Of a stretch of DNA of 64,000 nt, positions 1 through 64,000 are shown in pieces (position 1 is the stretch's first letter; every line of letters begins with the position of its first letter). A program made the position numbers and the translations under genes. The notes beneath the pieces are model-generated. The model was given only the letters and a program-made list of their open reading frames with translations. It had not been told where the DNA came from and did not search any database. The stretch is from Paenibacillus sp. GP183. Its GTDB lineage: Bacteria; Bacillota; Bacilli; Paenibacillales; NBRC-103111. Location of the stretch: the NCBI RefSeq assembly GCF_900104695.1, contig NZ_FNSW01000001.1, forward strand, positions 1,178,001-1,242,000. Reading direction: 5' to 3'.

Positions 1-65
1 GGTTGACGCATTAATCGACGGTTTAAATGGAAACACTGCATATCCCTTCTCTCGTTAAGATCATG

Positions 66-1118
66 TTAAGGCGTAACTTCAACCGTCCTTCTTTCATAGC
101 TGCTCATTATACCCAGTTCGATCATCCGGATGGCCATACGAGCTTGTTCCGGTTTGACCTCCAGCTCGGTCCTACCGGTAATGGCATCATAAACATTTTG
201 AAAGTAGGATGTGTACGATCCTGGTATCGTTCGGACACGACCGACATAATGGAGACCTGCGATGGAGGTGTTTAACGTCCCCCACATGGTTTCAGGCTCC
301 ACCCCCCAGTTTGGCTTCAGAGGTGTTTCTCCATCGATCAACGCTTTCTCCTGAGGATCAGTCCCATACTTGACGAATGAGCCTTGTGTTCCGTGCAGCA
401 CATAACGCGGACCGTGCTCACGAACGAGCGGGGAAGACTTGATGCGGATTCTGAGTCCGTCTTCGTAACCCAGAACGACATTGAAATAATCTGATGCGAC
501 GGCATTGTCGCGAATAGCACGTATCTCCGCGTCAATCGTCGCCGGCATGCCGAACAGGGTGAGCGCCTGGTCGAGTAAATGCACCCCCAGATCGTAAAAC
601 ACGCCTGCACCAGGCGAATCGCTATCCCGCCAATTGGCTCCCACTGTCGGACGGTACGAATCCCAGCAAAATTCGGCTTCGCTTATCCGTCCCAGTAAAT
701 CTTTGCGGACGATCTCCCGAACGGTTAGGAAATCGCCGTCCCAACGCCGGTTATGGAAAACGCTAAGGACTTTTCCTTGTTCTTTGGTTAGTGCGATCAA
801 TCGATCCGCTTCACCGGCAGTTACCGTAAACGGCTTCTCGACGATGACATGCTTTCCCGCCAGAAGAGCGTCCTTCACGAATTCGTAATGATCGGTGCTT
901 GGAGTCGTCACGACGATCAGATCGATAGTATCGTCCCGGTACAGCTCCTGCACATGATCCACGACTTCCACCCACGGATACCGTACTTTCGATGATGTGC
1001 CACTCCGCTGCACCACTTTAACCAGCTTCAAACCGGGAACGGTGGTAATCACTGGCGCATGAAAAGTTCTGCCGGCGTATCCGTAGCCGATTAAGCCTAC
1101 GCGAAGTTCGTCGCCCAT
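66..1118 (-). CDS. iolW: Gfo/Idh/MocA oxidoreductase, IolW-like scyllo-inositol 2-dehydrogenase
   Basis: Predicted NAD(P)-dependent sugar/inositol dehydrogenase of 350 residues, cytosolic. The N-terminus has the Rossmann motif GYGYAG, followed by the family EKP motif (VEKPFT) that closes the nucleotide pocket, and a C-terminal domain with the catalytic D-x-G-x-H-x-x-D stretch (DLGVHLLDQ). The segment VFHNRRWDGDFLT and overall length resemble B. subtilis IolW (YvaA), the NADP-linked scyllo-inositol dehydrogenase, as I remember it. The ATG at 1118 is chosen over an upstream in-frame start because an AGGGAGGGG ribosome site lies 8 bases before it. A LacI-type palindrome lies about 85 bp upstream and may control it. 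Family assignment is firm; the inositol substrate is inferred. Confidence 0.82.
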   Translation of the reverse strand: MGDELRVGLIGYGYAGRTFHAPVITTVPGLKLVKVVQRSGTSSKVRYPWVEVVDHVQELYRDDTIDLIVVTTPSTDHYEFVKDALLAGKHVIVEKPFTVTAGEADRLIALTKEQGKVLSVFHNRRWDGDFLTVREIVRKDLLGRISEAEFCWDSYRPTVGANWRDSDSPGAGVFYDLGVHLLDQALTLFGMPATIDAEIRAIRDNAVASDYFNVVLGYEDGLRIRIKSSPLVREHGPRYVLHGTQGSFVKYGTDPQEKALIDGETPLKPNWGVEPETMWGTLNTSIAGLHYVGRVRTIPGSYTSYFQNVYDAITGRTELEVKPEQARMAIRMIELGIMSSYERRTVEVTP

Positions 1119-1200
1119 GAAAATCCCCTCCCTTTTATGAACCGATTGCAAGCTTATTTAATTGCTGCTGCATCATATATTGAGCATGATACAAATTAGC

Positions 1201-1217
1201 GTGCAAACCGTTTGCAC
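1201..1217. promoter_or_regulatory. Perfect 8+1+8 palindrome, LacI/GalR-type operator candidate
   Basis: GTGCAAAC-C-GTTTGCAC is a perfect inverted repeat with a single central base. The half-site TGCAAAC resembles LacI-family operators, including odd-centred ones. It lies between the micro-lipoprotein stop and the IolW-like start, and no T-tract follows it on either strand, so an operator is more likely than a terminator. It could also act as a catabolite-type site. No local LacI-family regulator gene is visible. Confidence 0.5.
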
Positions 1218-1227
1218 GGGGCAGCTT

Positions 1228-1353
1228 TTACAACCAGCCCTTATGCTCCGAACGAACATTTATCTTAAAGTCGGTCAATTGTTCCGTTTGTACCGTCTTA
1301 TAGGTCATGCAACCGGATAAGAGAAATAGAATTGACAACAATGCCGGCACCAT
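1228..1353 (-). CDS. Micro-lipoprotein (41-45 residues)
   Basis: A very small reading frame with a complete lipoprotein signal: hydrophobic core LLSILFLLSGC, where LSGC is a lipobox, followed by only about 26 mature residues ending in HKGWL. The first ATG (1353) leaves the signal peptide without basic residues and sits about 16 bases after the GGAGGG site. Reading from CTG at 1365 adds I-R-K and gives a textbook positively charged n-region, with only 4 bases from the GGAGG. The true start is therefore unresolved, possibly non-canonical. Function unknown. It could also be the remnant of a longer lipoprotein. Confidence 0.5.
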   Translation of the reverse strand: MVPALLSILFLLSGCMTYKTVQTEQLTDFKINVRSEHKGWL

Positions 1354-1542
1354 TTTTCTTATCAGGATCCCTCCTTCAAATACAATGGATAGCTCTATCG
1401 GGAAACCATAGAACTATCCTTTATTTTATGGGATATTGGAAATACATCACTCCGCCCTTTAACCATCCATTGGCCAAATTGGACCCGGTAATCGATGCTT
1501 CGGTAAGTTATACCAATTATTTTCTGAATCGTCTCCGAGAAA

Positions 1543-1971
1543 TTATTGCTGTTTAGGCCATATCGCTTCCAATTGAATTCCGTTGTTATCGAAAAATCCG
1601 AAGCTTCTCGTCGGTCCATTGCTCAGCAGTGCGGTCATTTCCACGCTAAGGCCCTCCAACCGGCTCCTCATTAGCAGGCCGGCGGCTTCATCCTGAAGCG
1701 CAAAAGCAATATGCTGCAAAGCGCCCGGGATAAAGGTCAGGCGCTGCAGCGCTTCAGGGTGCGAATGAATTTGCGCATCAGCGAGCTCGAAGAAATGCAA
1801 CCCCCAAGTTTCGGAATCGGCCCCCGGCTTAATGAAAGAATGCCGCCCGTGAAAGGGATTTGAGGGTTGTATGGGGCTTGATTGCATACCCAAAACTTCC
1901 GTATAAAACTGGATCGTTTTTTCCAAATCTCGCGTAGCCATTGCGATGTGGTGAATGCCATGCCACTCCAT
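1543..1971 (-). CDS. VOC superfamily (glyoxalase/bleomycin-resistance fold) protein
   Basis: 142-residue cytosolic protein with the paired beta-alpha-beta-beta-beta repeats of the vicinal oxygen chelate superfamily. The opening GIHHIAMATRDLEKTIQFY and the internal LQHIAFAL supply candidate metal-ligand histidines, and a late glutamate (QLEAIW) supplies the usual third or fourth ligand. The length is normal for a single-chain VOC protein. A ribosome site (AAAGGACG) precedes the ATG. The substrate cannot be read from sequence; the family covers lactoylglutathione lyases, fosfomycin-modifying enzymes and ring-cleavage dioxygenases. It stands alone on its strand. Confidence 0.8.
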   Translation of the reverse strand: MEWHGIHHIAMATRDLEKTIQFYTEVLGMQSSPIQPSNPFHGRHSFIKPGADSETWGLHFFELADAQIHSHPEALQRLTFIPGALQHIAFALQDEAAGLLMRSRLEGLSVEMTALLSNGPTRSFGFFDNNGIQLEAIWPKQQ

Positions 1972-2144
1972 CGTTTCACGTCCTTTATCGATTGGTTCGA
2001 ACCGCGCTAATATTTCAATGTTAGTATAAGTTGCGTACAGGGAGAAGTCTGTCGATTGGTGGATATTCGTTCGCTAAAGGGGATCAGCTGGAGTCGGACG
2101 CCAAATGTTAAGCTGCCGCCAACAAAGCTAATTTTACGGTTAAA

Positions 2145-2747
2145 TTGAAGAAAGGGACACAGACGGATGCGCTGACTGACGAAGCGAGCAAGAATTTAAC
2201 GGCGATAGCGATCGCCGCGGTTCCGGGTTCGACTGTAGATATTAAAGGGGCGAAAAGCCGAGATCCGCCTACAGGGGATAGTCCCACCAGCGAAGGTATC
2301 ATGGTGAAATGTTCTCAGTTAATTTTAAATTCGGGAAATAAACGGATTCCCATCGTTCTGGGTAATGACGATTACACTCGGCGGCTGCATAAACACATTG
2401 AGTCCGTACAACAAGGGCTCCCGCTCGGAATTCCGAATCCGGAGGCGTGGATGTGTTTCATCCTCTCGGATGAAGTTGCCTCGTTTCTCGCCTGGCTGCG
2501 CCAATCCGACCTGGAAGGACAGGTGAACGCCTGCTCTCAAGGTGATCTGTCCACCGGGCAAATTCTCTCTCTCATCACGGAAGCCGCGGGAAAGCAGGCG
2601 AACATTCTCAGCGAAACGGAACAGAAATCGCCTTTCGGTCCCGCCGTTTCAAGGTATATGGATACAACCAAAGCGGTGCAAGCCGGCTACACGTTCCAGC
2701 CACTGACCGATTGGATGCCGAAATTGATCCGGGAGATAGTTGCGTAA
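2145..2747 (+). pseudogene. C-terminal remnant of an SDR/NAD-epimerase-type protein joined to unrelated sequence
   Basis: From about residue 65 (IPIVLGNDDYTRRL) to the end (TFQPLTDWMPKLIREIV) the reading frame looks like the C-terminal substrate half of an extended short-chain dehydrogenase/epimerase, including a VNACSQGDLS segment. The N-terminal Rossmann half with its GxxGxxG motif is absent. The first roughly 60 residues (starting from a TTG) look unrelated, and the same frame stays open upstream across a TAA at 2109 back to about 2050. I read this as a deletion or fusion relic rather than a working enzyme. An internal ATG at 2301 could still allow a 148-residue product. No clear ribosome site was seen. 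Confidence 0.55.
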
Positions 2748-2909
2748 CCGCTCTAATGTCAGTTAGTGGAACGAGGGCTGCACGCGTACAGGTCCATTTG
2801 TTATTTTACTTGCGTTCTCGTTAGCGGAGCGAAACAACGGCTGCCGACGACAAGTAACTGTTAGTTCCACTCCCTAGTTTATCAGGGGAAAGAGTATCAA
2901 GATCAAGAA

Positions 2910-2931
2910 AAGAGGGGTTGCCGCCCCTCTT
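2910..2931 (-). terminator. Rho-independent terminator
   Basis: An 8-bp perfect stem (AAGAGGGG/CCCCTCTT) with a 6-base loop. Read on the minus strand it starts directly after the stop codon of the broken VOC gene and runs into TTTTCTT. Confidence 0.7.
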
Positions 2932-3315
2932 CTACTTCTCCTCTTTCCGCCACCCACCCCATATGCCCATGCAATTGCCGTCCGGGTCGACTATTGGAAG
3001 CTGTAGCCGCCGCCTGGTTTATAGACCATCTCCTTGATTTCAGCGCCCTTCTGCTTCATCACTTCGTTGAGTTCATGGATGTTATCCACTTGGAAAGAGA
3101 AGAAAATCTTCCTTTCCCCTTTGGCGGAGACAAAAAATCCATTTTCGGAACCTCATTCGAATGTATAAAACCGAACCCCATCCGTTCACGTTCAGCCAAG
3201 CTTCCTCGTCACCTTCGTTGTAGGGGAAGCAGAAGCCGAGCCCGAACGTGCCCGTATACAACTCTACGATAGCACTATGAGTATGTCTTTCCAAAATGTG
3301 AAGTGAGGCGTTCAT
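2932..3315 (-). pseudogene. Frameshifted VOC (glyoxalase-like) gene
   Basis: Conceptual joining of three frames on the minus strand gives a plausible VOC protein. An opening frame contains VELYTGTFGLGF and EAWLNVNG. A second frame contains FSFQVDNIHELNEVMKQKG, then MVYKPGGGYSF. A third frame contains VDPDGNCMGIWGG and stops at 2932, right at a terminator hairpin. At least two frameshifts are needed (near 3140 and 2996), so no intact protein can be made. The DPDGN motif near the end is characteristic of the family. Sequencing error is possible but two independent breaks make decay more likely. Confidence 0.7.
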
Positions 3316-3377
3316 ACAACCACATGAAGCACGTTTCTTGTCGAATAGTCATTCCTTGTTGCTCGCCAATCATCCCT

Positions 3378-4625
3378 TTATTTATTACCCAAGACCGCCT
3401 GCTTCCGAAGTAAGGGAGAACACATCAGGCAAAAGATCAGCATGCCGCCGGCTGCCGCCCCGAGCATGGCACCGACGCCAAACTGATCATAGACGCTTCC
3501 TCCCGCCACCGGTCCCAGGCCGCTGCCGAGAAACAGCGAAAACGCAAAAACCGAAACGGCCGTGGCGCGTCCCTGCGGAAGTAAATCCGTCGCGTAGGTT
3601 TGCAGAGTGGAGTGGCAGTAGCTGAAGCCGAAACCAAGTACCACGAAACCGAGAGTAAGCCCGATCACGTTTTCCCAGCTCCATACAACGCCAAAACCAG
3701 CCGCCATCAACAGCGAACCCAAAACCGGCATGCGCGGAGCTCCGATTCGGCGCAGCACCGCTGTAATCGTACGGCTGCCGAGAAACGCTCCTAAACTGTA
3801 AATTGCTGTCAGCAAGCCGATGGCGAGATACGATAGATGAAGAACCGACACGCCATAAACGCTTAAAAACGTAAAGCCGCCAAAAAACATAAAGCCTTCC
3901 GTGAACACCAAACCGTAGATCAGCCATGCTCTGCGATTTTTGAGCAAGGCGATATAACGAAGCCGAAGTGAAATCGTTGCTCCTGCAGGAGCCGCTCCAT
4001 GCTTCCGTTGAAGAAACAGAGCCAGCAACGCGGGAAAGGCTACCAGCCCGATGATGAAAAACAGGAAGCTGAAGCTTGCAAACTGAGCGACTAATCCTCC
4101 CACCACAATTCCTAAAGCTTGGCCTGTAGTCGAAAAAGACATGAAGAACGCTATCGTACGCGGCCTTTCCGTAATGGCGTATTGGTCTCCGATCAACGCC
4201 AGCGTCGTCGGAATAATGCCCGCGGCAAACATGCCTGTAATAAACCGCATGATTAGCAGCCAGGTGAAATCATGAACAAATCCGCAGGCGATCGTGCCCA
4301 CTGCAAATAAGCAAAGCGACATCAAGATCGTCCTGACTTTGCCGAACCGGTCCGCGATCGGGCCAAAAGCTAGTTGAAACACGCCGTATGGAATGGAATA
4401 GGCCGTAATAAGCAAAGCGGCTGTTGACGCATCGGTGTGAAATGTATGCGAGATCGCCGGCAGCATCGGCGTGATGGCTCTGCTATCAGCGTTGACAAGA
4501 AATCCCCCGAAGCCAAGCGCCCATATCATTTGCTGCCGTTTGATGTCGTTTTGACTGTTTTGCGGCTTGGATTTGTTGGCATCGGGCACATTTTGCGGTG
4601 TTGCTTGCACATGTAAATTACTCAT
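3378..4625 (-). CDS. MFS transporter (drug:H+ antiporter type)
   Basis: 415-residue integral membrane protein with about 12 hydrophobic segments. The loop between the second and third segments carries the MFS signature GPIADRFGKVRT, and the start of the second half has a weaker counterpart. The hydrophilic N-terminal tail of about 30 residues is rich in N, Q and K. Predicted to be a proton-coupled exporter in the cytoplasmic membrane; substrate unknown. A good ribosome site (GGGAGGA) precedes the ATG by 9 bases. It is monocistronic, between a broken VOC gene and a truncated LysE-type exporter. Confidence 0.88.
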   Translation of the reverse strand: MSNLHVQATPQNVPDANKSKPQNSQNDIKRQQMIWALGFGGFLVNADSRAITPMLPAISHTFHTDASTAALLITAYSIPYGVFQLAFGPIADRFGKVRTILMSLCLFAVGTIACGFVHDFTWLLIMRFITGMFAAGIIPTTLALIGDQYAITERPRTIAFFMSFSTTGQALGIVVGGLVAQFASFSFLFFIIGLVAFPALLALFLQRKHGAAPAGATISLRLRYIALLKNRRAWLIYGLVFTEGFMFFGGFTFLSVYGVSVLHLSYLAIGLLTAIYSLGAFLGSRTITAVLRRIGAPRMPVLGSLLMAAGFGVVWSWENVIGLTLGFVVLGFGFSYCHSTLQTYATDLLPQGRATAVSVFAFSLFLGSGLGPVAGGSVYDQFGVGAMLGAAAGGMLIFCLMCSPLLRKQAVLGNK

Positions 4626-4785
4626 CTGGCTGTTCCTCCCATTTATGTTCTGCAGTTATTACGTCGTGCTTCAAAATTTCAAGCATATGCTTCATCAGCA
4701 GCACTTCCGGCGCTTCGAACATGCTCATATGTCCACACGCTTTGATTCCGCTTCCCGGAAAATTAACATCTTTACAATCATTGCC

Positions 4786-5418
4786 TTACTGTCTGCGTTC
4801 AAAAGCAAGACGTACAGCAAGACCAGTAAAGACACTTCCCATAAGCTAACGCTGTACCCGTAACCATGTAGGTCGCGTGCCAAACCAAGCAGCAACCCTA
4901 CTCGCTGCAAGAACAATCAAGAGGTTGACCGTAAAACTAACGGTTATTTGAATTAGACCCAAAGACGCGCTTTGAATAAACAAAGAACCCCGCGAGGGGT
5001 CTTCAAACTGTGGCAGTAGTGACACATACAGGATAGCAATTTTGGGATTAAGCAGGTTAGTCATGAACCCCATCAGAAATAACTTCTTTGGCGGGTCAAT
5101 AGAAAGAATTCGAGGCGATAGAATAGATGCAGCCCCGGGCTTGATGGCATTCCAAGCAAGCCAGAGTAAGTAGGCAGCACCTGCGAGCTTGACAGTTTCG
5201 AATAGAAATGGAACCGCAGTAAAAAGTACTGTAAGCCCGAACATTGTTGCAAAAATGTAAACAAGAAAGCCAAGCATGACGCCAAGAAGAGAGATAATCC
5301 CAGCCAAACGCCCTTGCGTTATAGAACGAGAAATTAGGTATATCATGTTAGGACCAGGAGAACAAACCATACCAAGCGAAACTAATGAAAAAGCTAACAA
5401 AGTACCGAAACTCACCAT
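4786..5418 (-). pseudogene. LysE/RhtB family exporter interrupted by an in-frame TAG
   Basis: The frame begins MVSFGTLLAF after a strong AAGGAG site and carries the family signature SPGPNMIYLISRS in the first 40 residues, then alternating membrane segments. It stops at a TAG (4846-4848) after 190 residues. The same frame continues for 19 more sense codons (LMGSVFTGLAVRLAFERRQ) to a TAA at 4786. Those residues match the usual C-terminal helix of this family, where a Trp is common at the stop position, so one TGG to TAG change explains the break. The product is thus a 190-residue protein lacking its last helix, unless TAG is suppressed or is a sequencing error. An intact protein would be 210 residues, the normal length for amino-acid exporters of this type. 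Confidence 0.75.
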
Positions 5419-5550
5419 GATTTTTCTCCTTACTATATTTGTCCAATTATTCATATCAAGACCATCTTGTTTACCAGTCTATATTCCCTTATGATTAGTG
5501 TCAATTCCGTAATGTTGCGTTATACTGCCCGTTACTTCAATAAACCAAAA

Positions 5551-5576
5551 GAGGAGCTGCCACGAAGCAACTCCTC
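5551..5576 (-). terminator. Hairpin terminator candidate
   Basis: GAGGAGcTGC/GCAaCTCCTC, ten pairs with one mismatch and a 6-base loop. On the minus strand it is followed by TTTTGGTTTATT. It separates the IS110-type region from the exporter gene downstream. Confidence 0.55.
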
Positions 5577-5614
5577 CGCTATCGTACCCATCCCTCGGTT
5601 TTAAGGGGTTCTCT

Positions 5615-5961
5615 CACGTATACTCACTCATTCGCAGGATTTCATCACCATTGGATACAGTGATCGTTAGGGATGTAAGCTGATGAGAGCCCGCCGTTAC
5701 ATTTTTGGGCATACGGGAATAGAAGAAATGGCTGGAACATTTCCTTAAAGCCTTTTTCTACTGCACGTATACTCCACAAAATCCCTGGAAATTCACCATC
5801 CCATGGCTCAACGGGTCTATGCCCTTACATTCCATCGTCATATCTGTCCAAGGTGTGGAGACCGATTGCGTTTAGCGGATGGGTCTGTGCCCTTATCGGG
5901 TACGAACTCGGTTCTCCGTGCTTTCTTTGTTTGAAATCCTGCGAATGAGTCAATCTACGTG
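5615..5961. repeat. 30-bp imperfect inverted repeat bounding a 347-bp non-coding segment
   Basis: Positions 5615-5644 and 5932-5961 are inverted copies of each other, 27 of 30 matching, with a perfect 18-bp core (5626-5643 and 5933-5950, ACTCATTCGCAGGATTTC). Inside are two direct copies of GGGTCT(A/G)TGCCCTTA (5813-5827 and 5881-5895). No convincing gene lies within; a short plus frame has a CPRC zinc-ribbon-like motif. The inner copy starts only 14 bases past the transposase stop. It could be a non-coding end of the IS110-type element, a structured RNA gene, or a MITE-like insertion. Confidence 0.6.
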
Positions 5962-5974
5962 GCTTTCAGATGTC

Positions 5975-7264
5975 TTATGCAGCTTGTGTAAAAACGGGAC
6001 TCACTTTTTCGGGAGAAAACGTTTCTCCTCCTTGGACGATGCCGATCAGGATCCGAGCCAGTTTTCCAAGAAGTTTAAATATCGACTGTTGCTTCTTCAT
6101 TTTCTTGACTTGAACATTGTGTTCATGCATCTGTCGAAAGACGGGATTCGTTCCCACGAGAGTGATCGTAGCCAGATACATATATTTTCGCAGCGTAGCA
6201 TCTCCCCGTTTGGAAAGCACGATCTGCCCCTTGCGCTTGCCAGACATGCTTTCAGCCAGATTTAAGCCCGCTTTACGCAATAACTGACGTCCATGGGCGT
6301 ACTGTTTGAGGTCGCCTGCACCGGAGAGAATGGCCGCGATGAAGATCGTGCCGAGGCCTTTGACCGACCGTAGTTGCTGGGCCATAGGGATCTTAACGAG
6401 AAGTGCCCGTACTTCCTGTTCCATCTTCTCTAGCATTTCAACGATACGCTCATACTCTTCCAATAACCGCTCTAAATCCTGCTTCGCTTCGCTCAGAGCT
6501 GTCGTGTCTCCGACACTCTTCTTCGCTTGAGCGATGAGTTGTGCCGCTTTCTCCATTCCGGTTGACCCGCCCGCTCGCTTCATATGCTGCTCTCTCCAAC
6601 CGGTGATGACCTCCGATACGGATAGAGATTCTAATTCTAGCGGAGAAGGAAATTCTTTGAGCGTAGCCAAGGATCGTGGGCAGGTCCAATCCTTGAAAAC
6701 CGACGTGTACTCGGGGAACCGAATGTCCAACCAACGGATGAGCCGATTCTGCAGACGGACGCTATGAGTCACCCAAAATTCCCGATCACTCATCATCGTA
6801 CGCAACCTTTGGAACACGCTTGCCTGTCGAGTATAATCGTAGTAGTATCCTCGACAGACGACGTCTGCAATGACAAGCGCGTCCTTGGGATCACTCTTGG
6901 ATGGACTGTTATCGCGGTTCTCCTTGTTTCTTTTGGTGGTGGCAGGGTTCACCAAGACGACGTTAAGGCCTTTGTTTGCAAGCCAATTCGCCAAGTTCCA
7001 CCAATAGTGTCCTGTAGGTTCCATACCGATGATGACGGTCTTCAGTTGATGCTTCCGTTGCAATTCATCCATCCAACGTTGTAATTTTTCATAACCTTCA
7101 AGCGCATTTTTGAACGTGAGATGTCGCTTAGCAAGAACGATGCCTCGAAAGTTAGTGGCTTGAGCTACATGAGTTTCCTTTGCCATGTCGATGCCTACAA
7201 CGAGCTGAGTCGGGGAAATTCGTTCAATCCGTTGATTTTGTCCGTTGATTTGCTTAAACTTCAT
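5975..7264 (-). CDS. IS110-family DEDD transposase
   Basis: 429 residues. The N-terminal RuvC-like DEDD domain shows VVGIDMAKETH (first acid), IGMEPTGHYWW (second) and SDPKDALVIADV (last two). The middle is a long helical linker (about residues 235-320). The C-terminal transposase_20 region has VKGLGTIFIAAILSGAGDL and a downstream serine region (AGLNLAESMSGKRKG) with the serine proposed to be catalytic in this family. The ATG at 7264 follows AAAGGAGG; longer in-frame starts lie inside an upstream hairpin and are less likely. The frame looks intact and potentially active. IS110-type enzymes use a bridge RNA from a non-coding end of the element. Confidence 0.93.
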   Translation of the reverse strand: MKFKQINGQNQRIERISPTQLVVGIDMAKETHVAQATNFRGIVLAKRHLTFKNALEGYEKLQRWMDELQRKHQLKTVIIGMEPTGHYWWNLANWLANKGLNVVLVNPATTKRNKENRDNSPSKSDPKDALVIADVVCRGYYYDYTRQASVFQRLRTMMSDREFWVTHSVRLQNRLIRWLDIRFPEYTSVFKDWTCPRSLATLKEFPSPLELESLSVSEVITGWREQHMKRAGGSTGMEKAAQLIAQAKKSVGDTTALSEAKQDLERLLEEYERIVEMLEKMEQEVRALLVKIPMAQQLRSVKGLGTIFIAAILSGAGDLKQYAHGRQLLRKAGLNLAESMSGKRKGQIVLSKRGDATLRKYMYLATITLVGTNPVFRQMHEHNVQVKKMKKQQSIFKLLGKLARILIGIVQGGETFSPEKVSPVFTQAA

Positions 7265-7269
7265 AATAA

Positions 7270-7320
7270 GAGCGCCTCCTTTGATGTTGTTGTGGACAAA
7301 CCCATCATACCGAGGCGCTC
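7270..7320 (-). promoter_or_regulatory. Hairpin burying the transposase ribosome site
   Basis: GAGCGCCTC at 7270-7278 and GAGGCGCTC at 7312-7320 are perfect 9-bp inverted repeats. On the transcript the 3' arm covers the GGAGG ribosome site of the transposase. Read-through transcripts from outside would fold and block translation, as known for some other IS elements. A short transcript starting inside the loop would not. Confidence 0.55.
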
Positions 7321-7361
7321 CTTTTTTAGCAAAGGCCATTTCTTAGCCCATACAGGAATGT

Positions 7362-7830
7362 TTAGCGTAATACATTCGTATGATTGGAGCGAACCTCATC
7401 CAGAAGTTGCCGCATTCGCTCATGTGTAGATAATGTATACTCACAGACAGGCTCCAAGCTAACATAAACGCCCCATCTCTCCGCCTCTTCGATCAACTCC
7501 TCGACCGTTTCCTTTAAGACGGACCAGCCTATATCTCTGTAAAGCAGCGGGTCTTGAGCTTGGTATGTGTTCCAATCTCCGGTTTCCGTAGCTAAAATCG
7601 TCGTTCCAAAATCTCTGGCAAACCGAAGATGCTCTTTAAAGCGATCAATCTCATAGCGCCTTTGCACCGGATCCGGGTGAATCGGATTTATGTAGCAGCC
7701 AAGAACGCCAATTCGAATCCCCTGTTTATCAAACTGTTCTCCGATGTGATTGGCAAGCCAGGGCTCAGCTTTCCCAAACTCGTATCAAAATCACCAATCG
7801 CCTTGGCCAAAGCCAGCTGCCTTTAGGAGG
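7362..7830 (-). pseudogene. Sugar phosphate isomerase/epimerase fragment (TIM barrel), cut by the IS
   Basis: Conceptual minus-strand translation gives QLALAKAIGDFDTSLGK, then after a one-base shift near 7750 NHIGEQFDKQGIRIGVLG, NPIHPDPVQRRYEI, ILATETGDWNTYQ and VYVSLEPVCEY, ending SNHTNV at about 7371. These match the xylose-isomerase-like TIM-barrel (AP endonuclease family 2) proteins. The N-terminal third is missing: at about 7830 the sequence joins a lipoprotein gene. The C-terminal third is missing at the IS110 edge, and I could not find it beyond the IS. No ribosome site or full fold remains, so this is a dead gene. Confidence 0.7.
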
Positions 7831-8096
7831 AAAAGGACTTGAAATCGGATCATTGGTAATGGGTCCAGAAATAGGGGAATAAATTCATCCACACTGTTTA
7901 TGATTTGAAACATGGGTGGAAATTCATTTATTGATTTCCAAGCTGTACATGAAGCATCATCCAATAACATAGTATAAGGAACCTTTTGACCCTGCTTGAC
8001 TTGAGGCGAATCCTGAGGTTTAAATATTTGTTTATCACAACCTACTATAGCTATTAACACCATACAAAAAAGGATGAACCTGATCTTAAAATTCAT
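7791..8096 (-). CDS. Lipoprotein with fused or truncated C-terminus
   Basis: 101-residue frame beginning with a lipoprotein signal (FILFCMVLIAIVGC, cysteine 20 as lipidation site) and an Asn/Lys n-region. Residues 21 to about 72 are polar and globular-looking. The last 25-30 residues (LLKAAGFGQGDW) appear to be read from the adjacent isomerase remnant, so the original protein was probably longer and lost its C-terminus in a deletion near 7830. The ATG is preceded by AAGGGATG. Function not recognised. It may still be exported and anchored to the membrane. Confidence 0.5.
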   Translation of the reverse strand: MNFKIRFILFCMVLIAIVGCDKQIFKPQDSPQVKQGQKVPYTMLLDDASCTAWKSINEFPPMFQIINSVDEFIPLFLDPLPMIRFQVLFLLKAAGFGQGDW

Positions 8097-8201
8097 AATA
8101 TCATCCCTTATATTTATTGGTAATATTTTTATAATACTTCTTTAATAACGTTTATTTTTGAGTAATGTTGCATTACAATGATGTTTCTTAAAAGCAAAGA
8201 A

Positions 8202-9623
8202 CTATACAATCCGAAACTCCGTTTTTAGAATCCGGATGGTGTCACCTTCTTTGATGGGATAAGACTGATAGGGGATGAGCGGTTCGTCATTCAATAAGGT
8301 TCCGTTTTTGGAACCCAGATCCTTAACACCATAGCCTTCAAGGGCTTTAAAAATCTCTGCATGCAGCCTAGATACTCCTGCTTCATGTTCCACATAGCTG
8401 CATTCTGCCTCTCCTCTTCCGATCGTAAAGGAATTTCCTAACATCGGAATTTGTTGCTTGCTTCCTTCCCTGTTCACTTCAATCATCGCAGCTCTGGCTT
8501 TCAATGGTATTACGGCGACTGCCTGTTTGCTTCCCAAAAAAACGGTTGCATTACTTGGTGCACCTGACAATAGGGTGGTATGCTTATGTAAATTTTCATA
8601 GTAATCATGAATATTCACTTGTAATTTTGGTTCCGAAACTTGAGGTGAAATTGATTTATTGTTTTTCTTGTTGACGAGTTTATTCCATTTCGAAGCTCCA
8701 GACGGAACCCATATAAAACTAAAGAGGATCCATAAATCGATCAATAATAGGGACATTCCACAGGCAATATACAGCATGGCATCGTGTGGATGATCTAAAT
8801 ACCTTTTCCAAATGAAAGATAAGACCAAAAAAATTACGACCAAAATAAGCAATCTATTTCTTTGTGAAAGCAGAATCGGATTGTCATTGTCTTCGAATGT
8901 TTTTAATTCCGGTTCAGGGTGCTTATGGAATATAGGACTTGGCAGTGGAGATAAGAAAGGTCTATCATCTTTTTTCGAAGGTGTTTGTGGAATAACATTC
9001 GGGGTTTCAAGTTCATATTGAGGTAGCTTGTTCATTTGCGGCTTCCCCATCCATTCGAGAAGCTTTTGTTTAAAGGCGGACAGATTGAAATCTTCGTTAC
9101 AAGCTTTAAGCAGTTCGTCCAATCCTGCGCGTTCGTCCGGCACGACGATTTTGATAAGACGCTCAATGAGCATCCCTACTTGAGTATGTAAGGGGATTAC
9201 TCCGACTAACTGCTGAAACGGCAAATAGGTTAAATACACATCCGTGATCTCGCTGCCTATGAAAATAAAATTTTCCTTAAGCAAATATTGCGATTCATTC
9301 AGCATGTAATTTCCACTTTGCTCCAACGCGGAAAGGATACCAAACATCAACTTAATGAATTGAGCTTTAGTCAGTCTTTCCGCCTTCAATACTTGGGAAA
9401 GCATCCGTTTGGAATGCATATGATAGAGCAGGCTGATTTGAAAATCAATTTCCTGAACCTCCAGTGGAAGCAGCCTCGGTATTTTATTGGATTCCAGCAT
9501 ACGAAGCTGAACGCCGGATAGCTCCTGCGAATAGATCCCATCGCTGCGATGAAGCTTCATGACCAATCCGTGACTGTAAACAAAATCATATCGTAAACCA
9601 TAGATTTCCTGCATCGAATCCAT
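8202..9623 (-). CDS. DUF6382-type membrane protein with C-terminal FHA domain
   Basis: 473 residues. Residues 1-200 resemble the cytosolic DUF6382 domain seen in Firmicute FHA proteins. A Pro-rich linker follows, then two membrane helices (about 255-305, LLILVVIFLVLSFIW and IACGMSLLLIDLWILF). The last 95 residues form an FHA domain with GNSFTIGR, VSRLHAEI and DLGSKNGTLLND, the Gly/Arg/Ser/His/Asn-Gly pattern that binds phosphothreonine. It is the last gene of the Tad operon, and its likely partner is the Ser/Thr kinase at the head of the locus. I infer that it docks a phosphorylated pilus component at the membrane. Confidence 0.82.
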   Translation of the reverse strand: MDSMQEIYGLRYDFVYSHGLVMKLHRSDGIYSQELSGVQLRMLESNKIPRLLPLEVQEIDFQISLLYHMHSKRMLSQVLKAERLTKAQFIKLMFGILSALEQSGNYMLNESQYLLKENFIFIGSEITDVYLTYLPFQQLVGVIPLHTQVGMLIERLIKIVVPDERAGLDELLKACNEDFNLSAFKQKLLEWMGKPQMNKLPQYELETPNVIPQTPSKKDDRPFLSPLPSPIFHKHPEPELKTFEDNDNPILLSQRNRLLILVVIFLVLSFIWKRYLDHPHDAMLYIACGMSLLLIDLWILFSFIWVPSGASKWNKLVNKKNNKSISPQVSEPKLQVNIHDYYENLHKHTTLLSGAPSNATVFLGSKQAVAVIPLKARAAMIEVNREGSKQQIPMLGNSFTIGRGEAECSYVEHEAGVSRLHAEIFKALEGYGVKDLGSKNGTLLNDEPLIPYQSYPIKEGDTIRILKTEFRIV

Positions 9624-9710
9624 CTCTTCTCCTCCTGTCTAACCTTGCGAATAATACCAAGCCGTGAAGACACCGGGTAAAACAGCATACATAAAAGGGA
9701 ATTGTAAGAG

Positions 9711-10145
9711 CTATTGCTGCTTCATTTTTTTGAAAGTTAAATAATCCTTGAAAACAACAATCGAGAGCAGCCAGCCTGTCATTCTTTTTCCAACAGGTAT
9801 AAGTTTTTTACGAACTAAAAGCAGTATCAACCCAATCACACCTGCGTAGATCAAGGAATACATGATGCTCTGCCATACAAAGACTGTTCCCATCAAAGCG
9901 CCAAGAGCAGCAAAAAGCTTCACATCACCCGCTCCCAATGCACCAAATATGTAAAGGACCAGAAGTATAAAAAAGCCAATAGAAAGTCCTATTGCCGAAT
10001 CCAATAATCCATACCAGCCATCAAAAGCAATATGATATAGAAGTCCTGCCATTGCTGCACCCACGTTGAGAGTATTGGGAATCAGCGAGCTTCTAACATC
10101 AGAAATAAATGCGGTTAATATAAAAACGGCCAACAGTATAGTCAC
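9711..10145 (-). CDS. tadV: A24 prepilin peptidase, TadV/CpaA-like
   Basis: 144-residue membrane protease of the short, methylase-free type IV prepilin peptidase class. The two catalytic aspartates are visible in FISDVRSSLIPN and in the GxGD motif GAGDVKLFAALGALMG. About five or six membrane helices. Predicted to cleave the Flp1 pilin and TadE-like pseudopilins encoded upstream, after the Gly of their G-x(4)-E motif. The GTG start has GAGGAG 9 bases upstream. The order and short spacing (26 bp) place it in the same operon. Confidence 0.87.
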   Translation of the reverse strand: MTILLAVFILTAFISDVRSSLIPNTLNVGAAMAGLLYHIAFDGWYGLLDSAIGLSIGFFILLVLYIFGALGAGDVKLFAALGALMGTVFVWQSIMYSLIYAGVIGLILLLVRKKLIPVGKRMTGWLLSIVVFKDYLTFKKMKQQ

Positions 10146-10171
10146 TTGCCACTACTCCTCTTCAATCCAAG

Positions 10172-10837
10172 TTAAGCACCGAGCCATGCTCGCTCATAGG
10201 CTTGTTTTTTCAAAATCAATGTTCGATTTATGAAAGGCAGCCGTAATCTAAATGCTAATTGAGCTTCCACTCCTAAATATTTTTCTCCACTTGTAAGTAA
10301 GTCCGGAAATATGACAGAAGTAACCTTCAAATTATCACGTCGAATTAACGTGCTGTCTGAAAATGCAAATACAATTGGAGTAAATGCAGCATTTACTCGC
10401 GGCCTAAACTGATTCTCGATGAAGCTGTTATATTCCGATTGAAGCGTGCCTTCTCCTTGTTCGCGCAATTCTTTTTCCAGCTTTAATAAGTCCAATAGTT
10501 GATCAGGGATATAAGCCGAATAATTATCGATAAAGTCTTCGACACCGATCATTTTGTCTCTTGCTGATTGCACCGTATTGACAGCAGAATTAAACACGCT
10601 CGATGTCTGACTTTGATCGAATTTGAGCTTTGCTTCTTGAACTACCAGCTTCACAGGGTACAACTGCGTGGCAATCGATTTGGCGGTTTCCGTTACTGCC
10701 GTCTGCAAAGCCATCTCAGCTAATGAAATTTGAATGAACATAATAAGAGAAACGATAAAAGTCAAAAATAGAGGCAAGAGCAGCGCTGCTTCCAGTACGA
10801 TTCCGCCTTGTTCACTTTTGACAAGCTTACATTTCAT
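10172..10837 (-). CDS. TadE-like pseudopilin
   Basis: 221 residues with an N-terminal prepilin-like signal: basic MKCKLVKSEQ, then GGIVLEAALLLPLFLTFIVS, where the Gly and the Glu five residues later match the cleavage site used by Tad prepilin peptidases. The remainder is extracytoplasmic and mostly helical, ending in a beta-rich tail with a basic C-terminus. TadE-type pseudopilins are thought to prime or shape Flp fibres. A clear GGAGG precedes the ATG. Member of the Tad operon between the prepilin peptidase and the large coiled-coil protein. Confidence 0.78.
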   Translation of the reverse strand: MKCKLVKSEQGGIVLEAALLLPLFLTFIVSLIMFIQISLAEMALQTAVTETAKSIATQLYPVKLVVQEAKLKFDQSQTSSVFNSAVNTVQSARDKMIGVEDFIDNYSAYIPDQLLDLLKLEKELREQGEGTLQSEYNSFIENQFRPRVNAAFTPIVFAFSDSTLIRRDNLKVTSVIFPDLLTSGEKYLGVEAQLAFRLRLPFINRTLILKKQAYERAWLGA

Positions 10838-10855
10838 TTATCTAGTCCTCCGTTT

Positions 10856-13111
10856 TTAGTATGACAAAGCAGAAGTTCGTGTTATTTCACAGCGGTTCAT
10901 GTTTACCTTACAGCCAAGCAGATCGCTGCCGCTTATAAGCCTCATGATTCCTGGGATAAACCATAATCGAACCGTACTGGTTGCGTGACCCTGTACATAT
11001 GTCGTTTGATTCTGTAAGTCTTTGCCTGTATTAAGCTCGATCAATGCCTGCATACGAGCCATCAGCTTGGTGTCATTACTATGCAGCAGCAGGAAGATCC
11101 GTAAATAGTCCTTATACGTTAATGTTAATACTGAAGATGCGAGTTTGGAGGACAACTCCACTTGATTTCCCTTAACCAGTTCATTCATATCCATAAAAGC
11201 TTTTGCCGCTCCTTCTGCTGCTGCAGCTAATAGAACCAGAAGTGGCGAGCCTGCGTTTAAAAGTTCTTTTTTCGGATCAAGCAATGCCTCCAACGTACGA
11301 ATAGCCAATCTAAAAGAGAACATCTCCGCATAGGCAGAAGAAATATTAGCTTGGCAGGAAGAGAACCCATAAAGTAAATACTCGACTTCTTGTAAAGCTA
11401 ATTTGTGTGAACCGGGATTGATCCGTTCATTCGATATTTTGGGTTGACCATTGATGTCTTTTTCAAAGCCATAGGTTCGGTAATTGAATTTGGTTAGCGC
11501 AAACTCATTCAGGTACAGCTCATTTCTGCTTCCCTCGGCAATACTCGCAAAAGCTCCCAGCATATCCATGGCCTTTAAACTCACTTTGTCTGATTTATCC
11601 AGATCGTAGGAAACTCCGCTTCCTATAACAGCAACATGGTTATTAATAGCTCGATATTTTTGATAAAGACCTTCCTTAGTTGGAACCTCCGGATCTTGTA
11701 AAATGCTAAAGAAGCTTTGGTCATTGCTGCTGCATCCGCCCATTACCAGCTTCGCTTGATCCAAAACAGCCTGGATCTTGTTTTTTTGGGCTAGTTTATT
11801 AGCCGTTAATTGTTTCTGTTCACCCATGCGCTGTTCTTCTATTTTTGACTGCTTCACAAAAAATTCGTTTGCTGTATTTTCATAGGCGTCATTTGTGGCT
11901 TTGGCCCGATTAGTATTGGCCAGTGTAAATAAGTAAATGGAGGAAATCGTACCTTTATATCCATTAAATAAGGCAAGAACAGCCGCTACTGAAGAAGAGT
12001 AAGAGTGAAAATAATCATCGTTAAGCACCTTTACACTCTTGAATGCATCGTACAGCTTGTTTGATCCATTGCTACCGCCCATGATTCGTTCAAGCTCATT
12101 ACGCAAATTGTCGTTCGTATGCTTGGCCCTGATCAGCAAGGGTTCAATCTCACCTTGGTAAGAGGCGATGATCAAGCTTTCCGACGCAGCTTCCTGCTTA
12201 ATTTGGATTAACAATCCCGCATATTTTATTAAAGCTTTGAGAATCTTATCCAGCTCATTTTGCACAACTGCCAAATCATTCAATTGACTTTGAAGTACTT
12301 GTTTGGATTGGATGATAGAAGCAATGCTTTCCATACTTGGTTTTCCAGCTTGAACAAGCGACGATAAGGTGAGGTCCAATGCTTGCATAGCATCCTGAAT
12401 CGATTTGATCTGATCACGAATATGGATAAGTGAATTTTGGATTTCATCTACATTATGTATACCTATTATCTCAGCTAACGAAGCAAGCTCGACTATTTCC
12501 CCTTCATATCTCGAGTGTAATTCTATCGCTTTATCGTGCAGCGCCTTGGCATGAATCCATGCTTGGTCCAGGTCATCGTTTCGTTTATCCAACAGCTTCT
12601 CCAACGCTTCAGCTTCTTTGGAGAACTGTGAGGCGGATTGAAATGGAGCTGAAGCACCGCTTTTTTTGAACTTATCCGTAATCTCCAATGCAAATTCAAT
12701 GGGAGCTTTAAGCTTCATGTCCTCTAAAATTTGCCTTTCGAAAATAGGATGGCTGGCCAGCGAATATATAGGTGTGAGTCGAGACTCGCTTGGCACAGGA
12801 ACCGTATCTACAAAATGAAAAGCACCTGAGGCAGTGCTGCCAGACAAATTCTTGCCAAAGACGTTGCTGAAAATGTTTAGCGCTTCTTCAGTTGACAGAC
12901 CTAAACCATATAAACCGTTTCCTTGAAGCTCTGTATCAAATGCCGATAGTGATGACCTTACACCAGCTTTGACAGCCGCTTCTGTTTCTTTTTCAGCAAG
13001 CTTTATTCTTGCAAAATCAATCAGCACCGCTTGAAACAAAAATATGGGAACGATGATCAGAATGAGATATACCGAGACGGCTCCATTCTCCCTATGCCAT
13101 ATGAATTTCAA
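10856..13111 (-). CDS. Large TadG/pseudopilin-like protein with long coiled coils
   Basis: 751 residues. The N-terminus (RENGAVSVYLILIIVPIFLFQAVLIDFARI) is a TadE/TadG-like membrane anchor, and the exported part carries extended heptad-rich helices at about 165-350 and 410-460 (for example SQLNDLAVVQNELDKILKAL). The C-terminal 300 residues are a mixed domain with several cysteines (GGCSS, FSSCQ, LLGCKVN, NRCEI). It is far larger than normal TadE/TadF (about 150-250 residues) and unlike Proteobacterial TadG, as I see no von Willebrand motif. I infer a tip, base or wall-spanning part of the pilus. TTG start behind AGGGGAGAGGGA. Confidence 0.72.
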   Translation of the reverse strand: MKFIWHRENGAVSVYLILIIVPIFLFQAVLIDFARIKLAEKETEAAVKAGVRSSLSAFDTELQGNGLYGLGLSTEEALNIFSNVFGKNLSGSTASGAFHFVDTVPVPSESRLTPIYSLASHPIFERQILEDMKLKAPIEFALEITDKFKKSGASAPFQSASQFSKEAEALEKLLDKRNDDLDQAWIHAKALHDKAIELHSRYEGEIVELASLAEIIGIHNVDEIQNSLIHIRDQIKSIQDAMQALDLTLSSLVQAGKPSMESIASIIQSKQVLQSQLNDLAVVQNELDKILKALIKYAGLLIQIKQEAASESLIIASYQGEIEPLLIRAKHTNDNLRNELERIMGGSNGSNKLYDAFKSVKVLNDDYFHSYSSSVAAVLALFNGYKGTISSIYLFTLANTNRAKATNDAYENTANEFFVKQSKIEEQRMGEQKQLTANKLAQKNKIQAVLDQAKLVMGGCSSNDQSFFSILQDPEVPTKEGLYQKYRAINNHVAVIGSGVSYDLDKSDKVSLKAMDMLGAFASIAEGSRNELYLNEFALTKFNYRTYGFEKDINGQPKISNERINPGSHKLALQEVEYLLYGFSSCQANISSAYAEMFSFRLAIRTLEALLDPKKELLNAGSPLLVLLAAAAEGAAKAFMDMNELVKGNQVELSSKLASSVLTLTYKDYLRIFLLLHSNDTKLMARMQALIELNTGKDLQNQTTYVQGHATSTVRLWFIPGIMRLISGSDLLGCKVNMNRCEITRTSALSY

Positions 13112-13125
13112 TCCCTCTCCCCTTT

Positions 13126-14115
13126 CTAATTGTGCAACACGACTGCAATTCCCTTATTCTCCAACTCCCTTCGCAGCTTATCACTTGGACCAACAACGCC
13201 GGCGGCATTTTTTTTAAAAAAATGCCACACAATGCCTTTCACTTGCGACCCTTGTTTCAAAAGCTCAAAATCCTTGGTCATTTGCTCTGACCTTAGTTGA
13301 TTTTCTGTGAACGTATAAAAAGCAATATGAGCCACTCCATGTGCATCCAGTGCGTCTATCGTACGGCTTTTTCCCGTTGGAGTAATCAGCACTTTCTCTT
13401 GGCCATTCACAAGTGATTTCAAATAGGAGGCAGCTTGCCTTTCGGAAGTAATGGTAACTGTGTCTCCTCCAAAGCTTCCTGATGGTTCAACGAGAGCTTC
13501 TTTTGCCTTCCGTGGTGTAATTCTACCTTTTATGGCACCTATATAAGTTCTTGTGATATCCGTAAGACGAATAAGTTCAACGGGTTCAACAACTCGTGAG
13601 GAGGCTTGAGCTTTGATGCTATCTGCCCCATTCCAATGAAACACGCTTTTTGATAAGTAAAAAGGCTTCTGTAAAGCGATAGTTACTTTGCGATCAATCA
13701 AATGGTTCGTATAGGTTGCCGTTCCTGATAAAAAAGAGGGGATAAGACTGGATGCTTTTGCAAGCTTGCTTTCCGTTAGATTCATTATGTTTGATGGAGC
13801 TGATGGAATTTGAACTGTAGCCGGTGCATTTGGAACAATAAACCCGAAAAGGTCGGCTGCACTGTCATTCGTAAACCTCCAATATAAACCATCTGTCTCA
13901 TTGGGATTGAAGTTGCCTGTCTTAGAATCCATATGACTGTTATTCCAGTTATAAGCTGCACGTTCAGCTATGATTCGAGCTATCTGCTGTACATAAACCT
14001 TTTGGTACATATACAACCCGAGAAATAGAAGGCAGATCGTGCCCAGCATCACCATTGGCATCACCAGGGAGGCTTCAATAGTGAAGCTTCCATATTCATT
14101 TTTTATCAGCTTTTT
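13126..14115 (-). CDS. TadE-like pseudopilin with extended extracellular domain
   Basis: 329 residues from ATG 14115. The N-terminus KNEYGSFTIEASLVMPMVML is a near-ideal TadE prepilin signal (Gly, then Glu five residues later, then a long hydrophobic helix). The rest is an exported mixed alpha/beta domain, with a C-terminal block (KVLITPTGKSRTIDAL, VLHN) that could be a small Rossmann-like fold. No strong ribosome site precedes this ATG. It lies 7 bases past the Flp1 stop, so translation is probably coupled. A GTG at 14154 would add 13 residues and overlap the Flp1 gene. Confidence 0.75.
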   Translation of the reverse strand, partial: KKLIKNEYGSFTIEASLVMPMVMLGTICLLFLGLYMYQKVYVQQIARIIAERAAYNWNNSHMDSKTGNFNPNETDGLYWRFTNDSAADLFGFIVPNAPATVQIPSAPSNIMNLTESKLAKASSLIPSFLSGTATYTNHLIDRKVTIALQKPFYLSKSVFHWNGADSIKAQASSRVVEPVELIRLTDITRTYIGAIKGRITPRKAKEALVEPSGSFGGDTVTITSERQAASYLKSLVNGQEKVLITPTGKSRTIDALDAHGVAHIAFYTFTENQLRSEQMTKDFELLKQGSQVKGIVWHFFKKNAAGVVGPSDKLRRELENKGIAVVLHN

Positions 14116-14122
14116 CATCAAT

Positions 14123-14344
14123 TTATGGAGTGCAGCTGCCGCTCGATGGATCACAAGGTGTAACTGTACTGCCGTTTAAATCTGTATTGGCAGTACCAAT
14201 TAGTTGATTAAACCAGTGAACGATCCATTTGCGAAAAATAATCGCAATCGCGACCAATACAGCGACAATCAATAATATTTCCAATGTGCCAAGGCCATCT
14301 TCATCCTGCCAAAGTTTTTTTAACATGGTCCATACGTTATTCAT
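14123..14344 (-). CDS. flp1: Flp1-type major pilin
   Basis: 73 residues. A short leader (MNNVWTMLKKLWQDEDG) ends at the likely cleavage site, followed by LGTLEILLIVAVLVAIAIIF, a hydrophobic helix with the conserved Glu at mature position 5, then a short polar tail with two cysteines near the C-terminus (PCDPSSGSC). This is the size and layout of Flp1-family pilins of Gram-positive Tad systems. It is expected to be the structural subunit, processed by the local A24 peptidase. AGAAGGAG lies upstream. The Cys pair could form an intramolecular disulphide. Confidence 0.85.
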   Translation of the reverse strand: MNNVWTMLKKLWQDEDGLGTLEILLIVAVLVAIAIIFRKWIVHWFNQLIGTANTDLNGSTVTPCDPSSGSCTP

Positions 14345-14357
14345 ATCATCTCTCCTT

Positions 14358-15230
14358 CTATTGATTCATCATAAGTAATGCCGGTGCGGCCACTATGAGC
14401 ATAACCACTGCAAAAATGAGCACCATCGGAAAAACTAACTTGGAAGAAGCTTCCTCACCCAGCGTTTTCGAAACCGTTTTGCGCCGCTGCCAAAGCTCCT
14501 GGGACAAGCCATGCAAGGCAAGGACAAAATCATTCCCTCCTCTTTTGTAATTTAGCATCAATGAAGAAGTGAATAGAGATACCTCGTGCATGGCGCAGCG
14601 TTTGCTGAAATCCTCCATCACTTTGGGAAAGGAAATATTCATCTCAAGCTCTCGGACAGCCATGTCCATTTCCTTAAATAAAGGAGATTCAGCCTCATTC
14701 CTGCGTTTTACCTGCAAGCACCGTATCCATGCTCTTTGTACGGTTTCTCCGGCATTCACAAGAAGAACTATAGTACTCAATACCTCGGGAAGCTCCATAA
14801 TGATCTGCTGCTGTTTTTTGCGTATTTGAGCGTCCAATTCTTTGAGCATGAGCAAAGGGGTGACCATCGCACAGAAAAGTCCCAACCCTATATAAACGAC
14901 ATCCCCGCCAGCTAGTACAGCTATAAGGTTAAAGAATAGCAAGCATAAAGAACCTGCCGATACTTGTTCCGCATAAAATAACTTGGAACGATTAATACTG
15001 TTGGACCGGCCATGAAGCAATAATAATTTATGATGAATGCGCAATGTGAAATCAGGCAATCTCTCCATGAGTTTGGTTTGATCTAGAAACAACAAGCCTG
15101 CCGGATGAAGGAAGGTGAGCTTGAAGGAAAAAACATTTTCATTCATAAAGCTGCTGTATTTCTTTCGGCCGAGGATTAAATAAGCAGATAAGAGAACAAA
15201 TTCGATAGATAATGTAATGGAGCTAAACAT
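14358..15230 (-). CDS. tadC: TadC-like platform protein (type II secretion F domain)
   Basis: 290 residues. A membrane segment at each end and one pair in the middle flank a cytosolic T2SSF helical bundle (LPEVLSTIVLLVNAGETVQRAW to FSKRCAMHEVSLF). The C-terminal helix ends LVAAPALLMMNQ-like sequence. Together with TadB it should form the inner-membrane platform for the TadA motor. ATG 15230 is preferred because AAGGTG lies 5 bases before it; a GTG 6 bases earlier overlaps the TadB stop. The two genes overlap or abut, implying coupled translation. Confidence 0.82.
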   Translation of the reverse strand: MFSSITLSIEFVLLSAYLILGRKKYSSFMNENVFSFKLTFLHPAGLLFLDQTKLMERLPDFTLRIHHKLLLLHGRSNSINRSKLFYAEQVSAGSLCLLFFNLIAVLAGGDVVYIGLGLFCAMVTPLLMLKELDAQIRKKQQQIIMELPEVLSTIVLLVNAGETVQRAWIRCLQVKRRNEAESPLFKEMDMAVRELEMNISFPKVMEDFSKRCAMHEVSLFTSSLMLNYKRGGNDFVLALHGLSQELWQRRKTVSKTLGEEASSKLVFPMVLIFAVVMLIVAAPALLMMNQ

Positions 15231-15232
15231 GA

Positions 15233-16093
15233 TCACACCTTGATATTCATAATTTTATGGGTTAACAAGCCGCAAGCTGCTAGCAGCAGTAAACATAAAC
15301 TCATAATGATCAATCCAATTCCTTTATAAAGCGGCTCCATATACTCGGGTGAGGTGAAACTCAGCAAGGCTACAATAAGAATGGGTGCGATCAAGAGAAC
15401 TCTGGATTCGAATTTCTTTTGCGCAATCATCACCGTGATGTCCTGCTTGATTTCCAGCTTTTCCCCGATAATACCTGAAGTTCGCTTCATCACTTCGATC
15501 AAGTTACCTCCAGTTCGTTTACATGTGACGAACACATCAGTGAAGCTGGCGGCATCCTCCAAATGAGCTCTTTGCGAAAAATCCATCAATGCGGCTTCAA
15601 TCGGTTCCCCATTTTCCATCCTTCTGCATATAATGCTGAATTCATGAACAATAAAGCAAGATGGATCCGGATAAAGCACCCGCAGATCCTCCAACGCTTC
15701 CCGAAACGCGGTTTCAACGGACTTGCCTGCGGATAAAGATGATGATAAACAGCTAAGAGCTTGTTTAAATTGAACATTCAATTTGTTTTTGCGTAATCGG
15801 ATCATGTGCCCCTGGTAGTATCTTGGGTATAGAATTGCCAGCAAGGAAAGCAGCAGGGCCATGATCATGCTTTTGTAAAAAACATAGCCAATCATGGAGA
15901 GCGGAATCGCTAAGATAAAAATCGACAAAACTTTTTCTTTGCTGGATAAAAGATATTCATCATAGCGGATGAGTGCTTGCGTCGATTTGTCGACAGAGTG
16001 TACGGGATGGGAAGCCTTCTTTTTCCGATCCCACCAAATAAATAATACCCAGCTAATCGCGCCAAGTATAAAAGTCGGTGCGGCTAAGTGCAA
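15233..16093 (-). CDS. tadB: TadB-like platform protein (type II secretion F domain)
   Basis: 286 residues with an N-terminal membrane helix, a basic linker, a second hydrophobic pair (MIGYVFYKSMIMALLLSLLAIL), the T2SSF bundle (QALSCLSSSLSAGKSVETAF, CKRTGGNLIEVMKRTSGII) and C-terminal helices. The KRTGGN motif is typical of TadB. The TTG start is set by GGAGGG 7 bases upstream; the start overlaps the end of tadA by 10 bases. Platform subunit of the pilus motor. Confidence 0.85.
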   Translation of the reverse strand: MHLAAPTFILGAISWVLFIWWDRKKKASHPVHSVDKSTQALIRYDEYLLSSKEKVLSIFILAIPLSMIGYVFYKSMIMALLLSLLAILYPRYYQGHMIRLRKNKLNVQFKQALSCLSSSLSAGKSVETAFREALEDLRVLYPDPSCFIVHEFSIICRRMENGEPIEAALMDFSQRAHLEDAASFTDVFVTCKRTGGNLIEVMKRTSGIIGEKLEIKQDITVMIAQKKFESRVLLIAPILIVALLSFTSPEYMEPLYKGIGLIIMSLCLLLLAACGLLTHKIMNIKV

Positions 16094-17364
16094 ATAGCAT
16101 CCCTCCTTGTTTGGTTAAACCATTCTGGCATGCGCTTACCCGCCATCTGCAGCTTATGGTCATTCACTAATGGATTACCTGTGTATTCCAGTTGACCGAT
16201 AACCTTGCGATCCTCGGTTTCTCCCATTTCCTTAAAGAAGAATAACGGGTTTAGCATGATTTCGCCATCGATTATTCCTATCATCTCGTGAATCTCGGTT
16301 ACCTTCCGGGTACTGTCGCGAATTCGGCTCAAATGAATCATAATATCGATTGCCGAGCTGATCTGCTTGCGGATAACCTCCACTGGAAGCGAGGCACCGC
16401 TTAAGACCATCGTTTCCAAACGGCTTAGCATATCCGCTGCTGAATTGGCATGACCCGTGGATAAGCTTCCATCATGACCGGTATTCATCGCTTGCAGCAT
16501 ATCCAAAGCCTCAGCTCCGCGAACCTCGCCCACAATGATCCGATTGGGTCTCATCCTCAGCGAAGCACGAATCAAATCTCGAATAGGAATCTCCCCTCTT
16601 CCTTCCGTATTCGCATTCCGTGTCTCCAAACTAACAAGATTAGGAATATTGCGAATTTGCTGCTCAGCTGAATCTTCAATAGTAATAATGCGTTCCTCTG
16701 CAGGAATGGAAGCCGCTAACGCACCCAAAAATGTCGTCTTCCCCGATCCTGTGCCTCCACCGATAAAAATGTTGTAGCCGGATTCAACCAGGCTTTGCAG
16801 CAGCTCGGCAGCCTCATGGGTCAAGCTCCCCTTGCGAATTAAATCGTCCATCTGCAGCGGCTTCCCCGGGAACTTACGGATGGTCATACTGGGACCGCTG
16901 AGTGAGGCAGGAGGCAATACAACATGAACCCTCGAACCGTCAGGAAGCCTTGCATCCACTATGGGCGTTCCTTGATTAACGATTCGGTTTACTTTTGCCA
17001 CGATGGTTTGAATGATGTCCTCCAGCTTCTCTTCACTCTCAAACTGATCAGGATGCCGAGTTATAATCCCCTGTCTTTCTATAAAAATATCCTTGTACCC
17101 ATTGACCATAATTTCCGTTATCGCAGGATCTTCCATCAGCGGCTGCAACACATCCAAGCCGCGATAAGAATGAAACAAACGCAATACCCAATCCTTAATA
17201 TCCCTGGAAGTCCAATCATGCTCAGATGAAACAGAGAAAAGAACTTCTTCAATCAATTCCTTTAGCTGCTCATCCGAAGTATAGCTCGATAAATCCAATT
17301 GTTCTTTGATTCTTTGCTTCAACACAGCCATTAGCTCCCGATCCCGTTCCTGATTTTGCTCCAT
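16084..17364 (-). CDS. tadA: TadA/CpaF secretion ATPase
   Basis: 426-residue cytosolic hexameric motor of the Tad pilus. N-terminal helical domain (1-100), then DPAITEIMVNGYKDIFIER typical of CpaF, Walker A GGGTGSGKTTFLGALA at about 202-217, Asp box ITIEDSAEQQI, Walker B-type IIVGEVRGAEALDMLQAMNTGHDG and the His box STGHANSA. The length is standard. The start ATG overlaps the CpaE-like stop (TGATG), so translation is coupled. ATP hydrolysis should drive Flp1 assembly through TadB/TadC. I see no missing catalytic residue. Confidence 0.94.
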   Translation of the reverse strand: MEQNQERDRELMAVLKQRIKEQLDLSSYTSDEQLKELIEEVLFSVSSEHDWTSRDIKDWVLRLFHSYRGLDVLQPLMEDPAITEIMVNGYKDIFIERQGIITRHPDQFESEEKLEDIIQTIVAKVNRIVNQGTPIVDARLPDGSRVHVVLPPASLSGPSMTIRKFPGKPLQMDDLIRKGSLTHEAAELLQSLVESGYNIFIGGGTGSGKTTFLGALAASIPAEERIITIEDSAEQQIRNIPNLVSLETRNANTEGRGEIPIRDLIRASLRMRPNRIIVGEVRGAEALDMLQAMNTGHDGSLSTGHANSAADMLSRLETMVLSGASLPVEVIRKQISSAIDIMIHLSRIRDSTRKVTEIHEMIGIIDGEIMLNPLFFFKEMGETEDRKVIGQLEYTGNPLVNDHKLQMAGKRMPEWFNQTRRDAICT

Positions 17365-18452
17365 CAGACGAGTGCTCCTTTGAGTTGGTTAGCTTCGAAA
17401 GCTTGCATCAACTGGTCAGGAAAAATGCCGCCTGTAAAAAAAGGCTCCAGTGAATGGACAGTCTTCCATTCTGGCATATAGGGCAGATAACCGCTCAAAA
17501 CAATGTCGGCAGACCCAAAATCGTTTTGTATGGTTCCCGTGTATTTATTGAGAACAAAATGTATGCCGCTCTGAACTCCAAACGATTTCATAACAGCCTT
17601 TGTTTTATGCAGACAATTCAGTTCATCCAAAACGAGCCACAGCGTAATATCGCTTAACTTCAAAGCCTGACTGATTCTTACATGCAGCGAAGCCTCCAAG
17701 TCAATGATGATAAAATCATAGCTGTCCATTGCAACTAAAGCCTCAATCAGATGACGTGTTTCTTCTGCGCTCATTTCTTGAGCCTCTCTTAAGAGATGGC
17801 AAGGGGATAGAAAATCAATGCCCAGCCGAAGATCTTGTTTAATAAACATTCCAAGCTTGCTATTTAGCTGCTCAGGCATACTTTTCACAAAATAGAGAAT
17901 CCGTGAAAAGTGCTGGGGATCTGCCCCCTGTAACAAATGAAATGCGAAGCTGGGCGCCTCCAGACTGAGAAAAAGCACTTTTTTGCCGCGAAAAGCAAGT
18001 TCTCTGGCTAAATGAACAGCTGACAAGGTCTTGCCGCAATTACCAATTGCTGAATAAAGCGAAACTATTTTAGTGGTATTCTTGGATGGAGTAGAGTGAA
18101 GCCTGTGTTTATCCTGATAAAAGTCAAGGATTCGCGACAGCAGTTGCTGTAAAGATTGAAACCGATATACAGCTGGAACATCCGGATCGATTAATTCATC
18201 CGCCAGTAGAATGTTGCTTATAGACAGCATACAAAGACGTTCTTTGTACTTCTCACATTCAGGAAGAAAAGATTCTGAAGCAAGTAAAATGCAGAAATCA
18301 CTAATTGTTTCAAGCAGTCTGTCTACATATTCCGTTTTTGTAAATAGCTTGGGCTGTATCCTTTCCTCGAACTTAGACGACTTGATAAACGCAGCCAGCC
18401 GCTCCGCATAAAAATGGTCCTCGTCGAGCAGCAGCAGTTGAATTTTTGCCAT
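17364..18452 (-). CDS. CpaE/TadZ-like ParA-fold protein with receiver-like N-terminus
   Basis: 362 residues. The first 120 residues form a receiver-like domain (KIQLLLLDEDHFYAERLAAF) that keeps the acidic cluster DED but lacks a clear phosphorylation pocket. Residues about 128-345 are a MinD/ParA-like domain with P-loop SAIGNCGKTLSAVHLA, so here the Lys and Thr of Walker A are kept, and a Walker B-like DFIIIDLEAS. Family members position Tad machinery at the pole. ATG 18452 follows AAGGAGG 5 bases away; a longer frame to 18515 has no such site and overlaps the micro-peptide gene. Confidence 0.8.
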   Translation of the reverse strand: MAKIQLLLLDEDHFYAERLAAFIKSSKFEERIQPKLFTKTEYVDRLLETISDFCILLASESFLPECEKYKERLCMLSISNILLADELIDPDVPAVYRFQSLQQLLSRILDFYQDKHRLHSTPSKNTTKIVSLYSAIGNCGKTLSAVHLARELAFRGKKVLFLSLEAPSFAFHLLQGADPQHFSRILYFVKSMPEQLNSKLGMFIKQDLRLGIDFLSPCHLLREAQEMSAEETRHLIEALVAMDSYDFIIIDLEASLHVRISQALKLSDITLWLVLDELNCLHKTKAVMKSFGVQSGIHFVLNKYTGTIQNDFGSADIVLSGYLPYMPEWKTVHSLEPFFTGGIFPDQLMQAFEANQLKGALV

Positions 18453-18507
18453 AATAACCTCCTTAGAGTTTTGCTTTAGCAAAACTAACTTCGTAAGCAT
18501 AGTCTTT

Positions 18508-18600
18508 CTACGCAAATGTGAGATATAGTCCGCTAGCTAATAAAAATGCACCCATCACAGCCGTTACAGCAGCAATTCGGATTATTAGAGTTCTGTTCAT
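18508..18600 (-). CDS. 30-residue single-helix membrane peptide, first gene of the Tad operon
   Basis: The frame MNRTLIIRIAAVTAVMGAFL continues LASGLYLTFA and stops. It has a basic N-terminus and one membrane helix with small residues (A, G, S). A strong GGGGAGG ribosome site lies 11 bases upstream, and the leader promoter and terminator point at it. It ends 55 bases before the CpaE-like start. Function unknown; candidates are a leader peptide for operon control, or a small membrane partner of the platform. Confidence comes from the ribosome site and context rather than from homology. Confidence 0.55.
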   Translation of the reverse strand: MNRTLIIRIAAVTAVMGAFLLASGLYLTFA

Positions 18601-18624
18601 GCATCCATCAACCTCCCCGGGACA

Positions 18625-18673
18625 CAAAAAAAGCACTCGCCGACTCAGAGAATCTCTGAAATCAGCGGTGCTT
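18625..18673 (-). terminator. Leader terminator (attenuator) before the Tad operon
   Basis: Minus-strand AAGCACCGC pairs with GCG-A-GTGCTT (one bulged A), enclosing an inner CAGAG/CTCTG hairpin, and is followed by seven Ts. It lies only about 20 bases before the ribosome site of the first Tad gene and downstream of a strong promoter. An alternative hairpin AGCGG-AAGCA-CCGCT (18664-18678) would use the same 5' arm and prevent it. Confidence 0.75.
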
Positions 18674-18677
18674 CCGC

Positions 18678-18697
18678 TTATGTATTTTTATGTATTT
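18678..18697 (-). repeat. Tandem 10-bp repeat in the Tad leader
   Basis: Two exact, adjacent copies of AAATACATAA (minus strand) lie just after the predicted transcription start, before the attenuator hairpin. This spacing suits an RNA- or DNA-binding regulator. Confidence 0.6.
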
Positions 18698-18711
18698 GTT
18701 CAATTGATGAA

Positions 18712-18739
18712 ATTATATCATAACGATCACATTATTCAA
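18712..18739 (-). promoter_or_regulatory. SigA-type promoter of the Tad operon
   Basis: Minus-strand TTGAAT (18734-18739) and a perfect TATAAT (18712-18717) are separated by 16 bases. The -35 element overlaps the stop codon of the kinase gene. Transcription should start near 18705. Confidence 0.75.
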
Positions 18740-20390
18740 CCTTTTTTTGTAAATTAAATCTGGAAAATAAATTCTTAGGTCTTGCTTCGCTACGGATAAG
18801 TTTCTCTTCTGGAATCAGCTCTCGAAGCAAAGGGTGTAATGCAGCTCTCAGCTTATCCAAAACCGCAGGTTGATCCTGAATGAATTCTCCTTTCCAAAGG
18901 CAGCGCACAACGTTTTCAAACGGAAGCTCCGGCAAGGTGCAAATAACAGGACCTGGAAGAGACTCCTGCCATTCCTTACGGATGCCTGAAGGTATTTCTT
19001 TGTTGGCGATGTAACGCACCGATTTGCCTCTTGCTTGATAATCGATCAGCTGCTTAAGGCGTGAGCGCGAGCTGAGCCTATTGATTTTAGCCGGTGAGGC
19101 ATCGAGCACGATGATGATTTCATCTGCACTTTGGCAGAGTTCTTGAACCGAGGGCTCCCCCCAGCCTGTTGAAATATCCCAGATGACGATAGGCTTGGTC
19201 ATGGAATAGAGCAGCTTGAAGGTATCCGCTGGAGTCCAGGTGCCCGAGAAGCCATCGAGATGAATGGGAATCCAGGTGGTTAAGCCATTCTCCCAAGTCG
19301 GCTGATGCAATAAGCTTCCTGCACTAGCCGCAGCATCTGAAGCAAACGTATAAGACGGCGGAGCTTTGGCATCTCCAAAAAGGAGCATGTACAAGTCTGG
19401 CTCATTCGTGGGCTGTTCAACCAAGGCTTGAGGAACTCCGCAGGCATGAAGCACACGGGCGATGGTAACGGCCGTGAAAGTAGATCCAACGCCTGCATAC
19501 AAACCGCCAACGACAATTAATTTGCGTGGGATAGAGGCAGGCGTGTTTGGTAATCCCAAGGCAGACGATCGAGCCGCTGGCTTATTGGGGTTAGACGCAA
19601 GCGGCGCCAACCGGTGCTGCACTTCCAGGGCCGACTGGCAGCGGTCCTGCGGATTGTCGTGCAGCAGCATCTGCACGGTGTCGGTCAGGGACTGCGGCAG
19701 GTCAGGACGCAGCTTGGCCAGCGGGATTTGAGTGATGTACATATACTGGCCTCTGCTTAGCAAGTAATACATCATCGCTCCAAGCGTGTAGAGGTCCGAA
19801 CGGGCATCCGTTTGCGCTGAGGCCAGCTGTTCAGGGGCAGCAAACCCGATGGTGCCGAGCTGCAGCGTATCCGCATTCTTCCCCAGCGTGAAATGTCGGG
19901 CTACGCCAAAATCAATCAGCCTTACACGATCATGCTCATTGATCATTACATTCGAAGGCTTGAGATCGCGATAAATGATCGCTTTTGGACGAAACGAGTG
20001 CAGATAATGAAAAAGCTCGCAAAGCTGCAGCGAATAGTGGACGACTCGATCAACTGAAAGCTCACGGCTGCTGCGTTCAAATAGATCATGCAAGGTAGGT
20101 CCCTGAATATAATCCATAACCAAATAAGCAAAACCGCCCACATCCGACGCAAAATAATCCACCAGCTGCGGCAGCTGAGGATGCTGGAGTTGAGCCAACA
20201 TTTCAGCTTCTTCGAGAAAGATCTGCACATCAGTACCTACATGCAGGCACTCCTTTACAGCCCATCTCTTTCCTTTGAGCTTCAAATCCTCAGCCAAAAA
20301 AACACGGCCCATCCCTCCTTGACCCAGCAAGGAAACAATCCGATATCTTCCTCCTAACGTATCTCCTTCATCAATATGTTTAAACTCCAC
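18732..20390 (-). CDS. Ser/Thr protein kinase fused to a TadZ-like P-loop domain
   Basis: 552 residues. Residues 12-265 form a Hanks-type kinase: Gly loop GQGGMG (23-28), Lys46 in AVKE, catalytic YRDLKPSN (Asp142), DFG (160-162) and APE (185-187). After a Pro-rich linker, residues 290-500 form a MinD/ParA-like domain whose P-loop GGLYAGVGSTFT (295-306) lacks the Walker A lysine, as in TadZ proteins; it also has IVIWDIS and IIIVLDASPAK. I see no membrane segment or PASTA repeats. GTG start; the nearest ribosome site (AGGGGG) lies inside an upstream terminator stem. Probably phosphorylates Tad proteins that are read by the FHA protein. Confidence 0.85.
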   Translation of the reverse strand: MEFKHIDEGDTLGGRYRIVSLLGQGGMGRVFLAEDLKLKGKRWAVKECLHVGTDVQIFLEEAEMLAQLQHPQLPQLVDYFASDVGGFAYLVMDYIQGPTLHDLFERSSRELSVDRVVHYSLQLCELFHYLHSFRPKAIIYRDLKPSNVMINEHDRVRLIDFGVARHFTLGKNADTLQLGTIGFAAPEQLASAQTDARSDLYTLGAMMYYLLSRGQYMYITQIPLAKLRPDLPQSLTDTVQMLLHDNPQDRCQSALEVQHRLAPLASNPNKPAARSSALGLPNTPASIPRKLIVVGGLYAGVGSTFTAVTIARVLHACGVPQALVEQPTNEPDLYMLLFGDAKAPPSYTFASDAAASAGSLLHQPTWENGLTTWIPIHLDGFSGTWTPADTFKLLYSMTKPIVIWDISTGWGEPSVQELCQSADEIIIVLDASPAKINRLSSRSRLKQLIDYQARGKSVRYIANKEIPSGIRKEWQESLPGPVICTLPELPFENVVRCLWKGEFIQDQPAVLDKLRAALHPLLRELIPEEKLIRSEARPKNLFSRFNLQKKVE

Positions 20391-20446
20391 AATAAAAAAA
20401 TCGCCCCCTACAGGTAAGAATTACCTAAAGTATAAGGGAACGATTT
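20391..20446 (-). terminator. Rho-independent terminator overlapping the kinase leader
   Basis: Outer stem AAATCG/CGATTT plus CCC/GGG, inner stem AGGTAA/TTACCT, then TTTTTTTATT on the minus strand. It ends the methyltransferase transcript. Its 3' arm contains the AGGGGG ribosome site of the kinase gene, and its 5' arm contains a TATACT that could be a -10 element for the kinase. Confidence 0.7.
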
Positions 20447-20463
20447 ATTAAAATCCATATATT

Positions 20464-21498
20464 TCATAAAATGGTTGACTTAATCAGATACAAAGTCAGC
20501 TCCTCGCGATTATGAAACAACTGCTTGGCTTGCACCAAGTGCAGCTGCGATTCAAAAGCTTGCAGCAGTTCTTTAACCGTTTGAAAAGGCTTCTTGTGCA
20601 TCAATTTCACCGTGATAATGGCAGTTCCGCCCTGCTTCAGAGCATAGAGCAGATCGGCTACAAGCCGGCCCATTTGCCTTGGGCTCCAGCTCATATCGCA
20701 AACAAGCAGATCGAATTCCTCATCTCGCAGCTTTACATCGCCGGCATTCTTTTTATGAAAAGTCAGCTTGGGATTACTGATCAGACTGGGATGCATGCTC
20801 GCTGGATCAATCGCGGTTACCTTCAATCCTTTTTCCAATAAAAAAGAAGTCCAACCTCCCGGCGCAGCCCCGATATCGAGAGCATTCTTATAGGAGCCGA
20901 AATCGAGGCCAAAACGCTGCTCCGCTTCCAATAGCTTGAATTTCGCCCGCGATATTTGGTCCTCTTCTTTATGAAAACGAATAGCCCCGCCGGACCAATC
21001 CGATAGATTATCCTCCGGGCGGGAAGTCCCGATATACACCTTCTCGGCTGTCACATATACAGAAACGATGCGGTCGGCATCTTTGACCACCGGTTCCGCA
21101 CCAAAGTGCGATGCGAATAACTGATCCATAGCCGATTTTACGGCAATAGGCGCATATGGCGCCCCAGATCCCTCTTCTTTGCGTACTTGCACTGCTATCT
21201 TTTCCCCGGCCTCAAAGGAAGCATGTTCCTTCAGCCATTGAACCAGCTCGCTCAAATCCGCTTCAGAACGTGAACTCTCCAAAACATGATCAACCGGCTG
21301 CATATGCCTCAGAAACATAGGCTCTTGCTGTCTGATCAAACGAGCAGCTTCTTCGACCGAAACCGGGAGTTCAAAAATGAAAACCTCGGTCGGTACCAAA
21401 AGCGTAAACCGCGCATTCGGAAATAATCGCTTAATCTCTTCTTGCGCATATTGGGCAAAGCCATGATTGGATGTTCCTATAAATCGGGAAATGTTCAT
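20464..21498 (-). CDS. FtsJ/RlmM-type SAM-dependent RNA methyltransferase
   Basis: 344 residues. N-terminal THUMP-like region (1-170), then a Rossmann methyltransferase with motif I ALDIGAAPGGWTSFLL, acidic motif VTAIDPASM, LLVCDMSWSP and ITVKLM. Lys in RAKFKLLEAE, Asp in CDMS, Lys in VKLM and the late Glu in REELTLYLI could form the K-D-K-E tetrad of 2'-O-ribose methyltransferases. This resembles the RlmM group acting on 23S rRNA, though the exact target is unknown. The ATG overlaps the stop of the ABC ATPase gene (ATGA), so the two are translationally coupled. Confidence 0.8.
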   Translation of the reverse strand: MNISRFIGTSNHGFAQYAQEEIKRLFPNARFTLLVPTEVFIFELPVSVEEAARLIRQQEPMFLRHMQPVDHVLESSRSEADLSELVQWLKEHASFEAGEKIAVQVRKEEGSGAPYAPIAVKSAMDQLFASHFGAEPVVKDADRIVSVYVTAEKVYIGTSRPEDNLSDWSGGAIRFHKEEDQISRAKFKLLEAEQRFGLDFGSYKNALDIGAAPGGWTSFLLEKGLKVTAIDPASMHPSLISNPKLTFHKKNAGDVKLRDEEFDLLVCDMSWSPRQMGRLVADLLYALKQGGTAIITVKLMHKKPFQTVKELLQAFESQLHLVQAKQLFHNREELTLYLIKSTIL

Positions 21499-22265
21499 GC
21501 TGGCAGCACCTTGATCCATGGACGGTCTTGAAACCATTCAAGCTCGATAGGAACCTCAAAGGTTTGATAAATATTTTCAGTGGTAAGCACCTCACGTTTG
21601 GGCCCAGCCGCAATCAATTTGCCGTTATCAATCAGCGCAACATGGGTGAACAGCGGGATAATTTCTTCAATATGATGAGTCACATAGATGACCGTTATTT
21701 TCTCTTTGCTCAGTTCATTAATGTCATTAAGTAATCGCTCGCGCTCATATAAATCCAGGCCGGAAGCCGGTTCATCCATAATTAAAATATCCGGACTCAT
21801 CATCAAAGCTCGGGCCAGCATCACCTTTTTGCGTTCACCCTGCGAAAGTGTTCCGAGCGGTTGATCCTTGAGATGCGCAATCCTTACACGCTCCAGCATG
21901 CGAACCGCTTTTGCCTTAACCTCGTCAGGTATTTCCTCGTAAAATCTCAGAAACGCATATTCACCCGTGGCTACAACTTCCCAAACCGGATCAGAGAGAT
22001 TCAGCTTTTCAAACAAGGATTGGCTGATATAGCCTATTTGCTTGCGCACAGCTCTAACATCGCACTGGCCATACACATTGCCCAGCACTTCAACTTTTCC
22101 CCTGCTTGGAAATTCATATCCGTTCATCATTTCCAGGAGCGTCGTCTTGCCGGAGCCGTTCTTCCCCAGAATGACCCAATGCTCTCCCGCTTCAACATGC
22201 AAATTGACATCGTCCAGAATATGGCGTTCTTCGCGAATAAATGAAATATGGCTTAAGTGAATCAT
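21495..22265 (-). CDS. ABC transporter ATP-binding protein (YlmA/ModF-like)
   Basis: 256 residues: Walker A GKNGSGKTTLLEMM, Q-loop IGYISQS, signature LSQGERKKVMLARAL, Walker B ILIMDEPASGLD, and H-loop VTHHIEE. Complete ATPase, but no permease or binding protein gene is nearby, so it may serve a distant permease or a non-transport role. Ribosome site AGGAGAGGG. Coupled to the downstream RNA methyltransferase by a 4-base overlap, which is an unusual pairing. Confidence 0.88.
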   Translation of the reverse strand: MIHLSHISFIREERHILDDVNLHVEAGEHWVILGKNGSGKTTLLEMMNGYEFPSRGKVEVLGNVYGQCDVRAVRKQIGYISQSLFEKLNLSDPVWEVVATGEYAFLRFYEEIPDEVKAKAVRMLERVRIAHLKDQPLGTLSQGERKKVMLARALMMSPDILIMDEPASGLDLYERERLLNDINELSKEKITVIYVTHHIEEIIPLFTHVALIDNGKLIAAGPKREVLTTENIYQTFEVPIELEWFQDRPWIKVLPA

Positions 22266-22289
22266 ATGGTCTTAACCCTCTCCTATTAT

Positions 22290-22631
22290 CTATGTATAAG
22301 TCTCTTGAGCAATTTGCTTTATCCTTGACTCGGGCACTGGTGTCTGATAAAGCTGAACATCTTCGGGTTTAGCAATGATTAACATTTCGTACATCCGTTT
22401 TCTAGCGGGAAGGCTTGAGGAATGCAGATAAATCTCTTTGGCGAATTTCTTATGCCGGATCATCCAGTTCACCACCTCGTCGCCATTCTTTTGATTCCAG
22501 CCGAGATCATGGTCCAGAGAAAGCACCTGGATTTCAAATTCCTGCAGCAGCAAAATGCACTGCTCAGCGTTATTTGCCGAGGTAAAGCCTCGCGGGCATG
22601 GACGCATATCATCCAAGTAAACGTGAATCAT
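22290..22631 (-). CDS. cREC (cyclic-phosphate processing receiver-like) domain protein
   Basis: 113-residue protein consisting of one small receiver-like alpha/beta domain: IHVYLDDMRPCPRGF at the start, VLSLDHDLGWN in the middle and IYLHSSSLPARKRM near the end. The conserved Asp-Asp-x-Arg-x-x-P and LDHDLG patterns fit the cREC family, which comparative genomics has linked to RNA or cyclic-phosphate processing and repair. No HTH or output domain is attached. ATG 22631 is used; a TTG 21 bases earlier is an alternative. It sits between an ABC ATPase gene and endonuclease IV. Confidence 0.7.
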   Translation of the reverse strand: MIHVYLDDMRPCPRGFTSANNAEQCILLLQEFEIQVLSLDHDLGWNQKNGDEVVNWMIRHKKFAKEIYLHSSSLPARKRMYEMLIIAKPEDVQLYQTPVPESRIKQIAQETYT

Positions 22632-22664
22632 GACTCCGGTTTCTCCTCTCAAAGTGGTTAGGGC

Positions 22665-23504
22665 TTATGCTGTCCCTGCGGCAAGAGATTGTACAAGGGC
22701 AATTTCAGTCTGATGGCCCCCATGCTCGGCAGGCTCTGTTTCCAGAACAACAGGAATCCCGCGCAAATAAGGAGAAGCAAGCAGCATACGGAAGGCGTTC
22801 AGTCCAACTTGACCTTGTCCGATATTCGCATGACGATCGCGGCGTGAGCCAAAAGGATGCAGTGAATCATTCAAGTGAACGGCCTTTAAATGCTGAAAAT
22901 AACCGAGCTTCTCGCCATTTTCCTCAAAGCGCTTCCAAAGCGATTCACTCCAAATACCACCGGCAAAAGCATGGCACGTATCGAAGCAAAATCCAATCCG
23001 CTCCTGCACAGCACACAGTGAACGAACCTGGACGAGCTCTTCTAGCGTGGTTCCCATACCTGTACCTTCACCGGCTTGATTTTCAAGTAAAACCAGTGAA
23101 TTCCCTTTCCAATCCATTAATGCTTCATTCAGTAATTGTATAATATTTTTGTACCCTTGCAAGAGGTCTTTTCCATGATATTTGCCAAAATGCACAACAA
23201 GGCCAACAGAGCCGCATGCTTCCGTGATTTCAAGAGCATTCATCAGCACCGCCCGCATCAATGGTCGATCTTCTTCGTCTACTGCGAGATTCAGTGGATA
23301 GGGAGAATGCCCAATGGATAGCAGGCCCTTTTCCTTGCTGAAGTCTGCACAGCTATGAGTGTCTTGGGTATTCCATTTTGTTTTAAGCGCCAAGCTTCTT
23401 GGATTTTTGGGGAAATATTGAAAAGCCCCTGCTCCCATACCGAAAGCTGCGTGGGCCGCTCCCTCGTAGCTCCCTCTTGTACTCACATGAGATCCGATGT
23501 GCAT
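22665..23504 (-). CDS. nfo: Deoxyribonuclease IV (AP endonuclease, Nfo)
   Basis: 279-residue TIM-barrel enzyme that cuts 5' of abasic sites in base excision repair. The metal-ligand motifs of the family appear in order: IGSHVS at the start, VVHFGKYHGKD (His), LLENQAGEGTGMGTTLEEL (Glu), FCFDTCHAFAGG (Asp, His), AVHLNDS (His), RRDRHANIGQG (Asp, His) and VLETEP (Glu). Three-metal centre intact; length standard. Strong AAGGAGTG site. It directly precedes, on the same strand, the small cREC gene, and follows the Fpg glycosylase gene, so two base-excision enzymes are adjacent. Confidence 0.92.
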   Translation of the reverse strand: MHIGSHVSTRGSYEGAAHAAFGMGAGAFQYFPKNPRSLALKTKWNTQDTHSCADFSKEKGLLSIGHSPYPLNLAVDEEDRPLMRAVLMNALEITEACGSVGLVVHFGKYHGKDLLQGYKNIIQLLNEALMDWKGNSLVLLENQAGEGTGMGTTLEELVQVRSLCAVQERIGFCFDTCHAFAGGIWSESLWKRFEENGEKLGYFQHLKAVHLNDSLHPFGSRRDRHANIGQGQVGLNAFRMLLASPYLRGIPVVLETEPAEHGGHQTEIALVQSLAAGTA

Positions 23505-23519
23505 GCTTTTGTCACTCCT

Positions 23520-24326
23520 TTACCTCTGACAATTCGAGCAGTAAAAGCATTTTTTCGCGGACAATTCCCTCTTGATCAGAGGGTGGCCGCAGCGTGCACA
23601 GGGCTCGCCTTCGCGATCATACACCTTGCACATGGAATCGAACTGCCCGGTTACCTTATCGCCAGCAAACAAAGGCTCCATGTAACCGCCATATCTAATC
23701 GCCTCTTTCAGCACACTTTGCATGGACTCATAAAGCTGAACCTGTTCAGTGGGGTTAAGCGAATTCGCTCTTCTCGCAGGGAGTAGCCGGGCATCAAAAC
23801 AGATTTCATCCGAATAACAGTTGCCTATACCGGATAAAAAGCCTTGATCGACCAGGGTCACCTTTAAATTCGTTGTTTTGGCGGATATTCGCGTTTTAAA
23901 ATCAGGGAGCTTAAAACCTCGATCAAGCGGCTCAGGACCAAGCTTTTCCAAAAGACCATCGACCTCATCCACCGTATGCACATGCAAATAACCAAGTCGA
24001 AGACCGATAAAATATAGTTGCTTGTCACCAAAGCTAAGAGTAACCTGAACGGTACGGTCGGGTTTGTCTGCCTCAGACCCAAAAAACATCGAGCCGCCAA
24101 GCATCAGATGAAGCAGCAGGATCTTGCCGCTGGATAAATGAAACAAGATATGCTTCGCTCTTCGTTCTATATCCTTGATGCTGGTGCCGATCACTTCTCT
24201 AGCAAAAAGCTCAGGGGCCACATTTAAAGATTTTGGCCGCTCAATGTCAACAGCAGTTATCTTTTTACCATGGATCAATGGATGCAGCTGCTTTTTGTAG
24301 TTTTCCATTTCAGGCAGTTCCGGCAT
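23520..24326 (-). CDS. mutM: Fpg/Nei family DNA glycosylase
   Basis: 268 residues starting PELPEMENYKK after the initiator Met. The N-terminal Pro is the Schiff-base nucleophile and the next Glu the proton donor. A central helix-two-turn-helix region is followed by a C-terminal zinc finger (CARC, CFYC). The PELPEMENY variant is common in Bacillales and may act as Fpg (8-oxoguanine) or Nei-like (oxidised pyrimidines). The start must be ATG 24326 because the catalytic Pro has to be residue 2; GGGGAG precedes it. Nfo follows 15 bases downstream, giving a glycosylase/AP endonuclease pair. Confidence 0.88.
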   Translation of the reverse strand: MPELPEMENYKKQLHPLIHGKKITAVDIERPKSLNVAPELFAREVIGTSIKDIERRAKHILFHLSSGKILLLHLMLGGSMFFGSEADKPDRTVQVTLSFGDKQLYFIGLRLGYLHVHTVDEVDGLLEKLGPEPLDRGFKLPDFKTRISAKTTNLKVTLVDQGFLSGIGNCYSDEICFDARLLPARRANSLNPTEQVQLYESMQSVLKEAIRYGGYMEPLFAGDKVTGQFDSMCKVYDREGEPCARCGHPLIKRELSAKKCFYCSNCQR

Positions 24327-24488
24327 TGCAGTCCACTCCCCATGTCTGATTTTGGTAATTGATTCTGTTATATCCATTCCAGGGCAATGTTATAAGTGTA
24401 CCCATCAATCAACCATGATACCTAATTAACCACAAGCCAAAATGAGTGAATCGTTATGAAAATCAACAGACTTTGATCGATATCATGC

Positions 24489-25976
24489 TCAAATTAAGCT
24501 GTCCATGACATAAACAGGCTTATTGCGCCGCTTTTTGCTTGAGCCTACAGATGCTGTATGATGCCCTCGCAGATTTGCAGTCCCCGATGCATAATGGGCC
24601 TGGGCTGTTGGATCAAGAGTCAAGCTGCTCCTCCCCTTATTGCTAGCTTGTAACGCTTTGGTTTGCAGCTGCAGCAGCTTCAAATTCAGACGCTCCAATC
24701 GATGTTTAAGCATGAGCTCCTGCTCCGACTGTTTCTTGTCCAATCGTGACAATGCTCTTCTGCGCCAAAGCTTGGTCCATGCCTCTTCGGTATAAAAAAG
24801 GGCTTGCTGGATATCTTTCTCGCGATGCTCATAATACATGGCCAGCTCTATATAAGGCTCTAGGTTCGCCGACAAGCCGCTCTTTTTCCCTTCAATATGC
24901 CGCAGCCAAAGCTGTGAGGCTCGCTTATACGCGCCTTTTTTCTTATAGAAGGCAGCGAGCAGCAGCATGGCTTGAGCAGTCCCCTCAGAAACGAGCGGTC
25001 TCTCCATCATGCTTGAACGCAAGCGCTCAAACACAGCCTCGGCCAGATCGTCCCGCCCCATCTTATCCAGCCAAACACCGATGCGGTAGGTTTCTTCGTC
25101 TTGTGCATGCGTATGGATGCCGCTCAGATTAGCGGATTTGCCGGCTTCTTCGGAGCTGACTGAGCTGATCTCCCACTCCCCGCTTAGCAGCTTCCCAAAA
25201 TGGGTGGCCAGCGCGGCTAAGCTCACGATGTCGTGTTCATTATGTATAAACAAACCCTTCAACACCCGAGCATCTTTTTCCGCCAAATATTGAAAATATA
25301 ACGTCGGTGCCATCGAGCCCGGCACATCCCCCACTCTGTTAAAGCCAAGAATGTTCTCTTCCACACTGCTAAGTCTGCAGGAAGGCAAACAGTTCCTCCA
25401 AAGACTTCTGGATGAATATAACAAATCAAGCTGAAGCAAGGCGCTGTCATTAAACCCAAGCCGGTTCAGCACATAACGGTTTTTCAAGATCGGCCAGTCA
25501 AAGCTGCGTCCATTATAGGACACGATATGGGTATAGCGGCTGAGTTTATCCTGCAGATAGCGCAGCATGGCCAGTTCCTCGCTGGGGTTGCGCATGAACA
25601 GCTGCTCCACCACAAACTGATCCCCGGTGTAGTAACCGATGCCCACCATGAAGGGCACATTGCCCGCGCCGACCCCAAGCCCGGTCGTCTCCGTATCAAA
25701 GAAAAGCAGCCGCTCCAGCCCGACCTCGGCTGCTTGATGAAACCGCGCCAGCTCACCCACGCAATCAGCCAGCTCCTCCAGCTGATATCTGCCGTGGCGG
25801 CTGCCAAGGCTGTAAACCCGGCGCCTCAAAATGAAGGCGCCGTATGCGCTCGTCTCCAGATGGGCGCCGAGCTTCGCCCAATCCTCGCCCGCGGAAGCCG
25901 CAGCGGACGCAAGCGCCGGAGCCCGGTCCGCTTCCGGCTTCTTGAAGCGGCTTAACCGCTCGCGGAGCCCGCTCAC
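24489..25976 (-). CDS. mrfB: MrfB/YprB DEDD-type 3'-5' exonuclease with TPR-like tail
   Basis: 495 residues. The RNase H-like domain (about 95-275) shows LLFFDTETTGLG (DxE), IVSYNGRSFDWPIL and a late HNEHDIVSLA with the final His/Asp. The C-terminal half holds helical repeats (TYRIGVWLDKMGRDDLAEAVF, MLLLAAFYKKKGAYKRASQLW). In B. subtilis YprB acts as MrfB, the nuclease partner of helicase MrfA in mitomycin C repair. The GTG start overlaps the mrfA stop (GTGA), so longer frames are rejected. The first 90 residues are very GC-rich and Ala-rich, unlike the rest. Confidence 0.85.
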   Translation of the reverse strand: MSGLRERLSRFKKPEADRAPALASAAASAGEDWAKLGAHLETSAYGAFILRRRVYSLGSRHGRYQLEELADCVGELARFHQAAEVGLERLLFFDTETTGLGVGAGNVPFMVGIGYYTGDQFVVEQLFMRNPSEELAMLRYLQDKLSRYTHIVSYNGRSFDWPILKNRYVLNRLGFNDSALLQLDLLYSSRSLWRNCLPSCRLSSVEENILGFNRVGDVPGSMAPTLYFQYLAEKDARVLKGLFIHNEHDIVSLAALATHFGKLLSGEWEISSVSSEEAGKSANLSGIHTHAQDEETYRIGVWLDKMGRDDLAEAVFERLRSSMMERPLVSEGTAQAMLLLAAFYKKKGAYKRASQLWLRHIEGKKSGLSANLEPYIELAMYYEHREKDIQQALFYTEEAWTKLWRRRALSRLDKKQSEQELMLKHRLERLNLKLLQLQTKALQASNKGRSSLTLDPTAQAHYASGTANLRGHHTASVGSSKKRRNKPVYVMDSLI

Positions 25977-28264
25977 CGGGCACCGCCTTCGAGCTGCGTC
26001 AGCAGCTCCAGCGCCAACTGCTTGCCGAGCAGGCCGACCTCTTCGATCGGCCCGACGCAAGCCGGGCAGCCGCTCAGGCAACCGCAGGCGGTGATCAGGC
26101 CGCGCGCTTGCCGCATCAGCTGCCCGTGCACCTCGTAGAGCCGCTCGCTGAGGCCGACTCCTCCCGGGTAGTGGTCGTAGAAGAAGACGGTCGGCAGCTT
26201 GCTGTGCATGGCCTTCACCTGCGGCACGACCCGAATGTCCATCGGGTCGCACATCAGGTACAGCGGCGCTATGTGCGCCAGCACGTTAGCGATGCCCAGC
26301 AGGGCGAACTGGACATCGTTCGTGGTTTTCCCTGAAGTCATCGACTCGTCGAAGGTGAACCAATAGGAGCTGGTGTGCAGCTCCTCCTCAGGCAAATGGA
26401 TCGGACCTGAGCCAATATTCTCGTGCGTATGCAGCCGGATTTTCTTAAATATTGTCGGCTTCGCATTCACGGTAACATCCCCAAATTCACGGAGCAGACC
26501 GCCCTCTTTGACTTCGCGGTTCACATGCAGCACCTTAAGCTCTACAGCTAAGTTGGCGTCTGTGTAATAATCGACGTTGACTTGACGAATGAACGCCTTT
26601 TTCTCTTCATAATCCAGCTTCTCCACCTGAAACTGGACGCCTTCGTGAAGATAAATGGCTTCCTCATGGATCAACGTCGGCGCCCCGAAACGATCCACCT
26701 CGCCAATCACGCGATGGACAGGATTGGTAATATCAATAATGACAAAATTCTCCTGCGTTGCAGAGCGCAGAGAAATATTATGAGCCGGGAATGACTGCTC
26801 CATCCAGTACCAGCGGTCCTGAACGGTGTGGAGCACCTGCTCCTCCGTCAGGAAATCGAGGATGTCCCTAAGCGGCTCCCCGCCGAATTGTTCTCCCGCT
26901 TCAAATGGCAGCTCATAAGCGGCGCACTTCACATGATCCACCAGAATGATCAGGTTGTCCGGGTGAATGCGCGCCTGCTCCGGCGGGCGCTCGAAGAAGT
27001 ACTGCGGATTCTGGATCAAATATTGATCCAGCGGGTTGCTGCTCGCGACGAGTATCGTCAGCGAGCTTTCCTGGCGGCGTCCGGCGCGCCCGGACTGCTG
27101 CCAGGTGCTGGCTATCGTGCCTGGATAGCCGTTGAGCACGCACGCTTGCAGCTGGCCGATGTCGATGCCCAGCTCCAGCGCGTTCGTGCTGACCACGCCG
27201 CGGATTTCGCCGCTGCGGAGGCCCCTTTCGATCTCCCGGCGCAGCTTCGGGAGATAGCCCCCGCGGTAACCGCGGATCGATTTGCTGCCCAGCTCATGCG
27301 CTACAAGCTCCTGCAGATAGGTCAGAAGGATCTCGACCCGCACGCGGCTTCGCGCAAATACAATGGTCTGGATCCCGCTGCGCAGCAGGGTTCCAGCCAG
27401 CTTCCGCGTCTCCAGCACCGAGCTCTTGCGGATGCCAAGCTGCTGGTTGACGACCGGCGGATTATAGAACGCGAAGTGCTTCTCCCCGGCCGGAGCGCCG
27501 TTATTGTCGACAAGCGCCACTTGCTCGCCAATCAAGCGCTCGGTATGCTCCTTCGGGTTGTCAATCGTCGCCGATGCACAGATGAAACGCGGATTGGAGC
27601 CGTAAAAACGGCAGATTCGCTTCAATCTGCGGATTACATTGGCGACATGACTGCCAAAGACGCCGCGATAGGTATGCACCTCATCAATCACCACATAGCT
27701 GAGATTCTCGAACAGCTTAACCCATTTGGTGTGATGCGGCAGAATTGCGGAATGAAGCATATCCGGATTCGTCACCACGATATGCCCGGCATTGCGGATG
27801 GCCTGCCTTACGGTTGGCGGAGTGTCTCCGTCATACGTGTGAGTTTTGAAATCGACTCCCATGAAATCAACCATTTCCTGCAGCTCCGCAACCTGATCTT
27901 GCGCCAAAGCCTTGGTCGGAAATAAATAAAGCGCGCGGGCGCTGTCGTTCTCCAGTATCTTCTGCAGAACAGGAAGGTTATAGCAGAAGGTTTTGCCCGA
28001 TGCAGTAGGCGTCACAGTCACGACATGATTGCCGCTCAATGCCTCTCGAAAGGACTCGGCTTGGTGTGTATAGATTTGATGAATGTTTCTATGCTTGAGG
28101 GCATCGCGTATGCTCTCATGCAGGCCAAGCGGGAAATCAACCAGCTTCGCCTCGCGCGGGGGTATTGTATGCCAATAAGTAACCTGAGACATAATCTCCG
28201 GGGATTTACGGATCCAATCAATCATTTCGTTGATGGAAGACATCTTGCCTGTTAAAGGATTCAT
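25973..28264 (-). CDS. mrfA: MrfA/YprA DEAD/H helicase (mitomycin repair factor)
   Basis: 763-residue SF2 helicase. N-terminal Q-region, motif I TPTASGKTF, motif II VIDEVHTYRG, motif III ASATIDN, motif V ALELGIDIG, motif VI QQSGRAGRR. The C-terminal MZB/DUF1998 region ends with a four-Cys cluster (CGCLSGCPACVG) that binds zinc in the B. subtilis enzyme. Family role: with MrfB, UvrABC-independent excision of mitomycin adducts. The gene body contains a very GC-rich middle (26.9-27.6 kb) and end. The upstream promoter has a LexA-like box in its spacer. Confidence 0.9.
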   Translation of the reverse strand: MNPLTGKMSSINEMIDWIRKSPEIMSQVTYWHTIPPREAKLVDFPLGLHESIRDALKHRNIHQIYTHQAESFREALSGNHVVTVTPTASGKTFCYNLPVLQKILENDSARALYLFPTKALAQDQVAELQEMVDFMGVDFKTHTYDGDTPPTVRQAIRNAGHIVVTNPDMLHSAILPHHTKWVKLFENLSYVVIDEVHTYRGVFGSHVANVIRRLKRICRFYGSNPRFICASATIDNPKEHTERLIGEQVALVDNNGAPAGEKHFAFYNPPVVNQQLGIRKSSVLETRKLAGTLLRSGIQTIVFARSRVRVEILLTYLQELVAHELGSKSIRGYRGGYLPKLRREIERGLRSGEIRGVVSTNALELGIDIGQLQACVLNGYPGTIASTWQQSGRAGRRQESSLTILVASSNPLDQYLIQNPQYFFERPPEQARIHPDNLIILVDHVKCAAYELPFEAGEQFGGEPLRDILDFLTEEQVLHTVQDRWYWMEQSFPAHNISLRSATQENFVIIDITNPVHRVIGEVDRFGAPTLIHEEAIYLHEGVQFQVEKLDYEEKKAFIRQVNVDYYTDANLAVELKVLHVNREVKEGGLLREFGDVTVNAKPTIFKKIRLHTHENIGSGPIHLPEEELHTSSYWFTFDESMTSGKTTNDVQFALLGIANVLAHIAPLYLMCDPMDIRVVPQVKAMHSKLPTVFFYDHYPGGVGLSERLYEVHGQLMRQARGLITACGCLSGCPACVGPIEEVGLLGKQLALELLTQLEGGAR

Positions 28265-28295
28265 TGAAGAAACTCCTTACAACTGAGATGCTTCT

Positions 28296-28324
28296 ATTTT
28301 ACAGAATATATGTTCGTATGGCAA
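28296..28324 (-). promoter_or_regulatory. mrfA promoter with LexA-like box in the spacer
   Basis: Minus strand -35 TTGCCA (28319-28324), 17-base spacer, -10 TAAAAT (28296-28301). The spacer holds CGAACATATATTCT (28303-28316), 12 of 14 matches to the Bacillus SOS consensus CGAACATATGTTCG. The same arrangement occurs at lexA and yneA in this window. Confidence 0.7.
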
Positions 28325-28352
28325 TATGTTTATAGCTGTATACCCATCCAAA

Positions 28353-29780
28353 CTACTTGAAGCGTTTCGCGATGTCCGCCAGCCGTCTTGTCCCATCCCG
28401 CAAACAGGCTTCATTGACAAAAGAATAGCTTAATCGTATCCATCCTTGCATTTCACGCAGAGGATCAAACAGGGTTCCTGGAACGAATGAAATGGACTGC
28501 CGAATGCTTTCGCTTCGGATTGTTCCCACTGTCAACCCGTCAGGCAGCTTGATCCATAAGTTAAGTCCGCCGTTTGGGGTAACCCATGTCCAGCCGGTAG
28601 ATGCTAATTCTTCTTCCATGATGTCTCTTCTGATTTGCAGGGCGATCCGCAGTTTCTCCAAATGCTGCTGCATTCTTTCCGATTGAAAATAATGCAAAAA
28701 TATTTTCTGATTCACCAGCGGCGACCCATTGTCGGCAAGAGATTTGGCTGTGATGAGCGGCTCGATCACGGACGGCTGTCCGATTACAGCGCAAATACGC
28801 AAACCCGGCGCCACATACTTGCTAAAGCTGCGGATATAGACCACCCACCCCTCCGTATCATAAGCAAACACAGGCTTGGGAGGAGGCACTTCGAAATACA
28901 TATCATGAAACACATCGTCTTCAATCAGCAGACATCTGTATCGTTCAGCAAGCTCGACCAGGTGCTTTCGCTGAGCAGAAGGAACTGTATAACCCGTCGG
29001 ATTATGAAAGGTAGGATTCATGTAAAAAAACCGCGGTTTATACTCTCTCATCAGCATCTCGACTTTGTCCAAATCATAGCCTTCAGGGCTAATTTCAACG
29101 TCAAGAAAACGTGCGCCCTGCTGACGGAAAATATCTAAAGCAGCGCTGTAAGTCGGACGTTCAACCAAAATGGCATCCATGGGCCTGATGAATAATCGGG
29201 AAAGCAAATCTATGGCCTGCTGTGCCCCTGTCGTAATGAGCAGATTGTTTGCTGTCAAATGAACCCTCAGCTGACGAACCATATATCGGCAAAGTACGTC
29301 GCGAAGCTCCTCGTCACCTTGCACACTGGAGTAAGTTCCCATTAGCTTCGGGTAAATATCGAACACTTTCTTGACATATTCAGACAGATAAAGGTTCGGC
29401 AGCAAGCTCGGATCGATTAAAGATTGGGAAAACTGATAAACGACCGGTATTCTTTGAATTTCGGATAAATAGTTTTTCAAGTGACTTGGAGCTTCAATTG
29501 GTCGGATAGCGGTTTGCTCGTAGAGCTCTTGCTCCGGATCATCTGTGCTTACATAATAACCGGACTTTTCTCTTACATAGGCCTTTCCATCCTGTTTAAG
29601 CATCTGATAAGCTCGGAAAACCGTTAACCGATGGATTTGCAATTCACTCGCGAGAAGCCGAATCGATGGAAGTTTGTCATGTGCTTTCAACTCACCTCGA
29701 TCAATTCGGGTCATTATGTAATCATAAACTTGTTTAAAAAGCAGTTTGGTGTCCATAGTCGTTGTGAGTTTATTCTTCAC
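28353..29780 (-). CDS. MocR/PdxR-type regulator (GntR HTH + aminotransferase fold)
   Basis: 475 residues. Residues 10-80 form a GntR winged helix (LPSIRLLASELQIHRLTVFRAYQML). The rest is a fold-type I aminotransferase with FYMNPTFHNPTGY, the PLP-contact IEDDVFHDM and the PLP-lysine segment IRSFSKYVAPGLRI. MocR proteins bind PLP or an amino compound and act on a divergent promoter. GTG start behind GAGGGGG. It is divergent from an EamA exporter 116 bp away, with two direct repeats in the gap, so it most likely controls that exporter. Confidence 0.88.
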   Translation of the reverse strand: MKNKLTTTMDTKLLFKQVYDYIMTRIDRGELKAHDKLPSIRLLASELQIHRLTVFRAYQMLKQDGKAYVREKSGYYVSTDDPEQELYEQTAIRPIEAPSHLKNYLSEIQRIPVVYQFSQSLIDPSLLPNLYLSEYVKKVFDIYPKLMGTYSSVQGDEELRDVLCRYMVRQLRVHLTANNLLITTGAQQAIDLLSRLFIRPMDAILVERPTYSAALDIFRQQGARFLDVEISPEGYDLDKVEMLMREYKPRFFYMNPTFHNPTGYTVPSAQRKHLVELAERYRCLLIEDDVFHDMYFEVPPPKPVFAYDTEGWVVYIRSFSKYVAPGLRICAVIGQPSVIEPLITAKSLADNGSPLVNQKIFLHYFQSERMQQHLEKLRIALQIRRDIMEEELASTGWTWVTPNGGLNLWIKLPDGLTVGTIRSESIRQSISFVPGTLFDPLREMQGWIRLSYSFVNEACLRDGTRRLADIAKRFK

Positions 29781-29820
29781 GATTCAACCCCCTCTACGCT
29801 TATTGTACACTACTTTTTCT

Positions 29821-29859
29821 CAAACTGTTCTGTTCGGAGAAATCTGTTCTACAAACTGT
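29821..29859. promoter_or_regulatory. Direct-repeat operator between mocR and eamA
   Basis: Two copies of CAAACTGT (29821-29828 and 29852-29859) are spaced 31 bp apart, three helical turns; two CTGTTC motifs lie between them. A TATGAT -10 candidate for the exporter begins at 29864. Direct repeats are the usual MocR targets. Confidence 0.55.
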
Positions 29860-29895
29860 GTAGTATGATACATACATAACGAAAGGAGATTCACG

Positions 29896-30825
29896 ATGAT
29901 CATTATTAATTATCTGCTGGTATGTCTTGTATTTGGAACCACGTTTCTGGCTATTAAAATCGGAGTCGATGCTTCAGGTCCGCCATTCTTTCTAGCCGGG
30001 TTGCGTTTTTTCAGCGCTGGCTTAATTCTGTTTCTTTGGATGATTTGGAGGAAAAAAGCAAAATTCGCCTTGCTGCTTCGCAAAGAAATGCTGTTTACGG
30101 GAATTGGTCTGACATTCGGAACTTTCTCGACCTTATACTGGGCCGAACAATATGTGGCTTCAGGAATTGCTGCCGTACTGTCGGCAACTGGCCCGATCAT
30201 GATTCTTATTTTACAAATTGTTGTTTTAAGGCAAAGATCGACGATTCGTTCTACATTTGGCTGTATCATTGGATTTGCTGGAGTATTCTTGCTGCTGCTT
30301 CCAAAGCTTACAGTATCCGTTAGTCTCTTGTGGGCTGTCGGTTGCATCGCTATTTTAATTGGCGAGCTTTCCTATTGTGCAGGAGCACTATACTCCAAAG
30401 GTGTTATTCAGAGCCTCCCTGATGCTTCACCCATTGCTCTAAATGCTGTTCAGATGATGTATGGAGGTGTGTTGCTGCTAGTACTGTCATTATTTACTGA
30501 ACAGGTTCATTTAAAGAGCTTAATGTCGGCAAGCGTGATTGGATCACTTCTCTATTTAATCGTCATCGGTTCCATGGTAGGGCACAGCCTTTTCTACTGG
30601 CTTGTCGCCAAAACGAATCCTGTCTTTCCTGCAACATGGCTTTACATATCCCCGCTAATTGCTCTTGGCTTTGGAGCCCTGTTCTATCAAGAGACCATCA
30701 CTTGGATTACTGCTATTGGAGTTGTTACGATTATTGTCGGAACGGTACTGGCCAATCTGGATAGTTTATTGCCGTTGATCCTTAGATCGAAAACATCTTC
30801 TGTAACCTTACGGAAACCTGTATAA
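29896..30825 (+). CDS. EamA/DMT family exporter
   Basis: 309 residues with ten predicted membrane helices in two EamA repeats; the first starts LVCLVFGTTFLAIKIG and the second near LSYCAGALYSKG. Members export amino acids or metabolites, or act as permeases; the substrate is not readable. The AAAGGAG site is 8 bases before the ATG. The gene stands opposite a MocR regulator, a frequent pairing for DMT exporters that respond to PLP-linked amino compounds. A hairpin follows 20 bases after the stop. Confidence 0.88.
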   Translation: MIIINYLLVCLVFGTTFLAIKIGVDASGPPFFLAGLRFFSAGLILFLWMIWRKKAKFALLLRKEMLFTGIGLTFGTFSTLYWAEQYVASGIAAVLSATGPIMILILQIVVLRQRSTIRSTFGCIIGFAGVFLLLLPKLTVSVSLLWAVGCIAILIGELSYCAGALYSKGVIQSLPDASPIALNAVQMMYGGVLLLVLSLFTEQVHLKSLMSASVIGSLLYLIVIGSMVGHSLFYWLVAKTNPVFPATWLYISPLIALGFGALFYQETITWITAIGVVTIIVGTVLANLDSLLPLILRSKTSSVTLRKPV

Positions 30826-30845
30826 ATCTATCAGGTGCATGAGAA

Positions 30846-30873
30846 AAGGAGCCTTACAAAAGTAAGGCCCCTT
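30846..30873. terminator. Bidirectional terminator candidate
   Basis: AAGGaGCCTTAC/GTAAGGCcCCTT with a 4-base loop. The T-tract is short on the plus side and TTTTCTC on the minus side. It separates the converging EamA gene and the small gene at 30913. Confidence 0.65.
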
Positions 30874-30912
30874 GGTTTAGGATGTAGTTATCATTGTCGA
30901 TTTTTGTATCCT

Positions 30913-31134
30913 TTAATGGAGATCAGAGGAGTCATCATAATCATAGCGAATTCCGTCCGGCATGGACTCTATGACATGATTCGTCAAAAGGTTGTTGACC
31001 TGACGGGTGCTGCTTTGCAGCTTTAAAAGCACCTCGCGAAATTCCTCATTGCGGCGTTCATCGATTTCACTCTGCATGGCAGATCTTAATGCTTTTTCGA
31101 TAATGTCAATATCCTGACTCGTGAAATTCATCAT
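30913..31134 (-). CDS. Small acidic hypothetical protein (73 residues)
   Basis: MMNFTSQDIDIIEKALRSAM starts a mainly helical, charged protein with EIDERRNEEFREVLLKL in the middle and an acidic Tyr-rich tail (YDYDDSSD). No signal peptide or membrane segment. A GAGGTG ribosome site lies 4 to 7 bases before the adjacent ATG codons. Not recognised; it looks like a conserved small cytosolic protein. It has its own terminator and converges on the EamA gene. Which of the two adjacent ATGs is used is open. Confidence 0.65.
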   Translation of the reverse strand: MMNFTSQDIDIIEKALRSAMQSEIDERRNEEFREVLLKLQSSTRQVNNLLTNHVIESMPDGIRYDYDDSSDLH

Positions 31135-31269
31135 TTGCACCTCAATTATGCTGACAACTAGCTTCTAGTATATCCCAAAAGCAAGATTTACATACGAAGG
31201 CGTCTCCTTGTTTATCTCGCATGATTTCGATACAATTTATGAAGAGACAACCTAGAGGAGGAATCATTG

Positions 31270-31875
31270 ATGAGTTCAGCAATAACAAAGGAAATTGAAG
31301 CCCACAGACAACCCGATCATGAAATCCATCCGCAATTTTTGACACGTTGGTCACCAAGAGCCTTTAAGGAGCAAGAAGTCCCGGATGATGTGCTTCACAG
31401 TGTATTCGAAGCAGCGCGTTGGGCGCCATCCGGCAGCAATCTTCAGCCTTGGCGGTATATCATCGCACATACTCCTGAGCAGCGCAGCAGATTTTTGGAG
31501 TTTATCAATCCTTTTAATGTCGAATGGTGCCAAAAAGCTCCGGTGCTTGCTGTTGTGGCTTCCCAAACCAAAGCAGCAAACGGTAATCATAATGGATCTC
31601 ATGCCTTTGATGCAGGAACCTCTTGGGGCTATCTGGCTCTGGAAGCCGCCAATCAAGGCTTGATCACCCATGCAATGGGCGGTTTCGATAAAGCCAAAGC
31701 CCGTGAGATTCTTCACGTTCCGGATGAATATGAGCTGCACGCAGTCATTGCCATTGGCTATCGCGGCCCGAAAGAATCGCTGTCGGAGAGATATCTGAAC
31801 CGTGAATTCCCTTCTTCTCGCAATCCTGTAAGCGATATGGTGTTTGAGGCAGATTTCGGACAAAAATGGTCATGA
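31270..31875 (+). CDS. Nitroreductase family protein
   Basis: 201-residue FMN-dependent oxidoreductase, likely a homodimer. The early RWSPRAFKEQEVPDDVLHSVFEAARWAPSGSNLQPWRYI is the FMN-phosphate-binding start of the family, with a late ALEAANQGLITHAMGGFD and IGYRG. Substrates are usually quinones or nitroaromatics and cannot be predicted. ATG 31270 is used, following GGAGGAATC; a TTG just before it is an alternative. A strong terminator follows. Confidence 0.86.
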   Translation: MSSAITKEIEAHRQPDHEIHPQFLTRWSPRAFKEQEVPDDVLHSVFEAARWAPSGSNLQPWRYIIAHTPEQRSRFLEFINPFNVEWCQKAPVLAVVASQTKAANGNHNGSHAFDAGTSWGYLALEAANQGLITHAMGGFDKAKAREILHVPDEYELHAVIAIGYRGPKESLSERYLNREFPSSRNPVSDMVFEADFGQKWS

Positions 31876-31880
31876 CTATA

Positions 31881-31916
31881 AGGTTGAACAGGATGCTTTC
31901 CTGCTCAACCTTTTTT
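31881..31916 (+). terminator. Rho-independent terminator after the nitroreductase gene
   Basis: AGGTTGAaCAGGA/TCCTGcTCAACCT with one mismatch and a 5-base loop, followed by six Ts. Confidence 0.85.
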
Positions 31917-32078
31917 CCTGTTTTGGTCCGATTCCTGCTTACTAGAGGCAACATCCACCTTACCCTGCTTGGTGAAGCAAATGGCAGCATAGCAGATGAA
32001 TGATCATTTATACGAGTGTCGGTGAAACCGACTTAATGATGAATTCGTAGAAAAAGCAAAAAGGACTGAGGCAATCGG

Positions 32079-32666
32079 ATGAAACGATACAAGGTGATTA
32101 ATGCTAAAACAGCGATGCTGATATCCTTGGCGTCCATGTTCCTCACAGTATTACTGGTATTCTTAATCGGACACCGTTCTGTATTCATAAAGCTGGAGCT
32201 CACGTTAGGAATACTCGCTCTAGTACTTTTTTGCTTTTTCTGTCTCGGCTTGTATATGGGCTTTCGAATGCAGAACGATCCCTTTTTCAAGGAAGGTTGG
32301 AAACCCTTTAAGGGAAAGTGGGATTCATTAGATCTTTCATCGGCCGGCAGCCTGATGCCTTTCGAGATTGTCGGGGAAGGCTTATGGGGTTTTCTTCTCT
32401 CGATTCTGGCCTGGATTGCTTTCTCGCTTGTAATGGTCCTGCTATTATTCCTGATCGGCAACATGCTTTGGGGCGTCATCTTTTTCATGATTGTAATGTT
32501 GTATTGGCTGTTTTATAGGGCATACCGGAACGTCTTTCTCAAAAGTCGCTATTGCCGAAATCGTGCATGGAGAAGCCTTGCTTATGGCAGTTTGTATACA
32601 GTGCTCTATACGGGTTGGGCATTTTTGTTGCTCCAAGTCGGGGCCTGGGTGATTCACATGCATTAA
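32079..32666 (+). CDS. Multi-pass membrane protein of unknown function
   Basis: 195 residues with about five or six hydrophobic segments: AMLISLASMFLTVLLVFLIG, LELTLGILALVLFCFFCLGL, LWGFLLSILAWIAFSL, VMVLLLFLIGNMLWGVIFF and a C-terminal GSLYTVLYTGWAFLLLQVG. A polar loop with FFKEGWKPFKGKWDSLDLS lies between the second and third. Arg-rich cytosolic stretch (YRAYRNVFLKSRYCRNRAWR). I do not recognise the family. Ribosome site CTGAGG. It appears monocistronic. Confidence 0.7.
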   Translation: MKRYKVINAKTAMLISLASMFLTVLLVFLIGHRSVFIKLELTLGILALVLFCFFCLGLYMGFRMQNDPFFKEGWKPFKGKWDSLDLSSAGSLMPFEIVGEGLWGFLLSILAWIAFSLVMVLLLFLIGNMLWGVIFFMIVMLYWLFYRAYRNVFLKSRYCRNRAWRSLAYGSLYTVLYTGWAFLLLQVGAWVIHMH

Positions 32667-32728
32667 GTAGTGACTAGTTGATTCTCCTGATCAGGTTCGA
32701 GCATTCTCTTTTCACGACTAGAACGTCG

Positions 32729-33421
32729 TTATTTAAACCACAAATAAATCGGTATGAATAATAGGGAGGTAATAATACCGGCTAAGCCCATGGCGAATCC
32801 ACTCAGGCCCCCTCGGGTTTCCGAATCTTTTAGCAGTCTTGCAGTTCCTATCCCATGAGCTGCAGTACCGATGGCAATGCCAATCGAAACCCCGTCTTTC
32901 ATTCCGAACCAATGCAATATCTTCGTTCCGAACATACTGCCAAAAAGTCCGGTTAAAACGGTTAGCACTGCGGTAAGCTCCGGCAATCCTCCCAAATGAC
33001 GCGAGATCTCAATCGCAATTGGCGAAGTTACCGATTTGGGCATCATGCTAAGCAGGATTTCCCGGCTTCCGCCGAGGAATCCCACTAAAGCAGCAGAACT
33101 AGCGATACCTGCTGCCGAGCCTGCTGTTACAGCGATAAAGATACGAGTGAAATGTTGTTTGATCAGACCGGCGTTTTTATACAATGGAACCCCAAGAGCT
33201 ACTGTGGCAGGACCCAGCAAAACAGTAAGCATGTCTCCCCCAACTCTATAAGCCTCATAAGGAATATGAAAGAGAAGCAGAATCAAAATAATAAACCCGG
33301 AGCAAACAATAAGCGGATGCAGCCATTTCCAGCACTGTTGGATCAATAACGCACCGGAATAAGCCAAGACGCTGACAGCAACACCGAATATCGGATTGGT
33401 AATCCATTCAGGCACGTTCAT
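32729..33421 (-). CDS. lrgB: LrgB/CidB family membrane protein
   Basis: 230 residues, about six membrane helices, with the family motif VTSPIAIEISRHLGGLPELTAVLTVLTG and the C-terminal AHGIGTARLLKDSETRGGLSGFAMGLAGI. With LrgA it is thought to modulate murein hydrolase activity or export of small organic acids. The ATG overlaps the LrgA stop (ATGA), so the two are coupled. Confidence 0.87.
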   Translation of the reverse strand: MNVPEWITNPIFGVAVSVLAYSGALLIQQCWKWLHPLIVCSGFIILILLLFHIPYEAYRVGGDMLTVLLGPATVALGVPLYKNAGLIKQHFTRIFIAVTAGSAAGIASSAALVGFLGGSREILLSMMPKSVTSPIAIEISRHLGGLPELTAVLTVLTGLFGSMFGTKILHWFGMKDGVSIGIAIGTAAHGIGTARLLKDSETRGGLSGFAMGLAGIITSLLFIPIYLWFK

Positions 33422-33771
33422 TCTGCACCACCTTCAGACTCTGAACTTCGCAGCTTGGAGGTGATAAAGCCGGTTACTAGTAAGACAGCCATGGTGCTGC
33501 CTGCTAATCCAATGCCAATCGATAACCAATTTGATCCTATCAACGGGAAAAAGACCATGGTTCCAACCACAATAGGCGTAAAGAAAAGCATCAGATGGCC
33601 TGTAAGCCAAGATGCAGTCGTCTCTACCCATTCCAGCTTGATCAGCCTGGCAAAGAGCGCGCCAGTAAATAGAATAAGGCCAATCACATTGCCGGGAAGC
33701 GGAAAATGGAGGCTCATTTGAAGCCAGACACCTATTAGATTAAAGCCTAGTAATATAGCGAATCCTAGCAT
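33418..33771 (-). CDS. lrgA: LrgA/CidA family holin-like protein
   Basis: 117 residues from ATG 33771, chosen because AAAGGAG lies 6 bases upstream; a longer frame to 33858 would overlap the divergent tlp gene. Four membrane helices with LPGNVIGLILFTGALF and LMLFFTPIVVGTMVF, typical of the family. Expected to act as a holin-like partner of LrgB. No LytSR regulator is nearby. The promoter shares 85 bp with a sporulation gene. Confidence 0.85.
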   Translation of the reverse strand: MLGFAILLGFNLIGVWLQMSLHFPLPGNVIGLILFTGALFARLIKLEWVETTASWLTGHLMLFFTPIVVGTMVFFPLIGSNWLSIGIGLAGSTMAVLLVTGFITSKLRSSESEGGAE

Positions 33772-33786
33772 AGCTTCTCCTTTAGG

Positions 33787-33816
33787 GTATAAAATCGTCC
33801 TGAGTTGGCAATCGTA
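33787..33816 (+). promoter_or_regulatory. Possible SigG-type promoter for tlp
   Basis: GTATA (33787-33791) and AATCGTA (33810-33816), 18 bases apart, partly match forespore consensus elements (GHATR and CATNHTA). The match is weak, and the assignment rests mainly on the gene being a forespore protein. Confidence 0.35.
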
Positions 33817-33856
33817 AAAAAGGCTTTTCAATCCATCTAAAAAGGAGCGATTTCCC

Positions 33857-34072
33857 ATGGCAAAACCGGATAACCGCGAAGATAACGAAGAGCATCTGCA
33901 AGAGCATATCGATCATACGATAGGTAATCTGCACGAAGCCAAAGACTACCTGGACGAGCACGCGGATGAAATCACAGAGGAAGAGAAGCAATCCATTGAA
34001 GCTAAGAACGAACGGCGAGAAGAGAGCATTCAAGCTTTCATTGAAGAAAAACGCGACGAATCGAAGCGTTAA
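33857..34072 (+). CDS. tlp: Small acid-soluble spore protein Tlp
   Basis: 71-residue highly charged protein (MAKPDNREDNEEHLQEHI; KNERREESIQAFIEEKRDE) closely resembling B. subtilis Tlp, a minor spore protein made in the forespore under SigG/SigF control. No membrane or signal sequence; almost entirely helical. A strong AAAAAGGAG site lies upstream. It is divergent from lrgAB and followed by a terminator. Confidence 0.85.
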   Translation: MAKPDNREDNEEHLQEHIDHTIGNLHEAKDYLDEHADEITEEEKQSIEAKNERREESIQAFIEEKRDESKR

Positions 34073-34087
34073 TCGGCTTCTACTAAT

Positions 34088-34118
34088 CAGCCTATTCCAC
34101 AATGGAATGGGCTGTTTT
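34088..34118 (+). terminator. Rho-independent terminator after tlp
   Basis: CAGCCtATTCCA/TGGAATgGGCTG with a 3-base loop, followed by TTTT. It may also serve the converging rnz gene. Confidence 0.75.
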
Positions 34119-34132
34119 GGGTTGAGGACTCA

Positions 34133-35071
34133 TCAGCATTCGATGGGTGTTTTTTCTATTTCAAAGCCCCACAAATCTCTGGCCAAATGACTGCTTGAGT
34201 GGACGCTTCTCGCTTCCTGCAGCAGCATAACTTCTTCTTCCTCCTGATAACGCGAGCTGATATGCGTCATTATCATGTCTTTGACACCGGCTTCTTGCGC
34301 CGTGCGAGCTGCATCAAGGGTCGTGGAGTGATCAAAGGCGTCGGCTAACTCCTGGCGTTCCTTGGCAAAAGTAGCCTCATGGACCAGCACATCGGCTCCC
34401 TGAGCCAAAAGAACCGCATTGCTGCAATATTTCGTATCGCCGAGAATCGTGACCCTTCTGCCCTTGCAAGGCGGTCCGACAAAATCAGCGCCATTCAAGA
34501 TTCGGCCGTCTTCCAGCTCAACCGTTTTACCTTGCTTGAGCTTCCCGTAAATCGGACCGGACGCTACACCAAGAGCCGCTAATTGGGCATGCTTCAGCTT
34601 CCCAGGCTGGTCACGTTCCACGATGCGGTAGCCGAAGCTTTCAACCCGGTGCTGGAGCTTGCCTGTTTCCACTACAAATCCATCATCCTCAAAAAGAAGG
34701 CCTTCCCGCTCAATCTCAACTATGTCCAGTGAATAAGACAAATGAGCATCACTCAATGACAGCGCATTCTCTATAAAGCTGCGAATCCCTTTCGGTCCGT
34801 AAACTGTAAGCGACGTCTCCCCGCCTTGATAGGACCGGCTTGTCAACAGGCCGGGAATGCCATATATATGATCGCCATGCATATGGGTTATAAACAGCTT
34901 TTCGGTTTTGCTAAGCTTTACAGGAGAATACATCATTCGCTGCTGGGTGCCTTCTCCGCAATCGAACAGCCAATAAACCCCTCGTTCAGCAAGCAGGTCC
35001 AGTGCAATCGAAGTGACATTGCGCTGCTTGGAGGGCATGCCTGCTCCAGTTCCTAAAAAATACAATTTCAC
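34133..35071 (-). CDS. rnz: Ribonuclease Z
   Basis: 312-residue metallo-beta-lactamase-fold endonuclease that trims tRNA 3' ends. It starts KLYFLGTGAGMPSKQRNVTS, has the zinc motif THMHGDHIYG (HxHxDH), an exosite region and later HEATFAKE, DHSTTLDAA and MTHISSRY with the remaining ligands. GTG 35071 is preferred: it matches the usual start of the family and has GGAG 9 bases upstream, whereas the ATG five codons earlier lacks a good site. Confidence 0.9.
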   Translation of the reverse strand: MKLYFLGTGAGMPSKQRNVTSIALDLLAERGVYWLFDCGEGTQQRMMYSPVKLSKTEKLFITHMHGDHIYGIPGLLTSRSYQGGETSLTVYGPKGIRSFIENALSLSDAHLSYSLDIVEIEREGLLFEDDGFVVETGKLQHRVESFGYRIVERDQPGKLKHAQLAALGVASGPIYGKLKQGKTVELEDGRILNGADFVGPPCKGRRVTILGDTKYCSNAVLLAQGADVLVHEATFAKERQELADAFDHSTTLDAARTAQEAGVKDMIMTHISSRYQEEEEVMLLQEARSVHSSSHLARDLWGFEIEKTPIEC

Positions 35072-35153
35072 TTCAAGCGGCTCCATTCTATGAAAAGTTC
35101 ATCATGTCTATTTGTTATTATCATTTCCATAAATGCCTAAATCAATGAATAGA

Positions 35154-35199
35154 AGCGAAGGACGCCTTTTCCATTTGGGGAATGGCAGTTCCTTCGCTT
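35154..35199 (-). terminator. Terminator candidate after metH
   Basis: AAGCGAAGGA/TCCTTCGCTT with an imperfect inner stem, followed on the minus strand by TTCTATTC. Confidence 0.55.
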
Positions 35200-35217
35200 T
35201 TAACGTTCATGGAAGTG

Positions 35218-38200
35218 TTAGGCCTTATCCACGTTAAAATAACGTGCTTCAGGATGGGCAAACACAATAGCAGAGACGGAAGCTTCCGGCTCCATCATGA
35301 AGGATTCCGTCAGCTCGACACCGATATCCTCCGGCTTCAATAAATCAAACAACGGCGCCTGATCTTCCAGGTTCGGGCAAGCCGGATAACCGAAAGAGAA
35401 CCGCTGGCCGATATATTTGGCACCGAATCTTTCCTGCATTGTCATTTGCGGAGCATCCGCAATTCCCCACACATCGCGCATAATGTGATGGATGCGCTCA
35501 GCAAAACCTTCCGCCACTTCAAGCGCGGTAGCCTGCAGAGCGTGGGATTTGAGATAATCGCCTTTATCTCTCCACTCCTTGGCCAGCTCGTTAATGCCAT
35601 GGCCCGCCGTTACCAGCAGGAGCCCGATATAGTCCATCTCCCCGCTTTCCACGGATTTCAAATAATCCGACAAGCAGTAATAAGGCTCGGTTTCCTGCCG
35701 CGGGAAGCTGAAGGTCTGAAGCACCTTGCCAGGATCCTCCGGGTCATAAACCAACACATCGTTGCCGCTGGATTGAGCCGGGAAGAATCGATATATGCCG
35801 TGCGCTTCGATAATGCCACTCTTCTGCGCATCCTGCAGGATGGCATCCACGGTTTCCTTCAGCTGTAAGGCCTTGGCGTCTTTATCGCCAAGCAGCTGCT
35901 CGACCTTGCCCTTCAAGCCAAGATGATGCCCAAGCAGCATCTGCATATTCACATAGGGCATGATGTGACCGATCGGGTAATCGCGCAGAATATGGCGATC
36001 CAGATCCGGCGGCACCTGAACGGGCACCGTTTTGGAAATACTGGAGCTCGTCACCCGTGTCAGTTTAGGCATATCATCCTTCTTGCCGGCTTCCATGACA
36101 TCGGATTCCTTGCTTTCCCTCAGCTCCTGGATCAGGCGTTTACGCTGCTCAGGATCACTTAAGCGGTTCGCGATGTCAAGCCCGTCCATCGCATCCTTCG
36201 CATAGAGAACCATGCCTTCGTACTCCGGCGCGATTCTCGTTTTGGTGAACTTGCGCGTAAGCGCTGCGCCTCCAACGAGAATCGGCACATCCACTCCGGC
36301 GCTGCGTAGATCCTGCGCAGTAATAACCATTTGCTGCGCCGATTTAACAAGCAGGCCCGAAAGCCCAATGGCGTCCGGCTTCTCTTTACGGAATGCTTCG
36401 ATCAACTGCTCAGGCGGAACCTTGATGCCGAGGTTGACGATTTTATATCCGTTGTTGGAGAGAATGATCTCCACCAGGTTTTTCCCGATATCATGAACGT
36501 CCCCTTTGACGGTCGCGAGAATGATTTTACCTTTGACTGCGGATTCTGCCTTCTCCATAAAAGGTTCCAGAAAGGAAACGGAGGCCTTCATGACTTCAGC
36601 GCTTTGCAGCACTTCCGCCACAATCAGCTCATTATTGTTGAACAACCTTCCGACCTCTGCCATCCCCGTCATCAATGGACCATTGATCACTTCGAGCGGT
36701 GTATACTTAGCCAGCGCAAGCTCGAGGTCCGGGATCAGGCCTTCCTTCGTGCCCTCGATGATGTAGGATCCAAGCCGTTCTTCCAAGGAAAGGTTGGAGA
36801 TTTTTTCTTTCTTCTCCACCTTTTTCCCACGAAAATGGGCGACAAATTCAGCAAGCGTCTCATCATTCGTGTTATAGATCAGATTTTCGGCCAATTGACG
36901 CTCATCTTCAGGAATGGAAGCATAACGCTCCAGTTTTTCCGTATTCACAATCGCATAATCCAGTCCGGCCTTCGTGCAATGGTACAGGTAGACAGAATTC
37001 AGCACTTCGCGGCCAGCGTCCGGCAATCCGAAGGAGATGTTGCTGAGACCCAGAATCGTCTTCGTTTCCGGGAAAGCTTCCTTGATAAGCCGAATGCCTT
37101 CAATCGTCTCCACAGCTGAACCAATATACTGCGGATCTCCAGAGCCAACCGGGAACATATTGGGGTCAAAAATGATATCTTCAGGGTTCAAATTATATTT
37201 ATTTACGAGCAGATCGTAGGAGCGGGCAGCTACTTCCATCTTGGCCTCTCTTGTAACGGCTTGCCCTCTCTCATCAATTAAAATCACAACAACGGACGCA
37301 CCATAACGGTGAATCAGCGGGACTATGCTTTGAAACTTCGATTCGCCGTCCTCCAGATTAATGGAGTTGATGATCGCTTTACCTTGGGAATACTTGAGCC
37401 CCAACTCAATAATATGGTCATAAGTGGAGTCCAGCATTAGCGGAACTTTAATCTTCTTGACCACCTGAGGAAGAAATTGATTGACCGCGAAGGCTTCATC
37501 AATGTCGGTATCCTGCAAATTGATATCGATGATATGCGCGCCATTTTTCACCTGGGCACGCGCGATTTCAGAAGCCTCATCGAACTTTTCTTCCTTAATT
37601 AGCCTTTTGAATTTTCTGGAGCCCGAAATGTTGGTTCTTTCGCCAATCATGATCGGCCGATTTTCCGGCTCGATATAAACGGTCTCAATCCCGGAAACGG
37701 CTGCAGGATGAGTTCCGAACTGAGTTCTCGGTTTGTACTGAGCCATCGTTTCCGCTAACACCCGAATATGATCAGGCGTTGTTCCACAGCATCCACCGGC
37801 TATGTTTAGCCATCCCTGCTCGGCAAAGCCGGCCATTTTCTTGGACAGCGACTCCGGAGATTCGTGATAGTGTCCGTTCTCGTCAGGCAGTCCCGCATTC
37901 GGATAACAGCTTACCGCCGATTCCGCAATTTCCGACAAGGTGCGGATATGATCGCGCATAAATTCGGGTCCGGTCGCACAGTTAAGTCCGATTGAAATCG
38001 GCTTCAAATGCTCTAACGAAATATAGAAGGATTCGATATTTTGCCCGGCCAGAGTAGTTCCCATTGGTTCAATGGTCCCCGAAATCATGATCGGCAGCGT
38101 GAAGCCAAGCTCTTCAAAAGCCCTGCGAACTCCGATACTGGCTGCTTTTACATTCAGTGTATCCTGTGAGGTTTCGATCAGCAGCGCGTCCACTCCGCAT

Positions 38201-38658
38201 TCAATCAGCGCTAAAGCTTGTTCATGATAGCTTTCTTCCAAATTCTCAAAAGTAACACCGCCGGTAACGGATAATGTCTTGGTTGTCGGTCCTAAGGCTC
38301 CTGCTACATATCGCGGCCATTCCTGCGTCGAGAATTTCTCTGCAGCTTGTACTGCCAGCTTGGCAGCAGCAATGTTGATCTCTCTCGCCCGATCTTGAAG
38401 GTTATATTCAGCCAGCACCACACTGGTGGCGCCAAATGTGTTGGTTTCAATCATATCTGAGCCCGCAGCAAAATAAGCCTCATGGATTTTTTGAATAACA
38501 TCAGGTCGTGTCAAAACCAGAATCTCGTTACAACCGTCAAGATCTTCGCTGCCGAAATCCTCGGCGGTCAGATCCTCGCGTTGAATCATAGTGCCCATAG
38601 CCCCGTCTAATATTAAAATTTTCTTCTTTAATTGATCTTCTAGTGATGGTCTGCTCAT
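35218..38658 (-). CDS. metH: Cobalamin-dependent methionine synthase
   Basis: 1146 residues with all four modules in order. Homocysteine domain (about 1-310, ending GGCCGTT, zinc cysteines). Pterin/methyl-THF domain (330-600, GERTNISGSRKFKRLI, DINLQD). Cobalamin cap and Rossmann domain (620-860, GDVHDIGKNLVEIIL with the axial His). SAM-activation domain (about 900-1140, RFSFGYPACPNLEDQ). It makes methionine from homocysteine and needs B12. Start behind AAGGAAG. I saw no SAM riboswitch in the 188-bp gap to the divergent acireductone dioxygenase gene. Confidence 0.96.
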   Translation of the reverse strand: MSRPSLEDQLKKKILILDGAMGTMIQREDLTAEDFGSEDLDGCNEILVLTRPDVIQKIHEAYFAAGSDMIETNTFGATSVVLAEYNLQDRAREINIAAAKLAVQAAEKFSTQEWPRYVAGALGPTTKTLSVTGGVTFENLEESYHEQALALIECGVDALLIETSQDTLNVKAASIGVRRAFEELGFTLPIMISGTIEPMGTTLAGQNIESFYISLEHLKPISIGLNCATGPEFMRDHIRTLSEIAESAVSCYPNAGLPDENGHYHESPESLSKKMAGFAEQGWLNIAGGCCGTTPDHIRVLAETMAQYKPRTQFGTHPAAVSGIETVYIEPENRPIMIGERTNISGSRKFKRLIKEEKFDEASEIARAQVKNGAHIIDINLQDTDIDEAFAVNQFLPQVVKKIKVPLMLDSTYDHIIELGLKYSQGKAIINSINLEDGESKFQSIVPLIHRYGASVVVILIDERGQAVTREAKMEVAARSYDLLVNKYNLNPEDIIFDPNMFPVGSGDPQYIGSAVETIEGIRLIKEAFPETKTILGLSNISFGLPDAGREVLNSVYLYHCTKAGLDYAIVNTEKLERYASIPEDERQLAENLIYNTNDETLAEFVAHFRGKKVEKKEKISNLSLEERLGSYIIEGTKEGLIPDLELALAKYTPLEVINGPLMTGMAEVGRLFNNNELIVAEVLQSAEVMKASVSFLEPFMEKAESAVKGKIILATVKGDVHDIGKNLVEIILSNNGYKIVNLGIKVPPEQLIEAFRKEKPDAIGLSGLLVKSAQQMVITAQDLRSAGVDVPILVGGAALTRKFTKTRIAPEYEGMVLYAKDAMDGLDIANRLSDPEQRKRLIQELRESKESDVMEAGKKDDMPKLTRVTSSSISKTVPVQVPPDLDRHILRDYPIGHIMPYVNMQMLLGHHLGLKGKVEQLLGDKDAKALQLKETVDAILQDAQKSGIIEAHGIYRFFPAQSSGNDVLVYDPEDPGKVLQTFSFPRQETEPYYCLSDYLKSVESGEMDYIGLLLVTAGHGINELAKEWRDKGDYLKSHALQATALEVAEGFAERIHHIMRDVWGIADAPQMTMQERFGAKYIGQRFSFGYPACPNLEDQAPLFDLLKPEDIGVELTESFMMEPEASVSAIVFAHPEARYFNVDKA

Positions 38659-38780
38659 TACCTAACTTCCTTTCGGCCCTCAAATCGTTAATTTTTAGTC
38701 TATCAGAATCAAGTCAGTAAGGGAAGATTGTTTAATATCAATATTTCCTATAAGGTAGGTCGGATTTGTTTATGCGTCCA

Positions 38781-38809
38781 TCGACAACTACAGTTTTTTC
38801 CACTATAAT
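38781..38809 (+). promoter_or_regulatory. SigA promoter of the acireductone dioxygenase gene
   Basis: TCGACA (38781-38786), 17-base spacer, perfect TATAAT (38804-38809); about 30 bases of leader before the ATG. Confidence 0.7.
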
Positions 38810-38846
38810 ATTTATTATATACGTTAAAGGAAAGAGGGATATGGAC

Positions 38847-39389
38847 ATGGCACAAATTAGAATTCGCAACACGAATGAGCGTATTTCGTTAGAAGATCAA
38901 GTAAAAGCTTTTTTGGATACTCAAAATGTAGTGTACGAACACTGGGATATGAATAAGCTCTCTGCACCTCTGCGGGAAAAGTTCACACTTAGCGATGAAG
39001 AAAAGGCACAAATTCTGGAGACCTTTGATTCGGAGATCCGTGATCTTGCAGCTAGACGCGGCTATGAAATCTGGGATTTGATCACTCTATCGGATGCGAC
39101 TCCCAACATAGAAGAGCTGCTCAAAAAGTTCGAGCAGGTGCATACGCACACGGAAGATGAGATTCGAGCCATCATATCGGGCAAAGGTATTTTCATCATT
39201 AAAGGTGAAGGCGACCTCGGATATTACGATGTCGAGCTGGAAGCCGGAGATGTCATTTCGGTACCGGAAAATACGAACCATTTCTTCACATTGATGGACA
39301 ATCGCAAAATCGTAGCGGTTCGCCTCTTCATCGAAAAAGATGGCTGGATCGCTCACAATGTGGATGATCCACAGTTCGTAAAGGCTTAA
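38847..39389 (+). CDS. mtnD: Acireductone dioxygenase
   Basis: 180-residue cupin of the methionine salvage pathway, converting acireductone to the 2-oxo acid precursor of methionine (iron form). Metal ligands His99, His101 and Glu105 (HTHTEDEIR) and His145 (NTNHFFTL) are present. ATG 38847 is preferred because GAGGG sits 8 bases upstream; an ATG two codons earlier is too close. Other mtn genes are not in this window. It stands opposite metH, so two methionine-producing steps share one control region. Confidence 0.9.
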   Translation: MAQIRIRNTNERISLEDQVKAFLDTQNVVYEHWDMNKLSAPLREKFTLSDEEKAQILETFDSEIRDLAARRGYEIWDLITLSDATPNIEELLKKFEQVHTHTEDEIRAIISGKGIFIIKGEGDLGYYDVELEAGDVISVPENTNHFFTLMDNRKIVAVRLFIEKDGWIAHNVDDPQFVKA

Positions 39390-39413
39390 TCAATTTGTTA
39401 TTAAAAAAGAAAT

Positions 39414-39463
39414 GCCCAACGATTTGAAGGAATGAAACTCCTGACAATCATTGGGCTTTTTTT
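39414..39463. terminator. Bidirectional terminator between mtnD and the HAD gene
   Basis: GCCCAAcGATT/AATCaTTGGGC, followed by seven Ts on the plus strand; on the minus strand the arm runs into TTTCTTTTTT. It starts 3 bases past the stop of the converging HAD gene. Confidence 0.85.
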
Positions 39464-39465
39464 GT

Positions 39466-40257
39466 TCATGCTCCTTCGATGATTGGCAAAATATCGCGCA
39501 AACGGGATACCTCATGAGTTGGTACAATCTCATTCGTGCGCTGGATGGCGTGATGATTGATCCAAATATTCTTCATCCCTACTCTTCCTGAACCAAGAAT
39601 ATCTGTAGTCAGCTTATCTCCGATCATGATGCCTTCATTCGCCGTGATATTTAATAAGGATAATACGTGATTAAAAATTGCTGCAGCTGGCTTCCCTTCG
39701 CCAAACTCACCCGAGATGACGATATGCTCAAAATAACCGGCTAATTCAGGCACACCAGATATCTTTTCCATTTGCAGGTCGGGAGCTCCATTAGTGAGAA
39801 GCAGCAGCCTGTATTTGGATTTCAATGCATCCAGCACTTGAAAGGTTTCTTCATACAAAAGAGGTCTCGCTCTGCGCTCTGCCGGAAATAACTCTCCAAG
39901 CTTGTACCCCAACTCACGATTCTCAATGCCTAAAGTCATAAGACCTCTAGTCCAAGATTCCGTTCGATACCCCGGAGCCAGCTGCTCAAGCTTGCGAAAA
40001 TTCTCATTGTCGCCTTCGCTAAAATTGGCCCACAAGGCCTCAAAGGGATTAATACCAATCATTTTGGTAAAAGGAAACGGTTCATAAGATTCGTACAGGG
40101 CACGCGCCTCTTTACGCACCGCCTCTTCCAGGTCCCCAGGGTTAACGGACACGTGCTTAGCCGCCTCTTCGCAAGTTGCCCGGAAAGCCTCTCTAACGCT
40201 TTGCTCGTCCCAAAGTAACGTATCATCCAAATCAAACAGCACAGCCTTGAGAGTCAT
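39466..40257 (-). CDS. HAD family hydrolase (YjjG-like phosphatase)
   Basis: 263 residues. Motif I LFDLDDTLLW (nucleophile Asp), cap with helices, motif II LLLLTNGAP, motif III Lys in GEGKPAAAIF, motif IV MIGDKLTTDILGS. The form resembles the YjjG/YfnB nucleotidase-like phosphatases. Cytosolic, magnesium dependent by family. Substrate unknown. AAAGGGG lies upstream. It is monocistronic with a shared bidirectional terminator. Confidence 0.85.
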   Translation of the reverse strand: MTLKAVLFDLDDTLLWDEQSVREAFRATCEEAAKHVSVNPGDLEEAVRKEARALYESYEPFPFTKMIGINPFEALWANFSEGDNENFRKLEQLAPGYRTESWTRGLMTLGIENRELGYKLGELFPAERRARPLLYEETFQVLDALKSKYRLLLLTNGAPDLQMEKISGVPELAGYFEHIVISGEFGEGKPAAAIFNHVLSLLNITANEGIMIGDKLTTDILGSGRVGMKNIWINHHAIQRTNEIVPTHEVSRLRDILPIIEGA

Positions 40258-40304
40258 CTTCTTATTTCCCCTTTTATTCGCATATCTTTATATAAGAAAA
40301 AGAA

Positions 40305-40493
40305 TTATTTCTTTTCTTCGTCTACAAATTTAATGTTTTCCAGATGACCTCTAAGCGAGCTACGAAAAGCTTCAATATAAGCTTGTCTTAACTCATTGCG
40401 TTCATCAATCTCCTCATCGGTGAGACCTGTAGTTTTTGCTTTAGCCGCAAGCTCGTTGATCCTTTGTATTTTTTGATCCATGGAGTCGCTCAT
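40305..40493 (-). CDS. ynzC: DUF896 family protein, YnzC-like
   Basis: 62 residues: KIQRINELAAKAKTTGLTDE, then ERNELRQAYIEAFRSSLRGHLENIK, the classical DUF896 helical-hairpin pattern. In B. subtilis ynzC belongs to the SOS operon yneA-yneB-ynzC. Here yneB (a resolvase) is absent and a terminator lies between yneA and this gene, though GGAGGTAC provides a good ribosome site. Function unknown. Confidence 0.85.
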   Translation of the reverse strand: MSDSMDQKIQRINELAAKAKTTGLTDEEIDERNELRQAYIEAFRSSLRGHLENIKFVDEEKK

Positions 40494-40581
40494 GTTTGTA
40501 CCTCCTGCATTTGGATATGACTATTACTTTGCCATCCTCTTCAGGGATTGTCAAGACGAAAAGACCATAGATAGAAAGAAA

Positions 40582-40609
40582 ACAGACCTGGAAAAGCATC
40601 CAGATCTGT
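40582..40609 (-). terminator. Terminator after yneA
   Basis: ACAGAcCTGG/CCAGaTCTGT with an 8-base loop, then TTTTCTTTC on the minus strand. Confidence 0.65.
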
Positions 40610-40645
40610 TCATAGAACGATAAGAAAGTCTCGATCAAAAACAAG

Positions 40646-41068
40646 TTAAGGGAGAATCAATACGTCGCCTGCGTTGACGGAACTGGATGTTAAACCGTTC
40701 AATTTCTTAATATTTTCGATGTACGAACGAACGTTCTGTCCATTCGAAGCATGCGTGGATGCGATATTCCACAATGTATCTCCACTATTCACAATAATCT
40801 TTTTTGCGGCAGGAGATGGATTAGAAGCTGAATGGTTATCATAATAAGATCCGCTGGAGATCTTTAAGTTATTCGTATGAGTGGATGCTGTGTTCGCGGC
40901 ATAAGCCTGTACAAACGCACCAAAGGAAAATACAAAAGTTAAAACAACAAGGGCAATGAAGAAATGAAGAGACTTGTTTGGCCCTTTGACCGCAGCCTCG
41001 GTTCTGTGTGCAGATTTTAATTTGGAGCTTACATTACCGTCATAAGAATTGGAATAAGCTATGTACAT
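40646..41068 (-). CDS. yneA: YneA-like cell division suppressor with LysM domain
   Basis: 140 residues: a basic cytosolic start, one membrane helix (FFIALVVLTFVFSFGAFVQAYA), a Ser/Asn-rich linker and a C-terminal LysM domain (IVNSGDTLWNIAS to NAGDVLILP). YneA blocks septation during the SOS response and needs its LysM domain. ATG 41068 is chosen with GGGGGA upstream; longer frames run through LexA boxes. It is divergent from lexA as in Bacillus and has its own SOS promoter. Confidence 0.85.
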   Translation of the reverse strand: MYIAYSNSYDGNVSSKLKSAHRTEAAVKGPNKSLHFFIALVVLTFVFSFGAFVQAYAANTASTHTNNLKISSGSYYDNHSASNPSPAAKKIIVNSGDTLWNIASTHASNGQNVRSYIENIKKLNGLTSSSVNAGDVLILP

Positions 41069-41082
41069 AGTTAGGATTCCCC

Positions 41083-41096
41083 CAAACGTTTGTTCT
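41083..41096. promoter_or_regulatory. LexA-like half-conserved box near the yneA start
   Basis: CAAACGTTTGTTCT: fits CGAAC-N4-GTTCG with two end mismatches. It lies in the yneA leader, where it could add repression. Confidence 0.45.
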
Positions 41097-41108
41097 GTTC
41101 TTGTTTTT

Positions 41109-41137
41109 AGAATATCACGAACAAATGTTTGTGTCAA
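41109..41137 (-). promoter_or_regulatory. yneA promoter with LexA box in the spacer
   Basis: Minus strand -35 TTGACA (41132-41137), 17-base spacer, -10 TATTCT (41109-41114). The spacer contains CGAACAAATGTTTG (41118-41131 on plus), a near-perfect SOS box. Confidence 0.85.
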
Positions 41138-41146
41138 CAAAAAATT

Positions 41147-41160
41147 AGAACTTATGTTTG
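41147..41160. promoter_or_regulatory. LexA-like box upstream of lexA
   Basis: AGAACTTATGTTTG: matches CGAAC-N4-GTTYG except the first base. It overlaps the lexA -35 region. Confidence 0.6.
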
Positions 41161-41186
41161 TACGAACTCCGGTTCTATGTTATACT
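41158..41186 (+). promoter_or_regulatory. lexA promoter with LexA box
   Basis: -35 TTGTAC (41158-41163), 17-base spacer, -10 TATACT (41181-41186). CGAACTCCGGTTCT (41163-41176) fills the spacer, giving autoregulation. Confidence 0.8.
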
Positions 41187-41222
41187 TCGTTTAACGATTC
41201 CCACTAATTGGAGTGATAACCA

Positions 41223-41843
41223 TTGAGCAAGATTTCCCAGCGGCAGCATGCAATCATGGAATTTATCAAAACAGAGGTTAAGGACAAGGGCTACCCCCCA
41301 TCCGTGCGAGAAATAGGAGAAGCGGTTGGCTTGGCTTCCAGCTCTACCGTTCACGGACATCTGGAGCGTCTTGAGAAAAAGGGCATGATTCGCCGAGATC
41401 CAACCAAACCAAGAGCCATTGAAATTCTGGGCACTGATGATGGAGCAGCCAATTTTGCAATGTCGGTAGCAAGGGTTCCCCTAATCGGTAAAGTCACCGC
41501 AGGCTTGCCTATTACAGCGACCGAAAATATCGAAGAATATTTCCCGCTTCCAGCTCATTATGTGGGTGATTACAATGTGTTTATGTTAAGCATCGTTGGA
41601 GACAGCATGATCGAAGCCGGCATCCATGACGGAGACTATGTCATCGTCAGGCAGCAGCAGACGGCAAATAACGGAGACATCGTAGTCGCCATGACTGAAG
41701 ACGATGAAGCAACCGTCAAACGCTTCTACAAGGAAAAGGACCACATCAGGCTGCAGCCTGAAAACTCCGCTTTGGAACCTATTCTACTGAAGCATGTGAC
41801 CATTTTAGGAAGAGTAATCGGCTTGTTCCGGGACGTAGTATAA
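41223..41843 (+). CDS. lexA: LexA repressor
   Basis: 206 residues. N-terminal winged helix (residues 1-65, [27 protein letters not shown]). Autocleavage site Ala93-Gly94 in KVTAGLP. Catalytic Ser128 (VGDSM) and Lys166 (ATVKRF). Represses SOS genes until RecA filament-assisted cleavage. TTG start with GGAGTGAT upstream. Two boxes of its own promoter show autorepression, and the divergent yneA has another. Confidence 0.95.
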
Positions 41844-41885
41844 AATGGCCGTCCCCATAAACAGCTAAGTTATTCCAGAGATCGA

Positions 41886-41935
41886 AAAAGGATTGAGCGA
41901 GATGATCATATCTCCTCAATCCTTTTCTTATTTAG
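41886..41935 (+). terminator. Terminator after lexA
   Basis: AAAAGGATTGAG/CTCAATCCTTTT, an inner GAGAT/ATCTC, then CTTATTT. Confidence 0.8.
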
Positions 41936-41993
41936 AGAGTATAGAATGCAGTGTTAGTTCTTGCTTTACAGCTCCCGAGAAATAGAAGTGATA

Positions 41994-42038
41994 GAAAAAA
42001 GCCCGCTGATTGAGAGCTTTCCTCAAATCAGCGGGCTT
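41994..42038 (-). terminator. Terminator after glnA
   Basis: AAGCCCGCTGATT/AATCAGCGGGCTT, 13 pairs, inner GAGAGCTTTCCTC-type stem, followed on the minus strand by TTTTTT. Confidence 0.85.
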
Positions 42039-42049
42039 GTCTGCACCTT

Positions 42050-43387
42050 TTAGTAAAGAGTCAAATATTGATCACGTTCCCATGCATGAACCTGGGTGCG
42101 GTACATATCCCACTCTATTTCTTTAAGCTCGTAAAAATGGGCAAGCGCATGTTCGCCCAAAGCATCGCAAATCACATCGTTGCGAATCAGCTCATCCAAC
42201 GCATTTTTCAAATTAACCGGCAAGCTTGGAATGCCTTGATCTTCTCTTTCCTCTTCGGACATCACGTAGATGTTGCGGTCGGTTGGAGGCGGAAGCTGCA
42301 TTTTGTTCTTGATGCCATCGAGGCCTGCAGCAAGCATTACAGCAAGAGCAAGGTATGGATTCGCAGCCGGATCAGGGTTACGAACTTCAATGCGGGTGCT
42401 TAATCCGCGGGAAGCCGGAATACGAACCATCGGACTGCGATTGCTGGCAGACCATGCTACATAGCAAGGCGCTTCGTAACCAGGCACAAGGCGCTTATAG
42501 GAATTAACGGTAGGATTTGTAATAGCTGCATAAGAGCGCGCATGTCTAAGAACACCTGCCATATATTGTCTGGCAACAGCACTTAAGCCCAGTTTGTCAT
42601 TTTCATCGTAGAAAGCGTTCTCGCTGCCTTTGAACAGAGATTGGTGGCAGTGCATACCGGAACCATTCATCCCAAACAAAGGTTTAGGCATAAACGTTGC
42701 ATGCAGGCCATGCTCTCTGGCAATCGTTTTTACAACAAGCTTGAACGTTTGAATTTGATCTGCCGCTTTAATCGCATCTGCATATTTAAAATCAATCTCA
42801 TGTTGTCCGGGAGCTACCTCGTGATGGGAGGCTTCAATTTCAAAGCCCATTTCCTCGAGGGTCAAAACAATTTCACGGCGGCAGTTTTCGCCAAGATCCA
42901 TGGGAGCCAGATCAAAGTATCCGCCCTGATCGTTAAGCTCCGTAGTTGGGTTGCCCTTCTCATCGGTTTTGAACAGGAAAAATTCCGGCTCGGGCCCGAC
43001 ATTCATGGCCGTAAAACCCATGGTTTCTGCTTCCTTCAATGTTTTTTTCAGGATAGCGCGCGGGTCTCCGGCAAATGGAGTGCCATCCGGCATATAAATA
43101 TCACAGATCAAGCGAGCCACTTTACTTTCTGTAACCCAAGGGAAAATAACCCAAGTGCTTAAATCCGGATAAAGATACATATCGGACTCTTCAATCCGCA
43201 CATAGCCTTCAATGGAGGAACCGTCAAACATCATTTTGTTTTCAAGCGCCTTCTCTAATTGGCTTACTGGAATTTCCACATTCTTGATGGACCCCATCAA
43301 ATCCGTAAACTGCAAACGAATAAATCTTACATTCTCATCCTTGGAAATCCTGATAATGTCCTCTTTTGTGAAGTTTCTGTCGGTCAC
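42050..43387 (-). CDS. glnA: Glutamine synthetase type I
   Basis: 445 residues, the length of the feedback-inhibited GSI-alpha of Bacilli. [11 protein letters not shown] near residue 60, the ATP-binding [16 protein letters not shown], and the [13 protein letters not shown] block are present. Makes glutamine from glutamate and ammonia, and in Bacilli the feedback-inhibited form signals to GlnR and TnrA. GTG start behind GAGAGGAG. It lies downstream of glnR in one transcript. Confidence 0.95.
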
Positions 43388-43420
43388 GCAGTCATTCTCC
43401 TCTCTAATGAAAAGCCTGTT

Positions 43421-43834
43421 TTAGTGAAAAAATCGGGAAAGCTCTCCTTGAATGAGCGATACCTGACCAGGACGCTTGCCTCCACCGATCAGCTGCTGCT
43501 TAAGCATTTTGTGCAGCTGAGAATCGGACAGCTCCTTGCGCTTCACCTCGGTATGCTCATTAAGAATGGTAGCGTCTTCCGAATCCTTGGAAACGGGCAG
43601 AAGCACCTGCTTGATCCCTGCAATGTTGACACCTTTTTCAATCAAATCTCGAATTTCCATCAGCCGCTCCACGTCGTTGAACGAATAAAGACGCTGGTTT
43701 CCAGAGGTTCGGGCCGGTATGACAAGCTCATGCTGTTCATAATAACGAATTTGTCTTGCAGTTAAATCGGTCAGCTTCATGACGATTCCTATCGGGAATA
43801 ACGCCATATTTCTACGTATCTCTTCACTCATCAT
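43421..43834 (-). CDS. glnR: GlnR, MerR-family nitrogen repressor
   Basis: 137 residues: MerR-type helix-turn-helix (LTDLTARQIRYYEQHELV, QRLYSFNDVERL), a dimerisation helix, and a short C-terminal tail which in B. subtilis senses feedback-inhibited glutamine synthetase. Promoter directly upstream has GlnR-type sites. AGGAGTG ribosome site. It heads the glnRA operon. Confidence 0.92.
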   Translation of the reverse strand: MMSEEIRRNMALFPIGIVMKLTDLTARQIRYYEQHELVIPARTSGNQRLYSFNDVERLMEIRDLIEKGVNIAGIKQVLLPVSKDSEDATILNEHTEVKRKELSDSQLHKMLKQQLIGGGKRPGQVSLIQGELSRFFH

Positions 43835-43866
43835 TTATCACTCCTGTGCAGGTTCTACCTAACCCT

Positions 43867-43916
43867 ATTGTAACGCTGTAACAAATAGGTGTCAAGGAGT
43901 GTCAGGTTTGTTTACA
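43867..43916 (-). promoter_or_regulatory. glnRA promoter flanked by GlnR sites
   Basis: -35 TTGACA (43890-43895), 17-base spacer, -10 TACAAT (43867-43872), near consensus. TGTCA-N7-TTACA (43900-43916) exactly fits TGTNA-N7-TNACA just upstream of the -35. A shortened palindrome TGTAACGCTGTAACA (43869-43883) covers the -10. Confidence 0.85.
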
Positions 43917-43932
43917 GTTTCAATAAATTCCA

Positions 43933-45183
43933 TCACAAAAGATTCTTCTGCTGCATATGCTCGAGCACCGTCAGGATACCAAGCTTGCAATGCGAGTATG
44001 TAAGCCCGCCCTGCATATAAGCAATGTAGGGCTCGCGGATCGGCGCATCGGCGGACAATTCCAGGCTGCCGCCCTGGATGAAGGTCCCCGCAGCCATAAT
44101 GACCGGATGCTCGTATCCGGGCATGTCCCAGGGCTCGGGCACGACATGGGCATCCACGGCGGAAGCCTTCTGGATGCCTTGCACAAAAGTGATCAGGTGC
44201 TCCGCGGAGGTGAAGCGGATCGCCTGGATCAAATCCGTGCGCTGCTCCTCCCAGCGCGGATGGGTTTCAAACCCGAGCTCGGCGAACACCGCGGCGGCGA
44301 GCGTCGAGCCCTTGATCGCTTGGCCCACGAGGTGCGGGGCAAGGAAAAGCCCTTGATACATGGCTCGCGTCGCGCCGAGCATGGCCCCGACCTCGCCACC
44401 AATCCCGGGGGCGGTCAAGCGGAAGGCGGCGAGCTCCACGAGGTCGCGCCGCCCGGCAATGTAACCCCCGGACGGGGCGATGCCGCCGCCGGGGTTCTTG
44501 ATCAGCGAGCCGGCCATCAGGTCGACGCCGGCTTCCGTCGGCTCCGCCGTTTCGGTGAACTCCCCGTAGCAGTTATCGACGAAGACGATAACCTGCGGGC
44601 TGAGTTCCTTAACGAAACGCACCATCTCTGCGATCTGGGCGACAGTAAAAGACGGCCGCCAGTCGTACCCGCGGGAGCGCTGAATGCCGATCACCTTGGT
44701 GTTCGGCTGAATGGCTGCAGCGATCCCCCGCCAGTCAGGCGTGCCGTCGGCAAGCAGCTCGACCTCGCCGTACTGGATGCCGAAGTCCTGGAGCGAACCG
44801 GTACCGTCGCCGGGTTTGCCTATGAGCTTATGCAAAGTGTCATAAGGTTTACCTGTGATGTAAAGCAAGTGTTCGCCCGGCCTGAGCACACCGAACAAAG
44901 CGGTCCCGATCGTGTGCGTGCCGGATACAAAATGCGGCCGAACCAACGCGGCTTCAGCGCCTAATGCATCCGCAAAAACAAGATCAAGCACTTCCCTCCC
45001 CCGGTCGTTATAGCCGTAACCGGTAGAACCCGCAAAATGATAGTCACTGACCTGATGCTTCTGGAAAGCGCGAATTACCTTCCATTGGTTCGTATCAATG
45101 GTACTTTCAATTCGCTTAAAGGCGCTCTGAATCTTTTCTTCCGCTTGCTCGATGAGTTGTGTGATTTTTTCCCCGTTGTGCAT
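43933..45183 (-). CDS. ynbB: YnbB-like PLP enzyme (methionine gamma-lyase family)
   Basis: 416 residues, fold-type I PLP enzyme of the 'aluminium resistance' family: YHFAGSTGYGYNDRGRE, RPHFVSGTHTIGTAL, VFVDNCYGEFTE, and the PLP-lysine segment AGSLIKNPGGGIAPSGGYIAG. Catalytic role not established in the family. The gene follows hflX with a 3-base gap and precedes glnR, the B. subtilis order. Its middle and 3' part (44.0-44.7 kb) are much more GC-rich than its neighbours. Confidence 0.85.
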   Translation of the reverse strand: MHNGEKITQLIEQAEEKIQSAFKRIESTIDTNQWKVIRAFQKHQVSDYHFAGSTGYGYNDRGREVLDLVFADALGAEAALVRPHFVSGTHTIGTALFGVLRPGEHLLYITGKPYDTLHKLIGKPGDGTGSLQDFGIQYGEVELLADGTPDWRGIAAAIQPNTKVIGIQRSRGYDWRPSFTVAQIAEMVRFVKELSPQVIVFVDNCYGEFTETAEPTEAGVDLMAGSLIKNPGGGIAPSGGYIAGRRDLVELAAFRLTAPGIGGEVGAMLGATRAMYQGLFLAPHLVGQAIKGSTLAAAVFAELGFETHPRWEEQRTDLIQAIRFTSAEHLITFVQGIQKASAVDAHVVPEPWDMPGYEHPVIMAAGTFIQGGSLELSADAPIREPYIAYMQGGLTYSHCKLGILTVLEHMQQKNLL

Positions 45184-45186
45184 GAT

Positions 45187-46515
45187 TCAATAGCTCTCTT
45201 CCTGATCTTCTTCACGTTTGGGCATAGGCGGATCCAAATCGTACGCTGCGAGCAGGTACCCCATTTTTAAATAATCGTCCTTATTGATCCGCACCTGAAA
45301 ACGCATATCCTCACCGTCCACAGCTTGCTCAACAACTTCGCCTATACGATAAATGAGCGAGATCATATCGCCTTTGTCCGCCGGAATCCGAAAGCTTTTG
45401 GTTTCGCCCATCAGCTTGTTTTGAATCGCATGGCGCAGCCGCTCCAAATCCTCTTCCGAGTAGGCTGAGATTTTCAGAAAATCACCCGCTGTCGAAAGCA
45501 TTTCAATCTCCTGTTTGTCGCAGAGATCGATTTTATTGAACACAGTGAGCTGCTCCTTGCCGTGCGCGCCCAGCTCCTGAAGCACTTCCGCAACTACGCG
45601 CATTTGATCGCTGCGCATATCCGTTGAGCTGTCCACCACATGCAAAATCAAATCGGCTTCATTCGCTTCTTCCAAAGTAGCCCGGAAGGAGGCAACCAAA
45701 TCATGCGGCAGATTCTGGATAAAGCCAACCGTATCAGTGATGACGATTTCTTTGCCGCTGGGAAGCATCATCGTTCTCGAGGTCGGATCGAGCGTAGCGA
45801 ACAGCTGATTTTCGATAAAAACATCGGCGTGCGTCAGCTGCTTTAGCAAAGTAGACTTGCCTGCATTCGTGTAGCCAACCAAAGCTACCTGAAAAACACC
45901 GGTCTTCTTCCTGCGCTCACGATGCAGCGTGCGATGCTTGACTACTTCCTCCAGATGCGCCTTCAGCTCTTCGATACGGCCGCGGATATGACGGCGATCG
46001 GTCTCCAGCTTGGATTCCCCCGGGCCTCTGGTCCCGATCCCTCCGCCCAGTCTGGACAAATTTTTGCCCTGCCCCGACAATCTGGGCAGCAAATAGCTGA
46101 GCTGCGCCAGCTCAACCTGAATGATGCCTTCCCGCGTTTTGGCGCGCTGCGCAAATATATCGAGAATCAGTTGGGTGCGGTCGATGATTTTCACATCCAG
46201 GCTGGCTTCCAGATTGCGCACCTGCGCACCGGACAGCTCTTGGTCAAAGATCGCAGTATTGGCACCCAGCTCATCCAGACGCACTTTCAGTTCTTCCACT
46301 TTTCCCTTCCCAATGAACCATTTGCGATCAGCCGATTCTTTATTTTGGGTCATGGTTTCCAATACCTCGACGCCCGCCGTTTCAGCCAGCTTTGCCAGCT
46401 CAAGAAGGGAATATTCAGCCAGATCCTCACGCTTCTTCTCCTTTTGGGTCAACACGCTGACCAGTATGGCTCGATCCAGGATCTCACCTTCAACGTTATG
46501 TGTGTTCAGTTTCAT
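45187..46515 (-). CDS. hflX: HflX GTPase
   Basis: 442 residues. N-terminal glycine-rich domain (GGGIGTRGPGESKLETDRR), then the G domain: G1 GYTNAGKSTLLK, G3 DTVGFIQNLP, G4 NKID. HflX splits stalled 70S ribosomes and rescues them after heat or antibiotic stress. AAAGGAG upstream. First gene of a block with ynbB and then glnRA downstream. Confidence 0.94.
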   Translation of the reverse strand: MKLNTHNVEGEILDRAILVSVLTQKEKKREDLAEYSLLELAKLAETAGVEVLETMTQNKESADRKWFIGKGKVEELKVRLDELGANTAIFDQELSGAQVRNLEASLDVKIIDRTQLILDIFAQRAKTREGIIQVELAQLSYLLPRLSGQGKNLSRLGGGIGTRGPGESKLETDRRHIRGRIEELKAHLEEVVKHRTLHRERRKKTGVFQVALVGYTNAGKSTLLKQLTHADVFIENQLFATLDPTSRTMMLPSGKEIVITDTVGFIQNLPHDLVASFRATLEEANEADLILHVVDSSTDMRSDQMRVVAEVLQELGAHGKEQLTVFNKIDLCDKQEIEMLSTAGDFLKISAYSEEDLERLRHAIQNKLMGETKSFRIPADKGDMISLIYRIGEVVEQAVDGEDMRFQVRINKDDYLKMGYLLAAYDLDPPMPKREEDQEESY

Positions 46516-46633
46516 GGCAGTCTCCTTTACCGGATACCGTCCATCCTCATCCGGTTCATATCTACCATATTTTGAAGCAATTCGCAGGGAAAGTCAATTT
46601 AACGGGATTCCAATCCTCCTCATTTTTACCCAC

Positions 46634-46671
46634 AAAAAAAGCATATCCAACATCAAAATGTCAGATACGCT
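46634..46671 (-). terminator. Terminator after spoVK
   Basis: AGCgTATC/GATAtGCT plus inner ACAT/ATGT, followed on the minus strand by seven Ts. Confidence 0.75.
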
Positions 46672-46682
46672 GGCCGTTCCGT

Positions 46683-47648
46683 TCAGGTCTTCACCTTTAA
46701 CCTTAAATCCTCTGGACGAATAGTCATCAGCTCTTGCTTGGAAGGAGTATTCGTATAATGATTCAGAAGCCTCACCGCCTGATGGCGGATCGATTTTTCC
46801 AACAGATTTCTCACATATCTCGCATTGCTGAATATTTGCCAGCTCTCCGCTTTTTCCTCAGCCAGATGCTGTTTCAGCTTGGTGACCGCTTGCGGCACCA
46901 GCACATATTCACGTTCCTTGGCCATGAGCTCCGAAATTTGAATCAGCTGATCGATGTTGTAATCCTCGAAATCCACTTGTATCGGAAACCTCGAGGGCAA
47001 TCCCGGATTGGTCCCAAGAAACTGCTCCATCTCTTCCGAGTAACCGGCCAGAATCAGAATGAATTCATTTTTCTTGTCCTCCATCCCTTTTACCAGACAG
47101 TCGATAGCTTCCTTTCCAAAATCTTTTTCGCCGCCTCTGGCCAAGCTGTAGGCTTCATCAATAAACAAAATGCCGCCCATTGCTTTTTTCATCAAATCCC
47201 GTGTCTTCAGAGCCGTGTGCCCGATGTATTCACCTACCAGATCCGCTCGCTCTACTTCGATAAAATGCCCTTTGCTCAGCACTCCCATGGCATGAAACAT
47301 ACGCCCCATCAGCCGCGCCACCGTCGTTTTTCCCGTACCTGGATTTCCCTTGAAAATCATATGATACACATGTGAATTACTGAGCAGCCCCGCCTCCGCA
47401 CGAAACTGGCTGACTTGCAGCAGAGCATAAATCTCGTGCACCAGTTCTTTGACGTTATCCAGACCGATCATCTGATTAAGCTCTTTGAAAATATTGGAGA
47501 GCGGTCCATTCTGAGGTGATCTCTTGTTCAGCATTTGATCTTCTATTACCGCTGCCGGCTGGGCTTCCGCATGTCTGAGTACGATATTGATCTGTCTGGA
47601 GGGTACGGTGCTGTTTCTCGGCTCCCTGGCAATCACACGACCACTCAT
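46683..47648 (-). CDS. spoVK: Stage V sporulation protein K (AAA+ ATPase)
   Basis: 321 residues, CbbX/CfxQ-like AAA+ ATPase: Walker A GNPGTGKTTVARLMG, Walker B GILFIDEAYSLARGG, sensor 1 LILAGYSEEM and an arginine-rich RYVRNLLEKSIRHQAVR. In B. subtilis it is required for spore maturation in the mother cell. ATG 47648 is used with GAGGTG upstream. I looked for a SigE-type promoter and found only a partial -35-like GTATATT. Confidence 0.88.
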   Translation of the reverse strand: MSGRVIAREPRNSTVPSRQINIVLRHAEAQPAAVIEDQMLNKRSPQNGPLSNIFKELNQMIGLDNVKELVHEIYALLQVSQFRAEAGLLSNSHVYHMIFKGNPGTGKTTVARLMGRMFHAMGVLSKGHFIEVERADLVGEYIGHTALKTRDLMKKAMGGILFIDEAYSLARGGEKDFGKEAIDCLVKGMEDKKNEFILILAGYSEEMEQFLGTNPGLPSRFPIQVDFEDYNIDQLIQISELMAKEREYVLVPQAVTKLKQHLAEEKAESWQIFSNARYVRNLLEKSIRHQAVRLLNHYTNTPSKQELMTIRPEDLRLKVKT

Positions 47649-47826
47649 GGATATCACCTCATTGTCTAGGTGGTTTCAATATACGCAGGAGCCCAAAATA
47701 AAGTTCCTAGGGATCAGTCCTTCCCTTCATACTTATTAGGCCCGGGGCTTTTTTATGTAGATAAAATAATCCGCGGATCGGAAATGGATACCATTTGAGA
47801 TCCAATGTGAAGCAATAAAATGTAGA

Positions 47827-47855
47827 TTGTATATTTATGCATTTTTTTGTATAAT
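47827..47855 (+). promoter_or_regulatory. SigA promoter of the GNAT gene
   Basis: TTGTAT (47827-47832), 17-base spacer, TATAAT (47850-47855), leader of about 30 bases. Confidence 0.75.
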
Positions 47856-47893
47856 TATAAATATTCATTGAATTAAGGGAAAGGGTGTTTCTC

Positions 47894-48694
47894 TTGGAAA
47901 CTGTGAAGCAAATCGATCTGATTGAACGTTTATCCGTCCAAATTTGGCCCGCGGAGCACATAGAGCCTCTCTGCAATTGGATCTTACGCGCTTCCGGCGG
48001 AATAACCCGAAGAGCTAACAGCGTTTTTACTTGGGGAAATTTTCCCGAGGACTCGGAGTGGCTGAACCAAGTTGAGAGCTTCTATCATAATCGTGGGCTG
48101 CCTGTTTATTATCATGTCAGTGAAGCATCTCCGGACGGATTGGATGCAAAGCTGGAGCAACTTGGCTATCTTAAGGATGCTCCCACGATTGTCATGACAG
48201 CAGAATGTAAGGAAGTATTGGCGTTATCCAAGCTTAAGTGGGAACAAAAAGCGAATGCTGCATTAACGTCAGAATGGTTGACACCAGTTGATGACAAAAG
48301 GTTGGATCCTGCGGCTAAGGAAATATGGGTGAAGCATTTTATGAGTCTGGAGAAGTTTTCTGACGAGAGAGCTGATTTTTATAGGGGTTTGATGGATAGG
48401 ATTAGCCCAATAAAAGGATTCATGCAATTGCGGCTAAATGGGGTGACGGCAGCGGTGGGAACTGCCGTGGTTGAACAAGGCTGGGCCGGGCTGACCAATG
48501 TTGTGGTAGGCGAGCAGTTCCGCGGTCAAGGCATCAGCTACAGGCTTATACAGGAATTAGCCGAGTGGAGCAATCAGCAAGGGGCTTCGAATTTATATTT
48601 GCAAGTCATGGCGGATAATAACAGTGCCATTCGTTCATATACGAATTTAGGTTTCTCCCCGCAGTACGGTTACCATTATCGCTGTAAAGTGTAG
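47894..48694 (+). CDS. GNAT family N-acetyltransferase
   Basis: 266 residues. The N-terminal 130 residues look like a divergent GNAT half (CNWILRASGGITRRANSVFTWG), and the C-terminal half has the acetyl-CoA motif VVVGEQFRGQGISYRLI and DNNSAIRSYTNLGF. Tandem GNAT architecture; substrate unknown. A TTG start at 47894 has AAAGGG 8 bases before it; an earlier GTG lies on the ribosome site itself. Own SigA promoter. Confidence 0.82.
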   Translation: METVKQIDLIERLSVQIWPAEHIEPLCNWILRASGGITRRANSVFTWGNFPEDSEWLNQVESFYHNRGLPVYYHVSEASPDGLDAKLEQLGYLKDAPTIVMTAECKEVLALSKLKWEQKANAALTSEWLTPVDDKRLDPAAKEIWVKHFMSLEKFSDERADFYRGLMDRISPIKGFMQLRLNGVTAAVGTAVVEQGWAGLTNVVVGEQFRGQGISYRLIQELAEWSNQQGASNLYLQVMADNNSAIRSYTNLGFSPQYGYHYRCKV

Positions 48695-48705
48695 CTTGAG
48701 TTCAA

Positions 48706-49455
48706 CTACAGCGAATTCATCAAACCAAGCTGCAGGAGCAGCTTATCAATCTGCCACTTGGTATAGGCCAGCGTTTCTCTTGCTTCGTGATAAGGCATGA
48801 ACAGTACCTGTGAGCCCGTTGTCGCAATCGCTGGCTGCTTGATGCCTACAGTGTGAGCAATATCCAAGGACCGAGCACCATGAAAATTATGTGTCATAAT
48901 GATAGCTGATTTCCAGCCGGATTTATCCATAATATGCTTGCTGTACAGCAAATTTTGATAGGTGCTGGTAGCTTCAGGTTCCAGAACGATGACGGAATTC
49001 GGGATACCTTGTTTTATCAAGTACAGGCGCATCCCTTCCGCTTCGGTAAGCTTCGAACCGTTATGGTCGAGTCCCCCTGTCACGATGATGTGCTTGAACT
49101 TGCCTTCATGATAAAGCTTGAGAGCAAGATCCAAACGCTCTTGCAAGCCGGGACTTGGAATGTCATTGCGAAGAGAGGCTCCAAGAACAATTCCCGTATC
49201 TGCAGAGGCAGGAAGCGGCGAATGGGGAGTGCTCTGCACCTGCCACTGAATATATACAACCCAAATAATCGAGAGGAAAATCAGTAGAAGCAGCCCTCTA
49301 TACATGATGCTCAAGCCGCGTACGGCTGTTCCGCTGCCTTTGCCGCTTCGAGCCGCTTGTTTATTTGTGCCTCTGCTGCTTCGATCAAACCATGCATATC
49401 TGCCTTTTCGGCGTTCCACGGTCCGGCTGTCCCTGCGAGCTTTTGCCAATTTCAC
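48706..49455 (-). CDS. YdcF/SanA-like DUF218 membrane protein
   Basis: 249 residues: a long basic cytosolic tail (about 50 residues, RRDSRTVERRKGRYAWF), one membrane helix (GLLLLIFLSIIWVVYIQW) and an extracellular DUF218 domain with TGIVLGAS, IIVTGGLDHNG, EPEATSTYQNLLYS and MTHNFHGARS. DUF218 proteins are linked to envelope integrity and vancomycin tolerance in E. coli SanA; here the role is inferred. GTG start behind AGGAGAG. Confidence 0.8.
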   Translation of the reverse strand: MKLAKARRDSRTVERRKGRYAWFDRSSRGTNKQAARSGKGSGTAVRGLSIMYRGLLLLIFLSIIWVVYIQWQVQSTPHSPLPASADTGIVLGASLRNDIPSPGLQERLDLALKLYHEGKFKHIIVTGGLDHNGSKLTEAEGMRLYLIKQGIPNSVIVLEPEATSTYQNLLYSKHIMDKSGWKSAIIMTHNFHGARSLDIAHTVGIKQPAIATTGSQVLFMPYHEARETLAYTKWQIDKLLLQLGLMNSL

Positions 49456-49471
49456 GACTGTTCGACTCTCC

Positions 49472-50134
49472 TCATTCTTTTTCCAAAAAGGCGTTCACTT
49501 CTTTAAACAGCTGCGCAGCTTCTTCACCCAAGCAGATGAGGTGATTGGACCTGGGATACCAGGTGAGCTTTCGATAGCCTCCAACCTTCCTATAAATATA
49601 ACGGGCGCTGAGCGGATGAACCACATAATCCTCTTCGCTTTGGATAATTAAAGTAGGAACCGAAACCTTGGACAGCTCCGGCTTGAGATGCCGAACGAGT
49701 CGTGTAAACTGCCATGCCGCGCGAATGGGTGTGGATCTTAGCTTGTTAAAAAAATCCCGATCCCGATATATCCCATCCTGCCGAATGACTTTAAGCAGTC
49801 TGCCTGGACTCACATACACGACAGGTGTATTTATCAAAACCAGCCGCCGAACAGGATAACGCGATGTCAAGTAGGCGGAAAGCAAGCCGCCCATGGAGAA
49901 TCCGACTAAATCAAAGCTCCCGTACTCCGCTGTCATCCGATGAGCTTGCTTCTCGGCAGAATCCACCCATTCGGTCCAATGCCAGGATTCCAGCTCGGCC
50001 ATATTTTCTCCGTGCCAAGGAAGCTTGGGCACGCTGCAGGTTTTCCCTTTCTTTTGCAAATAATCACTGAGCGGCTGGACCTCGAAGGGACCGCCGGTAA
50101 ACCCGTGAAACAAAAGACATGGCGGCTTCTCCAA
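49472..50134 (-). CDS. Alpha/beta hydrolase (carboxylesterase/monoacylglycerol lipase type)
   Basis: 220 residues: oxyanion region LFHGFTGGPFE, nucleophile elbow GFSMGGLLS, an Asp in IIQSEEDYVVHP and a His in SNHLICLGEE complete the triad. Similar in form to Bacillus Est30-type carboxylesterases. Cytosolic. A TTG start has AAGGAGC upstream. Located between the YdcF-like and cyclophilin genes, both envelope-linked. Confidence 0.83.
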   Translation of the reverse strand: MEKPPCLLFHGFTGGPFEVQPLSDYLQKKGKTCSVPKLPWHGENMAELESWHWTEWVDSAEKQAHRMTAEYGSFDLVGFSMGGLLSAYLTSRYPVRRLVLINTPVVYVSPGRLLKVIRQDGIYRDRDFFNKLRSTPIRAAWQFTRLVRHLKPELSKVSVPTLIIQSEEDYVVHPLSARYIYRKVGGYRKLTWYPRSNHLICLGEEAAQLFKEVNAFLEKE

Positions 50135-50169
50135 GTTGCTCAGCTCCTTGCGTGCTTAATGAATCGGCA

Positions 50170-50868
50170 TTACTTTTCTTTGATAGAAATGGATTGGATG
50201 GTTACTTTTTCTGTCGGCATGCTGGGAGAAGTGTCACTGCCGCCCGGATTCATTTTAACGGGAGTATCCGCGATTTTCTGGACATTCTCAATACCTGACG
50301 TCACGATCCCGAAAATGGTGTAGTTCGGACGAGCATTCAGTGAAAATATCGCATCCGGACCTGTGCAAATAAAAAACTGACTGCCGTTGGTGTCAGGTCC
50401 GGAGTTTGCCATCGCGACAGTGCCCTCTTCATACTTGTAAGGTGTATTGAGTTCATCCGCAAAACGATAACCGGGACCACCGCTGCCATTCCCCAGCGGA
50501 TCACCGGTTTGAATCATAAACGATTTAATGATCCGGTGAAATATGACATTGTCATAGAAGCCTTGCTTGGCCAAGAACACAAAGTTATTTACCGTCTTGG
50601 GCGCCTCTTTGGCAAAAAGCTGAATCGTAAATTTGCCTTTGGACGTTGTTATTTCTGCTTCGTAGGACTTCTTGGGGTCGATTATCATATCTGGAGCCTT
50701 ACTCCACTGCTTCGGCTTGGCCGATGCGCTTGGCGCTGTAGACGAAGTCGGAGCTGCAGTTGAGCCTGCGGAAGACTTGCCTGAACCTGAGCTTGCGCAG
50801 GCGGATAGAAGTACAAAACTAACTGTAAATAAAACAAGCACATTCCATCTTGATCTAAAGCTTATCAT
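50170..50868 (-). CDS. Cyclophilin-type peptidyl-prolyl isomerase lipoprotein
   Basis: 232 residues: lipoprotein signal (LVLFTVSFVLLSAC, lipid Cys24), a Ser/Ala-rich linker and a cyclophilin domain with FHRIIKSFMIQTGDPLGNGSGGPGY, VAMANSGPDTNGSQFFIC and FGIVTSG. Anchored outside the membrane it should help fold exported proteins. The active-site Arg (FHR) and Gln are kept. It follows the PBP1A gene. Confidence 0.9.
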   Translation of the reverse strand: MISFRSRWNVLVLFTVSFVLLSACASSGSGKSSAGSTAAPTSSTAPSASAKPKQWSKAPDMIIDPKKSYEAEITTSKGKFTIQLFAKEAPKTVNNFVFLAKQGFYDNVIFHRIIKSFMIQTGDPLGNGSGGPGYRFADELNTPYKYEEGTVAMANSGPDTNGSQFFICTGPDAIFSLNARPNYTIFGIVTSGIENVQKIADTPVKMNPGGSDTSPSMPTEKVTIQSISIKEK

Positions 50869-50903
50869 CTAAAAAGCATCCTCTCATATCTATTCTAATT
50901 GGT

Positions 50904-53360
50904 TTAAGTGCCGGCGCCTGTAGCAGGTGTCGCTGAAGGCGAGGGCGATGGTGAAGGTTTTGTACTCGGACTCGGACTAGGGCTGGAGCTTGGACTTGCA
51001 CTTGGTTTGCCCCCGCCACCATTACCCGTTCCGCCGTTTGGCGATGGGCTTGGTGATGGAGATGGTTTATTGCCATCCGGCGAAGGAGATGGACTCGCTC
51101 CGCCTGGCAATGGTGATGGATTTAGCGGATTCAGTACCGCTCCATCTGCTGGAATAGCGATCTGCGCGATATTTGATTTATCTCCTGCAATCGAGGTGTC
51201 CGTGTTCATTGGGACCACGTAATATGAATACGTTTCACCAGGCGATACAGTCGTATCGAACACTTCGGCCGTTGGTGATTGGGTGATCATTTGCGCTTGA
51301 TTTTGCTTCGAATCCGAACGGAATACTTGATAAATGACCTTTGAATCCTGCAATGGTGTCCAAGTCAGGCTCACGGTTTTTGTCATAGGGGCATAGACTG
51401 CAGCCAGATCACTGATACTCTTGGGAGGCTCGGTTAAATCAGCCACTCCATTTGGTTTGACAAATGGCTTTACCGGTTTGCCGGCTAAAGCTTTAGACAT
51501 GACTTCCTTGAAAATGGCAGCTGTGCTTCCGCTGCCGACGGTTACATAGTGCTTGATATCTGTATTGTCGAAGCCTTCCCATACGGCAGCAGTCCATTCC
51601 GGTGTGTACCCGACAAACCAGACATTGCTGTCATACTTTTCAAGTCCTTTGAAATCGAGTCCTGTTGAACCCGTTTTACCGGCTGCCGGCCGATCCAATT
51701 TGGCTCTTACACCTGTACCGCCATCCACGACACCTTGCAGGAGCAGCGTCATATAATAAGCGGTCTTTGGAGAAATAAGATCCTTTTTCTCCTGCTTGAA
51801 TGCGGCCACAATAGTTCCTTTGCTGTCCTCGATTTGATTAATGGCATGTGATTTGTTTTGTGTACCCTGGTTTGCAAAAGCACTATACGCCGACGCCATG
51901 CTCATCGGAGAGGCACCTTGCGTTAAACCCCCAAGCGCTATAGCCAGATTATTATCTTTGGGGTCCATTTTGATGCCCAGCTTTTCGGCAAATTTCACAC
52001 CGGTACGTACACCAATTTGATCCAGCAGCCATACTGCCGATAAGTTATAGGATCTCTTGACGGCCTCAAACATGGTCACTTCTCCGTGCTCGGTATTATC
52101 ATAGTTATTCGGCGTATATCCTTTTCCGTTTCCGTAAGTTTTAGAAACGTCCTGCATTTTCGAATACGGATTATAATTTCCGCTTTCCAGGGCCGGGCCG
52201 TACACAGCAATCGGCTTGAAGGCAGATCCCGGCTGTCTGACGCTGAATACACGGTTTAGTGTCTTCTTCTTGTAATCCCTGCCTCCGATCATCCCGACAA
52301 TACCGCCGTCCTGATGATTCAGGATAACCATGGCGCTCTGTATTTTCTCGCCGTCAGCAGCATCCTTTTGAAAAAAATTGGGATTCGCATATGTTTGCTC
52401 CATGATGAGCTGGGTCTTGGAATCCATCGTTGTTTTGATCTTATATCCTTTGGTAAGAAGCTCTTCTTCAGTAATGTTATAAACAGATTCAGCTTCCTTC
52501 ACAACATAATCCATAAACGTCGCATACTGCTCATTGGTCTTGTTTACAGGCGCAACATAAGGTATATCAACAGCAGCCGCTCTTTCCGCCTCTGTGATAT
52601 AGCCTTGATCAGCCATTAATTTCAACACAACCGCCCGGCGTTCTTTGGAATTGGCAGGATTTTCGATCGGCGAATAAGTTGACGGTGCTTTAGGAAGGGC
52701 TGCGAGCGTTGCTATCTGCCATACCTCTAGTTTGTTTAAGTCAGGCTGGTTAAAATAAACCATCGACGCGGCTTTAATCCCGTAAGCTCTGCTGCCGAAA
52801 TAGATGCGGTTTAAATACATTTCAAGAATTTGATCCTTGGTAAATTGTCTTTCCAATTCAATGGCGATCGATACCTCGGACACTTTACGGAATGCCGTTT
52901 TCTGTGAGCTTAAAAATACGTTTTTGGCCAGCTGCTGAGTGATCGTGCTCCCGCCTTCTACCGCACTGCGATGCAGGATATCTGTATAAAGCGCTCTTCC
53001 CATCGAATAAAGATCAACCCCGGCATGAGATTCGAACCTGCGGTCCTCGGTCGCGATAAAAGCATCCTTCAGCTTCTGCGGAATATCTTTAATACTGACG
53101 CTTTCCCGATTTTCGCGATACAGCTTGGATACCTCGACACCATTCACATCATAAATATGGGTCGACTCGGGCGCATCCATTTTACCAATATTTTCACTCA
53201 AAATCTTGGCACCGTTAAGCATGATCAAAATGTACATGCCCATCCCGCATATCACAGCCAGAATTGCTGCAATAACTGCACCAAGCAACAGTTTTTTTAC
53301 TTGAAATTTTTTCTTTCTGCCCTTTTTTTGCGGCGTCTTTGGATGATTTGTTGCAGCCAT
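50904..53360 (-). CDS. ponA: Class A penicillin-binding protein (PBP1A)
   Basis: 818 residues. A Lys-rich cytosolic tail, membrane helix (about 22-50), GT51 glycosyltransferase domain (IATEDRRFESHAGVD with catalytic Glu near 101), transpeptidase with SxxK in RQPGSAFKPI (about 377), SYNLSAV (SxN) and KTGSTG (about 557), then a fibronectin type III domain (LTWTPLQDSKVIYQVFRSD) and a Pro-Ser/Gly-rich tail of about 80 residues. It polymerises and crosslinks peptidoglycan. Own -10 like TATACT upstream. Confidence 0.93.
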   Translation of the reverse strand: MAATNHPKTPQKKGRKKKFQVKKLLLGAVIAAILAVICGMGMYILIMLNGAKILSENIGKMDAPESTHIYDVNGVEVSKLYRENRESVSIKDIPQKLKDAFIATEDRRFESHAGVDLYSMGRALYTDILHRSAVEGGSTITQQLAKNVFLSSQKTAFRKVSEVSIAIELERQFTKDQILEMYLNRIYFGSRAYGIKAASMVYFNQPDLNKLEVWQIATLAALPKAPSTYSPIENPANSKERRAVVLKLMADQGYITEAERAAAVDIPYVAPVNKTNEQYATFMDYVVKEAESVYNITEEELLTKGYKIKTTMDSKTQLIMEQTYANPNFFQKDAADGEKIQSAMVILNHQDGGIVGMIGGRDYKKKTLNRVFSVRQPGSAFKPIAVYGPALESGNYNPYSKMQDVSKTYGNGKGYTPNNYDNTEHGEVTMFEAVKRSYNLSAVWLLDQIGVRTGVKFAEKLGIKMDPKDNNLAIALGGLTQGASPMSMASAYSAFANQGTQNKSHAINQIEDSKGTIVAAFKQEKKDLISPKTAYYMTLLLQGVVDGGTGVRAKLDRPAAGKTGSTGLDFKGLEKYDSNVWFVGYTPEWTAAVWEGFDNTDIKHYVTVGSGSTAAIFKEVMSKALAGKPVKPFVKPNGVADLTEPPKSISDLAAVYAPMTKTVSLTWTPLQDSKVIYQVFRSDSKQNQAQMITQSPTAEVFDTTVSPGETYSYYVVPMNTDTSIAGDKSNIAQIAIPADGAVLNPLNPSPLPGGASPSPSPDGNKPSPSPSPSPNGGTGNGGGGKPSASPSSSPSPSPSTKPSPSPSPSATPATGAGT

Positions 53361-53403
53361 GTTCCACCGACCCCTTTTTTTAGTATATTTCTCTGTAATA
53401 AAA

Positions 53404-53429
53404 GAACAACCCTACATGTAAGGTTGTTC
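53404..53429 (-). terminator. Terminator after hfq
   Basis: GAACAACC/GGTTGTTC with a 10-base loop (itself partly paired), followed on the minus strand by TTTTATT. Confidence 0.75.
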
Positions 53430-53479
53430 ATTTCGGTTCCTATTAGGTTAGACGATTGGCCAAAATAAAAAGTTGCAAA

Positions 53480-53716
53480 TTACTCCGTTCCTTCAGCCGG
53501 CATGAGCGAAACCGATCTTTGCGGAGTAAAGGTTGAAATGGCATGCTTGTATACCATTTGTTGACGGCCTTCACTATCAATGATAATCGTAAAATTATCA
53601 AAAGCGCGAATCAGCCCTCTGATTTGAAACCCATTAGTTAAATACACAGTTACGGGAATGCTCTCTTTGCGAAGTTGATTCAAGAAATTGTCCTGGATGT
53701 TAATGGATTTGTTCAT
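53480..53716 (-). CDS. hfq: Hfq RNA chaperone
   Basis: 78 residues: Sm1 motif in [34 protein letters not shown] and Sm2 YKHAIST. ATG 53716 is chosen because the conserved [14 protein letters not shown] start follows AAGGGGG; a longer frame to 53782 overlaps miaA. Hexameric sRNA-binding ring. It follows miaA, the order found in many bacteria. Confidence 0.93.
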
Positions 53717-53756
53717 CAATGGGTCCCCCTTAATGGAATCGAAACTTTTATTGTAG

Positions 53757-54725
53757 TTAGTTATATTCAATTTTATGTACAAACTTTCCTGTTATTATAT
53801 CACTAATTTTTTTCAAATGCGCAGAAAAGTTTGTTTGATCGGTTACATCAACCCAATTAATCTCCTTCATATGGCGGAACCAAGAGAGCTGGCGCTTGGC
53901 GTAATGTCTCGTATTTCGCTTAAGGAGGTAGACTGCAGCCTCGAGGGAAAGTTCTCCTTCCAGGAAGCTTATGATCTCTTTGTAGCCCAGCCCTTTCATG
54001 GAAACCGTGTCCCTGGGACACCCTGCTGCGAGCAGCGAGCGAACCTCTTCGACAAGGCCCGACTCCATCATGGCGTCAATCCGCTCTTCAATCCGTTTAT
54101 AAAGCAAGGCCCGATCCATAGTTAAGCCTATGATACAGAGTTCATATGGAGAATCCTTGGTTTGATTAGCCATATGCTCGGAAAGAGGTATCCCCGAAAC
54201 ATGAGCTATCTCCAATGCGCGAATGACTCGCCTGCGATCGTTATAATGGAGCCTCTCCGCACTTTCCGGGTCAATGGCTCTCAGCTTGTCATGGAGCGCT
54301 TCCTCACCACGCTGATCGGCAAATGCATCTTGATCGTCGCGGAATTGCTGATCCGTTCCCACCTCGGTGAACCGATAGTCGTAACAGACCGATTCAATGT
54401 AAAGACCTGTGCCGCCCACGATAAAAGGCAGCTTGCCGCGCTGATGAATTTGGGGAATTAATTCTCTCACCAGCTCTTGAAATTCGGCAACTGAAAACGG
54501 ATCCTCCGGATCATGAATATCGATCAAATGATGAGGCACCAGTCTCCGTTCAGCTTTCGAAGCTTTTGCTGTTCCAATATCCATACCCCTATAAACTTGC
54601 ATTGAATCACCGGAAATAATCTCACATTCATATTTCGCGGCAAGTTCCAGACTGAGCCTGGTTTTGCCAATGGCCGTAGGGCCAATAAGCACCAAAAGCC
54701 GGGGCTTGGATGAACCTTCACTCAC
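53757..54725 (-). CDS. miaA: tRNA dimethylallyltransferase
   Basis: 322 residues: P-loop GPTAIGKT, substrate motif [17 protein letters not shown], and [15 protein letters not shown]. It adds dimethylallyl to A37 of UNN-decoding tRNAs. GTG start overlapping the stop of the upstream methyltransferase (GTGA), so translation is coupled. Confidence 0.93.
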
Positions 54726-55495
54726 AGCCTGATCACTCCATAAGTTGTTTTCGTATTGGATCGGGGTACATGCTCAAAGCCCAATCGGGTAAATTCACCG
54801 CTGTTCCATTTTTCTTTGAGCACAATGCTTTTTCGTGCTATGCGCTTTGCCTGTTCCAAGGCTTCAAAAGTAATGGCATTGCTGTTTGCCAGTTCCCGCA
54901 GTGGTGAGATCGAGCTGGATTCTTCAATGGGACTGCGAAACATAGGATCAAAATAAACTGTATCCACGCTTCGCGCCTCAAGTGATTGCATGTAGGCGAC
55001 ATGCTCGGCATGCCTCACCTGCACACGCCGCATAGCCTCATTAAGCCCGGGAATGTCCGAATGATAGGAGGCCAAGCCTTCTTGAATCAGCAAAGCAGGA
55101 ATTCGTTCGCTTTCGATTGCTGTTACTTGCCCTTTGCTTCCGACTGCAAATGAAAAAACAATCGAGTCGGATGCCAGACCTGCCGTGCAATCCAGCACAG
55201 TGTCTCCTTCTTGAACATCCGAAGCTTGCAGCAGCAGATCCGTTTGACCGTCAAGCAGCCGTTTGACGCGAACCGCAGCCATACTGGGATGAAAAAAAAT
55301 CGCCGGCTGATCATCTACATAGTACCTGATCTCATCCTCAGTAACAAGCAAGAGGGAAATGATCCCATATCTACTCCGGAGCTTTTCCAAGGAGTCCTTC
55401 CCTCTTGGCACAAAGGTACCCTCCCATATTGCCGCTGTTTGGATGGCTTTGTCTTGAAGTTCCTCAGATGGGTTGTAAGATGTGGTTACAAGCAC
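54722..55495 (-). CDS. RsmJ/YpiP-like class I methyltransferase
   Basis: 257 residues: SAM motif DTVLDCTAGLASDSIVF, acidic IESER, and YFDPMFRSPIEESS, the DPMF-type motif of the RsmJ family (16S rRNA guanine methylation in E. coli). In Bacilli this is YpiP-like and unproven. GTG start lies 4 bases past the mutL stop and overlaps miaA, so it is part of the mutS-mutL-miaA-hfq run. Confidence 0.78.
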   Translation of the reverse strand: MLVTTSYNPSEELQDKAIQTAAIWEGTFVPRGKDSLEKLRSRYGIISLLLVTEDEIRYYVDDQPAIFFHPSMAAVRVKRLLDGQTDLLLQASDVQEGDTVLDCTAGLASDSIVFSFAVGSKGQVTAIESERIPALLIQEGLASYHSDIPGLNEAMRRVQVRHAEHVAYMQSLEARSVDTVYFDPMFRSPIEESSSISPLRELANSNAITFEALEQAKRIARKSIVLKEKWNSGEFTRLGFEHVPRSNTKTTYGVIRL

Positions 55496-55499
55496 TGGG

Positions 55500-57449
55500 T
55501 TACATCACCCGCTTAAACATTTTTTCAAGCTCATAATTGGAGAAGCTGACTACGATCGGCCTTCCATGCGGACACGTATACGGATTCCGGCACTCAGCCA
55601 ATCGGTCAAGCAAGGTTTCCATCTCCAAGGTTCCGAGACTTTGATTGGCTTTGATCGATGCCTTGCAGGAGCATAAAATGGCTGATTTCTCGCGGAGCTT
55701 TGCTATATCTACGGCTTTTCTCTCCGTCAAAATCCATTCACACATATCTTCTATGATCGATTTTTCGTCGCCGTCCGGAAACCAATGCGGATGGGATCGG
55801 ACCAGGAACGTATTGCCGCCAAACGCCTCCAGATAGACTCCCGACTGTTCAAAAAGCGCCAGCTTTTCAGCAATAATTCCGGCTTCGGAGGGAGTGAATT
55901 CAAGCGTGATGGGAACGAGCAGTTCCTGGCTGGCTTCCGTCGGATTGCCAAAGCGTTCATAATAATATTCATAATGAATCCGCTCGTGAGCGGCATGCTG
56001 ATCAATCAGGTACAGCCCGTCCGGACTCTGCGCGACCAGGTATGTGCCGTGCAATTGACCGATCGGAGTCAGACTCGGAAACTCGGGAAGACTCGGGGCT
56101 TCCGATTGGCCGGATGCCGACATTTGGTTCATGAAGCTTTCTGCTGCACGCTGCTGCTGTTGAAAGGAAATCTTGGGACGGCCGGAATCAATGCTCCGCG
56201 CAGGACTGCCTTGCTGTGAGCCGGAGCGATAAGGCGAGGCTGCTTCCTGCACCTGCGGGAGAGAATTGCTCCAGCTGCGAGCGCTTGACTGCGGCGTCCG
56301 TTCGCCCTGCGAGGGTCGCTCCGTCTGGTGGAGCTCGCCTGGCGCCGACTGTTGAGGCCGCTCAGGCTGCTGCGCTGGATCTGACACTCTCGTCAGCTCC
56401 AATTGCTCCTGCACGTAGGCGCCCTTTGGCACTGCAGGCTTGGCGCCCTGCGGAATCAACACCTGTTTGCCGAGTGCCCGCTTCACTTCTGATTCCACAA
56501 AAGCAGTCAGCTCGGTTTCTTTACTGAACCTCACCTCCAGCTTGGAGGGATGCACATTGACGTCCACCAACGAAGGATCCATGCTGATATGCACTACTGC
56601 TACCGGAAAGCGATTAATCGGCAGCAAGGTATGATAAGCTTGCATGAGCGCTTGGTTCAGCGCAAAATTGCGCACATACCGACCATTGACAATGGTCGAG
56701 ATGCCTCCGCGGTTGGCGCGCGTCATCTCCGGCCTCGCGATATTACCACTGAGGACATAATCGAGGCTTTCCGCCTGTATGGGCAGCATCTGTTTGCCTA
56801 CAGCAGTACCGTAAATGGCTGCGATTACCTGTACCAAATCTCCGTTGCCCAGTGTTTGCAGCAGCAAATTCCCATTATGCTTTAAGGAAAAGGCAATCTG
56901 TGGATGGGCCAGGGCAAGACGATATATATAGTCGGACACATGTCCGAGTTCGGTTTGTATCGTTTTCATATATTTCAATCGCGCAGGCGTATTGAAGAAC
57001 AGTTCTTTGACCGTCACTTCAGTTCCTCGAGAAGCCGCTGTTTCTTCAACAGAACGAATGGCTCCGCCTTCGATGAATATTTTGCGCGCGAGTCCGCTGT
57101 CTGTTGAACTGGTTATACATTCCAGTCGAGATACAGAGGCAATACTCGGCAGAGCTTCACCGCGAAATCCCAATGTACGGATGGAAAACAAATCTTTATT
57201 GGTCGAAATCTTACTTGTTGCATGCCGTTGAAAAGCAAGCTCGGTATCTTCCGCTTCCATGCCGGATCCATTATCCGAAACGCGAATTAATTGAAGCCCA
57301 CCCTCTTCAATCGTTATATCAATTCGGGTGCTTCCCGCATCTATTGAATTTTCAACAAGCTCTTTGACTACGGAAGAAGGTCTCTCCACGACTTCTCCCG
57401 CCGCGATCTGGTTGGCGATATGCTCGCTAAGCAGTTGAATTTTGCCCAT
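55500..57449 (-). CDS. mutL: DNA mismatch repair protein MutL
   Basis: 649 residues. N-terminal GHKL ATPase: [46 protein letters not shown]. Pro/Gln-rich linker (about 340-440). C-terminal endonuclease domain with [12 protein letters not shown] (about 481), CSCKAS and CPHGRP, the metal-binding motifs of nicking MutL. The linker coding region is GC-rich. AAAGGGG site upstream. Confidence 0.95.
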
Positions 57450-57453
57450 GAGA

Positions 57454-58890
57454 TCAGTTCCCCTTTACAGCTCGAATCGTGACCTTCTCCCCTTGATCTG
57501 TAACCTGCAGCTGTGAAAAAACAGAAGCAAACTGGTCGACATTCACATAACTCGTTCCAGCTTTAATGACCAGCTTGTCCGCTTCAACAGGAAACGTAAG
57601 CTTCTTTCCAGCGGAAGAGATCTCAACAGCTCTAGTTTCATTATTCCATGAAATTCCGGCTTCAATCATCGCAGCCAAGGCGCGCGTAGGTGCAAAAAGC
57701 TTGCCATTTTCACGAAACAGAGGAAAAGTATCTCTTATCTCAACACCGTTCACAAGTACTTTATGCTTGGACGATTCCACCGTTACATTTTGAATACCGG
57801 CTTTTTTCAACGCTGTAATCATCTGAGCCGCACTGCCATCCGCGACAATATCAGGTGTAATTCCTACTTTGTTCACTTTGTGCTTGTTCGGTGTCAAATA
57901 CTCTTCAATGGTTACTTTAAGCGCCCCGCCGGCGGGGATTTCATAAAGCTGCTGAACACTGCCTTTTCCATAACTCTGTAAACCGATAACCTTCGCTACA
58001 CCGTAGTCCTGCATAGCTCCTGCTAAAACCTCGGATGCACTGGCGCTATTTTCATTTAGCAGCATATAAACCGGCACATCCAGCGAAGATCCGCCTTGAA
58101 TGAGTATCGGTTGATCCTGATTGTTTCGATCCCGAGTATGAATCAATGTTCCTTCTTTGATGAAGTTTTTGAATATATTTTGCGCTGATTCCAGGAAACC
58201 TCCAGGATCGTCACGCAGATCAATAATCAGTGAGCTAAGCCCTTTGGATTTTAAAGCTAATAATTGCTTGGTAAACTCCTCATCCGCATCACTGGAGAAA
58301 TCCGTAACTTGAATATACCCAATGTTGCCATCAAAGCGCTTGCTGTATACCTCCGGTATATTAACTGCAGCTCTAGTAATGTTGACGTTGATGAGCTTGC
58401 CTTCACGAAGTACCGACAATTGAACCGAGGTTCCGGCTTCGCCGACTATTTTCGCTACTACCGCGCTCAGCGATTCACCTTTTACCGAAACGCCGTTAAT
58501 CGCCTGGATATAATCGTCACGCTGCATGCCCGCTTTTTCCGCAGGAGAACCGGCAAAGACCTCAATAAGGTAAACCCCGTCCGCATCGATTCCGACTCTA
58601 GCTCCCATACCGACGACATTATTTTCAATCGAATTTTCAAATTTCTTCAATTCCGAATCGCTGAAATACATAGTATACGGATCCTGCAGCTGCGCGAGCA
58701 TTTCCTTAATACTCTTACCTGACAAATCGCTTTCGGTTACTCCGCTGACATGCACATTGGAAAGAATAGTTCTCACCTGTGAGGTCTGCAGGCTGCTTTC
58801 GTCTGCAGCAGCAAGTGCAGGCATCGATAACAATAGAACCGAGGTTAAAGCTAATGTGACTTTCAATCTGTTCATGTGCCGCTGTCTCAT
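57454..58890 (-). CDS. S41 (C-terminal processing) peptidase with PDZ and CuAO-N-like domains
   Basis: 478 residues: signal peptide ([17 protein letters not shown]), PDZ domain (about 90-180, [20 protein letters not shown]), S41 catalytic domain with [10 protein letters not shown] (Ser) and SYGKGSVQ (Lys), and a C-terminal copper amine oxidase N-like domain of about 110 residues ([29 protein letters not shown]). The last domain is common in Paenibacillus secreted proteins. Two bases separate mutS from its ATG, so it is inside the mutSL operon although it has no repair role. Confidence 0.86.
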
Positions 58891-58891
58891 A

Positions 58892-61606
58892 TTATCCTCT
58901 ACCTTCTTCGCTTGTAATGGTACTGCTTGTCGTGCCTTGAAGCTTTTGTTTCATTTCATAAATAAGATTGAGAGCCTGCAGCGGAGTCATATTAATCAAA
59001 TCCAGACCTTTCAGTTGGTCGATAATCGGGTGGGATTTGGAATCCAGCTTCTTTTTGTGCTTGTCCGAGGATGAGCCGTCTTCTTCAAAAAGTGATAGCT
59101 GCACAACAGGTGCCCTATGGGATGATTTAGTCGGTGAGTGCGGAGCTTCATAATGTGACTGACCTTCAGCCGCTTTGCTGGCGATCGATGCAGCTTCGGT
59201 TTCAAACCGCTTGGCCTGAATTTCAAAAGCGCTAAGAAGCTCATACGAGCGTTGAATGATCGGCTGCGGAAGACCGGCGATTTCGGCGCAATAAATTCCG
59301 TAGCTGGAGCTTGCCGCGCCTCGGATCAGCTTGCGCAAAAAAGTAACCTGACGTCCGCTTTCCTTAACAGCCATACAATGATTGCGCAGATACTGAAGGC
59401 TTTCCTCGAGATGCGCAAGCTCATGAAAATGTGTCGAGACCAGCGTCTTGCAGCCGACTTGATCATGCAAAAACTCAATTACAGCTTGTGCTATGGCCAT
59501 GCCTTCACCAGTCGAGGTACCGCGTCCCAGCTCATCGATAATGACCAGGCTTCTCTCAGTCGCCTTTTCCGTCATGACCTGGATGTCCATCATCTCGACC
59601 ATGAATGTGCTTTGGCCGCCTATGAGATCGTCCGCCGCCCCAATTCTTGTGAAAATCCGGTCCGTTATCGGCACCTTTGCCGATCGGGCAGGCACAAAGC
59701 AGCCGATTTGAGCCATCAGGCAAATGACGGCAACCTGGCGCATGTAGGTGCTTTTGCCGGCCATATTCGGGCCGGTGATGAGCAGGATGCGTCCGTCCTC
59801 CAGCTCCATGCTCGTTTCGTTGGCGATGAATGAGCCCTCTTTCAGTACCTCCTCCACGACGGGATGCCGGCCTTCTTCCAGCATGAGATCATAGCCCTCG
59901 CCGATCTGCGGACGGCGATAATGATGGGCCGCGCTTACCGCTGCAAGTGATTGCAGCACATCAGCAGCAGCGATCAGCTCGGCGAGCCGCTGAAGCCTCG
60001 AGATATGCCCGGAAATGCGGTCGCGCAGCTCGGTAAACAGCTCATATTCAAGATCTACCATTTTATCCTGCGCCTCGAGTATCAAAGCTTCTTTCTCTTT
60101 GAGCTCTGGCGTCACGTAACGCTCTGCATTGGCCAGTGTCTGTTTGCGCTCATAGCGGCCTTCCGGCAAAGCTGACATATTGGCCTTGGTGATTTCAATA
60201 AAGTACCCAAACACTTTGTTGTAGCCGATTTTGAGAGATTTGATGCCAGAAGCTTCCCGTTCCTTGCGTTCCAGCTCCGCTATCCACATCTTGCCGTTCT
60301 TGTTCGCTTCCCGCAGCTGATCCAGGTACTCATGATAACCCTCGCGAATAATGCCGCCATCGCGTATCGAGACCGGGGGCTCATCTTCGATAGAACCGGC
60401 AATCCATGACAGGATATCGTCGCAAGGATCCATGTCCTCAACAAGCTTCTGCAGCGTTACGGAGCCTGAATTTGCACATACATCCTTGAGCGCCGGAATT
60501 TGCTGCAGGGAATGCTTTAAAGCGTTCATATCGCGGGCATTGGCATTTCCGTAGGAAATTCGCGCCACCAGTCGCTCCAGATCATAAACCTCTTTCAAAG
60601 CCAGCTTCAGATCCTCACGGATGATAAGCTGGTGGCAGAGCCTGTCCACCGCTTCAAGCCGCTCTTCGATCCGGGAGAGATTCATCAACGGTTTTTCGAT
60701 CCAGCGGCGCAGCATTCTGGCCCCCATAGCCGTAACTGTTTGATCCAGCAACCAGAGCAGAGAACCCTTCTTGGTCCTTTCCCTAACGGTTTCGACAAGC
60801 TCGAGATTTCTCCGCGTAAAAGGATCCATAGTCATATACTGATCGTGCTCATAGAATCGGATATGCTTGATGTGAGTGAGCGATCTTTTTTGCGTTTCTC
60901 TGAGATAGGTCAGTAATAGAGCTATACCCTTGCGATTTACAAATTGAAGTGTCGGAAGAGCAGCATCGGCGGCAAAATGTTCATCCAGAAGATGCTCGTC
61001 CGCTTCTGAATAAACTGTAGTCACGACCTTATTGCTCCATGTGGAAGTGAATGGCGCAATTTGCTTAAGCAGAGCTTCCGAAGCAATGATCTCGGCAGGA
61101 TTGTAAGCATTCAGTTCATCGAGCACAAGCTCTGCCGAATCTTCCAGATGCGTCGTATAAAGCTCACCGGTGGAAATATCGCAGGCTGTGAATCCATACC
61201 GGGCATTGCTGTATACAATTGAAACTATGTAATTGTTCAGGGATTCCCCTAGCAGTTTGCTGTCCATGACGGTACCCGGCGTCACAATCCGCACGATCTC
61301 CCTGCGAACCATGCCTTTGACGTCAGCAGGGTCTTCCATCTGCTCGCAAATGGCGACCTTATAGCCTTTTTCAATCAAGCGGGCTATATATCCTTCGGCT
61401 GCATGATAAGGAACTCCACACATGGGAATTCGTTCTTCCACACCGCCTGCCCGCCCGGTTAACGTAATTTCCAGCTCACGCGAAGCGTTCAAGGCATCCT
61501 CGAAAAACATCTCATAAAAATCGCCCAAGCGGAAAAACAGGAACGCATCCGGGACCTCTGCCTTCACGTCCAAATATTGCTGAATCATCGGTGTATACTG
61601 AACCAT
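58892..61606 (-). CDS. mutS: DNA mismatch repair protein MutS
   Basis: 904 residues: N-terminal mismatch-binding motif FFRLGDFYEMF with the Phe-x-Glu reader, core and clamp, Walker A ITGPNMAGKSTYMRQ (about 620), Walker B LVIIDELGRGTSTGEGMAIA and the His switch STHFHELA. C-terminal linker with Ser/His-rich stretch and a short tail. Ribosome site CTGGAGG. First gene of mutS-S41-mutL-RsmJ-like-miaA-hfq. Confidence 0.96.
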   Translation of the reverse strand: MVQYTPMIQQYLDVKAEVPDAFLFFRLGDFYEMFFEDALNASRELEITLTGRAGGVEERIPMCGVPYHAAEGYIARLIEKGYKVAICEQMEDPADVKGMVRREIVRIVTPGTVMDSKLLGESLNNYIVSIVYSNARYGFTACDISTGELYTTHLEDSAELVLDELNAYNPAEIIASEALLKQIAPFTSTWSNKVVTTVYSEADEHLLDEHFAADAALPTLQFVNRKGIALLLTYLRETQKRSLTHIKHIRFYEHDQYMTMDPFTRRNLELVETVRERTKKGSLLWLLDQTVTAMGARMLRRWIEKPLMNLSRIEERLEAVDRLCHQLIIREDLKLALKEVYDLERLVARISYGNANARDMNALKHSLQQIPALKDVCANSGSVTLQKLVEDMDPCDDILSWIAGSIEDEPPVSIRDGGIIREGYHEYLDQLREANKNGKMWIAELERKEREASGIKSLKIGYNKVFGYFIEITKANMSALPEGRYERKQTLANAERYVTPELKEKEALILEAQDKMVDLEYELFTELRDRISGHISRLQRLAELIAAADVLQSLAAVSAAHHYRRPQIGEGYDLMLEEGRHPVVEEVLKEGSFIANETSMELEDGRILLITGPNMAGKSTYMRQVAVICLMAQIGCFVPARSAKVPITDRIFTRIGAADDLIGGQSTFMVEMMDIQVMTEKATERSLVIIDELGRGTSTGEGMAIAQAVIEFLHDQVGCKTLVSTHFHELAHLEESLQYLRNHCMAVKESGRQVTFLRKLIRGAASSSYGIYCAEIAGLPQPIIQRSYELLSAFEIQAKRFETEAASIASKAAEGQSHYEAPHSPTKSSHRAPVVQLSLFEEDGSSSDKHKKKLDSKSHPIIDQLKGLDLINMTPLQALNLIYEMKQKLQGTTSSTITSEEGRG

Positions 61607-61714
61607 AGGATCCTCCAGGCATTTAAAAGAAATCGATAAGTCGAAATAGGCTGTTTGTTCAAGACAACAATTGACAAGTTACTCCATATTCCCATGTTCT
61701 ATTATATCACGATT

Positions 61715-63187
61715 TTATGTTTGGTAGAGTCTTTCCGGTTGATAGGGGGCGATTTTCCAAGCCTTGCGGAAGTCGGCCCGCTCATTCCATGGTTCCATAC
61801 GGACAATCATGGCTTTGAGTGGTTCCAGGCAGCCGGCGTGACGGCTGTAGCCGGGGAGCCTTTCCAGGTCTTCCCACAGCTGCGCGATGAGGCTGCGCAC
61901 CTGCTCTTTATCGCCCCGATAGTAGGCAGCCTGCACATCGGTTTCCCTGAGCGGCTGCCTGCGCAGCGACCAGTAGTGCTCGGCGATCAGCGCAGCCAGC
62001 GACAGCACACCGCGCGTGACCGCGGGCGACACCAGCCAGCTCGGCAGCGTCCGATACTCGAAGCCGCCGTGCGGCTGCGGGCGAAAATCGCCGAGCCCTC
62101 CATATCGAGGGCGGCGCTGGCCGGTCGTCTCGCCCTCGATCTGCATGAGCGGCAGCGCCAGATAGTTATCCAGCGCACGCAGCATATGACCATTCAGCCA
62201 CAGTCGGCTGAAATGGATATGCCCGCCGAGGGGGAAGCCCCTCAGCGGCATGCCGCCCGAGAGCCAGGCGAGGCTCTCGTCGGGAATCGCGCGCGCGGCG
62301 AGCTGCATCGTATGATGCAGATTCCTCGCCAGCTGGCGTGGGTCTACGCTGGGCTGCGGGCGCAGCTCGGCCAGCGGCAGGATCACGCGATGTCCGCTGA
62401 GCACGATGGCATCGCAGCCCACAGGGCCTTCCCGCTCCAGAAAGCGGGAAGCTGCCACGACCTTGCCCTGCGCGCTGAGCAGCAGGAACTCGGGGTCGCT
62501 GCCGAGCATGACAGGCTCGGTGCGCGCCAGCTCGCGCGTCAGCTCGGCGTCATAGCGCTGGATGGCGCGCGCAAACAGCTGACACAGCCGGCGGGTCAGC
62601 CGGGGAAGCGGTTCGACATGCAGCACCAGGGTATGGCCGCTTGGCAAAACGCCAACTGTCACTACGCCAAAATCAAGGCCAAGCGCATAAATCGCCTTAA
62701 CGGATTCCCTCGCCGCTCGCCGTATATGAAAGGTCGATTGATCCGTTCCAATTTCGGTGTAACCGTCCTGAACCCCTTCTTGAATGACTAACTCGGGAAC
62801 ACCGTTTTTCCTTCTTTGCCCTGATGTCCAGGCCTTTTTTTTCTTCTCATAAATGGCCAATGATTGTAAATGAAAAACCGGTATTTTGTATTGGTAAGGA
62901 AAATAAGGAACGGTTTGAGGCTCGCTATGGGAAGATAACGTCTTAATTCCATTAATACTTAGAAGCTCATCTCTTCTTCTTGGATCCTGCGCTCGTTTAA
63001 TCGCCTCGGCAGGTTGAAGCTTCAGGCAATCCAGGCGCTGATTTTCCCGCTCGTCGGCAAATAACCCCCATTGAATAACGACCTGCTTTGGCCATGCTTC
63101 CGGAAGCTGCGTGCCACTCTGGATACCGGCTTGCTCAGCCATCAGCTGCACATGGGTTCCTCCAGCATGAAGCAAAAAGGTTTGCAC
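61715..63187 (-). CDS. Putative amidoligase (COOH-NH2 ligase type 2)
   Basis: 490 residues. The central part has LGSDPEFLLLSAQGK (about 223) and later GCDAIVL, LAELRPQPSVDPRQLARNLH and GGHIHFSRL (about 320), matching the glutamine-synthetase-like amidoligase family first described from phage phiEco32. The N-terminal 190 residues look like a separate domain (KIPVFHLQSLAIY, LGLDFGVVTVGVLPSG). Catalytic ATP-dependent amide formation is inferred. The first half is normal in GC, while the second half (61.9-62.6 kb) is strikingly GC-rich. It sits between cotE and mutS, so a spore-coat role is possible. Confidence 0.75.
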   Translation of the reverse strand: MQTFLLHAGGTHVQLMAEQAGIQSGTQLPEAWPKQVVIQWGLFADERENQRLDCLKLQPAEAIKRAQDPRRRDELLSINGIKTLSSHSEPQTVPYFPYQYKIPVFHLQSLAIYEKKKKAWTSGQRRKNGVPELVIQEGVQDGYTEIGTDQSTFHIRRAARESVKAIYALGLDFGVVTVGVLPSGHTLVLHVEPLPRLTRRLCQLFARAIQRYDAELTRELARTEPVMLGSDPEFLLLSAQGKVVAASRFLEREGPVGCDAIVLSGHRVILPLAELRPQPSVDPRQLARNLHHTMQLAARAIPDESLAWLSGGMPLRGFPLGGHIHFSRLWLNGHMLRALDNYLALPLMQIEGETTGQRRPRYGGLGDFRPQPHGGFEYRTLPSWLVSPAVTRGVLSLAALIAEHYWSLRRQPLRETDVQAAYYRGDKEQVRSLIAQLWEDLERLPGYSRHAGCLEPLKAMIVRMEPWNERADFRKAWKIAPYQPERLYQT

Positions 63188-63251
63188 CTGTCAAACGCCT
63201 CCTTGTGCCAATCATCCCCTGCAAATTCAAGCCCATTTTATCCACAAAAAC

Positions 63252-63274
63252 AAAAAAGAGGGCAAATGCCCTCT
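63252..63274 (-). terminator. Terminator after cotE
   Basis: AGAGGGC/GCCCTCT with a 4-base loop, followed on the minus strand by TTTTTTG. Confidence 0.85.
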
Positions 63275-63317
63275 GCCGAATCCCCTGCTCCCGCATATGG
63301 TGGAGTATAGAATCGGA

Positions 63318-63881
63318 TTATCCTAAATCATCTTCCAGCAGGTCAGCATCAAGATCTTCGAACTCGCCGTCCAAGGCATCATCGAAATCGATGTGCTTAT
63401 CGCCAAAATCGTCGCAATGATCGCATACCTTAACACACACCTTGGTTTCAGCAATCATCTCCACTTGATATTCCCTTTCCACCCGGATGACCACGCTGTC
63501 GCCGCTTGAGGAAATACTGGCTTCCACGCAGTTGGGCTCTTGAGTGGCGACCGCGGATACCTCTGCCGTAGCGGACTTATGTTTTTTATCCAAGTAAGTA
63601 AGGGGTACGATTTCTACATATGTTACCGTTTCCTTGGCGACATCCGTTTTGGTGTTGCGGTCATGCGAATACCAAATGTTGATATCATAAGTACCTACGA
63701 CCTCGACGCCGTCTCCCGACTGAATGGCTTCATATTGATTATTGATGAGCCATGCGCCTAATATGCTGGACGGAGAAAAAGGCGGAGTGACGGTATGGCT
63801 CACATGCGAAAATTTGCGACCTTTGCCACAGACAGCCTTCGTAATGATCTCTCTGCATTGCATATCCTTATCTATTGACAT
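63318..63881 (-). CDS. cotE: Outer spore coat morphogenetic protein CotE
   Basis: 187 residues. The core REIITKAVCGKGRKF, SSILGAWLINNQYEA, YDINIWYSHDRNTKTDVA and EPNCVEASISSSGDSVVIRVEREY is that of CotE. The C-terminus is strongly acidic as in B. subtilis but holds a Cys-rich VCVKVCDHCDDFGDKHID stretch. ATG 63881 is chosen because GGAGGAGG precedes it; a longer frame to 63911 runs across that site. CotE organises the outer coat in the mother cell. Its neighbour order with mutS is conserved. Confidence 0.9.
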   Translation of the reverse strand: MSIDKDMQCREIITKAVCGKGRKFSHVSHTVTPPFSPSSILGAWLINNQYEAIQSGDGVEVVGTYDINIWYSHDRNTKTDVAKETVTYVEIVPLTYLDKKHKSATAEVSAVATQEPNCVEASISSSGDSVVIRVEREYQVEMIAETKVCVKVCDHCDDFGDKHIDFDDALDGEFEDLDADLLEDDLG

Positions 63882-64000
63882 CCTTTCAACCTCCTCCATA
63901 CAATCATTCATTACAAGTGTATGCAGGACATAGGCGTTTGTTGATTAAACAAGTGTGTATGTCTTAAAATTATTTGTAATTATCCGCAGGGACGCGTAAA

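Follow-up and report, generated by a model that had tools for sequence, protein, structure and literature searches.

A Tad pilus locus of Paenibacillus sp. GP183 with a kinase carrying a TadZ-like tail, a DUF6382-FHA membrane protein and a conserved leader hairpin

Gene content of the tad locus

The window analyzed here is a 64,000-nt stretch of the genome of Paenibacillus sp. GP183 (GCF_900104695.1, NZ_FNSW01000001.1, positions 1,178,001-1,242,000 of the forward strand), and all coordinates below refer to it. A minus-strand run of Tad/Flp genes spans positions 9711-18515, flanked by a kinase gene at 18732-20390 and a gene for a DUF6382-2TM-FHA protein at 8202-9623. The features of the locus are as follows:

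8202..9623, minus strand: DUF6382, two transmembrane (TM) helices, linker and FHA domain, 473 aa (Pfam DUF6382 1.3e-23, FHA 2.1e-15)
8232..8429, minus strand: FHA domain, residues 399-464 (Pfam 2.1e-15)
8535..8579, minus strand: T349xxL352 and T360VxL363, candidate phospho-acceptors for the FHA domain (column conservation)
9711..10145, minus strand: A24 prepilin peptidase (Pfam Peptidase_A24 6.4e-17)
10172..10837, minus strand: TadE-like minor pilin 1 (Pfam TadE 7.4e-4, below cut-off; position conserved)
10856..13111, minus strand: DUF5702 protein, 751 aa, in TadG-like position (Pfam 2.6e-8; position conserved)
13126..14154, minus strand: TadE-like minor pilin 2 (Pfam TadE 2.4e-4, below cut-off)
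14123..14344, minus strand: Flp1 major pilin (Pfam Flp1_like 3.6e-16)
14358..15236, minus strand: TadC platform protein (Pfam T2SSF 5.6e-7)
15233..16093, minus strand: TadB platform protein (Pfam T2SSF 3e-10)
16084..17364, minus strand: TadA/CpaF motor ATPase (T2SSE 1.2e-55; NCBIfam TadA family 3.5e-89, below its cut-off)
17364..18515, minus strand: TadZ/CpaE-like ATPase (AAA_31 1e-9; profile match to PDB 3fkq 4.7e-49)
18626..18681, minus strand: attenuator, hairpin GCGG-AAGCA-CCGC overlapping an intrinsic terminator (conserved structure; R1 model)
18712..18739, minus strand: promoter-like site upstream of the attenuator (10/12, extended -10)
18732..20390, minus strand: Hanks Ser/Thr kinase (residues 16-253) with a TadZ-like pseudo-ATPase tail (~285-540) (Pfam Pkinase 6.6e-39; tail-TadZ profile; alignments)

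All the genes named in an initial annotation of this DNA, namely those for the A24 peptidase, two TadE-like proteins, Flp1, TadC, TadB, TadA, the CpaE-like protein, the kinase and the DUF6382-FHA protein, were found where it had placed them; missing from its list were the DUF5702 gene and the attenuator, which lie inside or at the locus. Pfam matches exceeded the curated cut-offs for T2SSE, T2SSF (twice), Flp1_like, Peptidase_A24, AAA_31, DUF6382, FHA and Pkinase, while both TadE calls and the receiver domain of TadZ (0.0021) stayed below them. The identity of TadZ is clear despite its sub-cut-off receiver domain, given the match of a 40-row profile to PDB 3fkq. Judged by these matches, the locus encodes the core components of a Tad machine of the monoderm type. 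As in Tad/Flp (type IVc) pili in general, TadZ, TadA, TadB, TadC, the Flp pilin, candidate TadE-like proteins and the A24 peptidase are encoded in one run; unlike in those systems, the DUF6382-2TM-FHA gene is a constant last gene, the kinase bears a TadZ-like tail and the leader contains an attenuator. The start of the A24 peptidase may lie further upstream; the protein is ~170 aa or longer in most relatives.

The kinase has a TadZ-like tail

The TadZ-like tail that the initial annotation had assigned to the kinase is real, as its profile matched the TadZ profile with 98% probability (E 2.4e-13). The catalytic K, [HYF]RD, N and DFG are kept in all 37 kinases compared, which are predicted from sequence to be active, while the P-loop lysine is absent from all 37 tails. 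Moreover, the alignment of tail and TadZ begins at the ATPase domain, and no receiver-like N domain was recognized in the tail. Given the absence of both the lysine and this domain, we liken the tail to TadZ rather than class it as one. The kinase alignments A1 and A2 hold 36 of the 37 rows, with L073 omitted. A defence system was considered and rejected: PADLOC matches covered the kinase domain only (25 of 34 kinase rows listed), TadZ gave one weak match and the FHA protein none.

The FHA gene follows the tad block throughout the order and the kinase is linked more loosely

Of the 59 genomes from the order, 58 encode DUF6382, and its gene almost always directly follows the tad block; the locus is therefore not peculiar to GP183. 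The same gene order, for which the initial annotation had proposed a search among relatives, recurs throughout the taxonomic order and is thus not due to chance. Of the 59 loci, 56 allowed both the A24 and FHA genes to be measured, and in these the gap between them is at most 160 nt. In 36/36 measured pairs the kinase gene is co-directional with tadZ and upstream of it, with a gap of -8 to 2020 nt (median 170). It also heads a second Tad-like module (module 2) in seven relatives and is apparently free-standing in a few; tad loci lacking it, which had been read as cases of kinase loss, were reinterpreted once it was found at these other sites. With the tail profile, no kinase-tail fusion was found in 6 of the 59 genomes (G004, G041, G044, G045, G057 and G058), and in four of these (G004, G044, G057 and G058) the FHA pocket residues are nevertheless kept. 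Hence, while the FHA gene is a constant neighbor of the tad genes, the kinase is not tied to the tad locus, and its link to it is looser than the initial annotation had held.

Outside the order, a kinase gene was present within the fetched stretch in 10/15 DUF6382 loci with an FHA domain versus 0/13 without one (p 2.5e-4); counted by family and for tad loci only, the figures were 4/6 versus 0/5 (p 0.06). This count covers 28 loci, with G276 contributing two and 27 genomes represented in all, after dropping L177 and L178, which belong to the same order, and leaving out G227 with its weak, broken match; the stretches of L155, L159, L162, L170 and L173 ended early at contig ends. In some relatives a PP2C phosphatase gene adjoins the FHA gene. 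The proposal that the bracketing pair exerts phosphothreonine control was thus strengthened by the linkage of FHA and tad genes, by the conserved key residues and by the occurrence of the kinase near the FHA form only, and weakened by relatives in which the kinase is unlinked or was not found and the FHA pocket persists without it.

Candidate phospho-acceptor sites lie in the FHA protein itself

The DUF6382-FHA protein, the single match to PF00498 in the GP183 genome, has predicted TM helices at residues 258-276 and 286-304 (hydropathy). The FHA pocket (GR, SxxH, NG) is kept across 58 rows, with column conservation of 0.97 for G402, 0.97 for R403, 0.98 for S418, 0.95 for H421 and 0.97 for N440. 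The two T-x-x-L motifs of the linker are also near-invariant in these 58 rows (T349 0.90, L352 0.83, T360 0.97, L363 0.91). The motif is present in 38 of 58 FHA proteins, compared to a mean of 8.7 and a maximum of 17 in shuffled sequences, and in 9 of 15 FHA-bearing proteins from outside the order, where an acidic residue (D or E) precedes the Thr at a distance of one or two positions. In none of the 11 other protein families of the locus scanned did it exceed the shuffled range, and a phosphosite on a Tad subunit was accordingly set aside, this being the one motif tried. As near-invariant T-x-x-L motifs are enriched in no other family of the locus, an internal switch of the FHA protein, of the GarA/OdhI kind, appears likelier to us than phosphorylation of a pilus subunit; the likeliest place for the candidate phosphosite would be the FHA protein itself.

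The best structure match of the FHA protein was FhaA. The GarA/OdhI and FhaA phosphoswitches of Actinobacteria likewise carry a T-x-x-hydrophobic motif just before the FHA domain; they are soluble proteins not known to contain DUF6382 or TM helices. With an NCBIfam OdhI score of 27.4 bits versus a cut-off of 200, the protein falls outside the OdhI family and is therefore likened to, not classed as, a GarA/OdhI phosphoswitch. For DUF6382 itself, the reading as a YukC/EssB-like pseudokinase was not supported: a PDB search to E 5 returned nothing, and profile comparison gave 0.2% with one YukC protein; the comparison with the kinase gave 0.7% (E 0.085), aligned in plausible order. AlphaFold2 models built from three and four sequences were of poor quality (pLDDT 48 for the FHA protein and 63 for the kinase).

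A conserved hairpin, a putative attenuator, precedes tadZ

In the leader of the tad operon, a terminator is overlapped by a hairpin whose AAGNA loop is nearly constant and whose stem covaries. At the window element the R1 model scored 53.5 bits (E 7.3e-9 in its own genome), this sequence being itself part of the model. Alignment A9 comprises 67 of 74 candidates, after removal of L044 (a different hairpin), L068 (identical to L056), one of two L061 copies, L296 (identical to L205), and L302, L303 and L319 (target unclear). All 67 fold as terminators, and the stems vary with compensation around the constant loop, GCAG/CTGC being one natural variant. Because candidates entered A9 by matching a sequence pattern plus a T run, the invariant core and the T run in A9 reflect selection, and the T run is no separate evidence for an attenuator. 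Under a looser structural definition, with the loop chosen after A9 had been seen, the element is present in 39 of 48 TadZ leaders, compared to a mean of 0.1 in shuffled sequences and to 0/59, 0/21 and 0/14 in controls. Outside the order it was found before 0 of 15 tadZ genes in 14 loci.

Rfam searches (4227 families) argued against a known riboswitch: window positions 7000-22000 gave nothing at E ≤ 1, and in eight leader loci the sole match was to an sRNA, below threshold and away from the element (L309, 370-541). We take the AAGNA attenuator to be new, no Rfam family matching it in the regions covered. Promoter-like sites were no commoner across the whole region than in shuffles (23 versus 26.1). 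Nonetheless, -10-like hexamers cluster 21-30 nt upstream of tad-locus attenuators, and only there are they enriched: they precede 9/13 elements of module 2 (shuffled 8.3) and 5/7 of the com group (shuffled 2.8, maximum 6). The structure of the attenuator is conserved, and we infer that it acts by antitermination.

The leader element is shared with recA and comEA in some relatives

Further copies of the attenuator lie upstream of the second Tad-like module in relatives, of recA in 15 of 58 genomes and of comEA in 5 of 30. Among tad-locus or FHA-linked kinases it is found upstream of 4 of 37, or of 7 of 37 by a looser structural count that includes three untypical stems; the GP183 window kinase is not among the four. 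Across the order, the R1 model gave 181 matches. The GP183 genome holds three attenuator sites, including C1:1765402, and neither its own recA nor its comEA match coincides with a listed element. Since in some relatives this leader is likewise found before recA, comEA, the kinase and the second Tad-like module, we would tentatively place the pilus in a DNA-uptake programme, and the Tad pilus of this order may serve DNA uptake. Every one of the five T2SSF matches in the GP183 genome falls within three Tad-like loci, and so no ComGB was seen; this absence is soft, as the TadB2/TadC2 genes of L193 likewise escaped PF00482.

Proposed mechanism and alternative explanations

We tentatively propose a phosphothreonine-gated, attenuation-controlled Tad (Flp) pilus used in DNA uptake, an explanation that we rate somewhat short of probable. 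The kinase would dock on the Tad machine by pairing of its ATPase-dead TadZ-like tail with TadZ and would phosphorylate the linker of the DUF6382-2TM-FHA protein at its T-x-x-L motifs. The FHA domain would bind the phosphorylated motifs, either in cis or on an adjacent copy in trans, and thereby switch or cluster a membrane hub that is the constant partner of the prepilin peptidase and the minor pilins, with the PP2C phosphatase encoded beside the FHA gene in some relatives resetting the switch. Transcription from tadZ onward would stop at the leader terminator unless a trans factor held the AAGNA-loop hairpin, with which the terminator shares bases. Like the Flp pilus of Micrococcus luteus with its two clusters, this pilus would form part of a competence programme. 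A wider version, about which we are doubtful, is a competence system of the Paenibacillus group's own design, combining the Tad pilus and a second Tad-like motor module with a hitherto undescribed antitermination hairpin common to recA and comEA and with kinase-FHA gating after assembly; here the kinase would ride the machine via its dead TadZ domain and write phosphothreonines read by the membrane FHA hub.

An ordinary adhesion pilus, whose FHA protein is a structural scaffold reading phosphate from a general kinase (e.g. PrkC) and in which the kinase-tail fusion serves mainly module 2 and is a chance-inherited neighbor here, strikes us as unlikely, if well worth entertaining. It would account for the kinase heading module 2 in relatives, for FHA residues that persist without the fusion, for the four Hanks kinases of the GP183 genome, and for the promoter-like site and attenuator that separate the kinase from the tad operon. 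The homology of the tail to TadZ and the constant position of the kinase upstream of tadZ speak against it, as do four genomes of family f8 that keep the kinase there and have no TadA2-profile match above 200 bits (the TadA2 alignment A3 holds 10 of 12 rows, L099 and L074 being omitted).

The hairpin might also simply terminate transcription of the gene before it, or serve as an inverted-repeat DNA operator, instead of acting as an RNA attenuator. We consider this very unlikely, for even though the element lies after the kinase gene and GCGG-N5-CCGC is an inverted repeat, its compensated stem changes around a constant loop and its occurrence before recA, comEA and module 2 argue otherwise; furthermore, the -10-like hexamer at the tad locus is mostly 21-30 nt upstream, so that the element would fall inside the tad transcript. 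As to the signal, the attenuator could respond not to competence but to DNA damage, to the state of recombination (recA) or to general stress, the pilus being a stress-induced surface structure. recA is the commonest identified non-pilus target and alone does not specify competence, but comEA is a dedicated DNA-uptake gene and recA is induced during competence in Bacillus subtilis, which makes this a clearly improbable alternative to the proposed competence pilus. In one Paenibacillus data set (PMC5670726), recA was among the most abundant transcripts, which may weigh against our proposal.

Comparison with known systems

Tad pili are widespread, and to our knowledge little is known about how they are switched in monoderms or what spore formers use them for. 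If the proposal holds, members of the order would provide an example of a Tad machine equipped with its own Ser/Thr phospho-circuit, along with an RNA element marking co-acting genes; if the recA/comEA link is true, DNA uptake by a large group of soil bacteria would become testable, as would a protein reading the new hairpin. A parallel for function is M. luteus, where, according to the relevant sections of PMC4322843, knockouts showed transformation to be Flp-dependent and two separate tad clusters to form the competence pilus jointly. Two tad clusters and a ComEA are shared with the present case; M. luteus belongs to a different phylum, these sections do not mention a kinase, FHA or attenuator, and function was shown there by knockouts.

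The initial annotation knew of no described phospho-controlled Tad system. The idea is not wholly new, as published work already describes FHA domains in the Tad systems Kil and class III CpaF, and DUF6382-FHA proteins in type VII secretion. T7SSe, f and j encode a DUF6382-FHA protein (TsfJ having two TM helices) and a PPM phosphatase, with a kinase in e and j and a TadZ-like protein in f (components TsxJ, TsxD, TsxF and TsfV), and phospho-control was suggested by the authors (Garrett 2024, PMC11217815, in the parts concerned). Unlike here, the partner there is an EssC/WXG100 machine; none of these genes occurred among 18 Pfam-scanned neighbors of the locus (5975-23504). Tad loci adjoin T7SSg/h, and the same parts of that paper mention no DUF6382-FHA protein in those Tad loci. 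The Tad-like Kil apparatus of Myxococcus xanthus includes FHA proteins, for which its authors suggested a signaling cascade; in contrast to the present locus, it is a diderm killing machine with FHA fused to the ATPase KilF, and the word "kinase" is absent from the main text (PMC8460266). Class III CpaF similarly ties a Tad motor to an FHA domain, there by fusion to the ATPase and mostly in betaproteobacteria, as far as the pertinent text of PMC12019362 goes.

The leader element, finally, has a parallel of its own. We know of no cognate protein for the AAGNA hairpin. Antitermination hairpins of the boxB type have a short stem and a five-base loop with a variable fourth base and lie before terminators; unlike in those, the loop here begins with A, not G.

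Conservation of the kinase-tad-FHA run

The initial annotation had described a Tad pilus locus bracketed by a Hanks Ser/Thr kinase and a DUF6382-FHA membrane protein. Kinase, tad genes and FHA gene were all recovered on the minus strand and in one order in the window (G000:C1:1178001-1242000, from a genome of 5.83 Mb), the order of transcription after the kinase being TadZ, TadA, TadB, TadC, Flp1, TadE2, DUF5702, TadE1, A24 peptidase and DUF6382-FHA. The features referred to below are:

18732-20390, minus strand: kinase with TadZ-like tail, first in order of transcription
18626-18681, minus strand: predicted attenuator (leader element), a GCGG-AAGCA-CCGC hairpin followed by a strong terminator, between kinase and tadZ
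18533-18604, minus strand: short 23-codon Cys-rich ORF, downstream of the attenuator and ahead of tadZ
8202-9623, minus strand: DUF6382-FHA, last of the run
7362-7667: short xylose-isomerase-like fragment
5975-7339, minus strand: IS110-type transposase

Upstream of the kinase lie genes for an FtsJ-like methyltransferase, an ABC ATPase, a cREC protein and an AP-endonuclease-like protein. The transposase, downstream of the FHA gene, adjoins the xylose-isomerase-like fragment and has perhaps inserted into that gene. The Cys-rich ORF had no counterpart in the intergenic regions of 26 relatives, a Cys-containing ORF in L086 being unlike it. The FHA gene provides the only FHA match (PF00498) of the genome, which has four Hanks-kinase matches.

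A search of related genomes for the same gene order, as proposed in the annotation, showed that the block recurs in the order. DUF6382 (PF19909) was present in 58 of the 59 genomes of the order, own genome included, and 58 stretches around its matches were taken from the 57 other genomes. With the window counted, the tad block was found in unchanged gene order with Flp1 in 54/59 and TadA in 53/59 loci; the misses were contig ends (L051, L052, L094), insertions (L040, L060) and one deviating arrangement (L073). The gap between the A24 and FHA genes was at most 160 nt in all 56 measurable loci. At L068 (G032), kinase, TadZ, TadA, TadC, TadE2, DUF5702 and FHA were each in at least two pieces, which reflects either a locus in decay or a noisy assembly.

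Among 398 sampled genomes of the phylum, 35 had a DUF6382 match, 7 of them in this order. The 28 DUF6382 stretches that we read outside the order represent 27 genomes, all but one of those with a match there. Most of the stretches also contained tad genes; L150, L159 and L179 had none. L150 (G449) and L179 (G276) carry DUF6382-FHA genes and kinases in a stretch free of tad genes, and L150 also encodes an FHA-domain protein of 1546 aa, resembling the type VII secretion variants whose published components include DUF6382-FHA proteins, kinases and phosphatases (PMC11217815). Full-text searches on Tad/Flp pili, FHA/kinase, DUF6382, competence and RNA leaders, returning mostly titles, found neither the locus nor the element described. 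FHA domains have been published for Kil (PMC8460266) and class III CpaF (PMC12019362); a further hit, PMC13011404, matched through its reference list alone.

Properties and placement of the kinase

Across 37 full-length kinase rows, including that of L073, where the kinase adjoins the FHA gene and not TadZ, the catalytic Lys, [HYF]RD, Asn and DFG were kept, and the P-loop lysine of the tail was absent in 37/37. The tail aligned with TadZ at a probability of 98% (E 2.4e-13), bearing out its designation as TadZ-like; a site-determining (MinD-type) structure was a further match (2.6e-5). All 36 measured kinase-tadZ pairs were co-directional, with gaps of -8 to 2020 nt.

The tie between kinase and tad locus implied by the annotation held in 39 of the 59 genomes (counting the own genome; in G032 the locus is fragmented, and for G015 and G016 the placement comes from contig ends and coordinates), but the kinase headed a second Tad-like module (module 2: kinase, SAF/CpaB-like, TadZ2, TadA2, TadB2, TadC2) in 7, lay beside the FHA gene in 1, was alone or weakly matched in 6 and was not found in 6. 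Kinases away from tadZ were sought by a tail search of 23 genomes and by reading of the stretches. Those heading module 2 were in G007, G012, G022, G025, G028, G034 and G035; in the module at L182, Pfam matched SAF (1.2e-7) and T2SSE (1.4e-10) and gave no match for TadZ2, TadB2 and TadC2, which were named from position, size and our own profiles. In G037 the kinase adjoins the FHA gene (L073, L099), and G008 has a free-standing kinase with TadZ-like tail (L311). Weak tail matches were seen in G003 and G026, with a leader element about 1 kb upstream, and by themselves in G024, G051 and G054. Neither approach found the kinase in G004, G041, G044, G045, G057 or G058.

Two separate contig ends in G015, kinase-TadZ-TadA-TadB-TadC-Flp1-TadE-DUF5702 (L186) and A24-FHA-PP2C-SAF-TadZ2-TadA2-TadB2-TadC2 (L101), are compatible with a single long cluster, and in G216, outside the order, the entire run from kinase to TadC2 is on a single contig (L160). 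Among the matches listed (at least 80 loci), the kinase tail occurred together with module 2 in Paenibacillus silviterrae, and further arrangements were cREC-FtsJ-kinase-SAF2-TadA2 in Paenibacillus popilliae, DUF5702-A24-TadE-FHA-PP2C-kinase-SAF2 in Caldalkalibacillus mannanilyticus and DUF5702-TadE-A24-TadZ-FHA-PP2C-kinase in Lachnoanaerobaculum gingivalis.

A candidate phospho-switch in the FHA protein

The FHA residues G402, R403, S418, H421 and N440 were kept in 0.95-0.98 of 58 rows. Within the otherwise variable linker, conserved columns (T349 0.90, L352 0.83, T360 0.97, V361 0.74, L363 0.91; 58 rows) form two T-x-x-L motifs, which precede the FHA domain by some 40-50 residues. The motif pattern, behind D, E or N, occurred in 38/58 FHA proteins (shuffled mean 8.7, maximum 17), and none of the other families among the 12 scanned exceeded its own shuffled range. 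Among 56 proteins with a recognised FHA domain, 35 had the pattern in the 70-residue stretch that precedes it, where 49 had at least two T-x-x-[LIVM]. Outside the order, T-x-x-[LIVM] lay within 75 residues before the domain in 13 of 15 FHA-bearing proteins (none in L175 and L179); in 9 of the 15, a D or E stands at position -1 or -2 relative to the Thr. Most of the nine FHA-less DUF6382 proteins looked at stop at or shortly past the last TM helix; the longer one of L176 has T-x-x-[LIVM]-type motifs and no FHA match.

In GarA and OdhI, the switch is phosphorylation at a Thr motif that precedes the FHA domain. By analogy, and from the conservation of the T-x-x-L motifs, we would place the phospho-switch within the FHA protein itself, with these motifs as candidate sites. 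Of the two partners in the phosphothreonine signalling proposed in the annotation, the kinase keeps its catalytic residues and the FHA domain its pocket residues; motif enrichment was confined to the FHA protein among the families scanned. The first motif does not cleanly track the kinase: at loci with the kinase elsewhere or not found, it is eroded in family f10 (L081, L087, L090, L093) yet intact in L039, L040, L044 and L062. The nearest solved FHA structure is Mycobacterium FhaA (TB39.8).

Outside the order, a kinase was within the stretch at 10/15 loci with an FHA domain vs 0/13 without (p 2.5e-4; 28 loci), at 8/13 vs 0/13 when L150 and L179 were left out for their lack of tad genes (p 0.0016) and, with the same exclusion, in 4/6 vs 0/5 families (p 0.06; f97 counted on both sides); only the family count allows for kinship, and some FHA-less stretches are short.

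A PP2C-like phosphatase gene, detected by motif pattern or small profile and at L101 by Pfam too, adjoins the FHA gene at L043, L051/L101, L058, L061, L064, L070, L153, L160, L214, L218 and L222. The six cases seen inside the order comprise five genomes whose kinase belongs to module 2 and G015, where tad cluster and module 2 are joined. At L222 (uncultured Lachnospira), the FHA domain is on a 505-aa protein with, by eye, a protease-like N part, followed by PP2C and kinase.

A predicted attenuator precedes tadZ

The attenuator was absent from the initial annotation. Its sequence pattern occurred upstream of TadZ in 42/48 loci, kinase-less ones included (shuffled mean 0.05), upstream of the kinase in 4/37 and of the SAF gene in 4/29, with none before FHA (0/59), A24 (0/56), FtsJ (0/21) or cREC (0/22), nor before TadZ outside the order (0/15, one locus counted twice). 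A structural definition (any 4-bp stem, A[AG]GNA loop, T run) gave 39/48 upstream of TadZ (shuffled 0.1), 11/20 for the module-2 SAF gene and 5/7 for the module-2 kinase (0.05 each), and 7/37 for the tad-locus kinase (0.2), four with family-type stems; controls gave 0/59 (shuffled 0.4), 0/21 and 0/14.

Stem variants were compensated (GCGG/CCGC, ACGG/CCGT, GCAG/CTGC, ATGG/CCAT, GCGA/TCGC, TGCG/CGCA) and the loop stayed AAGNA despite the stem changes, with AGGCA in two. Of 66 distinct rows in the 67-row attenuator alignment, 53 had GC as the first stem pair, 8 had AU, 4 had GU and 1 was unpaired there; the remaining three pairs were invariant owing to row selection. All 67 elements fold as terminators using the hairpin's CCG (median -29.3 kcal/mol), and forcing the hairpin costs a median of 12; since the two share the CCG and the hairpin is costly, they are predicted to be mutually exclusive, with termination as the default.

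A -10-like hexamer lay at most 70 nt upstream of 47/53 tad-locus elements (shuffled 32.1, maximum 41), at 21-30 nt in 31 of the 47; module-2 elements (9/13 vs 8.3) and com elements (5/7 vs 2.8, maximum 6) showed no excess. Rfam gave no match at the attenuator, and the accessible part of a Paenibacillus transcriptome study that compared leaders with Rfam does not mention it (PMC5670726).

Further targets and a possible link to DNA uptake

A pattern search found the element in 23 of 30 genomes, the reversed pattern matching once overall. The search model R1 matched 181 times in 57/59 genomes at E up to 0.1, a threshold that should let in a few chance matches; it was built with many tad leaders, and stricter filters were used. 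Among the matches listed, its best match was the tad locus in most genomes. R1 had no match in the 14 loci searched outside the order, nor in L214, L218 and L222.

Of the 58 genomes in which recA was matched, 15 had the element, among the matches listed, 121-396 nt ahead of the recA domain match and in the same orientation; the estimated chance overlap with recA is about 0.01-0.02 over the whole set (about 3 sites per genome, 500-nt target). The comEA domain match had the element 484-682 nt ahead of it in 5/30 genomes; three comEA cases were read as DNA and two of them confirmed as helix-hairpin-helix proteins. Further targets were module 2 and, in some genomes, the kinase itself. The own genome has three sites, at the tad leader, at module 2 (C1:4469876) and, outside the window, at C1:1765402-1765457; its recA (C1:583595) and comEA match (C1:64032) had no element among the matches listed.

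The combination of recA, comEA and pilus machines suggests a possible function in DNA uptake. This reading also draws on the own genome, where no T2SSF match lay outside Tad-like loci at E up to 0.001 and hence no ComGB was seen, and on Micrococcus luteus, whose competence pilus is described as made from two tad clusters (PMC4322843).

Phage-like or recombinase-bearing insertions split the tad genes at L044/L103/L112 (G008), L090 (G054), L060 (G024) and L040 (G004). In G008 tadA is split by about 45 kb, with an adjoining gene that is serine-recombinase-like by eye; in G054 tadA is split by about 52 kb; in G024 the split follows TadE2, with about 160 kb to TadA and a confirmed recombinase; and in G004 the A24 gene is split, the remaining tad genes not being found in the stretches read. 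These insertions are reminiscent of prophages residing in competence genes.

Three further Tad-like loci (L189, L193, L194) are present in the own genome: one at 3.16 Mb with genes resembling CpaB and TadZ, a module 2 on contig C2, a possible plasmid of 399 kb, and another module 2 at 4.47 Mb. In G038, near a second tad locus that has no kinase (L074), an extra cluster (L191, contig C21) encodes a 298-aa kinase-like protein alongside TadE-like, DUF5702-like and A24-like genes.
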